Shown in pieces: positions 1-64,000 of a stretch of DNA of 64,000 nt. A program made the translations under genes and the position numbers. Source of the stretch: Candidatus Stramentimicrobium fermentans. Its GTDB lineage: Bacteria > Atribacterota > Phoenicimicrobiia > Phoenicimicrobiales > Stramentimicrobiaceae. Under the pieces are notes generated by a model. That model worked only from the letters and a program-made list of their open reading frames with translations, was not told where the DNA came from and searched no databases. The DNA lies in NCBI GenBank assembly GCA_012520575.1, contig JAAYOB010000023.1, positions 68,403 through 132,402 on the forward strand, read 5' to 3'. Numbering within the stretch: the stretch's first letter is position 1; each line of letters begins with the position of its first letter.

Positions 1-558
1 TACTGAGGCAATCGTACGATCAATATCCGTTATCAGTTTAACCTCTTCCGGTAAAACAATGTCTTGTAATGTTATAACATCATTAAAGCCCATTTCACTG
101 ATATCGATAGTTATAGCACCGGGGTCATCTGCCGGAAAACACTCTACCTCTATTTCGCGTAAAGATATATCCAAAATTCCCCCTTCTTTAACCCCTTTTG
201 GTTCACCTTCCAGAATAAGCGGTACAACCAAGGTAATCTTCTCCTTCATAGAGACACCATAAAAATCAAAATGATTTATTTTTTTCTTCAAGGAATCATA
301 TTGGAAATCCTTAATTACCGCTAAGCGAGTAGTTTCCTTAGCTTTGTCAGTCTTTATTTTTAAATCAATTATTCCATGGGAATGTTTTTTATCTGATAAA
401 AAACGAAAGAGTTCCTTTTCCGGAATTTTTAATAAAATGCTATTCTTATCCCGTGGGGAGTAAAGAATACCCGGAACATACCCTGTCTTTCTAAGCCTTT
501 TGCTCTCCTCCTTGCCAGATTTCTCTCTGGTTTCAACTTCTAACTTAATTCGTTTCAT
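1..558 (-). CDS. rplY: 50S ribosomal protein L25/CTC (partial, C-terminus outside window)
   Basis: Binds 5S rRNA in the large ribosomal subunit; long L25 forms are the CTC general-stress type. The visible 186 codons start MKRIKLEVETREKSGKEESK and contain the L25 beta-barrel, followed by the TL5/CTC C-terminal domain with its FDFYGVSMKEKITLVVPL stretch near residue 100 and repeated acidic beta-strand segments after it. The start ATG at 558 is preceded by a GGAGGG ribosome binding site. The gene runs off the left edge, so its stop is not seen. It lies 125 bases downstream of prs in the same orientation, the usual prs-ctc order of many bacteria, and may share the glmU-prs transcript. Family assignment is strong from motif content and position. 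Confidence 0.9.
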   Translation of the reverse strand, partial: MKRIKLEVETREKSGKEESKRLRKTGYVPGILYSPRDKNSILLKIPEKELFRFLSDKKHSHGIIDLKIKTDKAKETTRLAVIKDFQYDSLKKKINHFDFYGVSMKEKITLVVPLILEGEPKGVKEGGILDISLREIEVECFPADDPGAITIDISEMGFNDVITLQDIVLPEEVKLITDIDRTIASV

Positions 559-683
559 AACCCGCTTCCCTCCATGTCATCACTTTTTAAATAGTTATAT
601 TAGATATATGTCAAAAATACCTAAAATAGTATTATAGCACAACTTTCTACTAAAATATAATTCCATAGTATGGTTTAATTCTA

Positions 684-1646
684 TTACCTGAATAGAGCAC
701 TTATGGATTGATTATAATGAATGCGTTTAATTGCTTCTGCAAACAATTCTGAAACAGATAAAATTTTTATACAGTCCAATTTTTTTTCTGCCGGAATCTG
801 TATGGTGTTGGTTACTACTATCTCTTTAAACAATTTTTCCCGTGAATATTTCTCAATACGCTCCCGTGCCGGACCGGCAAGAACGGGGTGAGTGGCACAG
901 ATATAAATTTCTTTGGCTCCGGCGTTGAAGATGGCCTGGCTGCCTTTAATAATTGAACCGGCTGTATCAATCATATCATCAACTATAATAGCCGTTTTAT
1001 CTTTGACATCACCTACAATGTGCATTATTTCCACATTAGAAAAAGAGGATCTGTATTTATCGATAATGGCAATGGGCTTATTTAAATAGCCGGAGAAATT
1101 ACGAGCCCGGGCTGTTCCCCCTACATCAGGTGAAACAACTACTGCCTTGTCAAGATTTTTCATTTTAAAATAGTCTACTAGTATGGGGGCGGCCTCTAAA
1201 TGGTCTACCGGGATATCAAAAAACCCCTGTATCTGTCCTGCGTGTAAATCCATAGTTAAAATACGGTTAGCTCCCGCCTCTACTAACAGATTAGCCACTA
1301 ATTTGGCAGTAATAGGTTCTCTGGGTCGGGTTTTCCTGTCTTGCCTGGCATAACTATAATAAGGTATTACGGCAGTAATTCTACCTGCCGATGCCCGATG
1401 AAGTGCATCGATCATAACTAATAGTTCCATGAGATGGTCATTAACCGGATGACAGGTGGGCTGTATTACAAATACATCCCGCCCCCGCACATTTTCACCA
1501 ATCTCTACATGTAGTTCACCATCTGGAAACCTGGATATATCAGCTTTCCCCAGCTGAGTTCCTAAATGCGCCACTATTTCTTCTGCTAAAGACAGATTAG
1601 CATTCCCAGAAAATATCTGCAATTCTTTGCTGTCACATGCAATCAA
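684..1646 (-). CDS. prs: Ribose-phosphate pyrophosphokinase (PRPP synthetase)
   Basis: Makes PRPP from ribose 5-phosphate and ATP, feeding purine, pyrimidine, NAD, histidine and tryptophan synthesis in the cytoplasm. The 320-residue protein has the usual class I length. Visible motifs are the flexible loop YYSYARQDRKTRPREPITAK near residue 95, the metal-binding DLHAGQIQGFFDIPVDHL near 130, and the PRPP loop VDDMIDTAGSI near 220. Translation starts at a TTG codon (1646): GGAGG lies seven bases upstream and no ATG fits. It is 20 bases after glmU and 125 bases before rplY, so glmU-prs-rplY is likely one operon. pncB and hpt elsewhere in the window use its product. Confidence 0.96.
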   Translation of the reverse strand: MIACDSKELQIFSGNANLSLAEEIVAHLGTQLGKADISRFPDGELHVEIGENVRGRDVFVIQPTCHPVNDHLMELLVMIDALHRASAGRITAVIPYYSYARQDRKTRPREPITAKLVANLLVEAGANRILTMDLHAGQIQGFFDIPVDHLEAAPILVDYFKMKNLDKAVVVSPDVGGTARARNFSGYLNKPIAIIDKYRSSFSNVEIMHIVGDVKDKTAIIVDDMIDTAGSIIKGSQAIFNAGAKEIYICATHPVLAGPARERIEKYSREKLFKEIVVTNTIQIPAEKKLDCIKILSVSELFAEAIKRIHYNQSISALFR

Positions 1647-1665
1647 ATTATTGCCTCCAATCTTT

Positions 1666-3069
1666 TTATTTTTCTATTTTTTTATTTTCGTTCTGCTTCT
1701 TTTTTTTGCTTACCCAACCGGTAATATTTTCTTGTTTAGCCCTGGCAATTCCCAAACTTTGAGCAGGAACATTGCCGGTAATAGTAGAGCCGGCGGCAGT
1801 ATAGGAATCTTTACCGATAATTACCGGGGCTACCAATGCATTATTGCTGCCGATAAAGACACCATCCTCAATAGTGGTGCGATTTTTTCTTACTCCATCA
1901 TAATTGCAGGTTATGGTACCGGCCCCGATATTAACCTGTTTCCCTAAAACGGCATCTCCCAGATAAGTGAGGTGCCCCACTCTGGTACCCTCACCCACCA
2001 GGGTCTTCTTAATCTCTACAAAATTTCCAATTTTTACCTCATCACAGATAATACTTTCCGGTCTGATATGGGCAAAAGGCCCTATGTCCGAGTTGCTGCC
2101 AATCCGGCTCTTTTCTACTAAAGAGGAGAAAATCCTGGTTTGGCTGCCAATCTTACTCTCTACGATATGTGCATAGGGGCCAATTTGGCAGCCGCTTCCT
2201 ATTTGACTGCCAGCGGTAATCACCGTAAAAGGGCAAATAATGGTGCCGGGACCTATTTGCACTCGTTGTTCCAGAAAGGTATTTCCCGGGGAAATGACGA
2301 TAACACCTTCTTCCATATGTGCCAGAGCATTTCTTTCATATATTAACTGAGAAACCTGGGATAAGGTTTGCTGGTCATTTATACCGGTTATCTCAACCGG
2401 GTCGTCTACCGTAATACTGCCAATAGAAGAACCCTTTTCTAACAGTATCCTAATAACATCTGTTAAATAGTATTCTTTTTGGCTATTATCTTTTTTAACT
2501 TGGGCTAAGGCCTGAAATAATTCTTTACTATTAAAACAATAAATTCCACTGTTAATCTCGTTTACTTTCCGCTGTTCGGGCAAAGTATCGCCCTCCTCAA
2601 CGATTTGTATTACTTCTCCCGCTGCATTACGTATTATTCGCCCATACCCTTCCGGATGCTTTACCCTGGCAGTCAATAAAGTACCGGAATTTGCCGCTCT
2701 TTGGTGGTGTGTGATAATTTTTTGAATAGTAGATGCCTTCAAAAGGGGTACATCAGCTGAGATAATTAGAATAATACCCGAAAAGTCAGTCAAATAGGGT
2801 TCTGCTGCTTGTACTGCATGGGCGGTGCCCAGCTGCTCTTTCTGATGAACAAATAGCACTTTCCGGTCCACACTCAAGATTGCTTCTTTAATTCTTTCGA
2901 ACTGATGGCCGAGAACTACAATTCTTTTAGCCAGATTTAGAGAGCCGGTTAGTTCTAAAGAATAGGAGACCATAGGTATTCCAGCTACCGGGTGTAAAAC
3001 TTTGGGAAGTGTGGACTTCATTCTTTTTCCCTGACCGGCAGCTAATATAATAGATGCAACAGCACTCAT
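1666..3069 (-). CDS. glmU: Bifunctional UDP-N-acetylglucosamine pyrophosphorylase / glucosamine-1-phosphate N-acetyltransferase
   Basis: Catalyses the last two steps to UDP-GlcNAc, the precursor of peptidoglycan and lipid A. The N-terminal uridylyltransferase half shows LAAGQGKRMKSTLPKVLH at residues 9-26 and the nucleotide-binding QLGTAHAV near 80. The C-terminal half (about 255-450) is a left-handed beta-helix of hexapeptide repeats with the acetyl-CoA and catalytic segment NIGAGTITCNYDG near 385. The 467-residue length is normal. The C-terminus is unusually lysine rich. First gene of a probable glmU-prs-rplY unit; the upstream 117 bases before tRNA-Gln presumably hold its promoter, but I could not pick convincing boxes. 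Confidence 0.97.
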   Translation of the reverse strand: MSAVASIILAAGQGKRMKSTLPKVLHPVAGIPMVSYSLELTGSLNLAKRIVVLGHQFERIKEAILSVDRKVLFVHQKEQLGTAHAVQAAEPYLTDFSGIILIISADVPLLKASTIQKIITHHQRAANSGTLLTARVKHPEGYGRIIRNAAGEVIQIVEEGDTLPEQRKVNEINSGIYCFNSKELFQALAQVKKDNSQKEYYLTDVIRILLEKGSSIGSITVDDPVEITGINDQQTLSQVSQLIYERNALAHMEEGVIVISPGNTFLEQRVQIGPGTIICPFTVITAGSQIGSGCQIGPYAHIVESKIGSQTRIFSSLVEKSRIGSNSDIGPFAHIRPESIICDEVKIGNFVEIKKTLVGEGTRVGHLTYLGDAVLGKQVNIGAGTITCNYDGVRKNRTTIEDGVFIGSNNALVAPVIIGKDSYTAAGSTITGNVPAQSLGIARAKQENITGWVSKKKKQNENKKIEK

Positions 3070-3186
3070 AGCATTATCCTGTCAAAAAATAATTTATGAA
3101 AATTCGGAAAAGATATAATTTGAGTTGAGGTAAAATAATTAATATAAAGAAATTTGGATAAACAAAAATAAAAAAAGAGCAATATT

Positions 3187-3260
3187 TGGCTGGGGTGGAA
3201 GGATTCGAACCTCCGGTGAGGGAGCCAAAGTCCCTTGCCTTACCGCTTGGCTACACCCCA
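3187..3260 (-). tRNA. tRNA-Gln (anticodon UUG)
   Basis: A complete cloverleaf can be drawn on the minus strand: acceptor stem TGGGGTG paired with CACCCCA, D-arm AGCCAAGCGGTAAGGC, anticodon loop CTTTGGC giving UUG, and T-arm with GGTTCGAATCC. Discriminator G and the CCA tail are encoded. Lies alone between glmU and spoVG. Confidence 0.95.
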
Positions 3261-3434
3261 TCCAATTGGTTATAACTCCATCTTTTTTAATTTTATTCGG
3301 CAAGAAGAATAGATGCGGAATATAGTAAATTCAAAACCGAGTATTGTTTTTATTCTCCCCCACCGAGATAAATTGAATTTAGCTGCTTATATTATAAGAA
3401 AGCAATAGCTATTAATCGTCAAATCAAATCTGAT

Positions 3435-3791
3435 TTATTCTTGTTCAGTTGATTCGAATTCGGAATCATCCGAAAGCTCAGTACTACTTAGCTCGACATC
3501 TTCAGCTTCTACAGGTTCACTGGTTATTTGCTCTTCATGTTCAGTTGCTTCATATTCCTTTAATACAGCGGTCTGAATCTGTTCCCTGACTTCTGTATTG
3601 ATAGGATGAGCTATATCCTTATGATTTCCGTTAGGCAATAGCTTGCTGGGCATCGCTACAAACATGCCCTTTCTACCGTCAATAATTCTTAAATCATGAA
3701 CCACAAAGGAATCATCAAAGGTTATGGATACATATGCTCTCAGCTTGCCATCGGTCTGTATTCTTCTAATTCTAACATCAGTAACTTGCAC
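3435..3791 (-). CDS. spoVG: SpoVG-family RNA/DNA-binding regulator
   Basis: SpoVG proteins are small nucleic-acid-binding regulators found in sporulating and non-sporulating bacteria, including spirochaetes and staphylococci. Residues 1-85 match the family core: [20 protein letters not shown], the conserved [18 protein letters not shown], and [20 protein letters not shown]. Residues 86-118 form an acidic, low-complexity tail rich in Glu and Ser, longer than the core needs. Start codon is GTG at 3791 behind an AAAGGCGG ribosome binding site. The presence of SpoVG does not show sporulation: no other sporulation genes are in this window. Flanked by tRNA-Gln downstream and a 550-base gap upstream. 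Confidence 0.95.
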
Positions 3792-4341
3792 TTGCTTACA
3801 CCGCCTTTTTGTTTTTTGGTTTAATAATCTTTCCAGTTAATAACATTGAAGTACCGTACTTTCTTTTTACACAGTATAGTATTTAATATCTAACCCGCAT
3901 TGAACCTTCCTTGTTGCCAAATTCCAAAAAGATAGCTAAACCCCCTCTGCTACATATTTTCATTTACCTCCTGTCATATTCGCAATTTGATGCAATAGTT
4001 AATTACGGTTCTATTAAAAAATAAACACAGCATAATAATAATAATAATTGCTGTGCTGATTATTATCCTATATTAACACTAACTGATTTAAAAAGTAAAA
4101 ACTTTTCTACTCTTGAGCCTGCCATTATAATGTCTAGTGCTATCATACACTTTTCCAATTCTTAAAGTTATTCCTTTTTCAGAGTTTGTCAAATTTTATC
4201 ATGTAGAATAGTTATTTGTCAAAAACTTTTTCTATTTTAGAGAACAAGCAGTCTAAAATGAACAAGAAACATGATTATAGCCCCATTTAACTAAAAACCA
4301 TGCTCTTCAACCAAGAGATTTAAAAATATATATGAAGCCGT
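3792..4341. other. Long intergenic region between spoVG and rsmA
   Basis: 550 bases with no supportable gene on either strand. It holds a hairpin with a T-rich flank on the minus strand (listed separately), several T-rich runs, and presumably the spoVG promoter. No tRNA, no recognisable riboswitch and no coding remnant was found. Confidence 0.6.
4013..4055 (-). terminator. Possible Rho-independent terminator
   Basis: On the minus strand, CACAGCA (complement of 4049-4055) pairs with TGCTGTG (complement of 4026-4032) around a loop of ATT repeats, followed by TTTATTTTTTA. The stem is only seven pairs and the loop is long, and it sits about 290 bases after the rsmA stop, so termination of an rsmA transcript is plausible but not certain. 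Confidence 0.4.
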
Positions 4342-5229
4342 TTAACATTCTTTTAGAACAGCGGTGAGACGGGCCAGTTCTTCTAAAGACAGACTTTCTC
4401 CTCTCTGATTGGGATTAATACCTGTTTGTATTAAGGTAACTTCTAACAGCTCTTTGGAAAGAGAATCCCCATAATACAATTTAAGTGCATTGAAGAGGCT
4501 TTTCCTTCTATGCCGAAAAATGGCCTTTACTATATCAAAGAAGAGCGTTTCATCTGTCACTTTAATTCTTGGTGTCGGTAGGAATTGCATCCTTAGAAGC
4601 ATGGATTCAACTTCGGGTTTGGGGAAAAAGACATTTGGTTTTACGCGATGTATTTTCTCTGTTTCGGTATAATATTTTGTTATTACCGACAACAATCCAT
4701 AGTCTTTACCGCCCGGATTAGCGAGCATTCTTTCGGCTACTTCTTTTTGCACCATTACTACCGCAATCTTTAGACCATCTTTCAACTCCATTAGTTTTTT
4801 TAATAGGGGTAGGGAAATAGAATAGGGTAGATTGCCTACTAATTTTTCTATATGGTATCCTCTCTGTTCTTTTTGCCGAAGAAAACCGACCAAATCAAAA
4901 GTCAAAATGTCTTCGTATATCACCGTAACAGAATCACGGTAAGGTGCCAATATCTCCTCTAATATCGGTTTAAGACGTATATCGTTTTCAATAGAAAAAA
5001 TGTGCCGTACATGAGGTATCAAGGACAAAGTAAGACCACCAAAGCCGGTACCGATTTCAAATAGAGTTTCCTCTTTTTCTAAATTCAGGGATTTGACAAT
5101 AATATCTTTAATATTCCGGTCCAGCAAGAAGTTTTGGCCTAATTTTTTCCGGGGTTTAAAGTTGTATTGAGCCATGTATGCCAGTATTTTTTTGAGAGAG
5201 GGCTGGGGAAGTGGCGATGGGGCAGGCAT
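4342..5229 (-). CDS. rsmA: 16S rRNA (adenine1518/1519-N6) dimethyltransferase
   Basis: Uses S-adenosylmethionine to dimethylate two adjacent adenosines near the 3' end of 16S rRNA during small-subunit assembly. The 295-residue protein has KKLGQNFLLDRNI near residue 28, the SAM-binding EIGTGFGGLTLSL near 59, and the catalytic NLPYSISLPLLKKL near 133, followed by the helical C-terminal domain with RRKSLFNALK near 240. Starts at ATG 5229 with an AAGG-type ribosome binding site. Transcribed from the direction of the tRNA-Thr gene, not obviously in an operon with any protein gene here. Confidence 0.96.
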   Translation of the reverse strand: MPAPSPLPQPSLKKILAYMAQYNFKPRKKLGQNFLLDRNIKDIIVKSLNLEKEETLFEIGTGFGGLTLSLIPHVRHIFSIENDIRLKPILEEILAPYRDSVTVIYEDILTFDLVGFLRQKEQRGYHIEKLVGNLPYSISLPLLKKLMELKDGLKIAVVMVQKEVAERMLANPGGKDYGLLSVITKYYTETEKIHRVKPNVFFPKPEVESMLLRMQFLPTPRIKVTDETLFFDIVKAIFRHRRKSLFNALKLYYGDSLSKELLEVTLIQTGINPNQRGESLSLEELARLTAVLKEC

Positions 5230-5299
5230 AAAAACCTTCCTTTGAATAAAGATTTATTAATGTTCAAACATTACCTTGTTGACTATTGCCCAAAACTTA

Positions 5300-5375
5300 T
5301 GGAGCCGGCGATCTGAGTTGAACAGACAACCTACGGATTACGATTCCGTTGCTCTGCCAATTGAGCTACGCCGGC
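5300..5375 (-). tRNA. tRNA-Thr (anticodon CGU)
   Basis: Acceptor GCCGGCG/CGCCGGC, D-arm AGCTCAATTGGCAGAGC, anticodon stem ACGGA/TCCGT with loop ATCGTAA giving CGU, and T-loop TTCAACT. Discriminator is U and CCA is encoded. First in position of a run of four minus-strand tRNAs up to 6090. Confidence 0.93.
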
Positions 5376-5757
5376 TCAATGTTCATCTTATTTTTTATGT
5401 TTTTCGTCATTCAAGTCTTCTTGCTCTGTTGTTAATTAACGTATCTTTTATATTCTACCATATAAATAGACTCAGTAATATTTGTAAACCTAACTTTTTA
5501 ATTATTCAAAGTCCTTATACTATTTTTTAGAAAATTTTTTAAGAGGAGTGGTTTTAGTGGGGATACCTTAGGATAAGTAATCGGAGCATAAGGAATCGGC
5601 GTTAACGATATCTTTACAAAACTCCGGAGTTATAAGCCCTATAGAGCCGGGAGCAACCTGATAATGCCGAAAATAGATGGCAAAGGCATAGACAAGTCCG
5701 GAATTTCAGAAAACACACTTTATAGAATCTTTGGTCAATTTTACCATTCAAAAATAA
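5376..5757. other. Intergenic region between two tRNA genes, with a possible coding remnant
   Basis: 382 bases without a supportable gene. On the minus strand, 5568-5705 is open for 45 codons with protein-like content (includes YFRHYQVAPGSIGLITPEF) but has no ATG, GTG or TTG start and no recognised relative. It could be the tail of a decayed gene or chance. Confidence 0.35.
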
Positions 5758-5833
5758 TGGTAGGCGGAACAGGACTTGAACCTGTGACCCCCTACATGTG
5801 AAGCAGGTGCTCTGCCGACTGAGCTATCCGCCC
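5758..5833 (-). tRNA. tRNA-Val (anticodon CAC)
   Basis: Acceptor GGGCGGA/TCCGCCT (first pair G-U), D-arm AGCTCAGTCGGCAGAGC, anticodon stem CCTGC/GTAGG with loop TTCACAT giving CAC, T-arm CAGGTTCAAGTCCTG. Discriminator A and CCA are encoded. Confidence 0.92.
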
Positions 5834-5933
5834 ATTTAATGGAAAACGATTAATTATTTTAATTTAAAAAGGAAATTCTTTTTTCTTTCTATTTCCTGAT
5901 TAACCTTTTTTAAATTGAGCAATTTAGAAAAGG

Positions 5934-6006
5934 TGCCCCCAAGGGGATTCGAACCCCTGCCGCCGCCGTGAAAGGGCGGTGTCCTGAACCCCTAGACGAT
6001 GGGGGC
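5934..6006 (-). tRNA. tRNA-Glu (anticodon UUC)
   Basis: Acceptor GCCCCCA/TGGGGGC, anticodon stem CCGCC/GGCGG with loop CTTTCAC giving UUC, T-arm AGGGGTTCGAATCCCCT. The bases after discriminator A are CCT, so the terminal A of CCA must be added enzymatically. Confidence 0.95.
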
Positions 6007-6017
6007 ATACTATACAG

Positions 6018-6090
6018 TAGGCCGTGCAGGTCTCGAACCTGCGACCCTCTGATTAAGAGTCAGATGCTCTACCAACTGAGCTAACGGCCC
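6018..6090 (-). tRNA. tRNA-Lys (anticodon CUU)
   Basis: Acceptor GGGCCGT/ACGGCCT, D-arm AGCTCAGTTGGTAGAGC, anticodon stem TCTGA/TCAGA with loop CTCTTAA giving CUU, T-arm CAGGTTCGAGACCTG. CCA is not encoded (CTG follows discriminator A). Only 11 bases upstream of tRNA-Glu, so the two are probably co-transcribed. Confidence 0.94.
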
Positions 6091-6210
6091 GTAACTATTG
6101 CTTATTTGAAATTATTTCTTTTTCAATTGCTTTCCAATGTTACTATGTTTTAGAAAAAGTGTCAACGGAATTTCAGACAAAAAGTCTTTAAATAATGTCC
6201 ATGATGGTGT

Positions 6211-7548
6211 CTATTCCATATCTTCATCTACTATCGCTAAATTTTCAAAACGGGTGTATTCTTTTAAAAAAGTCAGCTCGAATGTTCCGGTAGGCCCATT
6301 TCTTTGCTTACCAATATTAATCTCAGCAATTCCTTTCTTACTTGTCTTTGGTTTATAATATTCTTCCCGGTATAGTATCAGGACTACATCGGCATCCTGT
6401 TCCAAGGCACCGCTTTCTCTCAAATCGGAAAGGCGTGGACGCTGATTGGTACGTTGCTCAACCGCCCTGGACAATTGAGATACTGCCACCACCGGTATGT
6501 TTAATTCCCGGGCAAGTCCTTTCAAAGAACGGGATATTTGCGATATTTCCTGTTGACGATTCTCAACTCTAAGTCCCGTCTGGATTAATTGCAGATAATC
6601 GATTAATATTAGCCCTAAATCATGTTTAGCTTTTAATCTGCGAGCTTTTGCCTTAATTTCAAGAGGCGATATGCCTGCCGAATCATCAATAAAAATGGGC
6701 GCGGCAGATAATCTACCGGCAGCCGAAGATAGCTTAGGCCAATCTTTGTCCGGTATTAACCCCCGGCGCAAAGCATGTGTATCGATACGAGCCTCTGAAC
6801 ACAATATTCTCTGGACAATTTGTGATTTAGACATTTCTAAACTAAAAATAGCTACCGGGATATTGTGCTGCATAGCAGCATATTGAGCAATATTCATACA
6901 AAAAGCGGTTTTCCCCATAGATGGTCTCCCGGCCACTATTATCAACTCTGAGGGCTGTAAACCGGTAGTCAGTTCATCTAATTTTATAAAACCGGTGGGT
7001 ACTCCGGTGATAAAATTCCCACTATGATATAAATCTTCAATTTTTTCAAAACTCTCTGTTAACAGGTCTTTGATGGGGGTAAAAAAATCTTTAGTTTTTT
7101 GCTGAGATACCTCGAAAATCAAGTTCTCCGCCTTATCCAGCAATACCTTTGCCTCATCTTGCTCTTCATAACTCATAGTTACAATCTGGGTAGCATTATT
7201 AATTAGTTTTCGCAGGATAGACTTTTCTGCTACAATTTTAGCATAATAGACGACATTAGCCGCAGTAGGCACACTATTCATTAAGGTAGCCAGATAGGAA
7301 GCTCCCCCCACCTCATCCAACTGTTTTCTTTTTCTTAGCTCTTCGGTTAGAGTAACTAAATCCACAGCCTCATTTTTTTCAAACAAGTCCAGTGAACATT
7401 GGTAGATAACCTGGTGGGCAGTGTTATAATAATCATCAGGCTTCAGGATTTCAATGCAATTCAAGATAGACTCCTTCTCTAAAATAATAGAGCCCAAGGT
7501 AGCCTGTTCTGCGCTAATATTTTGGGGAGCGCTTCTGGTTATTTCCAT
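6211..7548 (-). CDS. dnaB: Replicative DNA helicase
   Basis: Hexameric helicase that unwinds DNA at the replication fork. The N-terminal DnaB domain (about residues 8-110, starting SAPQNISAEQATLGSIIL) is followed by a RecA-like motor with Walker A GRPSMGKTAFC near 205, Walker B LILIDYLQLI near 315, and DLRESGALEQDAD near 370. The length of 445 residues is normal and no intein is present. I place the start at ATG 7548, with GGGAG nine bases upstream; a TTG lies immediately before it. Last gene of the rpsF-rpsR-DUF2232-rplI-dnaB series, a common gene order in Firmicutes and relatives. Confidence 0.97.
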   Translation of the reverse strand: MEITRSAPQNISAEQATLGSIILEKESILNCIEILKPDDYYNTAHQVIYQCSLDLFEKNEAVDLVTLTEELRKRKQLDEVGGASYLATLMNSVPTAANVVYYAKIVAEKSILRKLINNATQIVTMSYEEQDEAKVLLDKAENLIFEVSQQKTKDFFTPIKDLLTESFEKIEDLYHSGNFITGVPTGFIKLDELTTGLQPSELIIVAGRPSMGKTAFCMNIAQYAAMQHNIPVAIFSLEMSKSQIVQRILCSEARIDTHALRRGLIPDKDWPKLSSAAGRLSAAPIFIDDSAGISPLEIKAKARRLKAKHDLGLILIDYLQLIQTGLRVENRQQEISQISRSLKGLARELNIPVVAVSQLSRAVEQRTNQRPRLSDLRESGALEQDADVVLILYREEYYKPKTSKKGIAEINIGKQRNGPTGTFELTFLKEYTRFENLAIVDEDME

Positions 7549-7597
7549 CAATTTTTTCTCCCATTTTTCCTCTCTGAGGCAGAAGGGTTATTCTTTC

Positions 7598-8131
7598 TTA
7601 ATCTTCCTTATCTTCCTTTTTTACTACACTTTCCTCTTTTTTATCCTCCAGAGGAAGAGCCTCCTCTGCTTCCGGCTTGACTTCCTCTTCGGGTACTACC
7701 TTAATATTTAACTCAGCAATTACTTCCTTGTGCAGACGTAAGCTTAGCTTATAGTCATCAATTTTCTTTAAGGGGTCGCCGGGTTCAATCTTCTTACGGT
7801 CAACCTCAATCTGATAATTATCAGCGAGAGCTTGGGCAATATCTTTATTGGTAATGGAGCCAAATAATTTCCCGTCCTTTCCTGCTTTTACTTCAAAGGT
7901 TAACACCAGCTGATTAATTTTCTCCGCTAATTCTTGAGCTTCCAGTAATTCCCGATTCCTTTTTTCCCACTCTTTTTTCTTAAGATGTTCAATAGATTTT
8001 AGATTACCGCTGGTGTATTCCATAGCCAATCCACGTGGAAATAAATAATTTCGGGCATACCCCTTATTAACCTCTATTACATCACCAGTATATCCCAAAT
8101 TATCAACATTTTCTTTTAGTATTACCTTCAT
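7598..8131 (-). CDS. rplI: 50S ribosomal protein L9
   Basis: Large-subunit protein that binds 23S rRNA near the L1 stalk. The N-terminal domain begins MKVILKENVDNLGYTGDVIE and contains NKGYARNYLFPRGLAMEYT; the long linking helix and C-terminal domain (GKLFGSITNKDIAQAL) follow. The ATG at 8131 has GGGAGG upstream; a longer frame extends 14 codons further but has no such site. The protein has 177 residues, about 30 more than usual, because of a highly charged Glu/Lys tail after residue 148. Sits between DUF2232 and dnaB. Confidence 0.96.
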   Translation of the reverse strand: MKVILKENVDNLGYTGDVIEVNKGYARNYLFPRGLAMEYTSGNLKSIEHLKKKEWEKRNRELLEAQELAEKINQLVLTFEVKAGKDGKLFGSITNKDIAQALADNYQIEVDRKKIEPGDPLKKIDDYKLSLRLHKEVIAELNIKVVPEEEVKPEAEEALPLEDKKEESVVKKEDKED

Positions 8132-8210
8132 AAACAATACCTCCCTCAGTTTTCGGTAAGATACAAGATACATCCCTAAATATTTATTTTTTTCTTTATA
8201 ATTCTATTAC

Positions 8211-9185
8211 TTAACCGGCTTTCTTGCCAAAATTTTGAGAAATTAATTTTCGAAAATCCAGCCAAACATCCGCTAATCCCATCCAAGCAACCACCAGAGA
8301 GAGTGAGGGTTGTATAAAGACAAGAATACAGATTGCCCAGAAGAAAAAAGGTTTAATCTTATAATATTGTATAAGATAAGCTATTAGAGCTAAACCGGTT
8401 ATCAGGAATATTATTGAGAACAATATCTGAATATTAACCCCAATTCTTTGCAGAACCGGGATATTGAAGCGGGTGTTAATAATGAGTAAAGATATCCCCG
8501 CCAGATAGCTCCAAAAAAAGGATTGTCCCACTCTCCACTCCCGAAATGGGATAAAAGGTGCTAAGGTATATCCAAATCTTTTCAGTATTTTCCCCGATAC
8601 CCAATAATTGATTATAGTATCGAATGCAGAAGCAAGCACTAACATCGCCGGAAAAGCAATTCTGAGTAATTCTAAAGACTGTAACAGAGAATTTTTTAAA
8701 GTTTCCAACTGTTCGGGGTCAAAACCCATATTCCGGTAAAAAGACAAGCTTTGATTAATACTCTGGTCAATTTGATCTACACCGAGTAAAAGCGGATTGA
8801 CCCCCACTAGCCATAGCCCTAGAAACATCAGTAATATTTTAGATGCGAAAGAAGTAATGCTCCCTATCAAAAGTATTTCCCATACTGACAGCTTTTTTTT
8901 AATTGTGACCCCTAAGGCTATTCCTAATAATCCAAAACCAAATACAGCGATTAAGCCTTGAAAGGGTCCCGCTAATAAGGTCACCATTATAAAAGAAACG
9001 AACAGTGCCAGTAGGGCTATTTTAATATCATGGCGCAAGCATAAGATTATCAGTGGCAAAGGGCATAGAAAACTGATCAGGGTACCTAATAAAGGAATAT
9101 AGAGACTGGCCAGGAATAATAATGCTGTAATTGCCGAAAGAAAAGCTCCTTCTACAATTGATTTTGTCGGCATACGTTCTTTCAA
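8211..9185 (-). CDS. DUF2232 (YybS-like) membrane protein
   Basis: A polytopic inner-membrane protein of unknown function. I count about seven to eight hydrophobic segments in 324 residues, beginning right after the N-terminus (AFLSAITALLFLASLYIPLL). Sequence style and position between rpsR and rplI-dnaB match the YybS/DUF2232 family, which sits in this place in Firmicutes. Members resemble the membrane components of energy-coupling transporters, but no substrate can be inferred. The start could be TTG at 9185, preceded by AAAGGA at a long spacing, or ATG at 9173, which lacks a good ribosome binding site. Confidence 0.75.
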   Translation of the reverse strand: MKERMPTKSIVEGAFLSAITALLFLASLYIPLLGTLISFLCPLPLIILCLRHDIKIALLALFVSFIMVTLLAGPFQGLIAVFGFGLLGIALGVTIKKKLSVWEILLIGSITSFASKILLMFLGLWLVGVNPLLLGVDQIDQSINQSLSFYRNMGFDPEQLETLKNSLLQSLELLRIAFPAMLVLASAFDTIINYWVSGKILKRFGYTLAPFIPFREWRVGQSFFWSYLAGISLLIINTRFNIPVLQRIGVNIQILFSIIFLITGLALIAYLIQYYKIKPFFFWAICILVFIQPSLSLVVAWMGLADVWLDFRKLISQNFGKKAG

Positions 9186-9352
9186 TAAAATAACAATCCT
9201 TTCTTTTTTCCTTTGCAGGCAGCCTAATTATTACTTTCCATAATATAATAATTACTCTATGAGCGCCTTAAAATAGCATTCTTATCTGTTTCAGCGGAAA
9301 ACGGTTAAAGATACCATTTGGCTAGTTATTTCTTATATTAAAAAAAATAGAA

Positions 9353-9586
9353 CTATCTGACAAAGGGCAGCAAGGCAGCCTCTCTCGCTCTTTTTATAGC
9401 TACCGCAAGAGATCTTTGGTGTTTAGCACATGTCCCGGTAACTCTACGAGGTAAAATCTTCCCATTGTCGCTTATAAAGCGATTTACAAGTTCTACATCC
9501 TTATAATCTGCTACCTTTTTTTCAGCACAAAAATAACAAACTTTTTTTCTTACTCGAAATCCTTTGTAACTACTTCTCCTAATCAT
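9353..9586 (-). CDS. rpsR: 30S ribosomal protein S18
   Basis: Small-subunit platform protein that pairs with S6. The 77 residues include the core [21 protein letters not shown] and the [20 protein letters not shown]-terminal helix. Cysteines CYFC near residue 18 plus TCAKH near 53 form the zinc-binding set typical of C+ type S18. Follows rpsF by 77 bases. The single-stranded DNA-binding protein gene that usually separates rpsF and rpsR is not here. Confidence 0.96.
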
Positions 9587-9663
9587 TAACTATTTCCTTC
9601 CTATTTCCCATATCGCTATTGCACTTCGTAGAAACACAAATCTACCTTTATTGAAATACTGAC

Positions 9664-10008
9664 TTATTCTTCTTCTTTCTTTTCTTCTTCTTTTGCTGAT
9701 TTTTCCTGTGGCACAGTGAATTTTTCTGAGCCGATAATCAAAAGATATCTAATTATTTTCTCTTCAAATTTAATGCTGCTTTCTAAATTAGCTATACTTC
9801 CCGGTTCAAGATTAAAATAAACAATGACATAAATGGCTTCTTGAAATTTCTTAATCGGGTAGGCTAGTTTTCTTTTTCCCCACTGGTCTGTCTTAACTAC
9901 TTTTCCTTGATTGGCAGTTATAGTGTTGCGGATTTTGTCCAGTAAAGTCGTCTTATCCTCATCTGGCAGGTTTGGGTCAAAGAGAATCATCAATTCGTAA
10001 TTACGCAT
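9664..10008 (-). CDS. rpsF: 30S ribosomal protein S6
   Basis: Binds the central domain of 16S rRNA with S18. Starts MRNYELMILFDPNLPDEDK, has the usual WGKRKLAYPIKKFQEAIYVI segment near residue 45, and ends in a Glu/Lys-rich tail (114 residues in all). The ATG at 10008 has a perfect AGAAGGAGGTGA ribosome binding site. First gene after the strong promoter at 10081-10109, so it likely leads the rpsF-rpsR-DUF2232-rplI-dnaB operon. Confidence 0.96.
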   Translation of the reverse strand: MRNYELMILFDPNLPDEDKTTLLDKIRNTITANQGKVVKTDQWGKRKLAYPIKKFQEAIYVIVYFNLEPGSIANLESSIKFEEKIIRYLLIIGSEKFTVPQEKSAKEEEKKEEE

Positions 10009-10080
10009 GTGGTCACCTCCTTCTGGTCATAATGGCCCCTATTCTTTTTATCCGATAGGAGCAAGGAAAAATGTTTTATC

Positions 10081-10109
10081 ATTATAACATTGTCTATTTT
10101 AGATGGCAA
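10081..10109 (-). promoter_or_regulatory. Sigma-70 promoter of the rpsF operon
   Basis: On the minus strand, -35 TTGCCA (complement of 10104-10109) and -10 TATAAT (complement of 10081-10086) are separated by exactly 17 bases. The -10 box lies about 70 bases before the rpsF start codon. No protein gene lies between, and the spacing and near-consensus boxes make this one of the two clearest promoters in the window. Confidence 0.8.
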
Positions 10110-10233
10110 CATTAAAATATGACTTTTCTTAATATTATTTGGTATAGTATTGCTGTAAAAAAGGTGGATTGATACAGTTCTTTAGCATGAAGAATCTTGA
10201 ATTTATCCAGTCTATTCTTTTGGAGGGGGTTTT

Positions 10234-10251
10234 AAGGGGCATACGCCCCTT
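10234..10251. other. Perfect GC-rich hairpin upstream of the rpsF promoter
   Basis: AAGGGGC (10234-10240) and GCCCCTT (10245-10251) form a seven-pair stem with a four-base loop, just after the DUF951 stop codon. Neither strand has a long T-run next to it, so it is a weak terminator candidate for the gene at 10267-10455. Confidence 0.45.
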
Positions 10252-10266
10252 GGTGGGCCGGATTTA

Positions 10267-10455
10267 TTAATCTTTTTTTATGATAAGTTTTATGTTTCTT
10301 TCCACCTTTACTCTGGGCACCAATACCTTCCTGCCACAACAAAGGCATCTCAGCCCTATATCTATTCCTGTTCTGCTTATCTCCCAATGGTATCCTCCAC
10401 AAGGATGCTTTTTTTTCAGTTTTACTATATCTCCCACCCTTAAATCAAGCGGCAT
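10267..10455 (-). CDS. DUF951 small zinc-ribbon-like protein
   Basis: A 62-residue protein of the DUF951 family, unknown function. It begins MPLDLRVGDIVKLKKKHPCG, contains the conserved HPCGGYHWEISRTGIDIGLRC segment split as HPCGG and LRCLCCGR, and ends in a basic stretch. The four cysteines (C19 and the CLCC group near 37-40) suggest a metal-binding fold, perhaps RNA-related; that is inference. Family members usually lie just upstream of rpsF, as here. It follows the M16 peptidase gene by 18 bases, so the two are probably co-transcribed. Confidence 0.85.
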   Translation of the reverse strand: MPLDLRVGDIVKLKKKHPCGGYHWEISRTGIDIGLRCLCCGRKVLVPRVKVERNIKLIIKKD

Positions 10456-10473
10456 TATCTTATCCCCCTCGCT

Positions 10474-11757
10474 CTATATTTCTAAAACGGGGAGCAAACT
10501 TTGCCGACTGACTTTGAGGTCAGCAGGAGAAAAGACTACCAACTTAAGCTTCTGATTTTGGAATATGTCCTGAGCTAACCTGCTCAGGTCTTCTAATTTC
10601 ACTCTCTCTATTTGAGCAATAATCTCATTAACACTATATTTTTTATTGTATAACAGTGCGTAACTGCACAGGCGGAAGGCAAAGCTCATGGTATTTTCTA
10701 ACCCCATCAGGACACTTCCTTTGTACATTTCTTTGGCTATCTTTAATTCAGCGGCAGTAACCCCTGTCTCTTTAATATTTTTTAATTCCTGCAATATCTT
10801 GCGGATACTATGAACCAGTTTATCAGCTATCACACCGGCATAGATATTAAATGAACCGGTTTTATCAAAATATTGGAGGTAGGAATGGATATCATAAGCC
10901 AACCCTTCTTTAACCCGCACTCCTTGAAACAAACGAGAGCTTAACCCTCCACCTAAAATTATATTCAATAAATCTAAAGCGAATTTGTGGTGATGAAACC
11001 GAGGAATGGCTTCAAAACCAAAACATAGATGGGCTTGGCTGACCCTTTGGGGCAGCAGTTTTAATTCCGGTGCTGAATTTTTAGTCTGTTCAAAGGGCAA
11101 GACCGGACCGGATACACCTTTTTGAACAATAAGAGGGAATTTATCCAGCATACTATTTATTTCTTCGGGAGAGATATTACCGGTAATGCTGATAACTATA
11201 TTCTGAGACTGATACCTTTCTTGAAAATATCTTAATAATGAGTCCCGGTTAATACTCTGTACTGTTTTTTTCTCTCCTAAGACATCTTGTCCCAATACTG
11301 TATCTTTCCACATCAGCTTATTAATTAAAAAAACGATCCAATCTTCCGGTATATCCCGGTATTTATTAATCTCTTCCAAAATTACATTCTTTTCCTGCTT
11401 GATATCCTCTTCTCTGAAGAGTGAGTTATTCAGAATATCAGTGAGCACTTCAAAAGCAGCAACAAATTTTTTCTGTGGTACCTTGCTATATAGAAAGGTG
11501 CACTCCTCCGAAGTAGAGGCATTTATCTCCCCGCCCAACTGCTCTATGGCTTGCGATATGGCTAAAGTATCCGGTCTGTTTTGAGTGCCTTTAAAGAGCA
11601 TATGTTCTATGAAATGGGAGATACCCTGCTCTTTTTTTGATTCATAGATGGAACCGGCTTTGATTCCTATTACCATAGAAACGGATTGCATGTACGGCAT
11701 CATGCCGGATATTACTCTAAGATTATCATCCGTGTTTGTGGTTGTAATGCTATCCAT
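10474..11757 (-). CDS. M16-family zinc peptidase (processing-peptidase-like)
   Basis: Insulinase-type metallopeptidase. The inverted zinc motif HFIEH lies near residue 47 in GISHFIEHMLFKGTQ, with the third ligand expected in the EECTFLYSKV to ILEEINKYRD region (glutamates near 125-130). The C-terminal M16 repeat (residues 180-400) contains LGGGLSSRLFQGVRVKEGLAY, split here as LGGGLSSRLFQ and REGLAY-like KEGLAY, typical of the substrate-binding R/Y pair. Length 427 fits the single-unit bacterial YmxG/PqqL-small type. No signal peptide, so cytoplasmic. Between mreC and DUF951, spaced 26 and 18 bases, suggesting an operon. Confidence 0.9.
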   Translation of the reverse strand: MDSITTTNTDDNLRVISGMMPYMQSVSMVIGIKAGSIYESKKEQGISHFIEHMLFKGTQNRPDTLAISQAIEQLGGEINASTSEECTFLYSKVPQKKFVAAFEVLTDILNNSLFREEDIKQEKNVILEEINKYRDIPEDWIVFLINKLMWKDTVLGQDVLGEKKTVQSINRDSLLRYFQERYQSQNIVISITGNISPEEINSMLDKFPLIVQKGVSGPVLPFEQTKNSAPELKLLPQRVSQAHLCFGFEAIPRFHHHKFALDLLNIILGGGLSSRLFQGVRVKEGLAYDIHSYLQYFDKTGSFNIYAGVIADKLVHSIRKILQELKNIKETGVTAAELKIAKEMYKGSVLMGLENTMSFAFRLCSYALLYNKKYSVNEIIAQIERVKLEDLSRLAQDIFQNQKLKLVVFSPADLKVSRQSLLPVLEI

Positions 11758-11782
11758 ACTTTAAAATATAACCTTTATTTTT

Positions 11783-12628
11783 TTATTCATTACCCTGAGG
11801 CTGTTTGACTACATAAACCTCTTCTAATCTATTGAAGTCAACTTCAGGTTTAATTAATATTTTTTGAAAAAGTTCATGCTTTTCTTTTCTAATAGCCACT
11901 ACCCGGCCAACAATGATACCTTTGGGGATTGAGCTGCCCATGCCGGAGGTAACTATAATATCACCAATCTGAACATCTGCATCATGGGCAATATAATCAA
12001 GATAGGAATAGAAACCTTCAACTCCTCCTTTTATTACGCCCACCTCTCTGCTTCTTTGTACTAAGGCTCCCACGGAACACCCCTGGTCCAGTAATAAAAT
12101 CGCTTCTGAGGTATGGTGTTCTACCTCTATAATCTTACCCACCAACCCTCTATGGGTAGCAACTCCCATATCGACCTCCACTCCATCCTTGCTCCCTAAA
12201 TCAATAATTACACTGTGGAACCAATTGCTCGGTTCCCGGCCAATTACCTGAGCAGAGATCATCTCATAATTATAGTACTCTTTGAATTGTATCATCTTCT
12301 CTATCTGCTCATAAGAGGCTAATTTCTCTTTCAGTAAGGCATTCTCTCTTGACAGCTCGCGGTTTTCTTGTTGTAATTGGGTATTTTTTTGTTGTATTAC
12401 TTCAGTTTCTGTAAATACTTGGTAATATTTAGTAAGCAAGTTTACCGTATTATGAACCATCTGATTAAACGGCTTTAAGATTATAAAGCCTGTATTCTTT
12501 AATAAGCCGAAAATTCCTTTACCATGGTAATCCACAGTCATAATTAAAACCGACAACAAAGTAAGACATAAGAACAGGATGAATACTTTACTTTCTTTAG
12601 ATAACCTCTTCCAAAAAAACATTTCCAT
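11783..12628 (-). CDS. mreC: Rod shape-determining protein MreC
   Basis: Scaffold of the elongation machinery, anchored in the inner membrane and extending outside. One transmembrane helix (about residues 12-32, VFILFLCLTLLSVLIMTV) is followed by a coiled coil rich in Gln/Glu (about 70-110) and the two beta-barrel MreC domains (IGREPSNWFHSVIIDLGSKD near 130 and GVATHRGLVGKI near 155). Length 281 is normal. Lies 100 bases downstream of mreB. mreD, the usual next gene, is not present; an M16 peptidase follows instead. Confidence 0.94.
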   Translation of the reverse strand: MEMFFWKRLSKESKVFILFLCLTLLSVLIMTVDYHGKGIFGLLKNTGFIILKPFNQMVHNTVNLLTKYYQVFTETEVIQQKNTQLQQENRELSRENALLKEKLASYEQIEKMIQFKEYYNYEMISAQVIGREPSNWFHSVIIDLGSKDGVEVDMGVATHRGLVGKIIEVEHHTSEAILLLDQGCSVGALVQRSREVGVIKGGVEGFYSYLDYIAHDADVQIGDIIVTSGMGSSIPKGIIVGRVVAIRKEKHELFQKILIKPEVDFNRLEEVYVVKQPQGNE

Positions 12629-12727
12629 CTATCCTCTTTTCCAACAATACAAATTCAGGTTCTTATTATGGCGAGCGGGTTATTAAAAAGATAAGATATG
12701 CTCTGTAATTATTTGCCTTGGTTAGCA

Positions 12728-13792
12728 TCATCTGCTCCGAGCAGTTTTTACAAGTACACTGCTGTATTTACTAAAATTCTCTAATGCTTCTCCTGTTCCT
12801 TTTACAGCACAATAGAGCGGCTCCCTGGATATAAAAACAGGTATTTGGATCTGTTCTTGCAGTATCTTATCTAAATCAGCTAACAGGGAACCACCCCCGG
12901 TCATGATTAATCCCTTATTGATAATGTCAGAGACTAACTCTGGAGGAGTTCTTTCTAAAGCCGTTTTCACCGTACTGGCTATTATCTCAACTGAACCATA
13001 AAGGGCATCTTTTAATTGTTCTTTGCTAAGCTTTATAATAACAGGTAGGCCGCTGATACGATCACGGCCTCTTACTTCGAAATAATCTTCTTTATTATGT
13101 TCCCGGTTATTATTCTTGCAGAGTTCTATTTTTAAATCTTCTGCAGTTAATTCCCCAATATAGAGACCATGGGTTTCTTTAATATATTTGGCTATCTGCT
13201 GATTAAGGTGATCTCCGGCAACCTTAGTAATACCGTTAACCACGATTCCTCCTAAGGAAATAACCGCTACTTCGGAGGTACCTCCGCCAATATCAAGAAC
13301 AAAGTTTCCCATTGGTTCAAAAATGGGTAATCCTGCACCAATAGCGGCAGCAACCGGTTCCTCAATTAGAAATACACTTCGGGCACCACATTCATAAGCT
13401 ACTTCTGATACTGCCCTTTTTTCCACTTCAGTAACGCCAGTGGGAACACAGATAGTTATGGTGGGCCTAATAAATTTATATCGAGTAAAAATTTTTTTAA
13501 TAAAATAGCGCAGCATTCCGGCTGTTGCTTCAAAATCGGCAATTACACCGTATTGCAAAGGACGAATGGTGTAAATACCTTTTGGTGTTCTCCCTATCAT
13601 AGCCTTGGCTTTTAAGCCCACTTCCAAGATACGATTACTATTTCTTTGACAAGCCACTACGGAAGGCTCTTCCAGGATAATCCCTTTCCCCTTGACATAT
13701 ATCAAGGTAGCACTGGTACCTAAATCGATACCTATATTTCGAGAAAGAGTAAAGGGGAAAGAAAGGTTAATTCGGCTCAAATCTTTTCCCAT
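12728..13792 (-). CDS. mreB: Rod shape-determining protein MreB (actin-like)
   Basis: Cytoplasmic actin homologue that organises lateral wall synthesis. The phosphate-1 loop NIGIDLGTSATLIYVKGKGI at residues 19-38 and the phosphate-2 loop NFVLDIGGGTSEVAVISLGG near 165 are intact, as is the adenosine motif LIMTGGGSLL near 295. Length 354 is typical. The N-terminus has a hydrophobic stretch (LSFPFTLSR) that could form the membrane-binding segment. Followed by mreC 99 bases downstream. A second actin-like paralogue (Mbl) was not seen in this window. Confidence 0.95.
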   Translation of the reverse strand: MGKDLSRINLSFPFTLSRNIGIDLGTSATLIYVKGKGIILEEPSVVACQRNSNRILEVGLKAKAMIGRTPKGIYTIRPLQYGVIADFEATAGMLRYFIKKIFTRYKFIRPTITICVPTGVTEVEKRAVSEVAYECGARSVFLIEEPVAAAIGAGLPIFEPMGNFVLDIGGGTSEVAVISLGGIVVNGITKVAGDHLNQQIAKYIKETHGLYIGELTAEDLKIELCKNNNREHNKEDYFEVRGRDRISGLPVIIKLSKEQLKDALYGSVEIIASTVKTALERTPPELVSDIINKGLIMTGGGSLLADLDKILQEQIQIPVFISREPLYCAVKGTGEALENFSKYSSVLVKTARSR

Positions 13793-13947
13793 TATAAAAA
13801 ATTCCTTTTTGTTTTTAAACCAAACATCGCTTCAGTACAAGCAACTGTTTCCTTAAAGATAGCTAATTGGGCGGTATTGCTAAACATTTATCACATCTTT
13901 AAAATAATAATAGCATGTTTTTTAAGAATTAAGAAAATATATTTCCG

Positions 13948-14472
13948 TTAAAAATACCTTTTAACTTCAAATCTTTCAATCTCTACCGTCTCTTCAGAAA
14001 AAATTCCTGCTTTTTGCTTAGCGATATCGACCTGCTTCTCTACAGTATCTACACCCTCCAGGTCAGGCAGTAAAAGACCTCTTTTAAATCCGCTGCTCAC
14101 TATAACCCCATATTTCTTGGGATTCAGCTGGCTGGTGTCTTTAACTTTTTCCGGAACAGAAAGGAGGTCTACCGAGATGCTCAACTGTGATACCTCATCC
14201 AACGTTACCGGAGAAAACCTGGGGTCATGAATTGCTGCAGATACGGCATTTTCTATAATCTCCTCTGCTGCATTGCGCTTAGTAGCCAAAGGTGTACCGA
14301 TGCATCCCCTTAATCTATCCCCTTTATGTAATGACACAAATACTCCTGCTCGGTTTTCAATTAATTCTCCAGGTAAATCATCGGGAGGGATTAACTTTTT
14401 TTTATTTGCTAAGTAATAGTTGATACTTTTACGAGCTAATTGTACCGGGTAGCTCTCTTTTCGTTGCTCCAT
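13948..14472 (-). CDS. AMMECR1-domain protein (AmmeMemoRadiSam system A-like)
   Basis: 174 residues matching the AMMECR1 domain: FVSLHKGDRLRGCIGT near residue 47 with the signature LRGCIGT, then DPRFSPVTLDEVSQLSISVDLLS, and GLLLPDLEGVDTVEKQVDIA near 135. The molecular function is unknown; in many prokaryotes the domain is linked with a MEMO-like and a radical SAM protein, neither of which is adjacent here. It lies 33 bases after hypE and may be transcribed with it, though a role in hydrogenase assembly is not established. Confidence 0.88.
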   Translation of the reverse strand: MEQRKESYPVQLARKSINYYLANKKKLIPPDDLPGELIENRAGVFVSLHKGDRLRGCIGTPLATKRNAAEEIIENAVSAAIHDPRFSPVTLDEVSQLSISVDLLSVPEKVKDTSQLNPKKYGVIVSSGFKRGLLLPDLEGVDTVEKQVDIAKQKAGIFSEETVEIERFEVKRYF

Positions 14473-14505
14473 TTTACCTCAACTCCTTCAGTATATATTA
14501 AAATT

Positions 14506-15516
14506 CTAACAGATTCTGGGAAGTTGCTCACCGCTTAGCATCCCCAGTAGTCTTTTACCGCCGATATCTGTTTTAAGGAATACCTCTGCTCTCCCACTGG
14601 CAATTACCCTGCCGATAATGGTGGCTTGCTCTCCTAATTTATTACCCCTCATCCTCCGTAATGCTTTCTCGGCAAATTGCTCCGGCAGAAAGGCGATTAA
14701 TTTGCCCTCATTGGCTAAATAGAGAGGGTCATAGCCCAGAATTTTACAGGTGTCACGGACCATAGTGTCAATAGGTATCTTCTCTTCCAACACCTCTATC
14801 TCTACTTGAGATGATTGGGCTATCTCGTTTAGGGCAGTGGCGAGCCCGCCTCGTGTGGGATCGCGTAAAACATGAATTTCTTTAGTCACGGATAGCATCT
14901 CCTGTACCAGCTCCGCCAGCGGGGCGGTATCGCTTATTACATTTTCTTCCAACTGCAGGTTTTCCCGGGAGGCCAGGATGCTGATACCATGATTTCCTAT
15001 CGGACCATTAACGATTATAACGTCATTAACCTGTGCACTACCGGGATGGATATGAACATCATTATCGATAAAGCCTATTCCGGTAGTATTGATAAAGATT
15101 CCATCAATATCACCTTTGTTGACAACTTTAGTATCTCCGGTAACTATCTCAACACCTGTTCTCCGCGATGCCTCGGCCATACTGCAGGTAATCTGTTCCA
15201 ATGTTTGCAAAGTGACCCCCTCTTCAATTAAAAAGGAGACACTGAAATACTTCGGAATAGCCCCGCACATGGCTAAATCATTTACCGTTCCATGTATAGC
15301 AAGATCTCCGATATTTCCACCATTAAAAAAAAGAGGGCTGACTGTATAAGAGTCTGTAGAGAAGGCTATTCTTTTTTTTGTCTGCGGCAATATTGCCCCA
15401 TCGTGTAATTGATTCAAAATCGAATTATTAAAATATTTTAAAAATAGGGAACGAATCAGCTGATTGGTTAATTTTCCTCCACTGCCATAGTCCAACGTAA
15501 TTATTTGGTCAGTCAT
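14506..15516 (-). CDS. hypE: Hydrogenase maturation carbamoyl dehydratase HypE
   Basis: Dehydrates the carbamoyl group handed over by HypF to a thiocyanate on its C-terminal cysteine, producing the CN ligands of the [NiFe] site. Seen features: N-terminal ITLDYGSGG, AIR-synthase-like ATP fold with EIVTGDTKVV near 130 and RDPTRGGLATALNEIA near 225, and the essential C-terminal LPRIC ending at residue 336. Length is standard. Fourth gene of the hypF-C-D-E series, separated from hypD by 352 bases of repeat-rich DNA, so it may have its own promoter. Confidence 0.97.
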   Translation of the reverse strand: MTDQIITLDYGSGGKLTNQLIRSLFLKYFNNSILNQLHDGAILPQTKKRIAFSTDSYTVSPLFFNGGNIGDLAIHGTVNDLAMCGAIPKYFSVSFLIEEGVTLQTLEQITCSMAEASRRTGVEIVTGDTKVVNKGDIDGIFINTTGIGFIDNDVHIHPGSAQVNDVIIVNGPIGNHGISILASRENLQLEENVISDTAPLAELVQEMLSVTKEIHVLRDPTRGGLATALNEIAQSSQVEIEVLEEKIPIDTMVRDTCKILGYDPLYLANEGKLIAFLPEQFAEKALRRMRGNKLGEQATIIGRVIASGRAEVFLKTDIGGKRLLGMLSGEQLPRIC

Positions 15517-15868
15517 GGTTTCTCCTTTCTTTGGAAAATATAATTTTCAGTTCATGGTTTATGGCCATTGGATTATGGTTTTCGGTTTTTGGTAAAAATG
15601 GTTAACACTTGTTGGTTTTCAGTAAAAACAATCTCATCCACTCGTACCCGCAGTATTTATTAATTAATTAGTTAATTCGTCAGTTAAAAGAATATGTTTA
15701 CAATTTCGGTTTTCGGATGCAGGATAACTAAACCATCAAAAACATACTAAACATTTCTTTATTATTTTTCTATTCGGCTTATTAAGAGTTCGTTTAATAA
15801 AGCGCAAGTTTTTTAAGTCATTTTAGGGTCTGTTCTTTAGACTGATAGCTAATAACTTAATTACGTAT
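15517..15868. repeat. Non-coding stretch with degenerate A/C-rich (T/G-rich) tandem motif
   Basis: 352 bases between hypE and hypD with no gene. From about 15540 to 15640, and again near 15700, the plus strand repeats irregular units such as ATGGTTTATGG, GGTTTTCGGT, GGTTTTCAG and GGTTTTTGG; on the minus strand these read as variants of ACCATAAACC and AAAACCGAAAACC. Units are imperfect and vary in length, so this is a simple degenerate repeat rather than a CRISPR or satellite. A short AT palindrome TTAATTAATTAGTTAA lies near 15660. Confidence 0.5.
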
Positions 15869-16957
15869 CTAGCCTTTTACTGAGCTATACTTGTAGTATG
15901 CCGCACAGACTCCCTCACCGGAGACCATACAGGCACCTATCGGATTCCCCGGTGTACAGACTTTCCGGAAAAGTGGACATTGTAAAGGCGTAATTACACC
16001 TCGCAAGACCTCTCCACACAAGCATTGTTCATTCTCTTTGGTAATCTCCGCTACTACAGAGAAATTCCGGGCATCCCACCCGGAAAATTCAGACCTTAAT
16101 GCCAACCCGCTATCTTTTACCCTTCCCATGCCCCTCCATTCGCTTTCTCTGGGGATAAAGACTTGATTTATCAAGTTGAGAGCTGTCGGATTACCCTCTT
16201 CTCTTACCGCCCTCTTGTACTTGTTTTCTACCCTCGGGTCTTTATTAATGTTCTGCATAATAAGATGATAGATGGCAATTAAAATATCAACAGGTTCAAA
16301 GCCGGCAATGACACAGGCAATCCCATAGCTGTCCGGAATAAACTGATAGGGTTTGCTGCCTATAATGGCACTGACATGTCCCGGACAGAGCATACCATCT
16401 ATTCTCGCCTCATGACTTCCCAAAAGAGCTTTTATGATAGGGGGCATGAGCTTTCCCAGGCTGAGCAGATAAAAATTATTTATATTCTTCTCTTTTGCCT
16501 CCAGCACTACACTGGCCAACAAAGGTACCGTGGTCTCAAAACCAATTCCAACCAGAATAACCTTTTTTCCCGGAAACTCCAGAGCAATATCCAGCGCTTG
16601 GCTGGGAGAATAGATAATCCTTATATCAGCCCCTATTGCCTTTTCTCTTTTCAGACTGGAGGTACTTCCCGGCACATTAATCATATCACCGAAAGTAACA
16701 ATTATAGTATTGTCCATTCGAGATAAAGCTATGATACGGTCAATATCGGAAATGGGGGTAACACATACCGGGCATCCGGGACCGGAAATTAGATGAATAT
16801 TTTCGGGCAGCAAATCTTTTATTCCGGAACGAAAAATAGATATGGTATGGGTGCCGCAAACTTCCATAAAAGTGAAACTTTCTTCAGTCAAACTACTAAT
16901 TTTAGCTATCAGGGCTTGACAGAGTTCTTTATCGCGGTACTCATCATAATATTTCAA
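15869..16957 (-). CDS. hypD: Hydrogenase maturation factor HypD
   Basis: Iron-sulfur scaffold on which, with HypC, the Fe(CN)2CO centre is assembled. All expected motifs are visible: FMEVCGTHT near residue 30, ISGPGCPVCVTP near 58, GIGFETTVPL near 135, and the C-terminal four-cysteine [4Fe-4S] region CPLFRKVCTPGNPIGACM with GEGVCAAYY near 340-355. Length 362 is usual. Its start overlaps the hypC stop by four bases (ATGA type), indicating translational coupling. Confidence 0.97.
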   Translation of the reverse strand: MKYYDEYRDKELCQALIAKISSLTEESFTFMEVCGTHTISIFRSGIKDLLPENIHLISGPGCPVCVTPISDIDRIIALSRMDNTIIVTFGDMINVPGSTSSLKREKAIGADIRIIYSPSQALDIALEFPGKKVILVGIGFETTVPLLASVVLEAKEKNINNFYLLSLGKLMPPIIKALLGSHEARIDGMLCPGHVSAIIGSKPYQFIPDSYGIACVIAGFEPVDILIAIYHLIMQNINKDPRVENKYKRAVREEGNPTALNLINQVFIPRESEWRGMGRVKDSGLALRSEFSGWDARNFSVVAEITKENEQCLCGEVLRGVITPLQCPLFRKVCTPGNPIGACMVSGEGVCAAYYKYSSVKG

Positions 16958-17169
16958 GATTCAAGCTCCTCCCAGGCTTGTTCTATCTCATTTGCTTGCT
17001 GAAAATCTACTTTAGTAATAGCATATCCGGCATGAACCAGAACATAATCACCATCTTTTACTTCCGGTAAAAGGCTAACTCTAATCAGTTTTTTTACCTT
17101 TCCCAACAAGACTTCTGCCTGCTCATTATCAATTTTTTTTATTATCTTACCCGGTATAGCTAAACACAT
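16954..17169 (-). CDS. hypC: Hydrogenase assembly chaperone HypC/HupF
   Basis: Small chaperone that carries the Fe(CN)2CO unit from HypD to the hydrogenase large subunit. 71 residues starting MCLAIPGKI with the essential Cys2, and a VHAGYAITKVD segment near 46 typical of the family. Overlaps hypD by four bases and follows hypF by 30. The likely client is MbhL (31989-33212). Confidence 0.95.
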   Translation of the reverse strand: MCLAIPGKIIKKIDNEQAEVLLGKVKKLIRVSLLPEVKDGDYVLVHAGYAITKVDFQQANEIEQAWEELES

Positions 17170-17199
17170 TTCGACAACACTTCCTCTGTAGCGATAACT

Positions 17200-19365
17200 C
17201 TATTTACACTCATTGAACGATGACAATATACCCTCCCGCTTTATCTGTGCATCAGCAATAAGTGACTGTCCTAAGGAGATACAGGCATCATTGGGCGGAA
17301 GTGCTTTATGAACCAATACCTTAAAGTGCTCTTTCTTTAATTTTTTGAAAGCTCTCTCCAAGAGAAAACTATTTTGGAAAACACCCCCGCTTAAAGCAAC
17401 ATAATTAATATTATAATCTTGTCTTATTCTAACACATAGTGAAAGAATAAAATCAGCCACCGTATTGTGAAACTGGCTGGCGATTTGAGATAAAGGAACA
17501 TTTCTTTCCAAATCTGTAATTATCTGTTGAAACATCTCCAGACTATTCACCACCCAATTATTATCTTCCTTTTCAATGAGATAATGGTAATTTTCTTTAT
17601 AGCTTTCCCGGCACAAAGATTCTAATTCTATGGCCGCTTGTCCTTCAAAATCTACCTCATCCCTTAACCCAATCAATGAGGCAACCGCATCAAATAATCT
17701 ACCGCAACTGGAGGTCATGGGCGAATTAATTCCTCTGTCTATCATCTGCTTAAGCAAAGGCAGATTTTTCACACTTTTTTTGTTTCTGAATAGTCCGGGA
17801 ATAGCAGTCAGCTCGGGCCCATAAATAGAATAAAGATAACTGAAGGCCATTCTCCAGGGTTCGTGAATTACCTGTTCCCCTCCGGGCATAGCTATATATT
17901 TTAAATGGCCCACTCTCTGATAATCTTCCGTTGAGACAATCAGAAACTCTCCGCCCCAGATAGCACCATCCGGTCCATAACCGGTCCCATCAAAGGCTAT
18001 TCCAATGGTCTGTTCAGAAATACGATGTTCAGCTAAGCAGCTCGCGATATGGGCAAAATGGTGCTGAACTTTTATCAGTGGTAATCTATATTTCTCCGCT
18101 AATTGCTCGGCATAACGGGTGGAGAGATAATCGGGGTGTGAATCACAGGCGATTACTTCGGGTTCAAATTTTAAAACCCGGGAGAGGTGTTTGATTGACT
18201 CCTGATATGCGGTGAAGCTTTCTTTATTCTTTAAATCACCTAAATGTTGACTGGGAAAGGCATAGTTGTCACGGACAAAACATACAGTATTTTTTTCTTC
18301 CGCCCCTAAGGCAAGAACTGACTTCGTTTTTTGAGCCAACATTATCGGATAGGGGGCGTAACCTCGTGACCTCCTGATAAAGATAGGCTGCAATGGAGTA
18401 ATTTTTAGGACCGAATCATCACAACGATTATAAATTTCTCTATCATGGATGAGTAGAAAATCTACTTTATCAGCAAATTCCCGAAAGACTTTTTCATCTT
18501 CGATTATTATCGGCTCCTCACTATAATTGGCACTGGTCATAATCAGAACCAGATTACTCTTCTGCAATAAGAAATAATGTAAAGGAGTATATGGAAGCAT
18601 AAAACCTAAATAGGCATTACCCGGTGCAACATTTGGTGATAGGAGACAGGTTTTCTTCTTTTTTAAAAGCAGAATTGGTTTTTCCCGGCTCTCTAAATAC
18701 TGCTGAGCAATTTTTGAGACAAAACAGAAATTTTTAATGTGGGAAATGCTCTCAGCCATTAGAGCCAAGGGTTTTTGGTCTCTTTTTTTTATCTCTCTAA
18801 TCTTTGAAACTGCCCTCTCGTTTTGAGCATCACAGGCAAGATGGAATCCCCCTAACCCTTTAATAACACCAATTTCTCCTTTCCTCAACCTCATTTTAGC
18901 TTCCCGTATAGGGTCAGGTATGTTAATCTGCTCATTTCCCACATAGAGAGCAGCCTGCGGTCCGCAAACCGGGCAGGTATCGGGTTGTACATGGTAATGG
19001 CGGTTTTTTATATCCCGGTACTCCTGAACGCAATCTTCGCAACTTGAAATATCGGGAGGCATCAAAATCATAGGGTGTTTATATTTAGAATTACTTTCTT
19101 TTATATAAAATTTAGAGTACCAGACAACAGGAAGATTCTCAATCTTAATCTGATTTATAAAGGCTGGAGTAGGTGGATGATTTTTTAATTCAGCCAAAAA
19201 TTTCTGATAACCGGACTCTTCCCCTTCCACTTCTATCTCTACCCCTTGATTGGAATTACAAATACAACCATACAAATCATATTTTTTAACCAGTCTATGA
19301 ATAAAGGGGTGGAAGTCCACCCCCTGCGCAATGCCATACAAGATAATCTTTTTTCTTATTTTCAT
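17200..19365 (-). CDS. hypF: Carbamoyltransferase HypF, variant with altered N-terminal domains
   Basis: Transfers carbamoyl from carbamoyl phosphate via carbamoyl-AMP to HypE, first step of cyanide ligand synthesis. The YrdC-like domain (about residues 140-320, GEIGVIKGLGGFHLACDA) and the Kae1-like carbamoyltransferase domain (about 345-705, with VQHHFAHIASCL and GIAFDGTGYGPDG) look complete. The N-terminal part is unusual: the acylphosphatase loop reads GIAQGVDFHPF, with His19 where the catalytic Arg normally stands, although Asn37 is kept. Only one CX2C-X18-CX2C zinc finger (Cys109, 112, 131, 134) is present where HypF normally has two in tandem. Length 721 is shorter than the usual 750-770 for that reason. 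First gene of the hypF-C-D group. Confidence 0.95.
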   Translation of the reverse strand: MKIRKKIILYGIAQGVDFHPFIHRLVKKYDLYGCICNSNQGVEIEVEGEESGYQKFLAELKNHPPTPAFINQIKIENLPVVWYSKFYIKESNSKYKHPMILMPPDISSCEDCVQEYRDIKNRHYHVQPDTCPVCGPQAALYVGNEQINIPDPIREAKMRLRKGEIGVIKGLGGFHLACDAQNERAVSKIREIKKRDQKPLALMAESISHIKNFCFVSKIAQQYLESREKPILLLKKKKTCLLSPNVAPGNAYLGFMLPYTPLHYFLLQKSNLVLIMTSANYSEEPIIIEDEKVFREFADKVDFLLIHDREIYNRCDDSVLKITPLQPIFIRRSRGYAPYPIMLAQKTKSVLALGAEEKNTVCFVRDNYAFPSQHLGDLKNKESFTAYQESIKHLSRVLKFEPEVIACDSHPDYLSTRYAEQLAEKYRLPLIKVQHHFAHIASCLAEHRISEQTIGIAFDGTGYGPDGAIWGGEFLIVSTEDYQRVGHLKYIAMPGGEQVIHEPWRMAFSYLYSIYGPELTAIPGLFRNKKSVKNLPLLKQMIDRGINSPMTSSCGRLFDAVASLIGLRDEVDFEGQAAIELESLCRESYKENYHYLIEKEDNNWVVNSLEMFQQIITDLERNVPLSQIASQFHNTVADFILSLCVRIRQDYNINYVALSGGVFQNSFLLERAFKKLKKEHFKVLVHKALPPNDACISLGQSLIADAQIKREGILSSFNECK

Positions 19366-19410
19366 TATATTCTCAAAATATATTTATGTCATTTGTCCTT
19401 AGCGGAATTC

Positions 19411-20358
19411 TTATTTTTTAACACTAATAAAGTCAAAAAGATCAAGGAACCCTCTTATAATTATACAGGAGATAAAAGCCAATGTTCCTAATTTGCCGCC
19501 GGTGCCTCCAAAATAGGGAATACTCAAAATAAAAAAGAAGGCAGTGAGCAGACCAGCAATAGCAATATATATTTCATTAGGAATTCTATCCCGGGAAGAC
19601 ATACCGGCATAGGAAGCACAAATTACCATAACGGCAAGTGTATTGCCAATCTCAGGAAAGAGAGCCGGCATAATCAGCCCTCCCAACAATCCTACAATTC
19701 CCGAAGAAAGAACTGGTCCGTGTTTTAAACGAACATTGAGAATATAGGTAACTACAGCGGCAACAACAGAATAGAAGACAAAATATTTCTCAATATCCCA
19801 TCCCGATATAATTCCTCCGGTGAGAAAGCCTTTTCCGGCAAATACCGATGCCAGAATACAGCCCGTAAGGGCTGAGGCTCCCAATTTACCTCCAAATCCA
19901 TTAAATGTATTTTTAGACAGGACAAACACCGCACCGGCTATCATGCCGGCAACCGCAATATGGGTATGGGTTTCAAAAAGAAGGCAGGAGGCCATGCCTA
20001 CAATAGAGCCACAGTGCAATGGTACCGCAAACTTAGGAATTATAATGGCTGAGATTGTAGCTACCAGGGCTGAGGCAACCACTGAACCCATGCCCAGATG
20101 ATTATTAAAAATAAAGGTGAGTAATGTCCCAGCCAATATCGCTACGAAATTATAACCATCTGTGCTCCGGAAAGAAAATTCCTTTTCAATTTCTTTTTTT
20201 CTCTCTCCATTTATGCCATAGAGAAGACCAATTAATAAAATCAACTGCAGGGAAACTAACCCGGAAATGCCGTATGCTGCAACATTATCCTTAAGCACAA
20301 CACTGTACAATACCAAGGCTGTAATCGGTAAGACTATGAAACCAATAACCGTAACCAT
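19411..20358 (-). CDS. Unknown multi-pass membrane protein with internal repeat
   Basis: I do not recognise this 315-residue protein. It is almost wholly hydrophobic with roughly nine or ten membrane segments and one cytoplasmic charged loop near residues 52-65 (GERKKEIEKEFSF). Two short glycine-rich segments resemble each other: NGFGGKLGASALTG near residue 150 and GGTGGKLGTLAFIS near 290, which hints at a duplicated half. A conserved-looking HCGSIVGMASCLLFETHTH stretch lies near 114. It sits 45 bases after the hypF start, in the same direction, so co-transcription with hypF is possible, but nothing ties it to hydrogenase assembly. A transporter or channel is a guess only. Confidence 0.7.
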   Translation of the reverse strand: MVTVIGFIVLPITALVLYSVVLKDNVAAYGISGLVSLQLILLIGLLYGINGERKKEIEKEFSFRSTDGYNFVAILAGTLLTFIFNNHLGMGSVVASALVATISAIIIPKFAVPLHCGSIVGMASCLLFETHTHIAVAGMIAGAVFVLSKNTFNGFGGKLGASALTGCILASVFAGKGFLTGGIISGWDIEKYFVFYSVVAAVVTYILNVRLKHGPVLSSGIVGLLGGLIMPALFPEIGNTLAVMVICASYAGMSSRDRIPNEIYIAIAGLLTAFFFILSIPYFGGTGGKLGTLAFISCIIIRGFLDLFDFISVKK

Positions 20359-20628
20359 ATAATTACCTCGCTCATTGAATTTTTAAATATTAATTTAACC
20401 GTACCCTCCATACTTACTCCGTATTCTTAATCTGCTTGTCGTGTCAAAAATATCTAAACATCGAAGACTCAACAGCCCATAAAGGTCCGAATATCCTTGC
20501 TTGTAGTAATTACTGCCTCGCCTCTTTTTAGGTCCCCGACAACCTGCTTTGCCAAATATTCATTATCCCCCTCTTCTTAAATCTAATTCGATTTTCCAAA
20601 CAAATTTAAACCCTCTGCCTCGTTTTTA

Positions 20629-21063
20629 TTATGAACTTAATTTATTTCTTAAAGGAATAAAAGAGGGGTTGCGAAAAAATCTTCGGGCAATGGCATAGGC
20701 AGCAAAATCATCATAAGGGCGAGGCGGTATGCGTAAAGAGCTCGGTATAATTCTCAGCCATCCACGAGGCGGGTTATACTCAAAGTAATATTTACGAGCC
20801 TCTATAGTGGTATCTCTCTCGGGAATTATTGTCACAAAAATTTCGGGAAATTTTTCTTTGACGGTAGTAATAATGATTTCCGAATTGGTTCCACTTCCCA
20901 CTATCATATTTCTGATTCCGTATTTTTTAATATATCCTCTCAGATTGTCCACTAAATCCTCATTCTTAATCACACTTCCCGCTAAATATCTCAAATCGGA
21001 ATTTACTAATGCGATGCCACATCTTTTTCTACCCGGATCAATGGCCAATATCGTATCATCCAT
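20629..21063 (-). CDS. RuvC/YqgF-like RNase H-fold protein
   Basis: 144 residues with an N-terminal RNase H-fold strand-loop, ILAIDPGRKRCGIALVN at residues 5-21, containing the first catalytic Asp8; IIVGSG-like MIVGSGTNSE near 58; a Glu in PERDTTIEARKYYFE near 84-96; and PRPYDDFAAYAIARR near 113-127, where Asp residues could complete the active site. This resembles the pre-16S rRNA nuclease/Holliday junction resolvase superfamily, in a small uncharacterised branch. Function as a nuclease is inferred. Located between fdhD and a 270-base gap with no evident partner. Confidence 0.7.
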   Translation of the reverse strand: MDDTILAIDPGRKRCGIALVNSDLRYLAGSVIKNEDLVDNLRGYIKKYGIRNMIVGSGTNSEIIITTVKEKFPEIFVTIIPERDTTIEARKYYFEYNPPRGWLRIIPSSLRIPPRPYDDFAAYAIARRFFRNPSFIPLRNKLSS

Positions 21064-21120
21064 TTTAAACCCCTTATTTACTTAATTATAAAATATAAAA
21101 GAGCAAGTATCGAAACAGGA

Positions 21121-21891
21121 TTAATTTTCAATTCTTTCCGGTAAGTTATAGACATTCATTCTCTCCCCTCGGGTAAATCCAATAAGAGTTACACTAAATC
21201 TTTCTGCCAGTTTAATTGCATAATCGGTTACAGCAGACCTGGAAATCACTACCGGTACCCTCCCTATTATAATTTTCTGCATGATACCAGCGGTAATGCG
21301 ACAGGTGGTCAGTATCACTTTATTTTCGGTATCTATACCTTTTAAGAGAGCCTCTCCTAAAATTCTATCTATAGTATTATAACGGCTGATATCTTCGCAG
21401 AATAGTACCATTTGACCGCCGGGGTCTGCCAGGCCACAACTATGAACACCACCGCTTAATTTAAAAAAACCTGCTTTTTCCTGCATTGCGGATAACAGAG
21501 TATAAATCACATCGTTCTTAATTCTAATTCTATTTTTGTCGTTGGTGAATTTTTGTGTTTTGAGTATTAACTTACTAATCTGGCTAGGATATGAGACTCT
21601 GTTTCGAAAAGCATTTGTGAATAAAGACTGATTAATTTCAAAATAGGCAGATTTTTTACCGATTTTAATAGAGATAATATCTTGCCTGTTCTTTATTATT
21701 CCTAAGCTATATAGAAACCCTGCTGTCAGATATTTTAAATTACCGGGGCTGCAGGATAAAGTAGCAATATTTTCCTGATTGACAAAAACATTTACCATTA
21801 TCTCTCTTGCTACTAAATCGATAATTCTTTTTTTCTCATTTTTGTTAATATGCGTTAATTCCAACTCAACCCCTTTTTTATCTTTTAACAT
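21121..21891 (-). CDS. fdhD: FdhD-family sulfurtransferase for formate dehydrogenase maturation (divergent)
   Basis: FdhD passes sulfur from a desulfurase to the Mo/W-bis-PGD cofactor of formate dehydrogenase. Recognisable family segments: AREIMVNVFVN near residue 28, CSPGNLKYLTAGFLYSLGII near 46-66, SGGVHSCGLAD near 147, EDISRYNTIDRILGEALL near 165, and TLIGFTRGERMNVYNLPERI at the C-terminus. Several signature residues differ from the usual form: GRHN reads SRYN, SGR reads TCR, and the CXXC of the E. coli protein is not visible; Cys in VHSCGL and TTCR remain. Overlaps mobA by seven bases. Its presumed client in this locus is a pseudogene (22742-22963). Confidence 0.82.
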   Translation of the reverse strand: MLKDKKGVELELTHINKNEKKRIIDLVAREIMVNVFVNQENIATLSCSPGNLKYLTAGFLYSLGIIKNRQDIISIKIGKKSAYFEINQSLFTNAFRNRVSYPSQISKLILKTQKFTNDKNRIRIKNDVIYTLLSAMQEKAGFFKLSGGVHSCGLADPGGQMVLFCEDISRYNTIDRILGEALLKGIDTENKVILTTCRITAGIMQKIIIGRVPVVISRSAVTDYAIKLAERFSVTLIGFTRGERMNVYNLPERIEN

Positions 21892-22526
21892 TTTTTCTTT
21901 CTCCTGATTAGAGCCAATCTCTCTGCCTCTTTAAAATCATTTCGGAAATTAATATTAAAAAAAGAACATAATTCCGGATCAAATTTTCTAATCTCTTTTT
22001 CGGTAATCTTTCGAATGTTTAAAAAGGGGAAAGTAGACCTTACTGCTAAAACATTTTTTTTGAGATTCTGCTCAATTATGCTCAGACAATTTTTACTATA
22101 AATGGCACATAAAGGCTCCAACAGCCCCTGACCATGTGTGGGAATAACAATGTCATAGCCTTCCATAAGTCCTGTCATATATTCTATTAAATTAACCTCC
22201 ACAAAAGGCATATCGTATCCAATAATCAGATTGTAAAATGTTTTAGAATATTGCAAGCCGGAATAAATTCCCCCCAATGGCCCCTTTTGAGGGAAATAAT
22301 CTTCTACAATGTTCTTATATTGGACAAATCTATCTTTTGGTCCTACAATTATAATATCATGCTCCGTAATTGTTTTCAGAGAAAGAATATTTAGAATAAC
22401 CTGCCCGATCAGGCTACTACCCCTAAATGGCAGATAACCTTTGTCTTTATCCAAGCCTATTCTGCTGCTTTTCCCGCCTGCTAAAACAATGACCGAAATA
22501 GGAAAAGGTTTCTTCTCTGAAATCAT
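21885..22526 (-). CDS. mobA: Molybdenum cofactor guanylyltransferase
   Basis: Attaches GMP to molybdopterin to form the guanine dinucleotide cofactor used by formate dehydrogenases. Nucleotidyltransferase motif VIVLAGGKSSRIGLDKDKG lies near the N-terminus, PQKGPLGGIYSGLQ near 85, and the metal-binding IIGYDMPFVE near 108. I place the start at ATG 22526; an in-frame TTG at 22541 is an alternative, and neither has a strong ribosome binding site. Length 213 is usual. Coupled to fdhD by overlap. Separated from the decayed fdh operon by a terminator at 22588-22624. Confidence 0.88.
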   Translation of the reverse strand: MISEKKPFPISVIVLAGGKSSRIGLDKDKGYLPFRGSSLIGQVILNILSLKTITEHDIIIVGPKDRFVQYKNIVEDYFPQKGPLGGIYSGLQYSKTFYNLIIGYDMPFVEVNLIEYMTGLMEGYDIVIPTHGQGLLEPLCAIYSKNCLSIIEQNLKKNVLAVRSTFPFLNIRKITEKEIRKFDPELCSFFNINFRNDFKEAERLALIRRKKKC

Positions 22527-22587
22527 TTTTATTTTTACCAACTCAATTAAAAGTTAATACTCTTAGCAGATTGACAGCCTCTCCAGT

Positions 22588-22624
22588 TAAAAAGGGGTTA
22601 TACAGATGAAATAAGTATAACCCC
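22588..22624 (-). terminator. Rho-independent terminator of the fdh operon
   Basis: On the minus strand, GGGGTTATAC (complement of 22615-22624) pairs perfectly with GTATAACCCC (complement of 22594-22603) around an 11-base loop and is followed by TTTTT. It lies 40 bases after the stop codon of the focA remnant, exactly where the operon should end, and is unharmed although the genes before it are broken. Confidence 0.8.
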
Positions 22625-22663
22625 CCGCAGAATTTATTTCCTTAACTTCAGGAAACAATACAA

Positions 22664-22741
22664 TTATCCTTCTCTTAAATATGCGTACCGGTATAAAGTA
22701 GCTCCAAAAAAGACCCCGCCAATTATATTTCCAAATAATTA
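22664..22741 (-). pseudogene. Remnant of a FocA/NirC-type formate channel (C-terminus only)
   Basis: Reading the minus strand gives LFGNIIGGVFFGATLYRYAY then LREG and a stop. GNIIGG plus an aromatic-rich helix ending in YLR is the characteristic last transmembrane helix of the formate/nitrite transporter family. About 230 residues expected before it are missing; the frame is closed by a stop just upstream and the fdhA remnant abuts it. The segment is short, so identification rests on the GNIIGG motif and on the formate dehydrogenase remnant beside it. Confidence 0.68.
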
Positions 22742-22963
22742 TTATGATATCTTCCTAACTTTAACAACACATACTTTGTATTCAGGCATTTTAGAAATTA
22801 GGTCGGGGCCGCATTGGTCAACACAGGCTAGTTAATGCCTGCCTTTATTGCTGCCTCTAAAATAGTTGTATCAGGTTCTACTATTACCCTTCTTGCCATC
22901 AATAGCAGCTTATACCGTTGGTGTGGTATTTGCTTCTCTTTTTGAATCTTTTGTTTTATTCAT
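22742..22963 (-). pseudogene. Formate dehydrogenase large subunit, internally deleted and frameshifted
   Basis: Just after the NuoF-like gene, a reading frame starting ATG 22963 encodes the beginning of an N-terminal 2Fe-2S domain: an in-frame stop, then IDGKK, a one-base shift, then VIVEPDTTILEAAIKAGIN. The next bases switch directly to the C-terminus of a molybdopterin formate dehydrogenase: VLTNAAP, a one-base shift, then ISKMPEYKVCVVKVRKIS and stop at 22742. The ferredoxin-like start and the LTN..DPISK.PEYKVC.V.V ending both fit FdhA-type subunits of about 900 residues. Nearly the whole catalytic body, including the active-site Cys/Sec region and metal-binding domains, is gone. Reading-frame lesions make translation meaningless. 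Confidence 0.82.
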
Positions 22964-23027
22964 TCTTGACTTTCTAAAACCTGTAATTTTTGTTATAAGT
23001 TTTGTTCAACAATATTTATGAAAATTA

Positions 23028-24821
23028 TTAATGGCTCTTTATGGCATTAAATCGACAAGCATCGTAGCAAACCCCACATTTTATACAGATATTCTGGTCT
23101 ATCTTATGAGGCTTTTTCTTTTCACCGGAAATAGCCTTAACCGGACACTTTATAGCACAAACCGTGCAACCGGTACATTTTTCCGGATTAATTTCAAATT
23201 TTAATAGCGATTTACATACTCCTGCTCGGCATTTTTTATCCCTGATATGTTCGATGTACTCATCTCTAAAATATCTAAGGGTGGTTAGAATGGGATTGGG
23301 AGCAGTCTGTCCTAAGGCACAAAGAGAAGTGTCCTGTATGCGAACAGCTAATTCTTCTAAAACATCTAAGTCTTCCATTTTACCCTTCCCCTGACAAATT
23401 TTAGTTAACATATCCAGCATAATCCTGGTACCTTCTCTACAGGGGGTACACTTACCACAGGATTCATCTTGAATAAAATTCATGAAATAGCGAGCAATAT
23501 CGACCATGCAGGTATCTTCATCCATTACTACCAATCCACCCGAACCCATAATGGCCCCGAGCTCCTTTAATGATTCATAATCAATTCTTGCATCGAGATG
23601 TTCTTCGGGAATACAGCCTCCTGATGGTCCCCCAATCTGCACTGCTCTTAATTTCTTATTGTTAGGGATTCCACCGCCAATATTGTAGACAATTTCTCTT
23701 AAAGTTATTCCTATGGGCACTTCAATAAGCCCCGTATTAGTAACATCTCCGGCAAGAGCAAATACCTTAGTCCCTTTGCTTTTTTCAGTTCCCATTGAAG
23801 CAAAATTTTCAGCTCCATGCAGAATTATGTATGGAATATTTGCTAATGTTTCCACATTATTTAAAACAGTTGGCAATCCAAACAAACCTTTATTGGCAGG
23901 GAAAGGTGGTCTGGGGCGAGGCTCTCCCCTTTTTCCCTCAATAGAGTGAATCAAAGCAGTCTCTTCGCCGCAAACAAATGCACCAGCACCTATTCTAATT
24001 TCTACATCAAAATCAAAACCGGTATTTAATATATTCTTTCCTAATAGCTCATATTTTCTCATTTCGGCAATAGCAATCTCTAGCCTCTTAATTGCTAGGG
24101 GATATTCGGCACGGACATAGATATAGCCCTGATTGGCGCCAATAGCGTATCCTGCAATCATCATAGCCTCTAATACACTATAGGAGTCACCTTCTAGCAT
24201 ACTGCGGTCCATAAAGGCACCCGGGTCACCCTCATCAGCATTACACAAAACATATTTTTGTTTACCGGGGGCTTTGGCAGCAAATTCCCATTTCAGTCCA
24301 GTGGGAAATCCGGCTCCCCCTCTACCTCTTAATCCTGATTTCTTTATCTCTTCAATCACCTCTTGTGGAGTCATCTCAGTCAAAACCTTCCCCAGTGCTA
24401 CAAAGCCATCAGCCCCTATATAGTCATCTATCGCATTAACATCAATTATCCCACAATTTCTTCTTGCAATTGTCTTTTGCAGTTTAAAGAAATCAATTTC
24501 TTCCATAATAGATATTAATTCTCCCGTGTCCGGTTTTTTGTAAAAAAGGCGCTGTACAACTCTTCCTTTCAGAAGATGTTCTTGTACAATTTCCCGGGTG
24601 TCCTCCGGTGTAACCCGTTGGTAAAAAACCCCATCAGGATAAACAACCATTACAGGACCAAGTTCGCATATTCCCATACAACCTGTAGTAATTATTTCGA
24701 CTTCTTTGTCCAATTTAGCTTCTTTTAGTGCCGCTTTAAATGCTTTTACCACTTCTACTGCACCATTTGACACACAAGAAGTGCCCTGGCAAATAAGAAG
24801 CTGGGTTCTTATATTATTCAT
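23028..24821 (-). CDS. NuoF/HydB-type NADH-binding flavoprotein subunit with ferredoxin domains
   Basis: 597-residue NAD(H):ferredoxin-type diaphorase subunit. Domains in order: thioredoxin-like 2Fe-2S domain (residues 1-90, CQGTSCVSNGA and TTGCMGICELGP), FMN/NADH-binding Nuo51 domain (GLRGRGGAGFPTGLKW near 165; NADEGDPGAFMDR near 205), SLBB, the C-terminal [4Fe-4S] site SCGKCTPCREGT near 455, and a two-cluster ferredoxin tail (CTGCTVCAIKCP and CIKCGVCYDACRF). This layout is that of HydB/HndC and of NAD-dependent formate dehydrogenase beta subunits. All motifs are intact. AAGGAG precedes the ATG. The catalytic subunit that should follow is a pseudogene, so it is either an orphan or works with a partner encoded elsewhere. 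Confidence 0.95.
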   Translation of the reverse strand: MNNIRTQLLICQGTSCVSNGAVEVVKAFKAALKEAKLDKEVEIITTGCMGICELGPVMVVYPDGVFYQRVTPEDTREIVQEHLLKGRVVQRLFYKKPDTGELISIMEEIDFFKLQKTIARRNCGIIDVNAIDDYIGADGFVALGKVLTEMTPQEVIEEIKKSGLRGRGGAGFPTGLKWEFAAKAPGKQKYVLCNADEGDPGAFMDRSMLEGDSYSVLEAMMIAGYAIGANQGYIYVRAEYPLAIKRLEIAIAEMRKYELLGKNILNTGFDFDVEIRIGAGAFVCGEETALIHSIEGKRGEPRPRPPFPANKGLFGLPTVLNNVETLANIPYIILHGAENFASMGTEKSKGTKVFALAGDVTNTGLIEVPIGITLREIVYNIGGGIPNNKKLRAVQIGGPSGGCIPEEHLDARIDYESLKELGAIMGSGGLVVMDEDTCMVDIARYFMNFIQDESCGKCTPCREGTRIMLDMLTKICQGKGKMEDLDVLEELAVRIQDTSLCALGQTAPNPILTTLRYFRDEYIEHIRDKKCRAGVCKSLLKFEINPEKCTGCTVCAIKCPVKAISGEKKKPHKIDQNICIKCGVCYDACRFNAIKSH

Positions 24822-24843
24822 AATTCAGATACTCCTTATTATA

Positions 24844-25341
24844 CTATTTATACTGTTCTAAAATTGCATCCAACATATTCGTGGTCAACCTGCCATGCAC
24901 ATGATTGTCAATCATAATTACAGGCGCCATACCGCATGAGCCAAAACAGGGCTGACAACCTAAGGTAAACCTCATATCTTCCGTAGTTTCCCCTTCTTTG
25001 ATGCCCAGTTTCTTTTCTAGTTCGTCCAATATTTTCTGGGCTCCTCTTACATAACAGGCCGTCCCCATACAAACAGTTATCGTGTGCCTGCCTATAGGAT
25101 TTGTTTTAAAATAAGAATAGAATGTTGCTACCCCAAATACTTCGCTCTCAGATAAATTCATTTCTTGCGCAATAAATTCCATAACCTCCGGAGGCAAGTA
25201 TTTGAATAATTCTTGCGCTTTATATAAAGCAGGGATTAAGTAACCCCTTTTATCCTTGTTTTCCACAATAAATTTTTTTAATTGGTCGTACTTTTCCCGT
25301 GAGGGAGATGCTTTGGGTTCTACAATAGTCATTTTACTCAT
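24844..25341 (-). CDS. NuoE/HydC-type 2Fe-2S subunit
   Basis: 165-residue thioredoxin-fold [2Fe-2S] subunit that partners with the NuoF-like protein. The helical N-terminal part (YLIPALYKAQELFKYLP near residue 35) and the cluster ligands TVCMGTACYVRGA near 88 and LGCQPCFGSCGMAP near 128 are present. Typical length. Its start overlaps the end of the upstream ferredoxin gene by eight bases and it lies 22 bases before nuoF, consistent with one transcript. Confidence 0.95.
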   Translation of the reverse strand: MSKMTIVEPKASPSREKYDQLKKFIVENKDKRGYLIPALYKAQELFKYLPPEVMEFIAQEMNLSESEVFGVATFYSYFKTNPIGRHTITVCMGTACYVRGAQKILDELEKKLGIKEGETTEDMRFTLGCQPCFGSCGMAPVIMIDNHVHGRLTTNMLDAILEQYK

Positions 25342-25708
25342 TAGTTTTTCCTCTTTGAAATATATATTGTTCTACTACCTTGTTATTTAAAACATGTTCA
25401 TCAAAAATAAGTCTAGCAGCTTCCACATCAACATTGTGATAAGTTACGGGAATTTGGTCTTCTGCATAGATATGTACCATGGGTTCCTGAACACAAAAAC
25501 CAAAACATCCTGAGGCAGTAACCACGATGTCATTTCTTTCACTCTTTAGGATCAAATTCAAGAACTCGTTCATTGTCTCTCTTGCTCCGGCAGCTATTCC
25601 ACAGGTACCCATTCCAATAACAATTTTGATATTGTGCTTCCCCGATCTGAGTGCCAAATCTTTCTGCGCTTTGTCCCGCATAATCTTTAGTTCTTCTAGG
25701 TTTTTCAT
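25334..25708 (-). CDS. Thioredoxin-like [2Fe-2S] ferredoxin
   Basis: 124-residue protein with GMGTCGIAAGARE near residue 33 and TASGCFGFCVQEPMVHI near 64-80, the four cysteines of the thioredoxin-like 2Fe-2S ferredoxin family. Such small ferredoxins regularly lie between the regulatory ATPase gene and nuoE in bifurcating hydrogenase and formate dehydrogenase operons of anaerobes. A good ribosome binding site (GGAG) precedes ATG 25708. It appears intact, unlike several neighbours. Confidence 0.9.
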   Translation of the reverse strand: MKNLEELKIMRDKAQKDLALRSGKHNIKIVIGMGTCGIAAGARETMNEFLNLILKSERNDIVVTASGCFGFCVQEPMVHIYAEDQIPVTYHNVDVEAARLIFDEHVLNNKVVEQYIFQRGKTNE

Positions 25709-25764
25709 AAAAACTCCTCTCCAAATGTTACATTTATATTAAAATATGCCGATATCTGTTTGTA

Positions 25765-26301
25765 TTAAACAACATTTATGCTCTTCAACTCTTTTTTAGT
25801 AGTCTCATAAATATGCTTTCTTATCTGCAGATAATCTTTCGAACCTTCTTCTATCTCCTTTTGCAACCCTGAAAAGTCTAAAATCAAATGTTCTCTTCCC
25901 TCTTTTATTATAAAAATCTTCAGTCCGATATCAGGCCTAGACAGGAAGATGTCAGAGAAAGTCATAGCTAAATCTCCAAACGGTTTAGCATCAATATGGG
26001 AGGTATTTATTTTGAATTCCAGTTCAGTTCCTCCTGCCTCATCTTTTCTTCTTATTTTTAAATATCCTCCAGTGTCTTCTGCTGCCCTTTCTAACAAAGG
26101 TAGACCTAGCCCGATTCTCCTGGTTTTCCGGGTAGTTACAAAAGGATCCAGCACTTCCTGTCCGGTAATTCCTCTCCCATTATCAGAGATGCTGCAGAAA
26201 AAATGATTTTTATCATAAGCTATTTTTAATACAACTTCATTAGCTTCTGCATTAAAAGAATTTTCTAAAATATCGAAAATGTGGTCAGCTATATCCTTCA
26301 A
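25765..26301 (-). CDS. Small GHKL-type ATPase of the redox operon
   Basis: Histidine-kinase-like ATP-binding protein without a phospho-acceptor domain. N-box FDILENSFNAEANEV near residues 9-23, G1 box ISDNGRGI near 45, and TTRKTRRIGLGLPLLERAAE near 58-77 are present, followed by GGTELEF and the family-specific HIDAKPFGDLAMTF. I place the start at TTG 26301 because GGAAGG lies six bases upstream and the protein then begins MKDIADHIFDI, the normal family start. The frame is open 30 codons further upstream, but that part is the decayed end of the PHP gene read in another frame. Length 178. Role in the operon is unknown; homologues accompany NADH-linked hydrogenases. Confidence 0.85.
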   Translation of the reverse strand: MKDIADHIFDILENSFNAEANEVVLKIAYDKNHFFCSISDNGRGITGQEVLDPFVTTRKTRRIGLGLPLLERAAEDTGGYLKIRRKDEAGGTELEFKINTSHIDAKPFGDLAMTFSDIFLSRPDIGLKIFIIKEGREHLILDFSGLQKEIEEGSKDYLQIRKHIYETTKKELKSINVV

Positions 26302-26618
26302 TTTCGGCCTTCCTGAGAAAATTATGCAATGAATTAAAATCTTCTCTATCTGTATATTTTCTTGCACATCCCCCAAAATGGGCCAGGCCAACTAACTCAT
26401 TCATACTTTCCTATGAAGCATTTTGCCTTATTAACCATACTCTCCTTCTTTAAGTCGATTGAGTAAAATAGAATGGACTACCGCATTATGGTCAGTAATA
26501 GCAATCAGGTTTAGCCCACTCTGTTCTGCTTTTTTGGTATCCTTTGTGGTGACATTATATTTTCCCCACAAGCTGAAAGAGAAGAATGGATGTGCAAATC
26601 AAGCTTGATTTTTATCAT
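26285..26618 (-). pseudogene. PHP-domain phosphoesterase, internally deleted and frameshifted
   Basis: From ATG 26618 (behind AGAGG) the minus strand reads MIKIKLDLHIHSSLSACGEN then IMSPQRIPKK, a one-base shift, then AEQSGLNLIAITDHNAVV and HSILLNRLKEGEYG before a stop at 26431. DLHIHS and ITDHN are the metal-binding PHP motifs. Further on, LAHFGGCARKYTDREDF and LHNFLRKAEIEGYS, ending at a TGA (26285-26287), look like the C-terminal end with the remaining metal-site AH. About 110-130 codons between the two parts are missing compared with relatives of this operon type. The stop overlaps the start of the next gene, preserving the old coupling. Confidence 0.8.
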
Positions 26619-26943
26619 CCTCTAATAATTTATAAATCATTCCACATAATTGAAATGAATTTTTATCGCTACTATACAAATTAATTCCTTCTTCTTTGGC
26701 TTTATCAGTCAATTCTTGATCAACAACAACATCATTACTAAAAACAATTGCTCGAATACCTTTGATTAGCGCAACAGCGATACTGTTTTTGTGAGCTTGA
26801 ACGGTTATCCAGATACTTTCACTTTCGGCGTGCCCAATAACATCTGACATTAAGTCTCCACAATAACCTGCTTTAATCTCGTCATTGGAGCAGAAAACTA
26901 TTTCATTCAGATTACAACTCTGCACAATCTGACTTAGCTTCAT
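26599..26943 (-). CDS. DRTGG-domain protein
   Basis: 114-residue protein of the DRTGG type that accompanies NADH-linked hydrogenase and formate dehydrogenase operons. Core segment GYCGDLMSDVIGHAESESIWIT at residues 26-47 (quoted parts GYCGDLMSDVI and SIWITVQAH), then AVALIKGIRAIVF and a C-terminal LCGMIYKLLEDD. Function unknown; a ligand-sensing role is inferred from the domain. Its ATG overlaps the TGA of the ancestral CBS-ATPase gene in an ATGA arrangement and its end overlaps the PHP start by 20 bases. Frame intact. Confidence 0.85.
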   Translation of the reverse strand: MKLSQIVQSCNLNEIVFCSNDEIKAGYCGDLMSDVIGHAESESIWITVQAHKNSIAVALIKGIRAIVFSNDVVVDQELTDKAKEEGINLYSSDKNSFQLCGMIYKLLEDDKNQA

Positions 26944-27778
26944 CTTGAATCCTCCAAATAAACTATTGCTTTTAATACAGTACCTGTCTTTATAGAAGAT
27001 TCCCGTCTAATTTGTCAGCACGTTTTTTAGATTAGGCAACTCATTCCGGCACCAAATCCTAATACTCCAATCTGCTCAGAAGCTGCGGCAAAACCGGATT
27101 TCAAAACCTTTTCTATATCATGAATACCTGGACTATAATCTACAGCAGCAATGATTATCCTATCTTACTCCACCTGTGAGATTGTATACCTTCCCAGAGA
27201 ATGTGTACTGATATTTATATCAGCTCCGTAATAGATTATCGACGCTCTTTTTAGAATCTGTTTTTATCAATATTTAATTTTTGTAAATACTTTGCTTATA
27301 ACACTAGCAGGTCTACCAACATTATCGAAATCAGCCTTTCCTGCTTCAAATCGTAGTGGTTTTTGCTGAAATCGCCCATGGTAAGTATTTCAACTATTTT
27401 TGGGGAATGTGTATTTTCTGTTACGGGTAACTGCCCGTATTTATATTTTTCAAATTTTTTAATGGCAGAAACAGGAGAATGGTTCTGAGGGATAGCTATG
27501 ACATCTTTAGACATATAGTCTTTTATTTTCTCGGTAATATAGTTTTCGTCCAGAGTGGTTATTGCATCATCTAGACTAATGATGCCAATTACTTTTTTTG
27601 CTTCATATAAGATAGGCGTACCAGGCATTCTATTCTTCTTTAATGATTGTTGAATTTCACGAAAGGTGACGTCTTCACTAAGAAAAATGACTTTTCTGGT
27701 CATGGCATTTTCTATTTTTAATTGATAGATGAGCTCATGGGCTAAGGTCAATTTTTCTCCGGACTGTAAAATATTCAT
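26940..27778 (-). pseudogene. CBS-domain / anti-sigma-type ATPase fusion, broken by frameshifts
   Basis: The first 160 codons (ATG 27778 to 27296) remain open: two CBS domains with IENAMTRKVIFLSEDV near residue 23 and IKDYMSKDVIAIPQNHSPV near 85. After the second CBS domain the frame shifts, but the rest is readable in pieces: ADFDNVGRPASVISKVF, LQKLNIDKNR, KRASIIYYGADINISTHSLG, then IIIAAVDYSPGIHDIEKVL, GVLGFGAGM, LPNL, and finally SSIKTGTVLKAIVYLEDSR with TGA at 26940-26942. These are the N, G1, G2 and GT parts of an RsbW-like ATPase. At least four frameshifts and one in-frame stop separate them. The CBS part might still be made as a truncated protein with an unrelated tail. Confidence 0.85.
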
Positions 27779-27924
27779 TAGTTTTTCTGTAATTAGATGA
27801 TTATCATATCGGTCTGCACAAAAGTCATTATATCAAGTAGTCGTATGGATAATATTTACACCATAAGCTTATTTTTGTTTATGATTATCGCTCGCTTAAG
27901 GGTAGTTTTTACGATTAAATAGTT

Positions 27925-27942
27925 TTGTGAAATATATCACAA
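27925..27942. promoter_or_regulatory. Rex operator
   Basis: TTGTGA-AATATA-TCACAA is a perfect 18-base inverted repeat and matches the established consensus TTGTGA-N6-TCACAA of the NADH/NAD-sensing repressor Rex. It begins 13 bases downstream of the -10 box at 27956-27961, covering the expected early transcribed region, so Rex binding would block transcription. The rex gene lies just upstream (28130-28762). Confidence 0.9.
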
Positions 27943-27955
27943 AGTTAGCCGAAAT

Positions 27956-27985
27956 ATTGTACCATATGCCGATAAGACATGTCAA
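27956..27985 (-). promoter_or_regulatory. Sigma-70 promoter of the CBS-ATPase/fdh operon
   Basis: On the minus strand, -35 TTGACA (consensus; complement of 27980-27985) and -10 TACAAT (one mismatch; complement of 27956-27961) are 18 bases apart. It points toward the start codon at 27778 and is followed directly by the Rex operator. Confidence 0.85.
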
Positions 27986-28129
27986 ATTTATTAAGTACAG
28001 TCTAAGTAAGTACCTACCTAATTTTGCACTAATCCTATATTTAATAGCAACCATTGATTGTTTTTTCTGTTAATATAACATTCTAGTGAAATAGTATTTT
28101 CTTTTTACGTATGTTCATTTACCGACAGA

Positions 28130-28762
28130 TTAAAACAGATAATAAACCAATTTTTCTAATTCAATAGCAATATCTATATGTTTAATTGATACTTCCGGTG
28201 GGTGCTTAATGTTGATAGGGGCAAAATTAAGTATAGACCTAACCCCTCCTCCTATCATCTTATAAGCTACTTCTTGAGCGGATTCGGCAGGAACCGTTAT
28301 AATACCGATGTTTATTTTCTGATCTTTTAAACATTTTTCCATTTTCTGAATATCTTGTATTTTAATATTATCTACTTTAGTACCTATCTTAGAAACATCG
28401 TTATCGAAAACTAATTTAATATTAAAACCCCTTTTAGAAAAACCCTTGTAACGAAGGAGGGCGGTGCCGATATTGCCAACACCAACCAGGGCGACATCCC
28501 ATTTTTGGCCAGCCCTCATTACTTCTTTTAATTGTTCAGTTAATCCGAATAGAGGATAGCCTACTCCTCTCTTCCCAAAGGCACCAAAATAGGAAAAGTC
28601 TTTTCTAATCTGACTGGAATTAATGCCGGTTATCTCTGACAACTTAGTAGAGGATATGGTAGGTAGATCGGTATCCTGCGCAAATTCAAGTAAAGACAGT
28701 AAAGTCCTATAATAAATTGGTAATCGACCAATAGTTGCTTGCGGAACATGTTTTTTTCTAAT
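28130..28762 (-). CDS. rex: Redox-sensing transcriptional repressor Rex (start codon unusual or lost)
   Basis: Rex senses the NADH/NAD ratio and represses fermentation and hydrogen genes. The C-terminal Rossmann domain shows ALVGVGNIGTALLRY near residue 92 and VPAESAQEVAYKM near 157. The N-terminal winged helix is present in the same uninterrupted frame: HVPQATIGRLPIYYRTLL and TGINSSQIRKDFSYFG, which gives the normal 210 residues if translation begins at ATT 28762. The only upstream ATG (28773-28775, after AGAGG) is one base out of frame. The first ordinary start in frame is TTG 28642, which would remove the first 40 residues, about half the winged helix. Either a rare start codon is used or a one-base insertion has disabled the gene. 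Confidence 0.85.
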   Translation of the reverse strand: MRKKHVPQATIGRLPIYYRTLLSLLEFAQDTDLPTISSTKLSEITGINSSQIRKDFSYFGAFGKRGVGYPLFGLTEQLKEVMRAGQKWDVALVGVGNIGTALLRYKGFSKRGFNIKLVFDNDVSKIGTKVDNIKIQDIQKMEKCLKDQKINIGIITVPAESAQEVAYKMIGGGVRSILNFAPINIKHPPEVSIKHIDIAIELEKLVYYLF

Positions 28763-28828
28763 CTTGATAAGTCATGACCTCTTCTAAAGAGTGCGGGGAC
28801 TTAAAAAGTTGTCCCCATATCTATATTA

Positions 28829-29461
28829 TTATCTTTGGGTAAGCCAGGTCTCATAACCCATTCTTTTTAATTGCTTCAAGGCTTCTTCTGCTTGCCCCTT
28901 AGTTGCATAAGCACCAACTTGCACTTTAAAAGAATTATTTTGTTTTAAAACAAAAGTCTGAAATCCTCGACTTTCAATCTCTTTGGCTAGATTTCTCGCA
29001 TTACTCTCTACGGAAAAAAAACCTACCTGCACAGTATATGCTGAGCCTGAGGGTGGCGTTATCTCGGCCTGTGGGGCATTCGTTTCTGGTTTTGAAGGGG
29101 TTTTAACTATAGGTTTAGCCGGTGTTGGCATTTGGCCTTCTTTAGGGGGTGTTTGTGCCATTGATGGGACCGGACTTTCTTTTTCAACCGGTTTTAGGGG
29201 GACCGTTTTATCTGGCTCAACTAATCCTTCGTTTTGGATAAATAGTTCATCGATTGCTCTTTGCTCTCCTTCACTAATTTTAACCATTTCCTCATCAGCT
29301 ACAGTCTCTTGTTCGGCCTTGAATTCTTTGGGAGGTAAAAAACTTTTTTCTCGAGCCATATAAAATGCCACCGATAAGATTACAATCGCTCCAATCAGGA
29401 TAATGAGAGTTTCCAGATTACTTCTGGTCTGCCTCTTATAGATTCGTCTGGTTCTTCTCAC
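28829..29461 (-). CDS. SPOR-domain membrane protein
   Basis: 210-residue bitopic membrane protein. A basic N-terminus (RRTRRIYKRQTR) is followed by one transmembrane helix (about residues 17-38, LIILIGAIVILSVAFYMA), a Pro/Thr/Lys-rich linker (about 85-130), and a C-terminal SPOR domain (about 140-208; SAYTVQVGFFSVESNARNL, FKVQVGAYATKGQAEEAL). SPOR domains bind denuded peptidoglycan at division sites, so a role in division or wall remodelling is likely. GTG start at 29461 behind AGGAGG. Located 67 bases after the end of rex's upstream region; transcription unit unclear. Confidence 0.9.
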   Translation of the reverse strand: MRRTRRIYKRQTRSNLETLIILIGAIVILSVAFYMAREKSFLPPKEFKAEQETVADEEMVKISEGEQRAIDELFIQNEGLVEPDKTVPLKPVEKESPVPSMAQTPPKEGQMPTPAKPIVKTPSKPETNAPQAEITPPSGSAYTVQVGFFSVESNARNLAKEIESRGFQTFVLKQNNSFKVQVGAYATKGQAEEALKQLKRMGYETWLTQR

Positions 29462-29808
29462 TGGTATACCCCTCCTTTAAACAATACAGGGCATCAAGAA
29501 TAGCTTTTGATATAATTTTACAATTCTTTTAACATTACTGCAACTTTTTATAACTTTTTTTAAGATTATGTCGGCAGTATCTCAATTGTTTTTTCTGCTC
29601 AAGGTTTGGTTTAATTGACCGTTTAATAATAAATATCAGCTAATCCCGCTTGTATGAATTATGATATTATATTAATATTATCTTAACCTTCTATTTAGTT
29701 GAATATAAGCTAGTGTAATAATTTTACAATAAAGAATAGTTGTATATTTTATAGTGTTCCCAATCTAAAAAAATACTATTTCGCTGGGACTAACTATTAT
29801 TTTCTGCT
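29462..29808. other. Divergent intergenic region
   Basis: 347 AT-rich bases between the SPOR gene (minus) and the hydrogenase protease gene (plus), so it must hold promoters for both directions. I see TTTACA-like and TATATT-like boxes on the plus strand near 29720-29755 but not at good spacing. No gene or coding remnant found. Confidence 0.5.
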
Positions 29809-30255
29809 ATGTCTAAAAATTTTCTTTTAGGAATAGGTAATTCTTTACGGACCGATGATGGTGCCGGCTCTTTTGTTGCTCAACATTTCCAGCACCATAA
29901 CTGGAGAGTTATAGATGGTCAGACAGCCCCAGAAAACTATGCCTCAGTAATAAAAAAATTCCGTCCAGACCTTTTGATAATTATCGATGCTGTGGAAATG
30001 AACCTTAGAGCAGGTACTATAAGGCTAATTCCTTTAGAAAAAATTGCTTCTTTCCAATTTTCCACTCATTATTTGCCTTTATCCTATTTGGTGGAATATG
30101 TGGCTCCTTATTGCTCAAATATAATACTAATAGGCATACAACCATTATCTACTGAATTGGGTGAAAATTTAAGTGAACCTGTACTAAAAGCATGTTATCT
30201 GCTTATTGACCTATTGCAAGATAACAGACTAAGCTCCATTCCAATTTTAACCTGA
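29809..30255 (+). CDS. Hydrogenase maturation protease (HycI/HyaD family)
   Basis: Endopeptidase that removes the C-terminal tail of the [NiFe] hydrogenase large subunit after metal insertion. 148 residues; FLLGIGNSLRTDDGAGSFVA at residues 5-24 holds the first nickel-sensing Asp, IIIDAVEM near 57 the second, and FSTHYLPLSYL near 85 the histidine. IGIQPLSTELGENLSEPV is typical of the HycI branch, which serves group 4 hydrogenases. Only plus-strand protein gene here, facing the mbh operon end-to-end at 30376. The substrate is very probably MbhL, whose C-terminus reads DPCIGCMDR followed by 32 residues. Confidence 0.92.
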   Translation: MSKNFLLGIGNSLRTDDGAGSFVAQHFQHHNWRVIDGQTAPENYASVIKKFRPDLLIIIDAVEMNLRAGTIRLIPLEKIASFQFSTHYLPLSYLVEYVAPYCSNIILIGIQPLSTELGENLSEPVLKACYLLIDLLQDNRLSSIPILT

Positions 30256-30375
30256 TTCTTACTCTGACTCAATTTATTTCTACATCCAATAAGATTTTAT
30301 CTTGCTATAGAATAAAAACTTTACTTGAACTGCAGAGAAAAATAGTGGGAATTCATATCTTCTCTGTTAGCTAAA

Positions 30376-30783
30376 TTATTTAACAATTAATTCCGGGGCA
30401 TGCCGGTCCTCATTTGCTAACAAAAAATCTTCAGACATACTCAGCACATTGACCGGGCAAATATCATTACACTGTGAACAAAAGATACAGCGGTCAATTC
30501 TAATCTTTATTTTTTTATCTTCAGGTAAAAATTCAATCGCCCGAGAAGGACATACCTTTATACATAAGCGGCACCCGATACATTTTTCCCGATCATAGGT
30601 TATTTTTCCTCTAAATTTTTCCGGAACTGTAACCGGTGCATTAATCTCAGCTTCACCATCCTGTACTTTATTGATAAGCTCGGTAACGGTTATTTTACCG
30701 GGATGGTGTTTCACCGGAAAACAATTTGTAGTCGGTTTGCGTATCAGTTGTTTTATTAATTCCCATATTAACGGGGTCGGCAT
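30376..30783 (-). CDS. mbhN: Membrane-bound hydrogenase subunit MbhN (two-[4Fe-4S] ferredoxin-like)
   Basis: NuoI-like electron-transfer subunit linking ferredoxin to the hydrogenase core. Two cluster motifs are visible: CIGCRLCIKVCPSRAI near residue 63 and CIFCSQCNDICPVNVL near 95. I place the start at ATG 30783, with GAGGTG upstream, rather than the TTG two codons earlier. Length 135. It is the last gene of the mbh operon but is separated from mbhM by about 200 bases that include an inverted repeat, an unusual gap in an otherwise overlapping operon. Confidence 0.92.
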   Translation of the reverse strand: MPTPLIWELIKQLIRKPTTNCFPVKHHPGKITVTELINKVQDGEAEINAPVTVPEKFRGKITYDREKCIGCRLCIKVCPSRAIEFLPEDKKIKIRIDRCIFCSQCNDICPVNVLSMSEDFLLANEDRHAPELIVK

Positions 30784-30813
30784 AATCAAACACCTCTTTC
30801 GTCTGCACTGTGT

Positions 30814-30845
30814 GCCATCAGAGTAAAAACTTCCACACTGATGGC
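30814..30845. other. Inverted repeat in the mbhM-mbhN gap
   Basis: GCCATCAG (30814-30821) and CTGATGGC (30838-30845) form a perfect eight-pair stem with a 16-base loop. No T-run follows, so a transcript-processing or attenuating hairpin is more likely than a terminator. Confidence 0.45.
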
Positions 30846-30984
30846 TTGCAGCTTTAAATTTTTTGTTGTAAAAGCATATTTACGGTATAGATGTTAAAAA
30901 CACCAAAATTAATTTTTCATGAACTATATTCTTTAGTAAAACACTAAGATTATCTTCTTGTAAACGATACTATCCGGATTAATC

Positions 30985-31992
30985 TTATATCAGATAGTCA
31001 ACTGCCATAAACAATAAACCGATTAGCCCTATTACCGATAAAAAGATTAAATAGGCCGAGGAGGCTTGATCTATCTTCAATCGTGCCAAAGCAACACGGA
31101 TAAAGGTTACTTCAAAGAATAGAACCACAAATAATTTAACAAAAAAGAATAGTATGTCCATAATATAGGCCGGGAATCCGCTTAAAGAGAGTAATGGTGA
31201 TATATTATAAGGAAAAAATAACACTATAGTCAGGGTTCCCATTACCACCATTTTAACCGCATTGGTCAGTTCAAATAAAGCCAAGTTACGACCGGAATAC
31301 TCCACCAGGACACCACCGGCTAATTCCGTTTCCGCCTCAGGTGTATCGAAAGGTACAACGGATAACTCAGCCGGAGTAACTATAACCAAGGTAAATAGCA
31401 ATAGTATGGCACCTAAGAAACCGAGTGGGCCAACTATGCCCCAGATAGGATTAGTGCTGAACGATGCTAGTGAAAAGACTTTTAGTCCGGGAAAGGCTAG
31501 ATTCAGGCGCCAGCCTAAAACAATAACGGTGGTCACTAAGGGTAGCTCATAACTCATCAACAGGACCATCTCTCTTTGTGCTCCGATGCTGGCATAAGAA
31601 GAGCCAGAGGAAAACCCTCCTGTCACCAGAGCAACGGCAGGCATAGCAAGTAAATAGACAATCAGTATTAAATCACCGGAATTGGCAAACAGTGCCGGTA
31701 TAGGACCAAATGGGAGATAGAATAAAATGGTTATTGTAGATACTAATGCCAGAACCGGTGCACCGTTAAAAATCCAGGGAACTGCATTTTTAGGAACAAT
31801 ATTCTCTTTGATCATCAGCTTAAAAAAGTCCAAAAAAGGCTGTCTGATAGGAGGCCCTACACGAGATTGCAACAAGGCTGCCAATTTACGGTCAATACCT
31901 TTATAAAACAGCCCTATTATTACCCCTAATACTGCAATTAGCAACGTACCTAAGATTTTTAAAATAAAAATAAAGATACTGCTTACGCTCAT
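30985..31992 (-). CDS. mbhM: Membrane-bound hydrogenase subunit MbhM (NuoH-like)
   Basis: Integral membrane subunit at the interface between the hydrogenase arm and the membrane. 335 residues with about eight membrane helices; conserved segments RVGPPIRQPFLDFFKLMIKE near residue 43 and PFDTPEAETELAGGVLVEYS near 215, the latter matching the acidic loop that faces the catalytic arm in complex I. Start overlaps the mbhL stop by four bases. Confidence 0.95.
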   Translation of the reverse strand: MSVSSIFIFILKILGTLLIAVLGVIIGLFYKGIDRKLAALLQSRVGPPIRQPFLDFFKLMIKENIVPKNAVPWIFNGAPVLALVSTITILFYLPFGPIPALFANSGDLILIVYLLAMPAVALVTGGFSSGSSYASIGAQREMVLLMSYELPLVTTVIVLGWRLNLAFPGLKVFSLASFSTNPIWGIVGPLGFLGAILLLFTLVIVTPAELSVVPFDTPEAETELAGGVLVEYSGRNLALFELTNAVKMVVMGTLTIVLFFPYNISPLLSLSGFPAYIMDILFFFVKLFVVLFFEVTFIRVALARLKIDQASSAYLIFLSVIGLIGLLFMAVDYLI

Positions 31993-33212
31993 TTCATCAT
32001 CCTCCTGGTTTTAGCAATACTCAATTTTATTAAATCTTCCCTGGTAAGCACCTGTTGTTGATTGGTCTTGGATTCTACCAGTGTTACCCTATCCATGCAA
32101 CCTATGCAGGGGTCAATAGATGCTGTGACAATAGGGATATCGGCTATTTCTTGGCCCTGCAGCATGGGTATCCAGGACATCAGATTGTTATATGTTGGGG
32201 CTCTCGCTCTCCAAACTTCCGGATTCTCTGATTCATTTAATTTTATATAATGGATGGCTTCACCGCGAGGAGCTTCATGTCTGCCCACTCCTTCACCCTT
32301 TGCTTTTTTTAAAACAGCAAGCAGTTTCGCCAGTTTAGGCTCTGAAACAATATCCCCCTCAGGCAAGTTATCTAAACAGTATTCGATAATCTCTACTGAT
32401 TGAGCAACTTCCAATATTCTAACTATAATACGGTCAAAAACATCTCCTTTAACTTCGCCGGTGAAGAAATCCGGTGTTATAGCTTTGATATCCATATCGG
32501 CATAGGCAGAATAAGGTTGGTCCTGTCTGATATCTTTTTTGATTCCCGACGCTCTTGCAGTAGGTCCCACGCTGGCTAAATGTAAAGCCTGCTCATAAGT
32601 CAAAATACCCACATTCTTAGTTCTTATGGCAATACTGGGGTCTTTTAGAAAGACATTTTCTAAAGTCTGATAAGTCTCTTTATAATAATCCAGAGTCTTT
32701 CTGATACGAGGTAAGTGCTCTTCGGTAATATCTCTTCTAACCCCTCCAATCATAAACATGCCATAGTTAATCCGGTTACCGGTAAGCAATTCCAGGAGGT
32801 CCAGCACCTCTTCCCGTACTTTCCAGGAAAGGTATAATACTGAATTAAATCCTAACTCCTCTGCAGCTATTCCGGCCCACAATATATGGGACTGTATTCT
32901 TTCTAATTCAGCAATGATAACTCTGATATATTCCGCCCTGGGCGGCACTTCAATGCCGGCGGCATTTTCTACGGCACGGCAAAAGGCATAGGGATGTGAG
33001 GCAGAACATATACCGCATATTCGCTCAGCCAGATAAATTATCTGGATAATGTTCCTATTTCTGCCCATAAATTCGATGCCTCGATGATTATCGCCGGGGA
33101 CCAGGTCAACCCTTTCAATTCTTTCACCGGTTATCTCAAAATTGAAGGTCATCGGTTCCGCCAATGAGGGATGAATGGGACCAATAGGTATTTTATAGGT
33201 AGTTTTACTCAA
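31989..33212 (-). CDS. mbhL: Membrane-bound [NiFe] hydrogenase large subunit MbhL
   Basis: Catalytic subunit of a group 4 energy-converting hydrogenase, reducing protons with electrons from ferredoxin. Both nickel-binding CXXC pairs are intact: RICGIC at residues 64-69 and DPCIGC at 367-372, so it is a true hydrogenase and not a complex I NuoD. The 32 residues after MDR at the C-terminus are consistent with a cleavable tail for the protease at 29809-30255. 407 residues. TTG start at 33212, supported by GAGGTG. Assembly depends on HypF-C-D-E (14506-19365); hypA and hypB are not in this window. Confidence 0.96.
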   Translation of the reverse strand: MSKTTYKIPIGPIHPSLAEPMTFNFEITGERIERVDLVPGDNHRGIEFMGRNRNIIQIIYLAERICGICSASHPYAFCRAVENAAGIEVPPRAEYIRVIIAELERIQSHILWAGIAAEELGFNSVLYLSWKVREEVLDLLELLTGNRINYGMFMIGGVRRDITEEHLPRIRKTLDYYKETYQTLENVFLKDPSIAIRTKNVGILTYEQALHLASVGPTARASGIKKDIRQDQPYSAYADMDIKAITPDFFTGEVKGDVFDRIIVRILEVAQSVEIIEYCLDNLPEGDIVSEPKLAKLLAVLKKAKGEGVGRHEAPRGEAIHYIKLNESENPEVWRARAPTYNNLMSWIPMLQGQEIADIPIVTASIDPCIGCMDRVTLVESKTNQQQVLTREDLIKLSIAKTRRMMK

Positions 33213-33223
33213 TTGTAATCACC

Positions 33224-33739
33224 TCAGCTTTCCTGTTGAACGAGTTCGTCCAAGCCTTTTTGTTCTTTTCTAAGAGGAAAGACGTCTTTGGGGAAGTCTT
33301 CCGGTAAAAAGATATTACGCATTTCCGGAAGCCCTATAAATTCTACTCCGAACATCTCTTTGATTTCCCTCTCAGTTGTTTGAGCTCCAGGAAGTAAATC
33401 AGTTATACTATCTATAGATGGCTTTTCTCTTTCTAAACTGACTTTTAGGTTGAGTGAAATTTCTTTAAACTTTTCTCCATAAAAAAGGGTAAAGAGATAG
33501 GTCAAATCAATACTTTCCCCAGTATCATTACCAACAATTATGGCGATGTGGGGATAGTGCAGACTCATTAATAATTTTACCGTATCTCTGAATTTCTCTT
33601 TTTTTACTTCTAACCAGATATTATAAAACTCTTCCTCTTTAATTCCCGCTTTTCCAGTTGCGATATGACTATCTAAAATATTGTCTTTTAAATTTTCTTT
33701 TAAAAATGATAATAAATTTTTGGGATTTAAAAACTCCAT
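33224..33739 (-). CDS. mbhK: Membrane-bound hydrogenase subunit MbhK (NuoC-like)
   Basis: 171-residue 30-kDa-type subunit of complex I that packs against the large subunit. SIDLTYLFTLFYGEKF near residue 76 and the conserved C-terminal segment AQTTEREIKEMFGVEFIGLP near 120 with the following FPLRKEQ fit NuoC/HycE-N. Lies between mbhJ (28 bases) and mbhL (11 bases). Confidence 0.92.
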   Translation of the reverse strand: MEFLNPKNLLSFLKENLKDNILDSHIATGKAGIKEEEFYNIWLEVKKEKFRDTVKLLMSLHYPHIAIIVGNDTGESIDLTYLFTLFYGEKFKEISLNLKVSLEREKPSIDSITDLLPGAQTTEREIKEMFGVEFIGLPEMRNIFLPEDFPKDVFPLRKEQKGLDELVQQES

Positions 33740-33767
33740 ATTATCACCTGAGCCCTCTCATTATATT

Positions 33768-34235
33768 TTAAGCATTAACCTCTGCTATTTTCTTTTCAAT
33801 GTCAGCACCAGAGCCTCTTAACCTTTCTAACTTCAACCATGCTTGTAAAACACCGTTTATGATGGCTTCCGGCCTTACCGGGCAACCGGGAACATAGACA
33901 TCCACCGGTATATGTTTGTCTACCGGACCAACTACATTATAGGAATCATAAAACACTCCTCCACTGGTTCCACATGCTCCCACTACGATTACCGCTTTAG
34001 GGTCAGGAGTCTGCTCGTATATCAATTTTAATCTGGGCAGCATTTTCCTATTTACAGGGCCTGTTACCAGTAAAACATCGGCATGCCTGGGAGTTCCCAC
34101 TAACTTGATGCCAAATCTTTCCACATCATATCTAGGTGTCAAGAGAGCTACTATCTCTATATCACACCCATTGCAAGAACCGGTATTTAAATGGAATACC
34201 CATAAGGAACGATCGAAATAGTTATCTAATTTCAT
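33768..34235 (-). CDS. mbhJ: Membrane-bound hydrogenase small subunit MbhJ (NuoB-like)
   Basis: Carries the proximal [4Fe-4S] cluster next to the [NiFe] site. Four ligands are seen: NTGSCNGCDIEIVALLTPRY near residues 17-36, VVGACGTSGG near 100, and VPGCPVRPEAIINGV near 133. 155 residues, usual for group 4 small subunits. Starts five bases before the mbhI stop region, tightly spaced in the operon. Confidence 0.95.
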   Translation of the reverse strand: MKLDNYFDRSLWVFHLNTGSCNGCDIEIVALLTPRYDVERFGIKLVGTPRHADVLLVTGPVNRKMLPRLKLIYEQTPDPKAVIVVGACGTSGGVFYDSYNVVGPVDKHIPVDVYVPGCPVRPEAIINGVLQAWLKLERLRGSGADIEKKIAEVNA

Positions 34236-34239
34236 TATA

Positions 34240-34581
34240 CTAACTCACCCCAACTATAATAAAGATAATAGCCATTATTAAGATAATCCAGCCGCTGTAA
34301 TCGTTAATGCTTCCGGTATGCATCTTGACCAGAGGCTCATAATAATTTTTTAAAGCCTCGGTAAATCCCCAGTAGATATGGCTTGCTCCAACATGAGAAT
34401 CTTCTTTACTTATTTCCGGGTTACCGGAAAGAAAGGGTTTAGTCTGGTTGGTACCTTTCTTATATTTCTCTTCACCTTCATTCCGTAAATAGATAACCCC
34501 TGCTCCGATTATCAGTACGGCTATGAACCATATTAGTGCATTCCAGTGACCACTCCCTGTTTCCAATAAGCCAATATTCAT
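34240..34581 (-). CDS. mbhI: Membrane-bound hydrogenase subunit MbhI
   Basis: 113 residues with two membrane helices (about residues 14-31 and 95-112) and a middle loop with KPFLSGNPEISKEDSHVGAS and HIYWGFTEALKNYYEPL. MbhI links the antiporter module with the hydrogenase module in Pyrococcus. Assignment rests on position between mbhH and mbhJ and on the FLSGN loop. Confidence 0.85.
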   Translation of the reverse strand: MNIGLLETGSGHWNALIWFIAVLIIGAGVIYLRNEGEEKYKKGTNQTKPFLSGNPEISKEDSHVGASHIYWGFTEALKNYYEPLVKMHTGSINDYSGWIILIMAIIFIIVGVS

Positions 34582-34582
34582 A

Positions 34583-36151
34583 TTACATTCCTCCTAAAAT
34601 TGTTGAGGTGTAGTGAGATTGATTAATTAAAGCCATCACAGCAGGATGCACAATATATTTAACAATGAGATTGGGGAATAGTCCAAAAAAGATAATGATG
34701 ATGCTTAAAACCGCCATAGCGAACACCATACTCTTAGGTACTTCCTGTACTGACTTATACTGCTCCAGCTGCGGTCCTAAAAATGCACTATGGAATATTT
34801 TTACAAAAGAAGCCAGAGTTAAAATACTGACCAGCATGGCAATAATGGCCAGCAGCGGATTGAACTGATAGACCGATTCATAGATAATCAATTTGGAGGC
34901 AAACCCATTGAATGGCGGAATCCCGGCTATAGCTGCTGCTCCAATAATATAAAATAAAGTAGTATAAGACATATTATGAGCTAATCCGCCCATTTTATTC
35001 AAATCTCTGGTCCCGGTCCTATAAAATAAAGCACCTGCTGTTAAAAACAAGAGCCCCTTATACAAGGCATTATTAATAATATGAAAGATTCCGCCCTCCA
35101 TTGCTTTTATCCCATAGCTTGCTAATGCTGCCGGATTGGCTAAAACTGCTAGCCCTACTCCCACTCCTAAAAGCATATACCCGGTCTGAGAAATAGAGTG
35201 ATAGGCCATCAGGCGCTTAATATCCTTCTGTATAACGGCCATGGTAACACCGATAAACATGGAGAGGACTCCTAAAATAATAAGAATCCAACCCACGGTT
35301 ACCGTGTTTAAAGTAACATTATAGAGCGAAAAGATAATCCTAAAAAGTGCATATAGACTGGCTTGGCTGGTGGCAACTAAAACCACAGTAATTGCTGATG
35401 GTGCTTCAGAATAGGCATCAGGAGTCCACATATGCATGGGTACCGCCCCGGATTTCATAGCCAACATGGTAAGAAAAAGTATCAAGGCCATCTTATCCAA
35501 TTTAGTAAATTGCATAAAACTCGCAATGGCCGCCATGTTTAAAGTGCCGTATTGTCCATAGAACAACCCGATAGCAAATAATACCATCAGCGCAGAAATA
35601 GAGCTGATTACCATATATTTGATGGCTGCCTCTGCCGGCTCTCCATTGAAAGTACTGCGAAAACTAATCAGGGCAACCGAGGAAATAGAAGAAATTTCAA
35701 AAAAAACAAAGAAGTTAAATATGTCACCGGTTAATTCCATTCCAAACATACTGGTAGCCAAAAGAAGAAGGAGAGTATAATATTTATCCACTCCGCTATA
35801 ATCTTCCATATAAGAGATAGAGTAAACAGCAGCCAAAAAAGAAATTACGGCTGTTATTAAAGCCATAAATATTCCCATAGCATCTATCTGGAAAATGATA
35901 CGGATGGGAAAAGTATATCCGGATGGCAATGCCAGTCCCGCCTCACCTCCCCCAAAGACATAGACAATGGTACCATTGGTGAGAATCTGTCCGGCCATAA
36001 GAAGGGTTAAGAGCAGAGTTACTCCAAATACAGCAGAAACAAACCAGCTAATCTTCTTGTAATTAAACCGACCCAATATTGGTGTGACAAAAGCCGCTAA
36101 CAGGGGTAGGGCAATTACCAGAGCAGGTGCATGCATCAAAATCCCATTCAT
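34583..36151 (-). CDS. mbhH: Antiporter subunit MbhH (MrpD/NuoN-like)
   Basis: Large ion-translocating subunit, 522 residues and about 14 helices. Complex I/Mrp signature parts: the Glu-containing LLLLATSMFGMELTGDIFNF near 130, MKSGAVPMHMWTPDAYSEAP with its key Lys near 225, and DIKRLMAYHSISQTGYMLLG near 310. It would pump Na+ or H+ during proton reduction. Overlaps mbhG by four bases. Confidence 0.95.
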   Translation of the reverse strand: MNGILMHAPALVIALPLLAAFVTPILGRFNYKKISWFVSAVFGVTLLLTLLMAGQILTNGTIVYVFGGGEAGLALPSGYTFPIRIIFQIDAMGIFMALITAVISFLAAVYSISYMEDYSGVDKYYTLLLLLATSMFGMELTGDIFNFFVFFEISSISSVALISFRSTFNGEPAEAAIKYMVISSISALMVLFAIGLFYGQYGTLNMAAIASFMQFTKLDKMALILFLTMLAMKSGAVPMHMWTPDAYSEAPSAITVVLVATSQASLYALFRIIFSLYNVTLNTVTVGWILIILGVLSMFIGVTMAVIQKDIKRLMAYHSISQTGYMLLGVGVGLAVLANPAALASYGIKAMEGGIFHIINNALYKGLLFLTAGALFYRTGTRDLNKMGGLAHNMSYTTLFYIIGAAAIAGIPPFNGFASKLIIYESVYQFNPLLAIIAMLVSILTLASFVKIFHSAFLGPQLEQYKSVQEVPKSMVFAMAVLSIIIIFFGLFPNLIVKYIVHPAVMALINQSHYTSTILGGM

Positions 36152-36495
36152 CCTCTTAACCTCCTTATCTCATCTGTTTCTATGGTGCCATATTGTTTAT
36201 AAAGAATCATGGCGATAGATAGAACCAGAGCTGTAGTTGCTACACCGATTACGATGCTGGTCAGGCATAGCGCTTGTGGTGTGGGTAGTACCATTTTGAC
36301 CCCCTCCGGCGCCATAGTATAAATAGGGGCCACCCCGCCCTTGCGATATCCTAAGGTAATCAGAAATAAATTGACACCGCCTTCAAGTAAAGTTAAGCCT
36401 ATAGCAATTTTAATTAAATTCTTTTTAAACATTAGGGAATACATCCCTAATGCAATTAGCATAATCACAGCAACAAAGGGGAAATTTCCTATCAT
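36148..36495 (-). CDS. mbhG: Antiporter subunit MbhG (MrpC/NuoK-like)
   Basis: 115 residues, three helices, with GLTLLEGGVNLFLITLGY near residue 33 carrying the conserved membrane Glu of NuoK/MrpC, and LPTPQALCLTSIVIGVATTA near 70. One base separates it from mbhF; it overlaps mbhH by four. Confidence 0.94.
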   Translation of the reverse strand: MIGNFPFVAVIMLIALGMYSLMFKKNLIKIAIGLTLLEGGVNLFLITLGYRKGGVAPIYTMAPEGVKMVLPTPQALCLTSIVIGVATTALVLSIAMILYKQYGTIETDEIRRLRG

Positions 36496-36496
36496 A

Positions 36497-36976
36497 TTAT
36501 GATTTCTCCTTATTCTGTATAATTTCAGCGGCAGCTGACATAGTCAAAACTATCACTCCTAATGCTGCTAAAACCTCTAAACCAACAGCAATATTCATCA
36601 AGGCTATAGTACCGCTTGTATTTAAATCACCCGGGTTCACTCCGATAACAGTCGGAGAGCCGAATAAACCTCCGCTGTTAGCTACAATATTGTAAAAATA
36701 AGTTGCACTTATTCCTAAAAAGCCAAACGAACCAAAAAGGATCAGACCGGTACTCTCTATCACAGAAAGTAAGTCTTTCGCTATATATTGTTGTATCACC
36801 TCGGTACCGTAGGTAACCAACAACAAGGCAAAGGCAGAGGCGACGATTGCTCCGCCTTGGAATCCTCCTCCTGGTGAGAGATGACCATGGGCAATAACAT
36901 AAAACCCAAAGACAACTATAAAACCAAAAATTATATTCGTCATAGTCCTTACAATGCGTGACATTTCACCTATCAT
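36497..36976 (-). CDS. mbhF: Antiporter subunit MbhF (MrpB-like)
   Basis: 159 residues with four helices. FVIAHGHLSPGGGFQGGAIV is recognisable in FYVIAHGHLSPGGGFQGG near residues 24-41, the MrpB/DUF4040-partner signature. Overlaps mbhE by four bases. Confidence 0.93.
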   Translation of the reverse strand: MIGEMSRIVRTMTNIIFGFIVVFGFYVIAHGHLSPGGGFQGGAIVASAFALLLVTYGTEVIQQYIAKDLLSVIESTGLILFGSFGFLGISATYFYNIVANSGGLFGSPTVIGVNPGDLNTSGTIALMNIAVGLEVLAALGVIVLTMSAAAEIIQNKEKS

Positions 36977-37239
36977 TTTGCCACCTCCCTGAACAATGCT
37001 ACAATACCTATAACAGCGGTGAACAATACCGTCCCTTCGCCCAAGGTATCGAAACCTCGATAATCAAAAACTATGGAAGTTACTACATTATTTGATGACG
37101 CTTGCACCTGAGCATTTTCTATAAAATAATCATCCATTTCACTCCTTGCAGGTTCTCCGAAGGGTCTCATATCAATGGCAGCCATAAACATAAAAGCTGC
37201 AAAAAATATGAAAGCAAGAATAAAAATTGGTTTTTTCAT
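36973..37239 (-). CDS. mbhE: Antiporter subunit MbhE
   Basis: 88 residues with an N-terminal helix (about 5-21), a polar loop holding ENAQVQASSNNVVTSIVFDY, then RGFDTLGEGTVLFTAVIGIV, a conserved segment of the MrpA C-terminal/MbhE type. Position between mbhD and mbhF fits. Ribosome binding site GTGAGGAG. Confidence 0.88.
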   Translation of the reverse strand: MKKPIFILAFIFFAAFMFMAAIDMRPFGEPARSEMDDYFIENAQVQASSNNVVTSIVFDYRGFDTLGEGTVLFTAVIGIVALFREVAK

Positions 37240-37249
37240 TTTTCACTCC

Positions 37250-37492
37250 TCACCTTCTAGTTGCCCTAACCGCAAAAATATAAATTGCCGTAGATAATGC
37301 AGCACCAATCGCTGCTTCTGCTATAGCTACATCCGGTGCATGCAGGAGATAGTACTCTAGAGCTAGAAGTAGACTGGCAGCTGCCAGAGCAATAACCGAG
37401 GACATTAAATCACGCAAGGTAACTGCCAGAAATGCCGCTATCACCAAGGTAACCAATACTGCAATATGAGCAAAACTAACTAATGGGCTCAT
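37250..37492 (-). CDS. mbhD: Antiporter subunit MbhD (DUF4040)
   Basis: 80 residues, three helices; LRDLMSSVIALAAASLLLAL near residue 26 and DVAIAEAAIGAALSTAIYI near 54 are typical of the DUF4040 part of MrpA. Overlaps mbhC by four bases. Confidence 0.92.
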   Translation of the reverse strand: MSPLVSFAHIAVLVTLVIAAFLAVTLRDLMSSVIALAAASLLLALEYYLLHAPDVAIAEAAIGAALSTAIYIFAVRATRR

Positions 37493-37854
37493 TTTAAATC
37501 AGCCTCCTCTAATTCGTCTATTACTGCCGGTTTAGGCATAACCCCGCTGCGGTGTGCAGCCCGGGCAATAGCATGAGCACCGGTAGGGTTGGTAATCAGC
37601 AAGCAGATTAAGGCTACAGTAGTGTGCAGCGCCATAACTAAAAATTTTGAATCACCGCTGGCTTTCCAGAAATAAAAAGCGAAAATAATCACAGACATTG
37701 AAGTAAATATAGAGCCAAAAGTAGTGCATTTAGTGGTAGCATGCATTCTGGTATAAACATCAGGAAATTTTAAGAGGCCAACAGAACCTAATCCGTTGAA
37801 AAATATCCCTATTAGTAAAAATACGAATATAATTATAGTTAAAATGATTATCAT
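37489..37854 (-). CDS. mbhC: Antiporter subunit MbhC (MrpG-like)
   Basis: 121 residues, three helices. GSVGLLKFPDVYTRMHATTK at residues 23-42 is the MrpG/PhaG signature, and LLITNPTGAHAIARAAHRSG near 84 follows. Overlaps mbhB and mbhD by four bases each, showing tight coupling. Confidence 0.95.
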   Translation of the reverse strand: MIIILTIIIFVFLLIGIFFNGLGSVGLLKFPDVYTRMHATTKCTTFGSIFTSMSVIIFAFYFWKASGDSKFLVMALHTTVALICLLITNPTGAHAIARAAHRSGVMPKPAVIDELEEADLK

Positions 37855-38165
37855 TTATCTTTTGCCCTCCTCTCGATGAATTTAGCAATATAGAGAGTAG
37901 TAATATATGATAATAAGGCGTAGACTATTGCTACATCAATATAGATTATTTCTTCAAAGGCTGCGCCAAATAATATCATAGCTGCTACAACATAAGTATT
38001 AATGGTATCTAAGGCTATCACTTTATCAGGAATGGTTGGTCCGACAATTAAACGAAATAACGGTAATATAATGAAGGCAGCAATCAGTGCACCGGTGAAT
38101 AAAAAGAAGCTCATTAATTGAGTCATTCTGCTATCCTCCTCGCCCATGCGCAAAAAGTACCGCAA
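37851..38165 (-). CDS. mbhB: Antiporter subunit MbhB (MrpF-like)
   Basis: 104 residues, three helices. LFRLIVGPTIPDKVIALDTI near residues 35-54 is the MrpF signature (RGPT..DRVVALD type). Starts 43 bases inside the end of mbhA if the first possible start is used; a later Met (M14 or M17) would shorten the overlap. Confidence 0.93.
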   Translation of the reverse strand: MRYFLRMGEEDSRMTQLMSFFLFTGALIAAFIILPLFRLIVGPTIPDKVIALDTINTYVVAAMILFGAAFEEIIYIDVAIVYALLSYITTLYIAKFIERRAKDK

Positions 38166-38632
38166 ATATCTTCTACAGAAGGGTTCAAATTAGTAACGTT
38201 AATCCAGTGAATATAAAGGTCATTATTATTTCCATCTATATCTACACTTAATGTTCCGGGAGTAAGGGTAATTGAGTTTGCCAATAGGGTTATAGCGGCA
38301 TCGCTCTCTAATTGTGGAGATATTTTTACTATTCCCGGGTTAATCTTACCGGTAATAACCCGGTAGGCAACATCAAGATTTGCTGTGACCAAGGCGGGCA
38401 AGAATACCGCAATTAAATAATACAAAAAAAGGGCCCATCTCACCGGATTTAAAAGACGGTAATCCTTTTTTTGAAATAATACCCTGCTGGCTAAAGCAGA
38501 AGCAATTAGGGCAACAATTATACCGGTGAACACCTCGCACTTACTCCACAGGGCTAATATTTCTCCTGAGCTGGCAGCTATGAATAAATAAGCAAGGAAG
38601 GTCAAAAAAAACGTGGCCAAAAAAGGAATCAT
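38123..38632 (-). CDS. mbhA: Antiporter subunit MbhA (MrpE-like)
   Basis: First gene of the 14-gene mbh operon. 169 residues with two or three N-terminal helices and a C-terminal cytoplasmic domain of MrpE type: ALFLYYLIAVFLPALVTANL near residue 72, and LANSITLTPGTLSVDIDGNN near 115. Good ribosome binding site GTGAGGTGA before ATG 38632. The whole series A to N follows the Pyrococcus furiosus order. Confidence 0.93.
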   Translation of the reverse strand: MIPFLATFFLTFLAYLFIAASSGEILALWSKCEVFTGIIVALIASALASRVLFQKKDYRLLNPVRWALFLYYLIAVFLPALVTANLDVAYRVITGKINPGIVKISPQLESDAAITLLANSITLTPGTLSVDIDGNNNDLYIHWINVTNLNPSVEDICGTFCAWARRIAE

Positions 38633-38920
38633 TATATCACCTCACTATAGGTCTCAATTTATTATTTTAACGACATGCCTATCTATGTCTAAGGGGGGTA
38701 CGTATTTTTATAGTATTCAGGTAATATACTTCTCATTTAATCAAACAAAATACAAGTAGTAGTGTAACACATTTTTACTATATCTTGCAATTCTTTTAGT
38801 AAATATTTCCTATTATTTTCTAAAATTTCTTATCGTTTTTTCAATAACTGTAAGAACGGAAACTGTTTTAAAATTGCCCAAAAAACAGATAAATCTTATT
38901 TAGTATTCTTTATAATAAAT
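38633..38920. promoter_or_regulatory. Upstream region of the mbh operon
   Basis: 288 AT-rich bases before mbhA with no gene. A promoter must lie here, but no -35/-10 pair at standard spacing stands out. No TTGTGA-N6-TCACAA Rex site was found in it; a short GTGTTACAC palindrome lies near 38762. Confidence 0.45.
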
Positions 38921-38945
38921 TAAAAGAGGGTATTCTGATATACCC
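38921..38945 (-). terminator. Terminator downstream of tRNA-Leu(GAG)
   Basis: On the minus strand, GGGTAT (complement of 38940-38945) pairs with ATACCC (complement of 38928-38933) across a six-base loop and is followed by TCTTTTAATTT. It lies about 65 bases after the tRNA 3' end. Confidence 0.6.
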
Positions 38946-39009
38946 CCTAGCTACTTACAATATTAATTTTGTTCAATCCCGATTATTTTTTTAAAACAAA
39001 GTTTTGCAA

Positions 39010-39096
39010 TGGTGCCGGGAGGGGGATTTGAACCCCCACAAGCATACGCTCACCAGCCCCTCAAGCTGGCGCGTCTACCTATTCCGCCATCCCGGC
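39010..39096 (-). tRNA. tRNA-Leu (anticodon GAG)
   Basis: Class II tRNA with long variable arm. Acceptor GCCGGGA/TCCCGGC, anticodon stem CCAGC/GCTGG with loop TTGAGGG giving GAG, variable arm TGAGCGTATGCTTG, T-arm GGGGGTTCAAATCCCCC, discriminator A and CCA encoded. Confidence 0.95.
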
Positions 39097-39265
39097 AACA
39101 TAAAGGAGTTTTTAGTTTACAACTGTTTGGCAGTTTGCCCAATTTACGAATTTTTATTTTTAAAATCTTTGATTAATAACTATCTTTATCTATTACATCT
39201 GCACTCTGTTCTTCCAGGTTTTAGACCGAAAACCAATAACCCAAGCTAACGTTTATTCCCACAAC

Positions 39266-40309
39266 TTATATCAATTGTACAAGTTTTTTATTTTCAATCT
39301 TACCAGGAATCCGGCCTCTTTTTGCGATAGGCTTGCCCTTTACCTCTTTAATATCCAGAGTCATATCGATAGGCGAGGAGTCGCTGATATAACTTCCTAC
39401 CCCAAAAGCATCAACGGCTTCTTTACTTAGCAAGGCGATTCTCTCAGGCGTCACTCCTCCAGAAACAAAAATTTTAACCTTAGAATGTCCGGCCTGGTCT
39501 AAACGTGCGCGCACTTCTTTCACCAGATCGGGAGAAACTCCCCCCCTTTCACTGGGAGTATCCAACCGAACTCCCAATAGATCTTTTCCCAGAGCATCTG
39601 CCACTCTAATAGACTCTTCCGCCTCATCTTTAAAGGTATCTATTAAAATCACCCGAGGTATATCCGGGGCAAAACACTTATGGTATGCTTCGGCAGCTTT
39701 CACAGTATCCCCGATGATGATAATTACAGTATGGGGAATAGTTCCTTGAGGTTCCTGCCCCATTAGCTTAGCCCCCAAAACACAGCTCGCTCCATCCACT
39801 CCCCCGATAAGAGCAGCCCTTTCCATAACAGGCGCCACAGCGGGATGAATGTGTCGGGAACCAAAGCAGAATATCTGTTTGCCTTGAGCCACTTCAACGC
39901 ATTCCCGTGCTGCCGTCGCCCAGGCTGAACTGCTGGCTAATATACCAAGAATAATTGTTTCATATACTCCAAATTCATTGTAGGCACCTTGAATTCTCAT
40001 AACGGTCTCTTTAGTTTGGAAGGATTCGCCCTCCGGTATGGACCAGAGTTTAATCTTTTTATCTTTGAGTAGATTATAGACTTCTTGTGAACCTGCAAAA
40101 ATTCCCGCCCGCCGGGAAAATATTTCTGCGGTAACTTCGGTATTAGCTAATCCCAAAAAATTAAGGACCTCTAAGGCCCTAATAAAATATATGTCTGTTG
40201 TCAAGCCTTTTTTAATCTCATCATGATTAGCGGAAAAAAATTCTCGTCCAGGGTCAACCCGATAGTTTCTTACTTGGTCAGTGGTATACATTTTTTTGTT
40301 TAATACCAT
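39266..40309 (-). CDS. pncB: Nicotinate phosphoribosyltransferase
   Basis: Converts nicotinate and PRPP to nicotinate mononucleotide in NAD salvage. The 347-residue protein has the short bacterial/archaeal architecture: N-terminal YFIRALEVLNFLG near residue 41, FCFGSRHIHPAVAPVMERAA near 147, GTIPHTVIIIIGD near 189, LGVRLDTPSERGGVSPDL near 243, and KIFVSGGVTPERIALL near 275 for phosphate binding. ATG 40309 with AAGGAAAC upstream. Follows secG by 16 bases. It belongs to the secG-tpiA direction and may share a transcript with secG. Confidence 0.92.
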   Translation of the reverse strand: MVLNKKMYTTDQVRNYRVDPGREFFSANHDEIKKGLTTDIYFIRALEVLNFLGLANTEVTAEIFSRRAGIFAGSQEVYNLLKDKKIKLWSIPEGESFQTKETVMRIQGAYNEFGVYETIILGILASSSAWATAARECVEVAQGKQIFCFGSRHIHPAVAPVMERAALIGGVDGASCVLGAKLMGQEPQGTIPHTVIIIIGDTVKAAEAYHKCFAPDIPRVILIDTFKDEAEESIRVADALGKDLLGVRLDTPSERGGVSPDLVKEVRARLDQAGHSKVKIFVSGGVTPERIALLSKEAVDAFGVGSYISDSSPIDMTLDIKEVKGKPIAKRGRIPGKIENKKLVQLI

Positions 40310-40325
40310 TTGTTTCCTTATTTTT

Positions 40326-40550
40326 TTACTTAAAAATGCTAATCATAACAGAAGAAATTATAAACAGAACTGCTATACCTGTGGTCAATCTGAGTAAGAG
40401 TACTTCTTTGCCTTTTTTCCCTTTATGGTCAGCAAGAGTACCTCCCCCGAAGATGCCTCCACCGGCACTTTCTTTTCTATTTTGAAACAGCACTGCGCCA
40501 ATAAGTAATATACTTATAATAATCTGAAACAACATAAGCCATGTAGGCAT
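40326..40550 (-). CDS. secG: Preprotein translocase subunit SecG
   Basis: Small accessory subunit of the SecYEG channel in the inner membrane. 74 residues, two helices (about 4-20 and 50-70) with the typical glycine-rich loop AGGGIFGGGTLADHKGKKGK between them. AAAGGAG ribosome binding site before ATG 40550. Downstream of tpiA, a frequent gene order in bacteria. Confidence 0.94.
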   Translation of the reverse strand: MPTWLMLFQIIISILLIGAVLFQNRKESAGGGIFGGGTLADHKGKKGKEVLLLRLTTGIAVLFIISSVMISIFK

Positions 40551-40718
40551 CGTTAATAATCTCCTTTTATAGTACTTTTTACCTGGAAAACTGTAAGTAA
40601 TTCTTTAAAATGAATCATTCTAGTCAATATACTTATGAATAATAACATATTTACCCTATTGCTTCAAGGTGTTTACTATATTTATATTATTAAAATTGAT
40701 TTTCTTTTCTGTTGGTTT

Positions 40719-41489
40719 TTAGATTAAACCGTTACTATCATTGTATTTTACTAATCTGGCAAAGGTGTCTGCCTGTAGACTCGCTCCACCGACCAGAGCA
40801 CCATCAATATCCGGTTCAGCCATAAGGGCTTTGATATTGTCTGGGTTAACGCTCCCTCCATATAAGATTCTGACCTGTTCGGCGGTTTTTTTACCATACT
40901 TATCCTTTAATAATTTACGGAGATATTTAATCATATCTTGGGCATCCCGAGGTGTTGCCGCTTTACCGGTACCGATAGCCCAGATAGGTTCATAGGCAAA
41001 CACTGCCCTGCCAGCATCTAATGGTTTTAAGATAGAGAAGATGGCTTCTACTTCTTCCTTAACTACTTTCTGTGCTATACCTTCGTTCCTCTCTTTTAGT
41101 TTTTCTCCCACGCAAATAATCGGCTTAAGTCCAAAATCAAGGGCCTGCTGTACCTTTCTGGCAATATCTTTTGAATTCTCCTGAAAGTATTCTCTTCTCT
41201 CGGAATGACCAAGAATTACATAACTGCAACCGATGTTCTGCAGCATACGAGCAGATATTTCTCCCGTATAGGCACCATCGTTCTGAAAATAAAGATTCTG
41301 GGCACCCAGAAGTATATTGGAATCCTGAATTAATTCCCGGGCAACCCACAAAGAGGTGTAAGGCGGGCAAATAACAATCTCGGTCTTGCGATAATCTTTC
41401 AAAAATTCTGTCAAATCAGTTATCAAGGGAATACTTTCGGTAATAGTCTTATTCATTTTCCAGTTTCCCACCATTAAAGGTTTACGCAT
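40719..41489 (-). CDS. tpiA: Triosephosphate isomerase
   Basis: Interconverts dihydroxyacetone phosphate and glyceraldehyde 3-phosphate in glycolysis. 256 residues; NWKMNKT at 8-14, catalytic His in YVILGHSERR near 91, catalytic Glu in AYEPIWAIGTGKAATP near 165-180, and LYGGSVNPDNI near 209. 137 bases after gap; phosphoglycerate kinase, usually between them, is not here. Confidence 0.97.
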   Translation of the reverse strand: MRKPLMVGNWKMNKTITESIPLITDLTEFLKDYRKTEIVICPPYTSLWVARELIQDSNILLGAQNLYFQNDGAYTGEISARMLQNIGCSYVILGHSERREYFQENSKDIARKVQQALDFGLKPIICVGEKLKERNEGIAQKVVKEEVEAIFSILKPLDAGRAVFAYEPIWAIGTGKAATPRDAQDMIKYLRKLLKDKYGKKTAEQVRILYGGSVNPDNIKALMAEPDIDGALVGGASLQADTFARLVKYNDSNGLI

Positions 41490-41626
41490 CTACAAATCTC
41501 CTCTCTTCAGGAACATAAATTATTATCATAATTGTGAGAATTTGTGTTCATTTCTTATTGCCTGTTATCGGTATCAACGGTTAAGATTCAAGAATAACTC
41601 TAATATATTATTTAAAACTCTACAGC

Positions 41627-42661
<1,035 letters not shown>

Positions 42662-44128
42662 TTAATTATACCTTTTACGTAATCTCGCAGAAGGTATATC
42701 CATTAGTTTTCGATACTTAGCTACCGTTCTACGTGCTACTTTTACTCTTTCCTTCTCTTGTAATATTTCAGTTAATTCTTGATCTGAATAAGGACAAATA
42801 GTGTCTTCCTCTAGAATATATTTTTTTATTAAATTTTTTATTATTTCATTGGATATTGGTCCATTGTTTGCCTGGGGTAGACCTTTAGAAAAGAAGTATT
42901 TCAGCTCATAGACACCCCTGGGTAATTGTATCTTTTTAGATTTGATGGCCCTGGAAATGGTAGACTTATTTAAACCCAGAGCATCTGCTGCCTGTTCTAA
43001 GGATAATGGCTTCAAGTAAATGACTCCATTTTCCAAAAATTCCTGCTGATAGCTGATTATAAATCTGACTATCTTAAAAATAGTATTTCTTCTTTGCTCT
43101 ATACAGCGTAAAATCCAGCGTGCAGTGCTAATTTTTTCCTTCAAATAATCCAGGGTTTTTTGAGTTTCCAGCAACTTTTCCTGTGAAAGTGTCTTCTGGT
43201 TTCCTGACTTCCGGACCTGCTGATACTCAAACAGCATTTTTTCATAGAATGAGTTAATCTTGATACCGTTAAAATTATTCTTATGTTCAAAAATTTCGTA
43301 TTGATTATCTATTCTTTTTATTATAATATCCGGAACTAAAAATTTAGTCTCCTGATACTGTGAAAAGACACGGCCCGGCTTCGGATTAAATTCTTTCTTT
43401 AAAACATCCAACAAATGTTGTATTTCGGGAAATGTGAGTTCCAGTTCACGTCCGATAGTTTTAAAATCCTTCCTGGACAGTTCATCTAAATATGAGAGTA
43501 CTAATTCCTTAAGGAATCTCTTTTCGGGCAGTTCCTTTTGCTTTAATTGCAGCAACAGGCACTCTTTTAGATTTCTGGCTCCTAAGCCAGGTAGAGAACA
43601 ATTTTGAATGAGAGTCAGTATTTGCCTGACTTTCTTTTCCGGTATCCTTAAATCAGAAGCTGCTTCTTTGCAACTAATGGTTAAATAACCATTATAATCA
43701 ATATTACCAATCAAGTATTCTCCAATTTTATAATCTAATTCGTCATTTACTAATACTCCAAAATTTTGCCGAAGGTGTTCCTCTAAAGAGGTTTTATTTA
43801 AAATGGTATCTAATTGTCTTCCCTCTCGTTTCTGTTCATTAGCGTCAATTTTTTTATTAGTGGTAAGCCCTTTCCATCTGACAAGATAGTCTAACAGGAA
43901 ATTGTCATCACTCTCTTTATTATCACTACTACGATCTCTTTTAGTGGTATCTTCGCCTGGGGAATCAGTTCGGTTAAAAATTATCTCTAAAACCGGATTT
44001 TCCTGAGCTTCTTTTTCCAGCCACCTATTTAATTCTATTATATTCATCTGCAATATTTTAATAGATTGATACATCTGGGGCGAGAGTTGTAACTGCTGCC
44101 TTTGTTCTAACAATAGGTTCTGTTCCAT
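42662..44128 (-). CDS. rpoN: RNA polymerase sigma-54 factor
   Basis: Alternative sigma factor that needs an AAA+ activator. Region I is Gln/Leu rich (LLLEQRQQLQLSPQMYQSIK, then LQMNIIELNRWL); the core-binding domain is in the middle, and the C-terminal HTH and RpoN box (VKVARRTVAKYRKLM) end the protein. I choose ATG 44128, with AAGGG six bases upstream, over an in-frame TTG at 44149. 488 residues. No sigma-54 activator or clear TGGCAC-N5-TTGCA promoter was noticed in this window. Neighbour of gap and whiA. Confidence 0.95.
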   Translation of the reverse strand: MEQNLLLEQRQQLQLSPQMYQSIKILQMNIIELNRWLEKEAQENPVLEIIFNRTDSPGEDTTKRDRSSDNKESDDNFLLDYLVRWKGLTTNKKIDANEQKREGRQLDTILNKTSLEEHLRQNFGVLVNDELDYKIGEYLIGNIDYNGYLTISCKEAASDLRIPEKKVRQILTLIQNCSLPGLGARNLKECLLLQLKQKELPEKRFLKELVLSYLDELSRKDFKTIGRELELTFPEIQHLLDVLKKEFNPKPGRVFSQYQETKFLVPDIIIKRIDNQYEIFEHKNNFNGIKINSFYEKMLFEYQQVRKSGNQKTLSQEKLLETQKTLDYLKEKISTARWILRCIEQRRNTIFKIVRFIISYQQEFLENGVIYLKPLSLEQAADALGLNKSTISRAIKSKKIQLPRGVYELKYFFSKGLPQANNGPISNEIIKNLIKKYILEEDTICPYSDQELTEILQEKERVKVARRTVAKYRKLMDIPSARLRKRYN

Positions 44129-44270
44129 TAGCATCCCTTGATTCCACAAAATATGATTCTAACTTTTAGACAGTATTATACCACTTTTACGCAACTTTGG
44201 TTTTTGTCTGGCGATCTAATTTTAACATTAACACCGATAAGGATAATTTTTACTTTAATGTAGTATCTGT

Positions 44271-45203
44271 TTAGAGGTAGTCCCCAGCCAGTTGTTCAAT
44301 TTTTTTCAGACGATGATAAATCCCGGACTTTGTGATGCCCCCTCCCAGAATATTGGCCAGTTCCTGAATACTGGCATAGGGGTTTTCTAAACGGATTTTT
44401 GCCACTTCCCTGAGATTAGGAGGTAAGTTTTCCAGACCAATATTTTTTTGTACTGTTTCGATGAATAGTAATTGTTGAGAAGCTGATAATATAGTCTTGT
44501 CAAGGTTAGCTGTTTCGCAATTAACCAGTCTGTTTACAGTATTCAATAAGTCTTTGCGTGCAATAATATCCTGAAGATTCAATAAAGCCCTTTGTACTCC
44601 TAAAAAGCGTAAAAATTCAAATATCTGCTCATTTTTCTTGATATAAACAGTCCACTCCTTTTGCCAGAAACTTATTTTGGTAGAAAAAGAGGAATCATGC
44701 ATGATACTTCTGACCATTTGAGCTATATCTTTGGAAGGACAGGCAATCTCCAAGTGATACATCCTTTCCGGATCATTTACAAAGCCACCTGCTAAAAAAG
44801 CACCTCTTAGAAAATCCTTACCAGAAAACTTGTCTGTTATTATTTTATCCTTTCCCTCTCCTATGCTCTTTCTAATTAATTCCCCCTTACCATTATAAAT
44901 TAATCCAAATTGTTCTAAAACAAATTTTGTTTTTCCGGTATCAGGAATAACTATATTATAAATCTTTCTCTTCCTGTTTTTATTGTTCGAGCTTACTCGG
45001 GCTTCAAAGTGAAAAACTTTCTTCAATAAAAGATAAACAACTTTAACCATAACCGGATTATCCAGAATAATCAGCAATTGATTATTGAGAGGACTAATTC
45101 TGCCATTCATAATAACAAAAGCAAGTAATTCGCTCTTTTGTTCATAATCCTTTTGGGGGATAATACGGGCTAATTCTTGTTTTACCAAAGGTGAAAAATA
45201 CAA
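44271..45203 (-). CDS. whiA: WhiA-family DNA-binding protein
   Basis: Homing-endonuclease-like (LAGLIDADG-derived) N-terminal domain fused to a C-terminal helix-turn-helix. 310 residues; SGKDFLRGAFLAGGFVNDPE near residue 127 is the family signature, and the C-terminal LENPYASIQELANILGGGIT and KSGIYHRLKK form the HTH. Acts in cell division or metabolism control in Gram-positive relatives. TTG start at 45203 with AAGGAG upstream; abuts the yvcK stop directly. Part of the widespread rapZ-yvcK-whiA group. Confidence 0.95.
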   Translation of the reverse strand: MYFSPLVKQELARIIPQKDYEQKSELLAFVIMNGRISPLNNQLLIILDNPVMVKVVYLLLKKVFHFEARVSSNNKNRKRKIYNIVIPDTGKTKFVLEQFGLIYNGKGELIRKSIGEGKDKIITDKFSGKDFLRGAFLAGGFVNDPERMYHLEIACPSKDIAQMVRSIMHDSSFSTKISFWQKEWTVYIKKNEQIFEFLRFLGVQRALLNLQDIIARKDLLNTVNRLVNCETANLDKTILSASQQLLFIETVQKNIGLENLPPNLREVAKIRLENPYASIQELANILGGGITKSGIYHRLKKIEQLAGDYL

Positions 45204-46499
45204 TTATTTTTTCTCCTTATGTATAGTATCTATGATGAGTTCAGCTAATCTTCCAGAATGGTGCCGGGCAAAATTATATTCTGATAATAGCTTCTGTCTT
45301 ATTATTTTGGTCCTCTGATCTAAATCGGTAGGTAAGTCATCTTTAACCATATGGGCATCTTCTTTTTGATATTTTGCGGCTACCTTTTTACTTATTCTCT
45401 CGCTATTGATCACTACATAATCTAAGCAATTGTGCGGCAGGTATTTTATAATTTCCCTTACATGCATAGAAGCAGTGTAATCATCAGTCTCGCCCGGCTG
45501 AGTCATGACATTACAGATATACATTTTAAGTGCTTTAGCCTGACAAATTGTCTCCGGGACATCTTTAACCAGCAGGTTACAAATTACACTGGTATATAGA
45601 CTTCCGGGACCAAGAATGATCATATCAGCCTCTCGGATAGCCTGAAGCGCCTCCGGTGAGGGCAGGACCGAGGAGGGTTCCAAAAAAATACTCTCAATTC
45701 CGCTTTTATACCGAGAGATTTTATCTTCACCTTTAATAATTTGCTGATTTTTTAATCTGGCACAGAGAGCAACATTTTCTATCGATGAAGGCAGTACTTT
45801 ACCTCTAATAGCCAGTATTTCACTCGATTTTTCAACGGCCTTAGAGAATTCACCGCTTACTTCAGACATAGCAGTAATAAATAGGTTGCCAAAACTATGT
45901 CCCTTCAGACTACCATTACTAAATCTGTACTGGAATAACTTTTTCATTAATAATTCTTCCGTGGAAAGAGCTACCAAGCAGTTTCGGATATCGCCGGGGG
46001 GCAGTACACCTAATTCATCTCTTAATCTACCGGAGCTGCCGCCACTATCAAAAGCAGTTACTATGGCTGTGATATTACTGGTAAACTGCTTTAAACCTCT
46101 CAATAGAGTGTAAAGACCAGTCCCTCCACCAATCACTACTATGCGTGGTCCTTTTTCTAATCTCCTCTGTTCATAGATAATTTCCGGCAACTGATCTACC
46201 TGCTTAGGGATAATGAGTTTTAAAATAGAGCGATTCACATTGGAGATACCTAAAATTATTAGCAGTGAGCCGGAGATTAGTAAGATTAAACCGGAAAAAA
46301 GGGGGGCGATACTATAATAGATAAAAAGGTTTTTTATCTGATTCTTTATCCATAAAAACCCTGAGAGGTCAATAAGATATATTAAGCCCACCGCCATAAA
46401 TATTATGCCCAGTAAAACAATGAGCAAGAAACGTTTTACTCTCATTCCGGGATAAAACCACTTTACCAGTGATTTTAAATAGTAGCTTCTTTTTATCAT
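45204..46499 (-). CDS. yvcK: YvcK/CofD-like gluconeogenesis factor with membrane anchor
   Basis: Protein needed for cell shape and growth on gluconeogenic carbon, binding UDP-GlcNAc in known cases. 431 residues. Two N-terminal transmembrane helices (about 20-42 and 62-85) precede the CofD-like domain, whose IVVIGGGTGLYTLLRGLKQF near 120 and AFDSGGSSGRLRDELGVLPP near 150 bind nucleotide. The membrane anchor is an addition seen in some lineages. Between rapZ (13 bases) and whiA (0 bases). Confidence 0.95.
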   Translation of the reverse strand: MIKRSYYLKSLVKWFYPGMRVKRFLLIVLLGIIFMAVGLIYLIDLSGFLWIKNQIKNLFIYYSIAPLFSGLILLISGSLLIILGISNVNRSILKLIIPKQVDQLPEIIYEQRRLEKGPRIVVIGGGTGLYTLLRGLKQFTSNITAIVTAFDSGGSSGRLRDELGVLPPGDIRNCLVALSTEELLMKKLFQYRFSNGSLKGHSFGNLFITAMSEVSGEFSKAVEKSSEILAIRGKVLPSSIENVALCARLKNQQIIKGEDKISRYKSGIESIFLEPSSVLPSPEALQAIREADMIILGPGSLYTSVICNLLVKDVPETICQAKALKMYICNVMTQPGETDDYTASMHVREIIKYLPHNCLDYVVINSERISKKVAAKYQKEDAHMVKDDLPTDLDQRTKIIRQKLLSEYNFARHHSGRLAELIIDTIHKEKK

Positions 46500-46512
46500 T
46501 TTTCACTTTACT

Positions 46513-47400
46513 TTATTGCTTTTGTCGAGATATTTTTTCTTCCCTTCTGATATCTCTATGCCTGAAAAAAACAGGATACCCTTTCTGTTTCAACTGGTGG
46601 GCCAATTTATTTACCATAAATACTGAACGGTGTCTACCTCCGGTACAACCAATAGCAATTGATAGATAGTTTTTTCCTTCTTTAATATAATAAGGTATTA
46701 AAGAATCAATTAGCATAAAGAATTGTTTACTGGCTTGTTCCGTGATTGGAAATTGCCATAAATATTCTTGGACTTTTTTATCATTTCCGGAAAGCTCGCT
46801 GAGTGTGCTTTCATAAAAAGGATTAGGCAGGAACCGTACATCTAAAATAAGGTCAACATCAATGGGCAAACCATATTTATAGCCAAAAGACATCAGGCTA
46901 ATCTGCATTTGGTCAACTGACCCTTGTTGAAAGTATTCGCGAATCTCTGCACTGAGCTGCCTGGGATCAAATCCAGAGGTATCAATGATTATACTTGCTC
47001 TGGATTTTAAATCATTCAATTTTTTCCGCTCCTCTTGTATATTCACTAAGATACTGGGAGAGGTCCGTAGGGGGTGCTTTCTTCTGGTCTCTCCAAATCT
47101 CCGCACTATAACCTCATCTCTGGCTTCTAAAAATAGTATTTTCGGAGAAATATTCATGGTTTTCAGCTCTTCTAATGATTGAACCAGATCCCGTAAAAAT
47201 ATTTCTCCTCTGATATCAACAACAAAAGCTACTTTAGATAGTTTACCTTTGGATTTCAGGCATAGCTCAGAGAATTTGGGAATTAACTGGGGAGGCATAT
47301 TGTCAACACAAAAAAAATCCATATCTTCAAATACTTTAATGGCAACACTTTTGCCGGCACCAGACATTCCACTGATAATAATAAGTTGAAAGTTACTCAT
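46513..47400 (-). CDS. rapZ: RapZ/YvcJ-type nucleotide-binding protein
   Basis: P-loop protein that binds nucleotides and, in E. coli, controls small RNA decay in amino-sugar regulation. Walker A IIISGMSGAGKSVA at residues 7-20, VVDIRGEIFL near 64, and the C-terminal IAIGCTGGRHRSVFMVNKLA near 250-269. I place the start at ATG 47400; an in-frame GTG at 47421 overlaps the argS stop and is an alternative. 295 residues. First of rapZ-yvcK-whiA. Confidence 0.94.
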   Translation of the reverse strand: MSNFQLIIISGMSGAGKSVAIKVFEDMDFFCVDNMPPQLIPKFSELCLKSKGKLSKVAFVVDIRGEIFLRDLVQSLEELKTMNISPKILFLEARDEVIVRRFGETRRKHPLRTSPSILVNIQEERKKLNDLKSRASIIIDTSGFDPRQLSAEIREYFQQGSVDQMQISLMSFGYKYGLPIDVDLILDVRFLPNPFYESTLSELSGNDKKVQEYLWQFPITEQASKQFFMLIDSLIPYYIKEGKNYLSIAIGCTGGRHRSVFMVNKLAHQLKQKGYPVFFRHRDIRREEKISRQKQ

Positions 47401-47417
47401 GTAAACTATTATTTCCT

Positions 47418-49106
47418 TCACATTTTTTCAGGAGCTTGAATACCTAGTAAAGAGAGTGAATTCTCTAAGACAATTTTAATACAGCTAATCAGATAAAGGC
47501 GGGCTAAGGAGAGTTTTTTATCCTCACCAATCACTTTATATTCGGTATAATATTTATGAAATAGGCTGGCTAATTCATGTAAATAGCCGGCAATTAAATA
47601 GGGTTTACGCTGCTCCGCACTTCTCTCCACTATCTTTTTAAATTGACCTAATTTTTTAATAATCTCCAATTCTTCTTTTTTATCTAATAGCACTAAGTCG
47701 ATACTATCCTTATTCCAGTCATTTAAAACTATATTTCTGGCACTGCCCTTTTCTATTATACTGCAAATACGGGCATAGGCATACTGGATATAAAAAACAG
47801 GGTTTTCCAGGGATTGGGATTTGGCAATATCCAGATTAAATTCGGTATGACTATCATGGCTATTCATCAGGAAAAAATATCTGGCTACATCCGTGCCTAC
47901 CTCTTTTAGCAAATCTTTTAAGGTGATGAATTGCCCTCCCCGGGTACTCATACCGATTATTTGTCCTGCCCTCACTAAGGTAACAAATTGCACCAGAAGC
48001 ACCTGGAAAGAATCTTTGGCATAACCTAAGGCCTGAATGGCAGCTTTCATCCTGTTGATGTAACCATGGTGGTCAGAGCCCCATATATCGATTAAAGTGG
48101 TAAAGCCTCTCCGGTATTTATCATCATGGTAGGCAATATCAGAAGCGAAATAAGTATCTTCCCCATTCTCCTTAGTTACTACCCTGTCTTTTTCATCTCC
48201 AAAATCGGTCGATTTAAACCACAGAGCGCCTTTACTCGAAAAAATAAAGCCCTTTTGATTTAATTTCTCGATAACTGTCTGTACCCTGTTTTGGACATAT
48301 AGTGATTCTTCGCTAAACCAATTATCAAATTTGACTCCAAAGGCAATTAGGTCTTCTCTGATATCTGCTAAAATTCTCTGCTTGGCATAATCCCTAACAA
48401 AGCGTTTTGTTCCGGAATCAATTTTACCTTTAAATTTGTCTTGATTTTTTTCTTTAATTTCTTGTGCTATTGTAACAATATAGTCTCCCTGATATCCATT
48501 TTCCGGAAAGACTACTTCTTCCCCGCAGAGCTGTCTATAACGGGCCAAAACTGACTCACCGAGAAGGTCTATCTGTTTACCATGATCATTAATATAATAT
48601 TCTGTAGCAACTTGATAACCGGCAGCGGCTAAGATTCTGGATAATGAATCTCCCACCACTGCACACTTTCCATGTCCAATATGTAACGGACCGGTGGGAT
48701 TCACACTAACATACTCCACTAATACTTTCTCGCCATTGCCTCTCTTGGAATGACCATATTTTTCTTTTTCAGAAATAATTTCAAGTAATAGACCATAGAA
48801 TAAATCTTTCCGAAAATAAAAATTAATAAAACCAGGTCCCTCTATTTTAATTTTCTCAAATATTTCTGGGTTGTTCTGTTCCGCTTCCCGGCCAATGAAC
48901 TGAGCTATATTTTTAGCATTTCCTTCTAGCAGTCCTGACAGTTGTAAAGCAATATTGGTAGAAAGATGACCATGTGCCGGATTTTTGGGAATAGTTAAGA
49001 TAATTTTTGGAATAGCTTTCAGTTCAATCTTATTATTTTCTAGATATTGTGTTACAGCCCTACTAATAATCTGTTTTAAGTTATCGTCATTGGCTTTATC
49101 AAACAA
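47418..49106 (-). CDS. argS: Arginyl-tRNA synthetase
   Basis: Class I synthetase charging tRNA-Arg; one substrate tRNA lies just upstream (49179-49254). 562 residues; the N-terminal Add-1 domain starts the protein, the HIGH motif is NPTGPLHIGHGKCAVVGDS near 130-148, and the KMSK-loop region reads IIGMSTRGGQFITL near 372, where the first Lys is replaced by Gly, a deviation seen in many ArgRS enzymes. The C-terminal anticodon-binding DALR domain is complete (ARLYLISCIKIVLENSLSLL). TTG start at 49106 with AGAGG upstream. Confidence 0.96.
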   Translation of the reverse strand: MFDKANDDNLKQIISRAVTQYLENNKIELKAIPKIILTIPKNPAHGHLSTNIALQLSGLLEGNAKNIAQFIGREAEQNNPEIFEKIKIEGPGFINFYFRKDLFYGLLLEIISEKEKYGHSKRGNGEKVLVEYVSVNPTGPLHIGHGKCAVVGDSLSRILAAAGYQVATEYYINDHGKQIDLLGESVLARYRQLCGEEVVFPENGYQGDYIVTIAQEIKEKNQDKFKGKIDSGTKRFVRDYAKQRILADIREDLIAFGVKFDNWFSEESLYVQNRVQTVIEKLNQKGFIFSSKGALWFKSTDFGDEKDRVVTKENGEDTYFASDIAYHDDKYRRGFTTLIDIWGSDHHGYINRMKAAIQALGYAKDSFQVLLVQFVTLVRAGQIIGMSTRGGQFITLKDLLKEVGTDVARYFFLMNSHDSHTEFNLDIAKSQSLENPVFYIQYAYARICSIIEKGSARNIVLNDWNKDSIDLVLLDKKEELEIIKKLGQFKKIVERSAEQRKPYLIAGYLHELASLFHKYYTEYKVIGEDKKLSLARLYLISCIKIVLENSLSLLGIQAPEKM

Positions 49107-49178
49107 TTTGGTTTATCCTCTCATTTTTGCTAGTTTTCATAGTTTATATTTTTTCTTAGTGTAGGATTAAAACAATAG

Positions 49179-49254
49179 TGGAGCGCCCGAGAAGAGTCGA
49201 ACTTCCAACACGGGGCTTAGGAAGCCCCTGCTCTATCCATTGAGCTACGGGCGC
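49179..49254 (-). tRNA. tRNA-Arg (anticodon CCU)
   Basis: Acceptor GCGCCCG/CGGGCGC, D-arm AGCTCAATGGATAGAGC, anticodon stem GGGGC/GCCCC with loop TTCCTAA giving CCU, T-arm GAAGTTCGACTCTTC, discriminator U and encoded CCA. Reads AGG codons. Confidence 0.95.
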
Positions 49255-49620
49255 TTGAAATGGCTTTTAGCTATCAGTTTTCGGACTAAAACTGGAAAAG
49301 CAATGCCATGCAAAGATTATTACAGTTACTTGACACCAGCGCGATTACCAATAGGCTGAACATTGCCTTTTTAGTACATTCAAATATCACCGATTTTTTT
49401 AAAAGTTTACTCTTAACTAATGCTCCGTAGTTTTATTCTGCAATATTATATTCTGATATAATTTTTGGATTTTGGTGTAAAAATAATATGATTTTGAAAA
49501 TTTTTACTGCACACTATTTTAACACAAAAACTGTTGATTAACAATTTGCTCTTGCACGTATTATGGGGAAATTTCTGATGCAGACTCTAATTTTTTATTA
49601 TTCAGCGAAGATATTTTTGG
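49255..49620. other. Intergenic region between tRNA-Arg and oppF
   Basis: 366 AT-rich bases with no gene. A stem CAGTTTT/AAAACTG near 49275-49294 is the only clear inverted repeat, and it lacks a following T-run. Presumably holds the tRNA-Arg promoter and the end of the opp transcript. Confidence 0.5.
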
Positions 49621-50586
49621 TCAATAGAGGTGACATGCTACAAAATGTCCTTCTTCTATTTCTATAAACTCAGGTTCTGCTTTAGAACATATTTCCATCA
49701 CTTTGGGACAGCGGGGATGAAAATGGCAGCCCTTGGGTGGATCAACAGGGCTGGGTACATCTCCGGGCAATAAAATTCGGTGTCTCTTGTAATCAGGGTT
49801 GGGTACCGGTACTGCGGAGACCAATGCCTGAGCATATGGGTGCATGGTCTTCTGAAAAAATTTTTTAGTTGGCGCAATCTCCACCATCTTACCCAAATAC
49901 ATAACTGCAACACGGTCACTGACAAATTTAATAACACTCAAATCGTGGGCAATAAAGAGATATGTTAAGTTAAACTCTTTTTGTAATTCTTTAAACAGAT
50001 TAATTATCTGCGAACGAATAGAAACATCCAGTGCTGATACTGCTTCATCACAAATAATTATTTTAGGGTCCAAAGCCAGAGCCCGGGCGATTCCTATTCT
50101 CTGCCTCTGTCCGCCGCTAAATTCATGCGGGAAACGGTCCATACTATTAGCGGATATCCCAACCCTTTCCAGTACCTCTCCGACTTTCTTCATTCTCTTT
50201 TTATTATCCAATAAATTGTGTACTACCAAACCTTCCGCTATAATATTCTTTATTTTCATTCTGGGGTTGAGAGAGCTATAAGGGTCCTGGAATATCATCT
50301 GCAAATCTTTCCTATAATCTCTCATCTTTTTTTTACTGATTCTGGCAATATTCTCTCCTTGATAGATTATTTCTCCACTGGTTGGTTCTTCTAAACGAAA
50401 CATAGTTAAAGCAGCAGTTGACTTGCCACACCCTGATTCACCGACCAGCCCAAGAGTTTCCCCTTCATAAATGTCAAAACTGATATCATCTACTGCCTTT
50501 ACCCATCCGGCGATAGTTCGAAATACCCCTTTTCTGATAGGAAAATATTTTACTAAATTCTTGACTGAGATTAATCGATTATTCAA
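49621..50586 (-). CDS. oppF: Oligopeptide ABC transporter ATP-binding protein OppF
   Basis: One of two ATPases of a peptide importer. 321 residues; Walker [16 protein letters not shown] near 48, signature [14 protein letters not shown] near 155, Walker [15 protein letters not shown] near 174, and the oligopeptide-specific C-terminal domain with [14 protein letters not shown], whose cysteines resemble the [4Fe-4S] site found in Opp/Dpp ATPases. TTG start at 50586 overlaps oppD by eight bases. Confidence 0.93.
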
Positions 50587-51610
50587 CTAAAGAAAGCCTC
50601 CTACTAAAACCAATCTTTTTGCTCTCTTCTCTTACTTTATCTACATACCAGCAGCGGACCAAGTGACCATCTTCAACTCCGGTCAACTCCGGTTCTTCCC
50701 TCTGACAGATTTCGGTAGCAAATACGCAACGGGGATGAAACTTACATCCTGTAGGAAAACAAAGACAGTCCGGTACCATGCCCGGTATTGACTCCAATTT
50801 TTCCATTTCTAAGTCTAAACGGGGTATAGAGGTAAGCAAACCGAAGGTATAAGGGTGGAGAGGGTTGAAGAATATCGTTCGTGTATCACTATGCTCCACT
50901 ATCTTGCCAGCATACATTACAGCTATTCGGTCAGCAATCTCTGCTATTACTCCTAAGTCATGTGTTATCATAATCAAAGAACTATTAAACTGTTTTAATA
51001 GATTTTTCATCAACTCCAGTATCTGAGCCTGAATGGTAACATCCAAAGCCGTCGTCGGCTCATCGGCTATTAATAAACTTGGATTACAGGCTAAAGCCAT
51101 AGCAATCATTGCCCTCTGCCTCATCCCTCCACTTAATTGGTGGGGATATTCGTCAAACCTTTGCTCCGGAATTGGAATACCTACCTGTTTTAAAAGCTCT
51201 ATTACTTTTGTTCGTGCCTCTTGGTTACCCATCTTATAGTGTATTTTTAATACCTCTGAAATTTGAAAACCAATAGTTAAAACCGGATTTAAGGAGGTCA
51301 TCGGCTCCTGAAAAATCATACCAATCTCTTTTCCTCTAATTTTACGCATCTGGTCTTCACTTTTCTGCAGTAAATCATCCCCTTTAAAGATAACTTCCCC
51401 TCCTACTACCTTTCCCGGATAATCAAGCAGTCTGACAACAGAAAAAGCAGTAACACTTTTACCGCACCCTGATTCACCGACCAACCCAAGTGTTTCCCCC
51501 TGGAATATGTCAAAATCAACACCATCGACAGCCTTGGCAATGCCATTTTCAGTAAAAAAATGGGTTTTTAGATCTTTTATTTCCAGAATTTTTTGTTTCC
51601 GTTCTACCAT
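50579..51610 (-). CDS. oppD: Oligopeptide ABC transporter ATP-binding protein OppD
   Basis: Partner ATPase of OppF. 343 residues; Walker [17 protein letters not shown] near 41, signature LSGGMRQRAMIAMALA near 163, Walker B LLIADEPTTALDVTIQ near 183, and C-terminal CKFHPRCVFATEICQ. Starts at ATG 51610, one base into the oppC stop (TAATG). Confidence 0.93.
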   Translation of the reverse strand: MVERKQKILEIKDLKTHFFTENGIAKAVDGVDFDIFQGETLGLVGESGCGKSVTAFSVVRLLDYPGKVVGGEVIFKGDDLLQKSEDQMRKIRGKEIGMIFQEPMTSLNPVLTIGFQISEVLKIHYKMGNQEARTKVIELLKQVGIPIPEQRFDEYPHQLSGGMRQRAMIAMALACNPSLLIADEPTTALDVTIQAQILELMKNLLKQFNSSLIMITHDLGVIAEIADRIAVMYAGKIVEHSDTRTIFFNPLHPYTFGLLTSIPRLDLEMEKLESIPGMVPDCLCFPTGCKFHPRCVFATEICQREEPELTGVEDGHLVRCWYVDKVREESKKIGFSRRLSLVE

Positions 51611-52545
51611 TACAATTCACCTCTCAGGCGAGGATCCAGTATATCCCTCAAGGTATCCCCTACTAAATTCCAGGAAAGCACAAACAAAACTATAAAAATC
51701 CCGGGGAAGAATACGGCATACCAGTATTTCCCGGCATTTCCCGGTGAACCTATAATCCAATTACGGGCAAAGCTGACCATTTGACCCCAATCAGCATAAC
51801 CTAAAGGTGCTCCAACCCCTAAAAAACTGAGGGCTGCAGCGGTAACCACCATGGAACCGATGTTCATACTAGCCTGCACCAATACCGGAAAAATAGTGTT
51901 GGGCAGCAAGTGTAGCAATATAATTCGAAAATCCTTCACCCCTAAAGCTCTGGCTGCCATAATATAAATCTCCTGTTTAGTACTCAGAATACTCCCTCTG
52001 ATAACCCGGGCATAGCCCATCCAGCCAAAGGCAATTAGCGCTACCATCACCTTATCCAGTCCGCGCCCTAAAATAGTAGTCAAAACCATGGCAGCAACCA
52101 AGAAGGGGATAGATAAAAAGATATCCGTTATACGCATGAGCAGTTCATCTATCCAGCCACCGAAATAGGCAGCAATAGAGCCACTGATTACACCGATTAA
52201 CATAGAGAAGACCACAGTAATTATTCCTACACGGAAGGCAGTCCTGGTCCCCCATATTAAGCCATAGAATATATCATAGCCACCCTGCGCCGTACCAAAT
52301 AGGGCTTTATCTCTATCTACCTGTTTACCTAAGGATTCAAAGACAACTCTCATTTCATCAGCCATAGGAAAACCAGGCGGTCTAGGCTCAATATCCCAGG
52401 TCATGCGCACTATCTGATAGGGGTCATCAAACAGAGGAGGAGCAATATAAGGAGCAAATATGGCTATAACAACAAAAAACAGGAGAAGCAACAAACCAAT
52501 TAAGGAAGTAGTATTGCTCAATAATTTTTTAATTATTCTATTCAT
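51610..52545 (-). CDS. oppC: Oligopeptide ABC transporter permease OppC
   Basis: Inner-membrane permease, 311 residues with six helices. N-terminal helix at about 10-32, then a periplasmic loop (about 33-100) and the BPD_transp_1 domain with the EAA-type loop IYIMAARALGVKDFRIILLH near 195. The C-terminus LVGDTLRDILDPRLRGEL is typical of DppC/OppC. Five bases after oppB. Confidence 0.94.
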   Translation of the reverse strand: MNRIIKKLLSNTTSLIGLLLLLFFVVIAIFAPYIAPPLFDDPYQIVRMTWDIEPRPPGFPMADEMRVVFESLGKQVDRDKALFGTAQGGYDIFYGLIWGTRTAFRVGIITVVFSMLIGVISGSIAAYFGGWIDELLMRITDIFLSIPFLVAAMVLTTILGRGLDKVMVALIAFGWMGYARVIRGSILSTKQEIYIMAARALGVKDFRIILLHLLPNTIFPVLVQASMNIGSMVVTAAALSFLGVGAPLGYADWGQMVSFARNWIIGSPGNAGKYWYAVFFPGIFIVLFVLSWNLVGDTLRDILDPRLRGEL

Positions 52546-52550
52546 TTGTA

Positions 52551-53588
52551 CTACTCCAAACGTACCCTGGGATCAATTAAGGCATAGGAAACATCAACAA
52601 TCAGGTTTCCTACTACCATTATAAAAGCAAACAGTACTGCAAAGCCGATAACTGAGCCATAGTCAAGCTGTTGAGCAGATGTTGCTGCCCAATAACCCAT
52701 TCCCGGATAGGTGAATACCGTCTCGGTAATTACCACCCCACCTAACATCCCAATAATCATCATTCCGGCTACGGTTACTACCGGTATCAGCGCATTCTTT
52801 TGGGCGTGCAGATAAATGACTTTTTTCTCTTCTACGCCTTTAGCCCGAGCAGTGCGGATATAATCTTTTCTCAGCGTATCCAGCATGCTGGAGCGGGTAA
52901 TTCTCAGCAAATAAGCCCAGCTGATATAGGATAAGGTTATTATGGGACCGATTAAATGAATAATGGCATCCCAGAAAATATCTAAACGTCCGTTTAAAAG
53001 GGCATCAAAGGTAATAAAATGGGTGTAGTGTTTAAAATTACCCCCGGTATAGACTGCAAATTGTGCCCAGGCACTCAATCTTCCCGGCGGCATCCAGCCC
53101 AATATTCCATAAAAAATAAAAAGGATTAGTAAGCCAAAAATGAAAGTTGGTAAAGACCAGCCTATTATTGCCGTTACCCTGATAACCTGATCCAACAAAT
53201 CATTGTGATGGACTGCCGATATCACACCCAGCCAAATCCCCACCAAAATCACAGGAATAATAGAATAAAATACCAACTCCATAGTCGCAGGAAAGCGCTG
53301 CATAATTGCCTCCCATACCGGTTGATTCGCCGTGGAAGACCAACCAAAATCGAGCTTCATAAGCGATTTTAACCAATGAATATAACCTGCCGGGAAAGGG
53401 TCATCGAGATGGTATTTTTCTATCAAGCGCTGGGCAGACTGTGGATTTTTTAGCACATTAGGATTGTTGATATAAGTGGCTAACCTTTCCATGGGACTTA
53501 GCAATGAAAAAAGACAGAAGATAAGAAAGGTTACTCCCAATAAGATTAGAGGTAGCATCAATAACCGTCTTATTATATAGGACAACAT
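52551..53588 (-). CDS. oppB: Oligopeptide ABC transporter permease OppB
   Basis: Partner permease, 345 residues with six helices. N-terminal MLSYIIRRLLMLPLILLGVT, EAA loop KDYIRTARAKGVEEKKVIYL near 238, and C-terminal VDVSYALIDPRVRLE are typical. Separated from oppA by 200 bases holding a long hairpin. Confidence 0.95.
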   Translation of the reverse strand: MLSYIIRRLLMLPLILLGVTFLIFCLFSLLSPMERLATYINNPNVLKNPQSAQRLIEKYHLDDPFPAGYIHWLKSLMKLDFGWSSTANQPVWEAIMQRFPATMELVFYSIIPVILVGIWLGVISAVHHNDLLDQVIRVTAIIGWSLPTFIFGLLILFIFYGILGWMPPGRLSAWAQFAVYTGGNFKHYTHFITFDALLNGRLDIFWDAIIHLIGPIITLSYISWAYLLRITRSSMLDTLRKDYIRTARAKGVEEKKVIYLHAQKNALIPVVTVAGMMIIGMLGGVVITETVFTYPGMGYWAATSAQQLDYGSVIGFAVLFAFIMVVGNLIVDVSYALIDPRVRLE

Positions 53589-53675
53589 ATTTTTTTCTTC
53601 CTTATATTAGCAAACTTTCAACCTCTGGACAGAAGCAATTGTATTATATTAAAAACCATGTCTTATTTTAAAATT

Positions 53676-53720
53676 AAGGGTATGGAGCGAAAAGGGATAT
53701 TAATCCCGCTCCATACCCTT
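53676..53720 (-). terminator. Strong intercistronic hairpin between oppA and oppB
   Basis: AAGGGTATGGAGCG (53676-53689) and CGCTCCATACCCTT (53707-53720) are perfect 14-base arms enclosing a second stem GGGAT/ATCCC. On the minus strand it follows oppA and precedes oppB; the following sequence AATTTTAAAATAAG is only moderately T-rich. Such structures partly terminate or protect the oppA message so that the binding protein is made in excess over the permease. Function is inferred from position. Confidence 0.75.
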
Positions 53721-53788
53721 GCTATTTTCTATAAAAAACAATTATTTTTAACAAGAAATGACATCATTATCTATATGCTCTCTTCTTT

Positions 53789-55642
53789 CTATTCCTTGTA
53801 AATATAGTAGAAGTCAGCACTTTCCGGTAATCCGGAAATTACCGGGCTATGATAGAATCCTTTCACCCAATCTCTCTGCACATGAATACCGATAGGCTGA
53901 TAGAGGTATAGGGCTAGCGCTTGATCATGGGCAATCTTAGTTAACTCTTCATAGATAGCCTTCTGCTCTTCCGGATCAACAGATTTGAGCGCTTTATCTA
54001 TGAGCGGGTCGGTATTCTCTTTAGCCCAATCAACATATGGCTTTCCATAGAAGGCACTGTAAGTTCCGGTGCTTCCTAAATAGGTCGGCGCCCAGTTATG
54101 GGGATGAGGATAATCCGCTAACCAGCCGATGGTATACATGGGCAGTTGTTCTGCCAAGAATTGTTTCAAGTAGGAAGACCACTGTACACCAATTGGAGTA
54201 AGCTCAAACTTGGGGTTAACAACTTTGGCATAGGTAGATAGCATATCACATACTGCCTTACGGACATCATTTCCTTCATTGTAAAAGATGTTGAATTTAC
54301 AGCCCTTCTCCCAGAGTTCTCCATTCCAGGCTAATTTGAATTCCTCTTTAGCTTTTTCTATATCGAATTCATAATACATTGCCGGGTCTTCGGTATAACC
54401 ATATAACGGTCTTGGGAAAGGTCCCGGATTACGAATAGCCTGTCCCTGTACGGTTTTTTCAATAAAGGTATCATAGGGGAATAGATAGGAGAATCCCTTT
54501 CGGACATGAATGTCGGAGAAGAAATCGGGGGGGATGCCCTCACCATCCAATTTACCGCTACCCAGGTTGGCATTGCCTTCCGCATTTAAGAGCCAGGGCA
54601 TATTAGTAACTGTATTAGTCATTGTATCCCAGCCTTTTGTCAATTCTACACCTTCCATGTCTTCTACTTCATTCATATTAGTCACCGGAACATAGACTAT
54701 ATCAGCATCACCCCTCTGCAGCATTAACTTACGAGTAGTCCATTCATTGATATACTGATATACTACTTCTTTCAGATGAGCGGGACCTCTCCAATGGTCA
54801 TCAAATCTCTCTAACATGGTAGTCTCTTCCGGTACCCATCTCACCAGTTTAAACGGTCCCGTTCCGTTGGTTACTCTATAAAGCGGGTCTTCCTCGTTCT
54901 GTGGGTCATGGTATTTCCACCAGGTGTCGGCTTTACCATCCCAAGCACCCTGCTCAATAGACCATTCTTTGTTAATTATTGATGACCAGGAACCGCCATG
55001 TGCCAAAATATTCATAAAGGGAGAATACGCCTGAGCCAGATGGAATATGATATTATTGCCGTCAATTTCTACTGCCTTGTCCACATAATCGGTAAATACC
55101 TTAATCATGGCTTCTTTGTATTCATCTTTTACTTCACCATCAACAAAGATATCGCTATAGTTTTCTACTCCGGTAAGCTCCATGGCTATACCTTCAATAC
55201 TATCTACCCCTAACAGGGGCTCTAAGAGCATCCACATTGGACCACCGGCACGGTCAAATATCATACCTCTCTTGAAACTATATTCAACATCTTCCACGGT
55301 TAATACGGCACCATTGTGGAATTTGACATTTTGTCTGATGGGGAAGGTGTAATTTAAACCGTCTGCTGAAATTAATCCGTTTTCTGCAGAGGGCACTTCG
55401 GTGGCGAGCATAGGAATAAACTTTTCAATACTGCCACCATCGTAAGCAATTAGGTTATCATAAATCGCAAAAATTATCTCACCGCTGGCGGTATCATATG
55501 CCCAATGGGGGTCTAGGGTCTCTGGACCACCGATAGTGGCATAGACAACTCTATCCGGATTTGGCGGTTGAGCCAGAGCTCCGATTCCCAAACCCATAAC
55601 TATTGTTAGTACTAAAAGCATTGTCCATACTTTTCTACTCAA
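53789..55642 (-). CDS. oppA: Oligopeptide-binding protein OppA (periplasmic type)
   Basis: Solute-binding protein (family 5) of the importer. 617 residues. Signal peptide of about 25 residues, SRKVWTMLLVLTIVMGLG then IGALAQ, with an Ala-X-Ala-like site and no lipobox cysteine, implying a free periplasmic protein and so a diderm envelope. Family-5 features include PETLDPHWAYDTASGEI near 36, VEDVEYSFKRGMIFDR near 120, TNGTGPFKLVRWVPEE near 255, and a long C-terminal domain. TTG start at 55642 with AAGGAGG upstream. First gene of the oppABCDF operon. Confidence 0.94.
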   Translation of the reverse strand: MSRKVWTMLLVLTIVMGLGIGALAQPPNPDRVVYATIGGPETLDPHWAYDTASGEIIFAIYDNLIAYDGGSIEKFIPMLATEVPSAENGLISADGLNYTFPIRQNVKFHNGAVLTVEDVEYSFKRGMIFDRAGGPMWMLLEPLLGVDSIEGIAMELTGVENYSDIFVDGEVKDEYKEAMIKVFTDYVDKAVEIDGNNIIFHLAQAYSPFMNILAHGGSWSSIINKEWSIEQGAWDGKADTWWKYHDPQNEEDPLYRVTNGTGPFKLVRWVPEETTMLERFDDHWRGPAHLKEVVYQYINEWTTRKLMLQRGDADIVYVPVTNMNEVEDMEGVELTKGWDTMTNTVTNMPWLLNAEGNANLGSGKLDGEGIPPDFFSDIHVRKGFSYLFPYDTFIEKTVQGQAIRNPGPFPRPLYGYTEDPAMYYEFDIEKAKEEFKLAWNGELWEKGCKFNIFYNEGNDVRKAVCDMLSTYAKVVNPKFELTPIGVQWSSYLKQFLAEQLPMYTIGWLADYPHPHNWAPTYLGSTGTYSAFYGKPYVDWAKENTDPLIDKALKSVDPEEQKAIYEELTKIAHDQALALYLYQPIGIHVQRDWVKGFYHSPVISGLPESADFYYIYKE

Positions 55643-55811
55643 CTTTATATCCTCCTTACTTTTTTATTCTTTCCTTCAATCAAAATAAATAGTTATTACC
55701 TTTGTATTCCTGTTTATTTTCACCTCCTCCCACTCTTTGTGCTGATCTATTATTGTTTTATAGTTTAGTCTGATATTATCCTGAATTTGCAAGTATGTCT
55801 ATAATTATTTT

Positions 55812-57680
55812 TTATACTACACCCCAGGCAAGCAAAGAGCAAACCTGTAATCCCGTGGCAAGCTTGACACCTTTTAGCAATACATCCAGCTCCTCTTTTT
55901 CCAAAGTCTCTTTTTCTAAGAGTTGTGTTGCCAGCTTTTTTAATTTTGTTTTATTTTTAACCAACAGCTCTTTTGCTCTGCTATAAGCGCTCTCAATAAT
56001 CTTTTCTACTTCTTTATCGATTTGAAAGGCAACTTCATCACTATAGTTTTTATCTTCAGCGATATCTCTGCCTAAGAATACTTGGTGCTCTTTCCGGCCT
56101 AATGCAATAGGGCCTATAGATTCACTCATACCGAATTCTGTCACCATCTGCCGCGCAATCTTGGTAGCCCTCTCTAAATCATTCTGGGCACCGGTAGTAA
56201 CATCCTTAAAAGTAATCTCTTCTGCTACTCTGCCAGCCAATAAAACACTCAATCTGTCCATCAGCTCTGATTTACTGACCAGATAGCGGTCTTCAGTCGG
56301 TAATTGCAGGGTATAACCAAGGGCTGCGCTACCTCGAGGGATAATAGAAACCTTGTGCACGGGATCACAATTAGGCAATAGCTTTGCTACCAGAGCATGC
56401 CCGGATTCATGGTAGGCCACAATTTCTTTTTCTTTTTCATTCATAATTCTACTCTTCTTCTCAGGACCGGCAATCACTCGGTCTATAGAGGCTTCAAATT
56501 CGGCCATGTTGATAAGTTTCTTACCATTACGGGATGCCAATAGGGCTGCCTCATTTACCAGATTAGCAATATCGGATCCTGTAAATCCCGGTGTCCTGCG
56601 AGCCAGAACGTTTAAATCCACATCCTTATCCAGGGGCTTTCCCTTAGCATGCACCTTTAAGATCTGCTCTCTTCCAATTAAATCCGGGCGGTCGACTACG
56701 ATACGGCGGTCGAAACGTCCCGGTCTTAACAGAGCAGGGTCAAGTATATCCGGCCTATTGGTAGCAGCAATAAGAATGACACCGGCATTCTGGTCAAAGC
56801 CGTCCATCTCTACCAATAATTGGTTTAAGGTCTGTTCTCTTTCATCGTGTCCTCCACCTAAACCGGCGCCCCGGTGACGACCAACTGCATCAATCTCATC
56901 CATAAAAATAATACAGGGTTTATTTGCTTTGGCTTGTTTAAATAGGTCTCGTACCCTGGAGGCCCCTACCCCGACAAACATTTCTACAAAATCAGAACCG
57001 CTGATACTGAAAAAAGAAACCCCCGCCTCACCGGCAACTGCTCGCGCCAGCAGGGTCTTCCCGCATCCTGGGGGCCCATAGAGAAGTACTCCCTTGGGAA
57101 TTTTAGCTCCCAGCTGATTAAACTTGGCCGGGTTCCTTAAAAAATCTATTACTTCCTGTAATTCTTCTTTGGCTTCATCAACACCCGCTACATCAGCAAA
57201 AGTGACATTAGGAGTATCTTTGCCCAATAGTTTAGCCTGACTTTTGCCAAATGACATTACTCTATTGCCACCACCCTGCATCTGTCTCATCATGAATATC
57301 CAAATACCGATTATCAGAACCATAGGCAGAAGTGATGAGAGTATTCTCATCCACCAAGATAACTCTACCGGCGGTTTGGCTTCAATACTGATATTCTTAC
57401 TACGTAAAATGCTCATTAACTCCGGGTCATCCGGTAAATAGGTAGAAAATTTATGGTTATCATTGAGCAACCCGTTTATAGTATTTCCGGAAATGGTAAT
57501 ACTCTTTACATTATTATTCTCAACTTCAGCTAAGAATTGGGAATAAGATAGCCCCTTAATGGAAGAGCCTGGTTCAAATAAAGAACTGAGCACAGAAATT
57601 GTCACTATTAATATTAAAAGGTATAAACCGGCATTTCTAAAATTTCTATTTCTGAATTTTTTTGGGTTTAATTTTGCCAC
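55812..57680 (-). CDS. ftsH: ATP-dependent zinc metalloprotease FtsH
   Basis: Membrane AAA+ protease for quality control. 622 residues; N-terminal helix at about 16-35 and a second at about 108-128, AAA module with Walker [20 protein letters not shown] near 200, Walker [13 protein letters not shown] near 253, SRH region [20 protein letters not shown] near 308, and zinc site [14 protein letters not shown] near 425. GTG start at 57680 behind GAGGAG. Belongs to the tilS-hpt-ftsH order found in many bacteria. Confidence 0.97.
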
Positions 57681-57882
57681 TAATTATCTCTCTCCTCATA
57701 ATTCATAATATTTAAGTCTAAACACAGGGTATTTTAGCACATTTTTGGTATAAAAACAAACAGATGGGCTACATAAAACATTATACCCACTTGTAAATTG
57801 TCCTCAAATTGTATGAATTAATATTCGGCTAACCTTTCCTTATCATCGGGGAGTATCTACATTTAACTATGGCTCTTAACCA

Positions 57883-58428
57883 TTACCCATTAATATAAGT
57901 TGATTTAAGTACGAAAATATAAGGGATATTGCGATATAGACCATTAAAGTCCAGACCATAACCCACTACGAACTTATCAGGTATCTCAAAGCCGCAATAA
58001 TCAACGGGCACTTCTAACTTTCTTCTTTCAATCTTATTAAGAAGGGCACAGGTTCTTAGGCTGGCAGGTTTGCGCGATTGTAACATTCTCAATAAATAAT
58101 CTAAAGTGAGCCCTGTGTCTACAATATCTTCCACAATTAAAACAGCTTTATCTTCTATATTTTCATCCAAGTCCTTCAAAATGCGAACTACTCCCGAAGA
58201 TTCAGAAGAGACTCCATAGCTGGAAATAGCCATAAAATCAATGGTTAAAGGTACTTTGATATAACGGGCTAGATCAGCCAAAAAGATGGCAGCACCTTTG
58301 AGTACTCCAATGCAAAATATCTCCTTACCCTTATAGTCATGGGATATCTGATTACCCAATTGCTCAACTCTTTTTTTTATCTGGTTTTCCGGTATTAGAA
58401 TCTCTTCTATCTTTTCCTGTTCCATCAT
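57883..58428 (-). CDS. hpt: Hypoxanthine-guanine phosphoribosyltransferase
   Basis: Purine salvage enzyme using PRPP. 181 residues; IGVLKGAAIFLADLAR near 40, the PRPP loop VLIVEDIVDTGLTLDYLL near 97-114, and the base-binding PDKFVVGYGLDFNGLYRNIP near 150. ATG 58428. Between tilS (180 bases) and ftsH (202 bases). Confidence 0.96.
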   Translation of the reverse strand: MMEQEKIEEILIPENQIKKRVEQLGNQISHDYKGKEIFCIGVLKGAAIFLADLARYIKVPLTIDFMAISSYGVSSESSGVVRILKDLDENIEDKAVLIVEDIVDTGLTLDYLLRMLQSRKPASLRTCALLNKIERRKLEVPVDYCGFEIPDKFVVGYGLDFNGLYRNIPYIFVLKSTYING

Positions 58429-58608
58429 TGCTTATATTTTCCTTTTTTATTACAAGCAAGACACACACCCTTTATGGGGTTTGTTTGCAGTTTTTGTTAC
58501 TTTAAATCAGCATTATCAGGTAATTAAATATCTTGATAAAACAAAAAACTAAACACTAAAATCTTTTTATAAAAATTATTCTATCATACAAATTATATTA
58601 GCAGGTAA

Positions 58609-60039
58609 TTAAATTGTAATTTGTTCTATGTATAATATTTTTTTAGTATTTTTGGTAATTTTAAAGCGATTATCTGCCTGATATCCGGCAATCCAAACAA
58701 TCCTATTAGTACTATCGACAACCAGCATTATTTTCTCTCTGTTATGTCTCTTTATTTTTTGGTCAATAAAAAATGATTTAACTTTTTTATAAAAATTACT
58801 ATTTAACGGTTGAAATTTATCTCCGGGCTTGCGATTTCTAATTTTTAGGGGTAAGTTTAATTTATGATAATCCAAATATACCTCATTTTTAGTGATTTCT
58901 TTACTCAGCTTCTCAAAATTAACATTGTTACAATCATATAGTTTCGTTATAAACTTTAGTCCTAGATTGTGAATCTCTGTCTCTTGTCCAACTGTTAATT
59001 CAGATTCTAATGCTTCGATTTCTTTATCTTTACCAGAAATTGGAATATTTCGAGCCGGCCCAAAGAAAATTTCTTCATAGTTTTTTCTAACCCTGAGCCC
59101 ACCGGGTAAATACAGATATTTTTCACCCTCATCTTTAAGGCACATGAGTCTTACCGCCTCAATATGATTGAACTGAATATCTTCCAAATAATGGTTCAGA
59201 TGTTTAAGCGCTCTACGTATAACTGTACGTTGAATACCGGGAGACCAATTTCTTAATATTTTGCTGTTTAGTATAACTTGTTCTGAAACCTCTTTCAGTA
59301 ATGCTTTCCGATAGTATTGCTCTGTTATTTCCTCCCAAAAGCTAAGTTCATCCCTGATTATGGTTTGCAATTGCAGCAAATTTTTAACTATAGCCGGATG
59401 AAATTCTTTGTTTAAGAAAGGGATTAGCTCAAGCCTTATTTTGTTGCGAAGGTAGTTGGGCTCTCGGTTAGAGGAGTCAGTACAGTAGGAAATTTTGTTA
59501 AGTCGACAATGCTCTTCAATTTCTTGCCTGGTACACTCTATAATGGGTCTGATAAAAACATCCCTCTTGGCCGGAATACCTACTAACCCTCTTAAGCCAC
59601 TTCCTCGAATAAGTCTCATAAGCATGGTCTCCGCCTGATCATCAGCGTGATGTCCCAGGGCAATTTTTTGGGCTTGATATTTATTAAGTAATTCTTTAAA
59701 GAATTTGTAGCGTTCCACTCTCCCGGCTTGCTCCACTGATAAGCCCTTAGCTTTAGCTATCTCCGGCACAGAGACAGTTCGCTGTTCAAAAGGAAGGTTT
59801 AGATGGAAAGATTTTAAACGTACAAACCGCGCTTCCAGGTCCGCTTCTTTTTCTCTAATGCCATGGTGGACATGAGCAATGACTAAGGATATTTTAAGCT
59901 GGTCTTTTATTCTATTCAGAATATCAAACAGGCAAATAGAATCTGGTCCTCCGGAAACAGCAATAATAACCTTGTCACCCTCCTCTATCATATTATATTT
60001 TTCAATTGTTTCGGTTACTTTTTTAACTAATCTGTTCAT
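58609..60039 (-). CDS. tilS: tRNA(Ile)-lysidine synthetase
   Basis: Modifies C34 of the AUA-decoding tRNA-Ile. 476 residues; the PP-loop IIAVSGGPDSICLFDIL at 24-40, HVHHGIREKEADLEARFV near 56, ALGHHADDQAETMLMRLIRG near 126-145, and C-terminal TilS domains (KIRNRKPGDKFQPLN near 395). Length and domains fit the long TilS form. ATG 60039. Upstream lie three tRNA genes. Confidence 0.95.
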   Translation of the reverse strand: MNRLVKKVTETIEKYNMIEEGDKVIIAVSGGPDSICLFDILNRIKDQLKISLVIAHVHHGIREKEADLEARFVRLKSFHLNLPFEQRTVSVPEIAKAKGLSVEQAGRVERYKFFKELLNKYQAQKIALGHHADDQAETMLMRLIRGSGLRGLVGIPAKRDVFIRPIIECTRQEIEEHCRLNKISYCTDSSNREPNYLRNKIRLELIPFLNKEFHPAIVKNLLQLQTIIRDELSFWEEITEQYYRKALLKEVSEQVILNSKILRNWSPGIQRTVIRRALKHLNHYLEDIQFNHIEAVRLMCLKDEGEKYLYLPGGLRVRKNYEEIFFGPARNIPISGKDKEIEALESELTVGQETEIHNLGLKFITKLYDCNNVNFEKLSKEITKNEVYLDYHKLNLPLKIRNRKPGDKFQPLNSNFYKKVKSFFIDQKIKRHNREKIMLVVDSTNRIVWIAGYQADNRFKITKNTKKILYIEQITI

Positions 60040-60119
60040 TCATTGGACTTAGATATTTATTTTTAGCCATTTTCTAATAGGGATTATATCCTAAGAGTAT
60101 CTGTATCTTACCATGGATG

Positions 60120-60196
60120 TGGTGGCGGTGCTGAGACTTGAACTCAGGACACTGCGGGTATGAGCCGCATGCTCTAGCCAACTGAGCTACACCGCC
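60120..60196 (-). tRNA. tRNA-Met, elongator (anticodon CAU)
   Basis: Acceptor GGCGGTG/CACCGCC, D-arm AGCTCAGTTGGCTAGAGC, anticodon stem TGCGG/CCGCA with loop CTCATAC, T-arm CTGAGTTCAAGTCTCAG, discriminator A and CCA encoded. Closely resembles the elongator Met tRNA of Bacillus; an Ile (lysidine) identity is less likely but not excluded. Confidence 0.88.
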
Positions 60197-60389
60197 AGCA
60201 ATTATATATTAAGAAGATTAGAGATTACCTGAAATAAATTTCTAAATCAGGAGTATTCTGTGGTTTGAAAATTATCTACTTTTTTATTAATCTTACCTAA
60301 TGCTTGCATTTAGAAAAAAGCATTCTGAGACATCTAGGCCTATCAACCCTGATGCCCAAATTGCTTTAAAGGTTTGGCTCTATGAGAAA

Positions 60390-60466
<77 letters not shown>

Positions 60467-60571
60467 CCGATTGCAATTTTTAATTACTTAAAAAACTGTT
60501 TTATAATTCTAACACCAAAGAATTATAAAGTCAATTAAAATGGCTTCTCATGCTATCATTACTATAAGAGG

Positions 60572-60657
60572 TGCCGGAGGCCGGAATCGAACCGGCACAA
60601 GCTTTACAGCTTCCAGGATTTTAAGTCCTGTGCGTCTACCTATTCCGCCACTCCGGC
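60572..60657 (-). tRNA. tRNA-Leu (anticodon UAA)
   Basis: Class II. Acceptor GCCGGAG/CTCCGGC, anticodon stem CAGGA/TCCTG with loop CTTAAAA giving UAA, variable arm GAAGCTGTAAAGCTT, T-arm GCCGGTTCGATTCCGGC. CCT follows discriminator A, so CCA is not fully encoded. Confidence 0.94.
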
Positions 60658-60808
60658 AAACTGAAACCATTATAAAATAAAAGAAAATAGACGTCAATAT
60701 AACTTTTTAAAATTTAAGCTTTATTTATATAGAGTTCTTACTTTTTTAGCTAATCGCAAGACAATCTATAAATACTATGCCTTTTCCGGGTGAGAAGTTC
60801 CCACTGGA

Positions 60809-61095
60809 CTAATTTTTGATTCCTTTATATAAAATCTCATTTGGCTTAACTAAGTCTAATTCTTCTCGGGCAATTTTTTCCACATAAGAATCAGTATTCA
60901 ATAATTCCTTCTTTTCTGCTAGCACTCTATTATCCTCTTCCAATCCCTTAATCTCCTGCTCTAAGTCAAAAATATAGGATTTTACCTCTAAAATTTGGGC
61001 ATATTTTTCGGAAAAGACAAAGGTGACATAAAAAACCAACAATAAGATAATGGCCCAGACTATTTTAGATTCAAACAGGGATTTGACAGTTGACA

Positions 61096-61096
<1 letters not shown>
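60809..61096 (-). CDS. ftsB: Septum formation initiator FtsB/DivIC-like
   Basis: Bitopic division protein. 95 residues with one transmembrane helix (about 12-30) and a coiled coil (about 35-65, LEQEIKGLEEDNRVLAEKKE) ending in YVEKIAREELDLVKPNEILY, the FtsB/DivIC signature. Its start overlaps the eno stop by one base, the common eno-ftsB order. Confidence 0.92.
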
Positions 61097-62403
<1,307 letters not shown>

Positions 62404-62457
62404 TTACACATCTTGCCCAACTAACTGAGGCCTAGTAAGAATATTTTTCAGCATGAA

Positions 62458-63813
62458 TCAAAAATGCTTAAAAAGAAATGTTCCCAAGCCAAAATAGACC
62501 AACAGGCCCAGAATATCAACAATAGTAGTTATTAAAGGGCTACTGGCTATTGCCGGATCTACCTTCAGATAATTAAATACCAAAGGCAGTAATGTTCCGA
62601 AAGTATTGGCAAGCACCACCGTAATACATAAAGATAGCCCAACTATAATGCTCATGATTAAGCTTTTTTGCCAGAGGCAAGTTACTATAAAGATTAGCAG
62701 ACCTGTTATAGCCCCTATAAATATACCGACTTTGGTTTCAGCCCAGACAATTTTTAGAAACTCCTCCATTCTGAGTTCCCCGGTAGCCAGACCCCTTACC
62801 GTTATAGTGGAAGACTGTGTTCCCACATTGCCTCCCATATCCATGAGCACCGGAATAAAAAAGGACAGAGCTAAGACCATTTCTAGTAAACCGGCATGAT
62901 GCTCCATTATCATACCGGAAATTAATTCTCCTCCCATACAGACCAAGAGCCAGGGCAGTCTCGCTGTTGCTATCTTTAAGGTACTGGTCTTAATTAACTT
63001 ATCTTCATGCACTTTAACTGAGCCGACCATTTTGTGAATATCTTCGGTGACTTCTTCTTCTAAGACATCAATGATATCATCAACGGTAACAATTCCGACC
63101 ATCTTGCCTTTTTCGTTGATAACCGGAATGGCGAGTAAATCATAATCCGAGATGGTTCTAGCTACGGTTTCGCGATCCTCAGTATCCAGTACACTTATGA
63201 CATCTTCTTCCATAATCTCAGATACTCGTTTGTGCGGATCTGCTACAATCAGGTCTCTTAAGGATAGGACACCGATTAGTCTGGTTCTGCTGTCCAGTAC
63301 ATAGACATAGTAGATCATTTCAGTATCAGGACTCATCTCCCGGATATGTTCTATAGCCTCCTCGGCAGTAAAATACTCCTGTAGCGCCACAAACTCACTG
63401 TTCATAACACTGCCGGCAGTATTCTCCTCATAGCCCATCAGTATTTCAATCTCTTGTGCTTCTTCTTTGGGTAACAAGTCCAGCAATTCCCGCGATTCTT
63501 CGGGAGCAATTTCCCCTAACAGGTCAGCTGCATCATCTGTATACATATCCTTTAATATCTCAGAGGCCTGTTCTTTGCCCAAAGCATTGAGCAGGATAGT
63601 CTGCAGATCGGTACTCAATTCAGAGATATAATCTACTACCTTTTCTTGATCCTTGATATGTTTGAATATTTCAGTAATCTGCTCTGGAGAAAGTTCATCA
63701 GCTATTTCGCTGAAATCATTGGGGTGCAGATCCCCAACCAATTCTTCTAATTCTTCTGCCCTATTTTCAGCTAATAGTTGTTTAATTTTTTCTATTAATA
63801 TTTTTTCGGCCAT
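62458..63813 (-). CDS. mgtE: Magnesium transporter MgtE
   Basis: Mg2+ channel with cytosolic gating domains. 451 residues; N-terminal MgtE_N helical repeats (about 25-130, with ILKDMYTDDAADLLGEIAPE), two CBS domains (about 135-255), a plug helix, and five membrane helices with the conserved MDMGGNVGTQSSTITVRGLA near 330 and the pore segment near TFGTLLPLVFNYLKVDPAIA. No room for a Mg riboswitch in the 57 bases before it. Confidence 0.95.
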   Translation of the reverse strand: MAEKILIEKIKQLLAENRAEELEELVGDLHPNDFSEIADELSPEQITEIFKHIKDQEKVVDYISELSTDLQTILLNALGKEQASEILKDMYTDDAADLLGEIAPEESRELLDLLPKEEAQEIEILMGYEENTAGSVMNSEFVALQEYFTAEEAIEHIREMSPDTEMIYYVYVLDSRTRLIGVLSLRDLIVADPHKRVSEIMEEDVISVLDTEDRETVARTISDYDLLAIPVINEKGKMVGIVTVDDIIDVLEEEVTEDIHKMVGSVKVHEDKLIKTSTLKIATARLPWLLVCMGGELISGMIMEHHAGLLEMVLALSFFIPVLMDMGGNVGTQSSTITVRGLATGELRMEEFLKIVWAETKVGIFIGAITGLLIFIVTCLWQKSLIMSIIVGLSLCITVVLANTFGTLLPLVFNYLKVDPAIASSPLITTIVDILGLLVYFGLGTFLFKHF

Positions 63814-63870
63814 ATGTTTACCTAAAGTTAAAAGATTAATTCGTTCTCATTACTGTAATAAAAGTATTTC

Positions 63871-64000
63871 CTATTGGTCATACCTTACTTTTTCCTCTTT
63901 GAGAATCCTATATAGTTCACGTGAAGCCGGAATAGATACATTACCCTCCGGTATTTTTAGTACTTCTATCTCCAGCACTTTATATCTGGAGCGAATTTCA
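63871..64000 (-). CDS. C-terminal end of an unidentified gene (partial)
   Basis: The last 42 codons of a minus-strand gene entering from the right edge, ending at TAG 63871-63873, 57 bases before mgtE. The tail is charged, with VLEIEVLKIPEGNVSIPASR followed by ELYRILKEEKVRYDQ. I do not recognise the family from this piece. Confidence 0.6.
   Translation of the reverse strand, partial: EIRSRYKVLEIEVLKIPEGNVSIPASRELYRILKEEKVRYDQ

Follow-up and report, generated by a model that had tools for sequence, protein, structure and literature searches.

The locus at positions 22,664 to 27,985 of the window, the 64,000-nt stretch of contig JAAYOB010000023.1 from Candidatus Stramentimicrobium fermentans (GCA_012520575.1) that was analysed, is almost certainly a formate dehydrogenase operon in decay. 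The preferred reading, to which a probability of roughly 0.6 is assigned, is that it would be what is left of an operon, repressed by Rex, that encoded a formate dehydrogenase of the BfuABC/HydABC family, NAD(P)-linked and probably electron-bifurcating. Herein, FdhA, FocA (the formate channel) and three of the accessory genes would have been turned into pseudogenes in the host lineage, while selection would still keep the 2Fe-2S ferredoxin, NuoE and NuoF (the NADH/ferredoxin-reacting module) as well as one DRTGG protein and one HATPase protein. The kept module would most likely now serve a HydA-type catalytic subunit on contig C25, co-regulated by Rex.

An intact orthologous operon is found in four genomes of the same genus (G001-G004), and the whole syntenic operon in three of them (G001, G002, G003); G004 covers only the NuoF end to FdhD, its contig beginning within NuoF. 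The sister gene order is Rex, DRTGG, CBS-HATPase, DRTGG, PHP, HATPase, 2Fe-2S ferredoxin, NuoE, NuoF, FdhA, FocA, MobA and FdhD. By frame-aware mapping onto the sister orthologues, the following remnants were placed in the window:

27779..27906, minus strand: deletion scar of the first gene (115-aa DRTGG/PucR-like), 127 bp long, versus about 424 bp in G001, where the gene is intact
27371..27778, minus strand: CBS-HATPase head, two CBS domains, aa 1-136, 67% identity to G001
26955..27365, minus strand: remnant of the CBS-HATPase C-terminal half, aa 172-308, 54% identity
26430..26609, minus strand: PHP remnant, aa 13-72, 52% identity, frameshift and stops
26282..26341, minus strand: PHP remnant, C-terminal end, aa 238-257, 65% identity
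22819..22965, minus strand: fdhA start remnant, aa 1-47, start codon lost, frameshift, stop
22745..22821, minus strand: fdhA end remnant, aa 905-924, 70-75% identity
22670..22734, minus strand: focA end remnant, aa 268-288, 71-81% identity

The first DRTGG gene (placed between the promoter and the CBS gene), the middle of CBS-HATPase, PHP, FdhA and FocA have thus been deleted down to their ends. Within the three fdhA and focA segments, the mapped residues lie at 22819-22964 (FdhA aa 1-47), 22745-22804 (FdhA aa 905-924) and 22670-22732 (FocA aa 268-288). In CBS-HATPase, about 100 bp are deleted and the frame is lost just after the head, and the C-terminal remnant has one in-frame stop along with five or more indels that shift the frame. 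About 400 bp are missing between the two PHP remnants, about 2.6 kb between the ends of FdhA and about 0.8 kb of FocA. The full FdhA, with a pterin domain and N-terminal Fe-S clusters, is encoded in G001-G003, and only its two ends remain in the window; a genome-wide search found no second copy of the 924-aa FdhA or of FocA in the rest of the host genome. The mapping bears out the original prediction in its gene order, its division into broken and intact genes and its Rex operator, and the intact syntenic operons of the genus support the view of an NAD-linked formate dehydrogenase operon under Rex control that is caught while decaying. The relatives carry full-length genes at these places, not conserved short ones.

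The kept elements, with the adjoining rex, mobA and fdhD genes, are as follows:

28130..28750, minus strand: rex, gene of the redox-sensing repressor, ahead of the operon, 216.6 bits against the NCBIfam Rex subfamily
27956..27985, minus strand: sigma-70-type promoter TTGACA-18-TACAAT, 11/12 consensus matches, position kept in G001 and G002
27925..27942, no strand assigned: predicted Rex operator TTGTGATATATTTCACAA, perfect palindrome TTGTGA-N6-TCACAA, the one perfect site in the 1.58-Mb genome
26599..26943, minus strand: DRTGG-family gene, 114 aa, intact, 65-71% identity over full length
25765..26301, minus strand: HATPase gene, 178 aa, intact, 63-70% identity over full length
25334..25708, minus strand: 2Fe-2S thioredoxin-like ferredoxin, 124 aa, intact, cluster cysteines present, 72-74% identity
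24844..25341, minus strand: NuoE/HydC-like, 165 aa, intact, cluster cysteines present, PF01257, 172 bits
23028..24821, minus strand: NuoF/HydB-like, 597 aa, intact, PF01512, PF10589 and Fer4
22589..22624, minus strand: intrinsic terminator of the operon, GGGGTTATAC / GTATAACCCC, 10-bp stem, 11-nt loop, T5 (U5 tail)
21885..22541, minus strand: mobA, molybdenum cofactor guanylyltransferase, intact, PF12804
21121..21891, minus strand: fdhD, formate dehydrogenase sulfurtransferase, intact, TIGR00129 over cut-off

The survival of promoter, operator and terminator, as predicted, was confirmed, and the ribosome-site junctions of the operon survive as well. A Rex gene thus accompanies a predicted operator at the operon promoter, and perfect operators also lie upstream of the orthologous operon in seven relatives (G001, G002, G003, G007, G010, G016 and G021); Rex would bind there. 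Truncation of Rex as part of the decay was ruled out: its frame is open across a conserved N-terminus with no ATG, GTG or TTG ahead, and G001 and G002 likewise show no canonical start. NuoE-like BfuC and NuoF-like BfuB subunits are encoded by full-length ORFs with Pfam and NCBIfam matches, and form the single NuoEF set of the host genome.

Besides the deletions, about 10 small disabling lesions were counted in about 730 nt of remnants and none in the 3.5 kb of kept ORFs, where simple arithmetic at the remnant density would give about 49. Selective retention of the kept module is therefore likely. The CBS head is also lesion-free although its gene is broken, and the kept genes may simply be unhit so far if FdhA died last.

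NuoE and NuoF differ in ancestry from their counterparts in the genus. The sister NuoF is a 1009-aa NuoF-NfnB/GltD fusion, with which the window NuoF shares 84-85% identity confined to aa 1-540; residues 541-597 form a 2x[4Fe-4S] tail where the genus protein has the NfnB/GltD domain. This tail is 77% identical to that of G006, a genome of another genus, in which the tailed form precedes an intact FdhA; a by-product of decay was thereby ruled out as its origin. Both subunits group with those of G006 (NuoE as sister of G006 NuoE, support 100/96), and the ferredoxin groups with its own genus (support 99/95). The tail was possibly copied by recombination from the FdhA-linked NuoF of f2 genomes; the best in-phylum match outside G006 (57-61%) is no better than clostridial HydB (66%).

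The genome search suggested by the original prediction revealed an unlinked, intact HydA-type gene on C25 as well as a different, 691-aa FdhA on contig C34 beside HdrB- and HdrC-like genes. The 600-aa HydA is 83-87% identical to its sisters, combines Fe-S domains with the L1-L3 H-cluster motifs (TSCSPGW, MPCTAKKFE and EVMTCPGGC), matches PF02906 (331 bits) and PF02256, and has an omega of 0.03. TSCSPGW was rejected as a mark of a dead H-cluster, being present in Acetobacterium woodii HydA1. Directly after the HydA -10 element lies a near-perfect Rex operator, TTGTGCAATATTTCACAA, with one mismatch; the 1.58 Mb contain only five sites that have one mismatch or none, giving a chance of about 0.0016 of one per given 500 bp, and none was found at HydA of G001, G003 or G006. 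In relatives, the HydA gene instead carries a Moco riboswitch (RF01055), scoring 84.2 bits in G001, 77.4 in G003, 74.6 in G006 and 74.5 in G002. At the host HydA the aptamer is eroded to 30.4 bits, below the Rfam gathering threshold of 36, and the putative operator overlaps its first strand; the same contig has an intact Moco riboswitch associated with a transporter (70.7 bits). A scan of one sister leader for the expression platform revealed no terminator. These leaders point to a rewiring of HydA, from a Moco riboswitch in relatives to an eroded one overlapped by a predicted Rex operator in the host.

Under the preferred reading, NADH and reduced ferredoxin would feed HydA in place of FdhA, and high NADH would take Rex off its operators, so that operon and HydA would both be expressed; through the operator at HydA, the two parts of the proposed enzyme would share a single regulator. 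As judged from gene content and leaders, the odds that HydA is the partner of the kept ferredoxin-NuoE-NuoF module are about even, and its assembly with NuoEF and the ensuing reaction are proposed on the same basis. The H-cluster maturases HydF and HydG are absent from the host and 24 relatives (G001-G024) and present in G025-G030, from other orders of the phylum; because both are missing from the whole order among the genomes examined, hydrogenase activity of HydA is unproven. The fuller scenario, in which HydA, after loss of the molybdenum enzyme, moved from the Moco riboswitch to Rex, joined the orphaned NuoEF operon and works without HydF and HydG, is offered only tentatively and is rather doubtful. 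The absence of HydF and HydG, the NuoE omega, the lesion-free CBS head and the mismatch in the HydA operator were counted against the main explanation.

A less probable account is plain pseudogenisation, whereby the operon in its entirety is dying or already dead, and ferredoxin, NuoE and NuoF are open for lack of mutations so far. It draws on the greater share of lineage-specific amino-acid changes in the ferredoxin (14.8% versus 3-7% in sisters), NuoE (15% versus about 1%) and NuoF (11% versus 1-2%), and on a NuoE branch omega not confidently below 1 (0.39, indistinguishable from 1, possibly a raised rate). However, the excess in NuoE and NuoF is largely due to the ancestry shared with G006, at the observed lesion density 3.5 kb would be unlikely to escape by chance, ferredoxin and NuoE keep every cluster cysteine, and promoter, operator and ribosome-site junctions survive. 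The NuoF omega of 0.05 also speaks against it, although codon-rate tests cannot separate kept from dead genes because the dead CBS C-terminal half gives 0.07. With this value for a certain pseudogene piece and synonymous sites near saturation, omega on the host branch was dropped for dating the decay.

Another partner for the kept module, the intact 691-aa FdhA on C34, is improbable. It is the sole other formate dehydrogenase in the genome, and mobA and fdhD are retained, a survival that it may explain; yet it adjoins the HdrB- and HdrC-like genes, has none of the N-terminal Fe-S domains through which the 924-aa FdhA docks NuoEF, occurs in sisters alongside the intact operon, and lies on a contig where no Rex site with one mismatch or none is present. 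An artefact of assembly or binning, in which collapsed sequence or mixed strains mimic deletions in this metagenome-assembled genome of 50 contigs, is very improbable: the locus is embedded in a 132-kb contig that is collinear with the sister genomes, the remnants show many scattered indels, stops and substitutions rather than single clean joins, the genome is estimated at 98% complete and 0.25% contaminated, and the eroded riboswitch and Rex site at HydA provide an independent correlate on another contig. The original prediction had posed recent loss and a continuing role alongside a catalytic subunit from another locus as alternatives; the findings speak for the two in combination, with FdhA and FocA lost, ferredoxin, NuoE and NuoF apparently kept by selection, and the unlinked HydA as a plausible partner. 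It had overlooked that the first DRTGG gene is deleted, that the NuoF C-terminus is changed, that NuoE and NuoF are of different ancestry and that the HydA promoter is rewired.

Altogether, the locus can be regarded as a natural experiment on shared electron-transfer modules. In relatives, one NADH/ferredoxin module stands beside formate dehydrogenase and HydA; in the host, the formate branch is lost, the module is kept and control of the other branch has apparently changed. If correct, this would illustrate how a shared bifurcating core finds a new use once a catalytic subunit is gone, and how a transcription-factor site can take the place of a riboswitch; the lack of maturases poses a question of its own.

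Among known systems, the closest is the Fdh-Bfu/HydABC (BfuABC) family, with which the locus shares NuoE (BfuC) and NuoF (BfuB) with FMN domain and Fe-S clusters. The sisters' FdhA has the Type 1 Fdh-Bfu arrangement, defined by N-terminal BfuA-like clusters and a pterin domain (PMC9304861), and the ancestral enzyme would probably have bifurcated or confurcated with NADH and ferredoxin; unlike this family, the window has lost its catalytic subunit, and the sister NuoF is fused to NfnB/GltD. Such a fusion resembles Sporomusa-type Nfn (Stn/Nfn-Bfu), in which an NfnB-like NADP-reacting flavoprotein is joined to NuoE/NuoF-type subunits (PMC7483475; PMC10482914), whereas the window NuoF is without the NfnB-like domain. 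The C25 HydA matches HydA1 of the electron-bifurcating [FeFe]-hydrogenase of A. woodii over its full length (PDB 7q4v, E 4.3e-175) and shares its TSCSPGW L1 motif, its closest solved relative being HydA1 in PDB 8a6t (full-length match, E 1.6e-188); it differs in being unlinked from NuoEF and in belonging to an order without HydF and HydG in the genomes examined. In Clostridium autoethanogenum FdhA-Hyt, formate dehydrogenase and [FeFe]-hydrogenase subunits use one common NADH/ferredoxin module (PMC9304861). Judged by genes alone, this is likened to G007-G009, G016 and G023, where FdhA, HydA and NuoEF stand together; other members of the family and order have HydA and FdhA in a single operon with NuoEF, whereas in the host genus the catalytic subunits are split over contigs. 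Furthermore, a Moco/Wco riboswitch upstream of hydrogenase genes is no novelty, having been reported in Eubacterium limosum (PMC5651825) and elsewhere (PMC9481103); the sisters conform, with an RF01055 aptamer in the leader of an [FeFe]-hydrogenase-type gene, and the host departs from them, its aptamer eroded and a predicted Rex operator on top.

The decayed formate dehydrogenase operon lies on the minus strand together with the gene of its NADH-sensing repressor, Rex, and the regulatory elements at both ends remain recognizable:

28750 to 22589, minus strand: rex, the promoter and its perfect Rex operator, the operon and, at its end, a strong terminator
28643 to 28750, minus strand: beginning of rex, with no ATG, GTG or TTG ahead of the conserved N-terminus, as also in the same-genus relatives G001 and G002

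The start codon of rex is likely non-canonical (ATT or ATC). By frame-aware comparison with orthologues, the genes for DRTGG, HATPase, 2Fe-2S ferredoxin, NuoE and NuoF were found to be intact, and CBS-HATPase, PHP, FdhA and FocA to persist only as remnants. In addition, a 115-aa DRTGG-type gene that stands first in the operon is wholly deleted in the window.

The extent of the decay can be read from the closest relatives. Contigs of three same-genus genomes (G001, G002 and, partially, G003) align collinearly with the window, and all three genomes carry the whole operon with full-length genes; in a fourth member of the genus, G004, whose contig begins at the end of NuoF, the operon is seen from that point onwards. 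Neither FocA nor another FdhA of the lost type was found in the genome. The dead pieces have lost segments of approximately 0.1, 0.3, 0.4, 0.8 and 2.6 kb. The alignable part of the remnants, roughly 730 nt, contains about ten smaller lesions: frameshifts, stops or lost starts. At equal density, about 49 lesions would be expected in the 3.5 kb of kept ORFs, which carry none, an estimate to be read with the provisos that the lesions may not all be of one age and that the CBS head (408 nt) is likewise free of them. The integrity of the kept ORFs beside such damaged remnants supports the view, at the level of sequence, that the kept genes are under selection. Codon-rate tests were uninformative in this respect, since a certain pseudogene piece also gives a low omega.

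The ancestry of the kept module, comprising the 2Fe-2S ferredoxin, NuoE and NuoF, appears to be mixed. G001–G004 and almost all the relatives examined have a NuoF that carries a fused NfnB/GltD flavoprotein domain, giving proteins of 1009–1034 aa. The window NuoF, at 597 aa, instead terminates in two [4Fe-4S] motifs, and the same tailed form occurs in G006, a member of another genus, where the start of an intact FdhA comes immediately after it; a second G006 contig carries FdhA, FocA, MobA and FdhD. The NuoF tail is older than the decay and forms no part of it. In phylogenetic trees, the window NuoE and NuoF cluster with G006 (support 100/96 and 97/95, respectively), whereas the ferredoxin clusters with its own genus (99/95), and a control-gene tree identifies G002, whose NuoF is of the fused form, as the sister species. 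The history of NuoE and NuoF thus differs from that of their neighbours, and the pair was, most simply, acquired by horizontal exchange. Elsewhere in the group, the NuoF of G008 (locus L025, 704–5612) clusters with that of G001, whereas the type found in G009, from the same genus as G008, is 74% identical, a contrast that suggests exchange of NuoEF modules between genera. The survival of MobA and FdhD is compatible with the presence of a second formate dehydrogenase on another contig of the same genome (C34, 691-aa FdhA). This enzyme, which the sisters share, is encoded beside HdrB- and HdrC-like genes.

The most likely partner of the kept module is HydA. The window holds the only NuoEF set of the genome, and a single HydA-type gene, intact and conserved, is located on contig C25; further genomes of the family and order have HydA, NuoEF and FdhA side by side. 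The L1–L3 motifs are present in HydA, which shares TSCSPGW with HydA1 of A. woodii. Many genomes of the order carry HydA-type genes, yet HydF and HydG were found neither in the window genome nor in G001–G024; both are present in G025–G030, which represent other orders of the phylum. HydA may carry an H-cluster, and present-day production or consumption of H2 by the kept module is a hypothesis.

Features related to the [NiFe] hydrogenase were also recorded in the window:

17200 to 19365, minus strand: HypF, with about 50 aa gone in frame, taking one of two zf-HYPF fingers, and with GVDFHPF in place of GVGFRPF as the acylphosphatase motif
30985 to 36976: Ech/Mrp-type [NiFe] hydrogenase genes, which appear intact despite the altered HypF

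The overall gene content (FeFe group A3, NiFe group 4 and fdhA) would be in line with that of the Atribacterota class JS1/Phoenicimicrobiia (PMC11227167).

The control of HydA appears to have changed as well. A candidate Rex site, TTGTGCAATATTTCACAA, lies in the HydA promoter of the window genome, immediately 3′ of the -10 element; with up to one mismatch allowed, the genome contains five sites, which corresponds to a chance of approximately 0.0016 of meeting one in any particular 500 bp. No such site was found at the HydA promoter of G001, G003 or G006. In G001, G002, G003 and G006, the HydA leader contains a Moco riboswitch (RF01055) scoring 74–84 bits; the same stretch in the window genome reaches 30.4 bits, below the Rfam gathering score of 36 bits. 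The first P1 strand of this eroded riboswitch is altered, and the Rex site overlaps the P1 strand. The same contig has another Moco riboswitch, ahead of a molybdate/tungstate-type transporter, that remains intact (70.7 bits), which shows the loss to be specific. In the sisters (L189, 1–3877; L093, 4759–8300), HydA lies next to, and divergent from, a molybdate/tungstate-type ABC transporter, and each of the two has a Moco riboswitch of its own. No report of a riboswitch replaced by a Rex site before a hydrogenase was found in the literature searched; Moco-type riboswitches ahead of hydrogenases are themselves already known (PMC5651825; PMC9481103).
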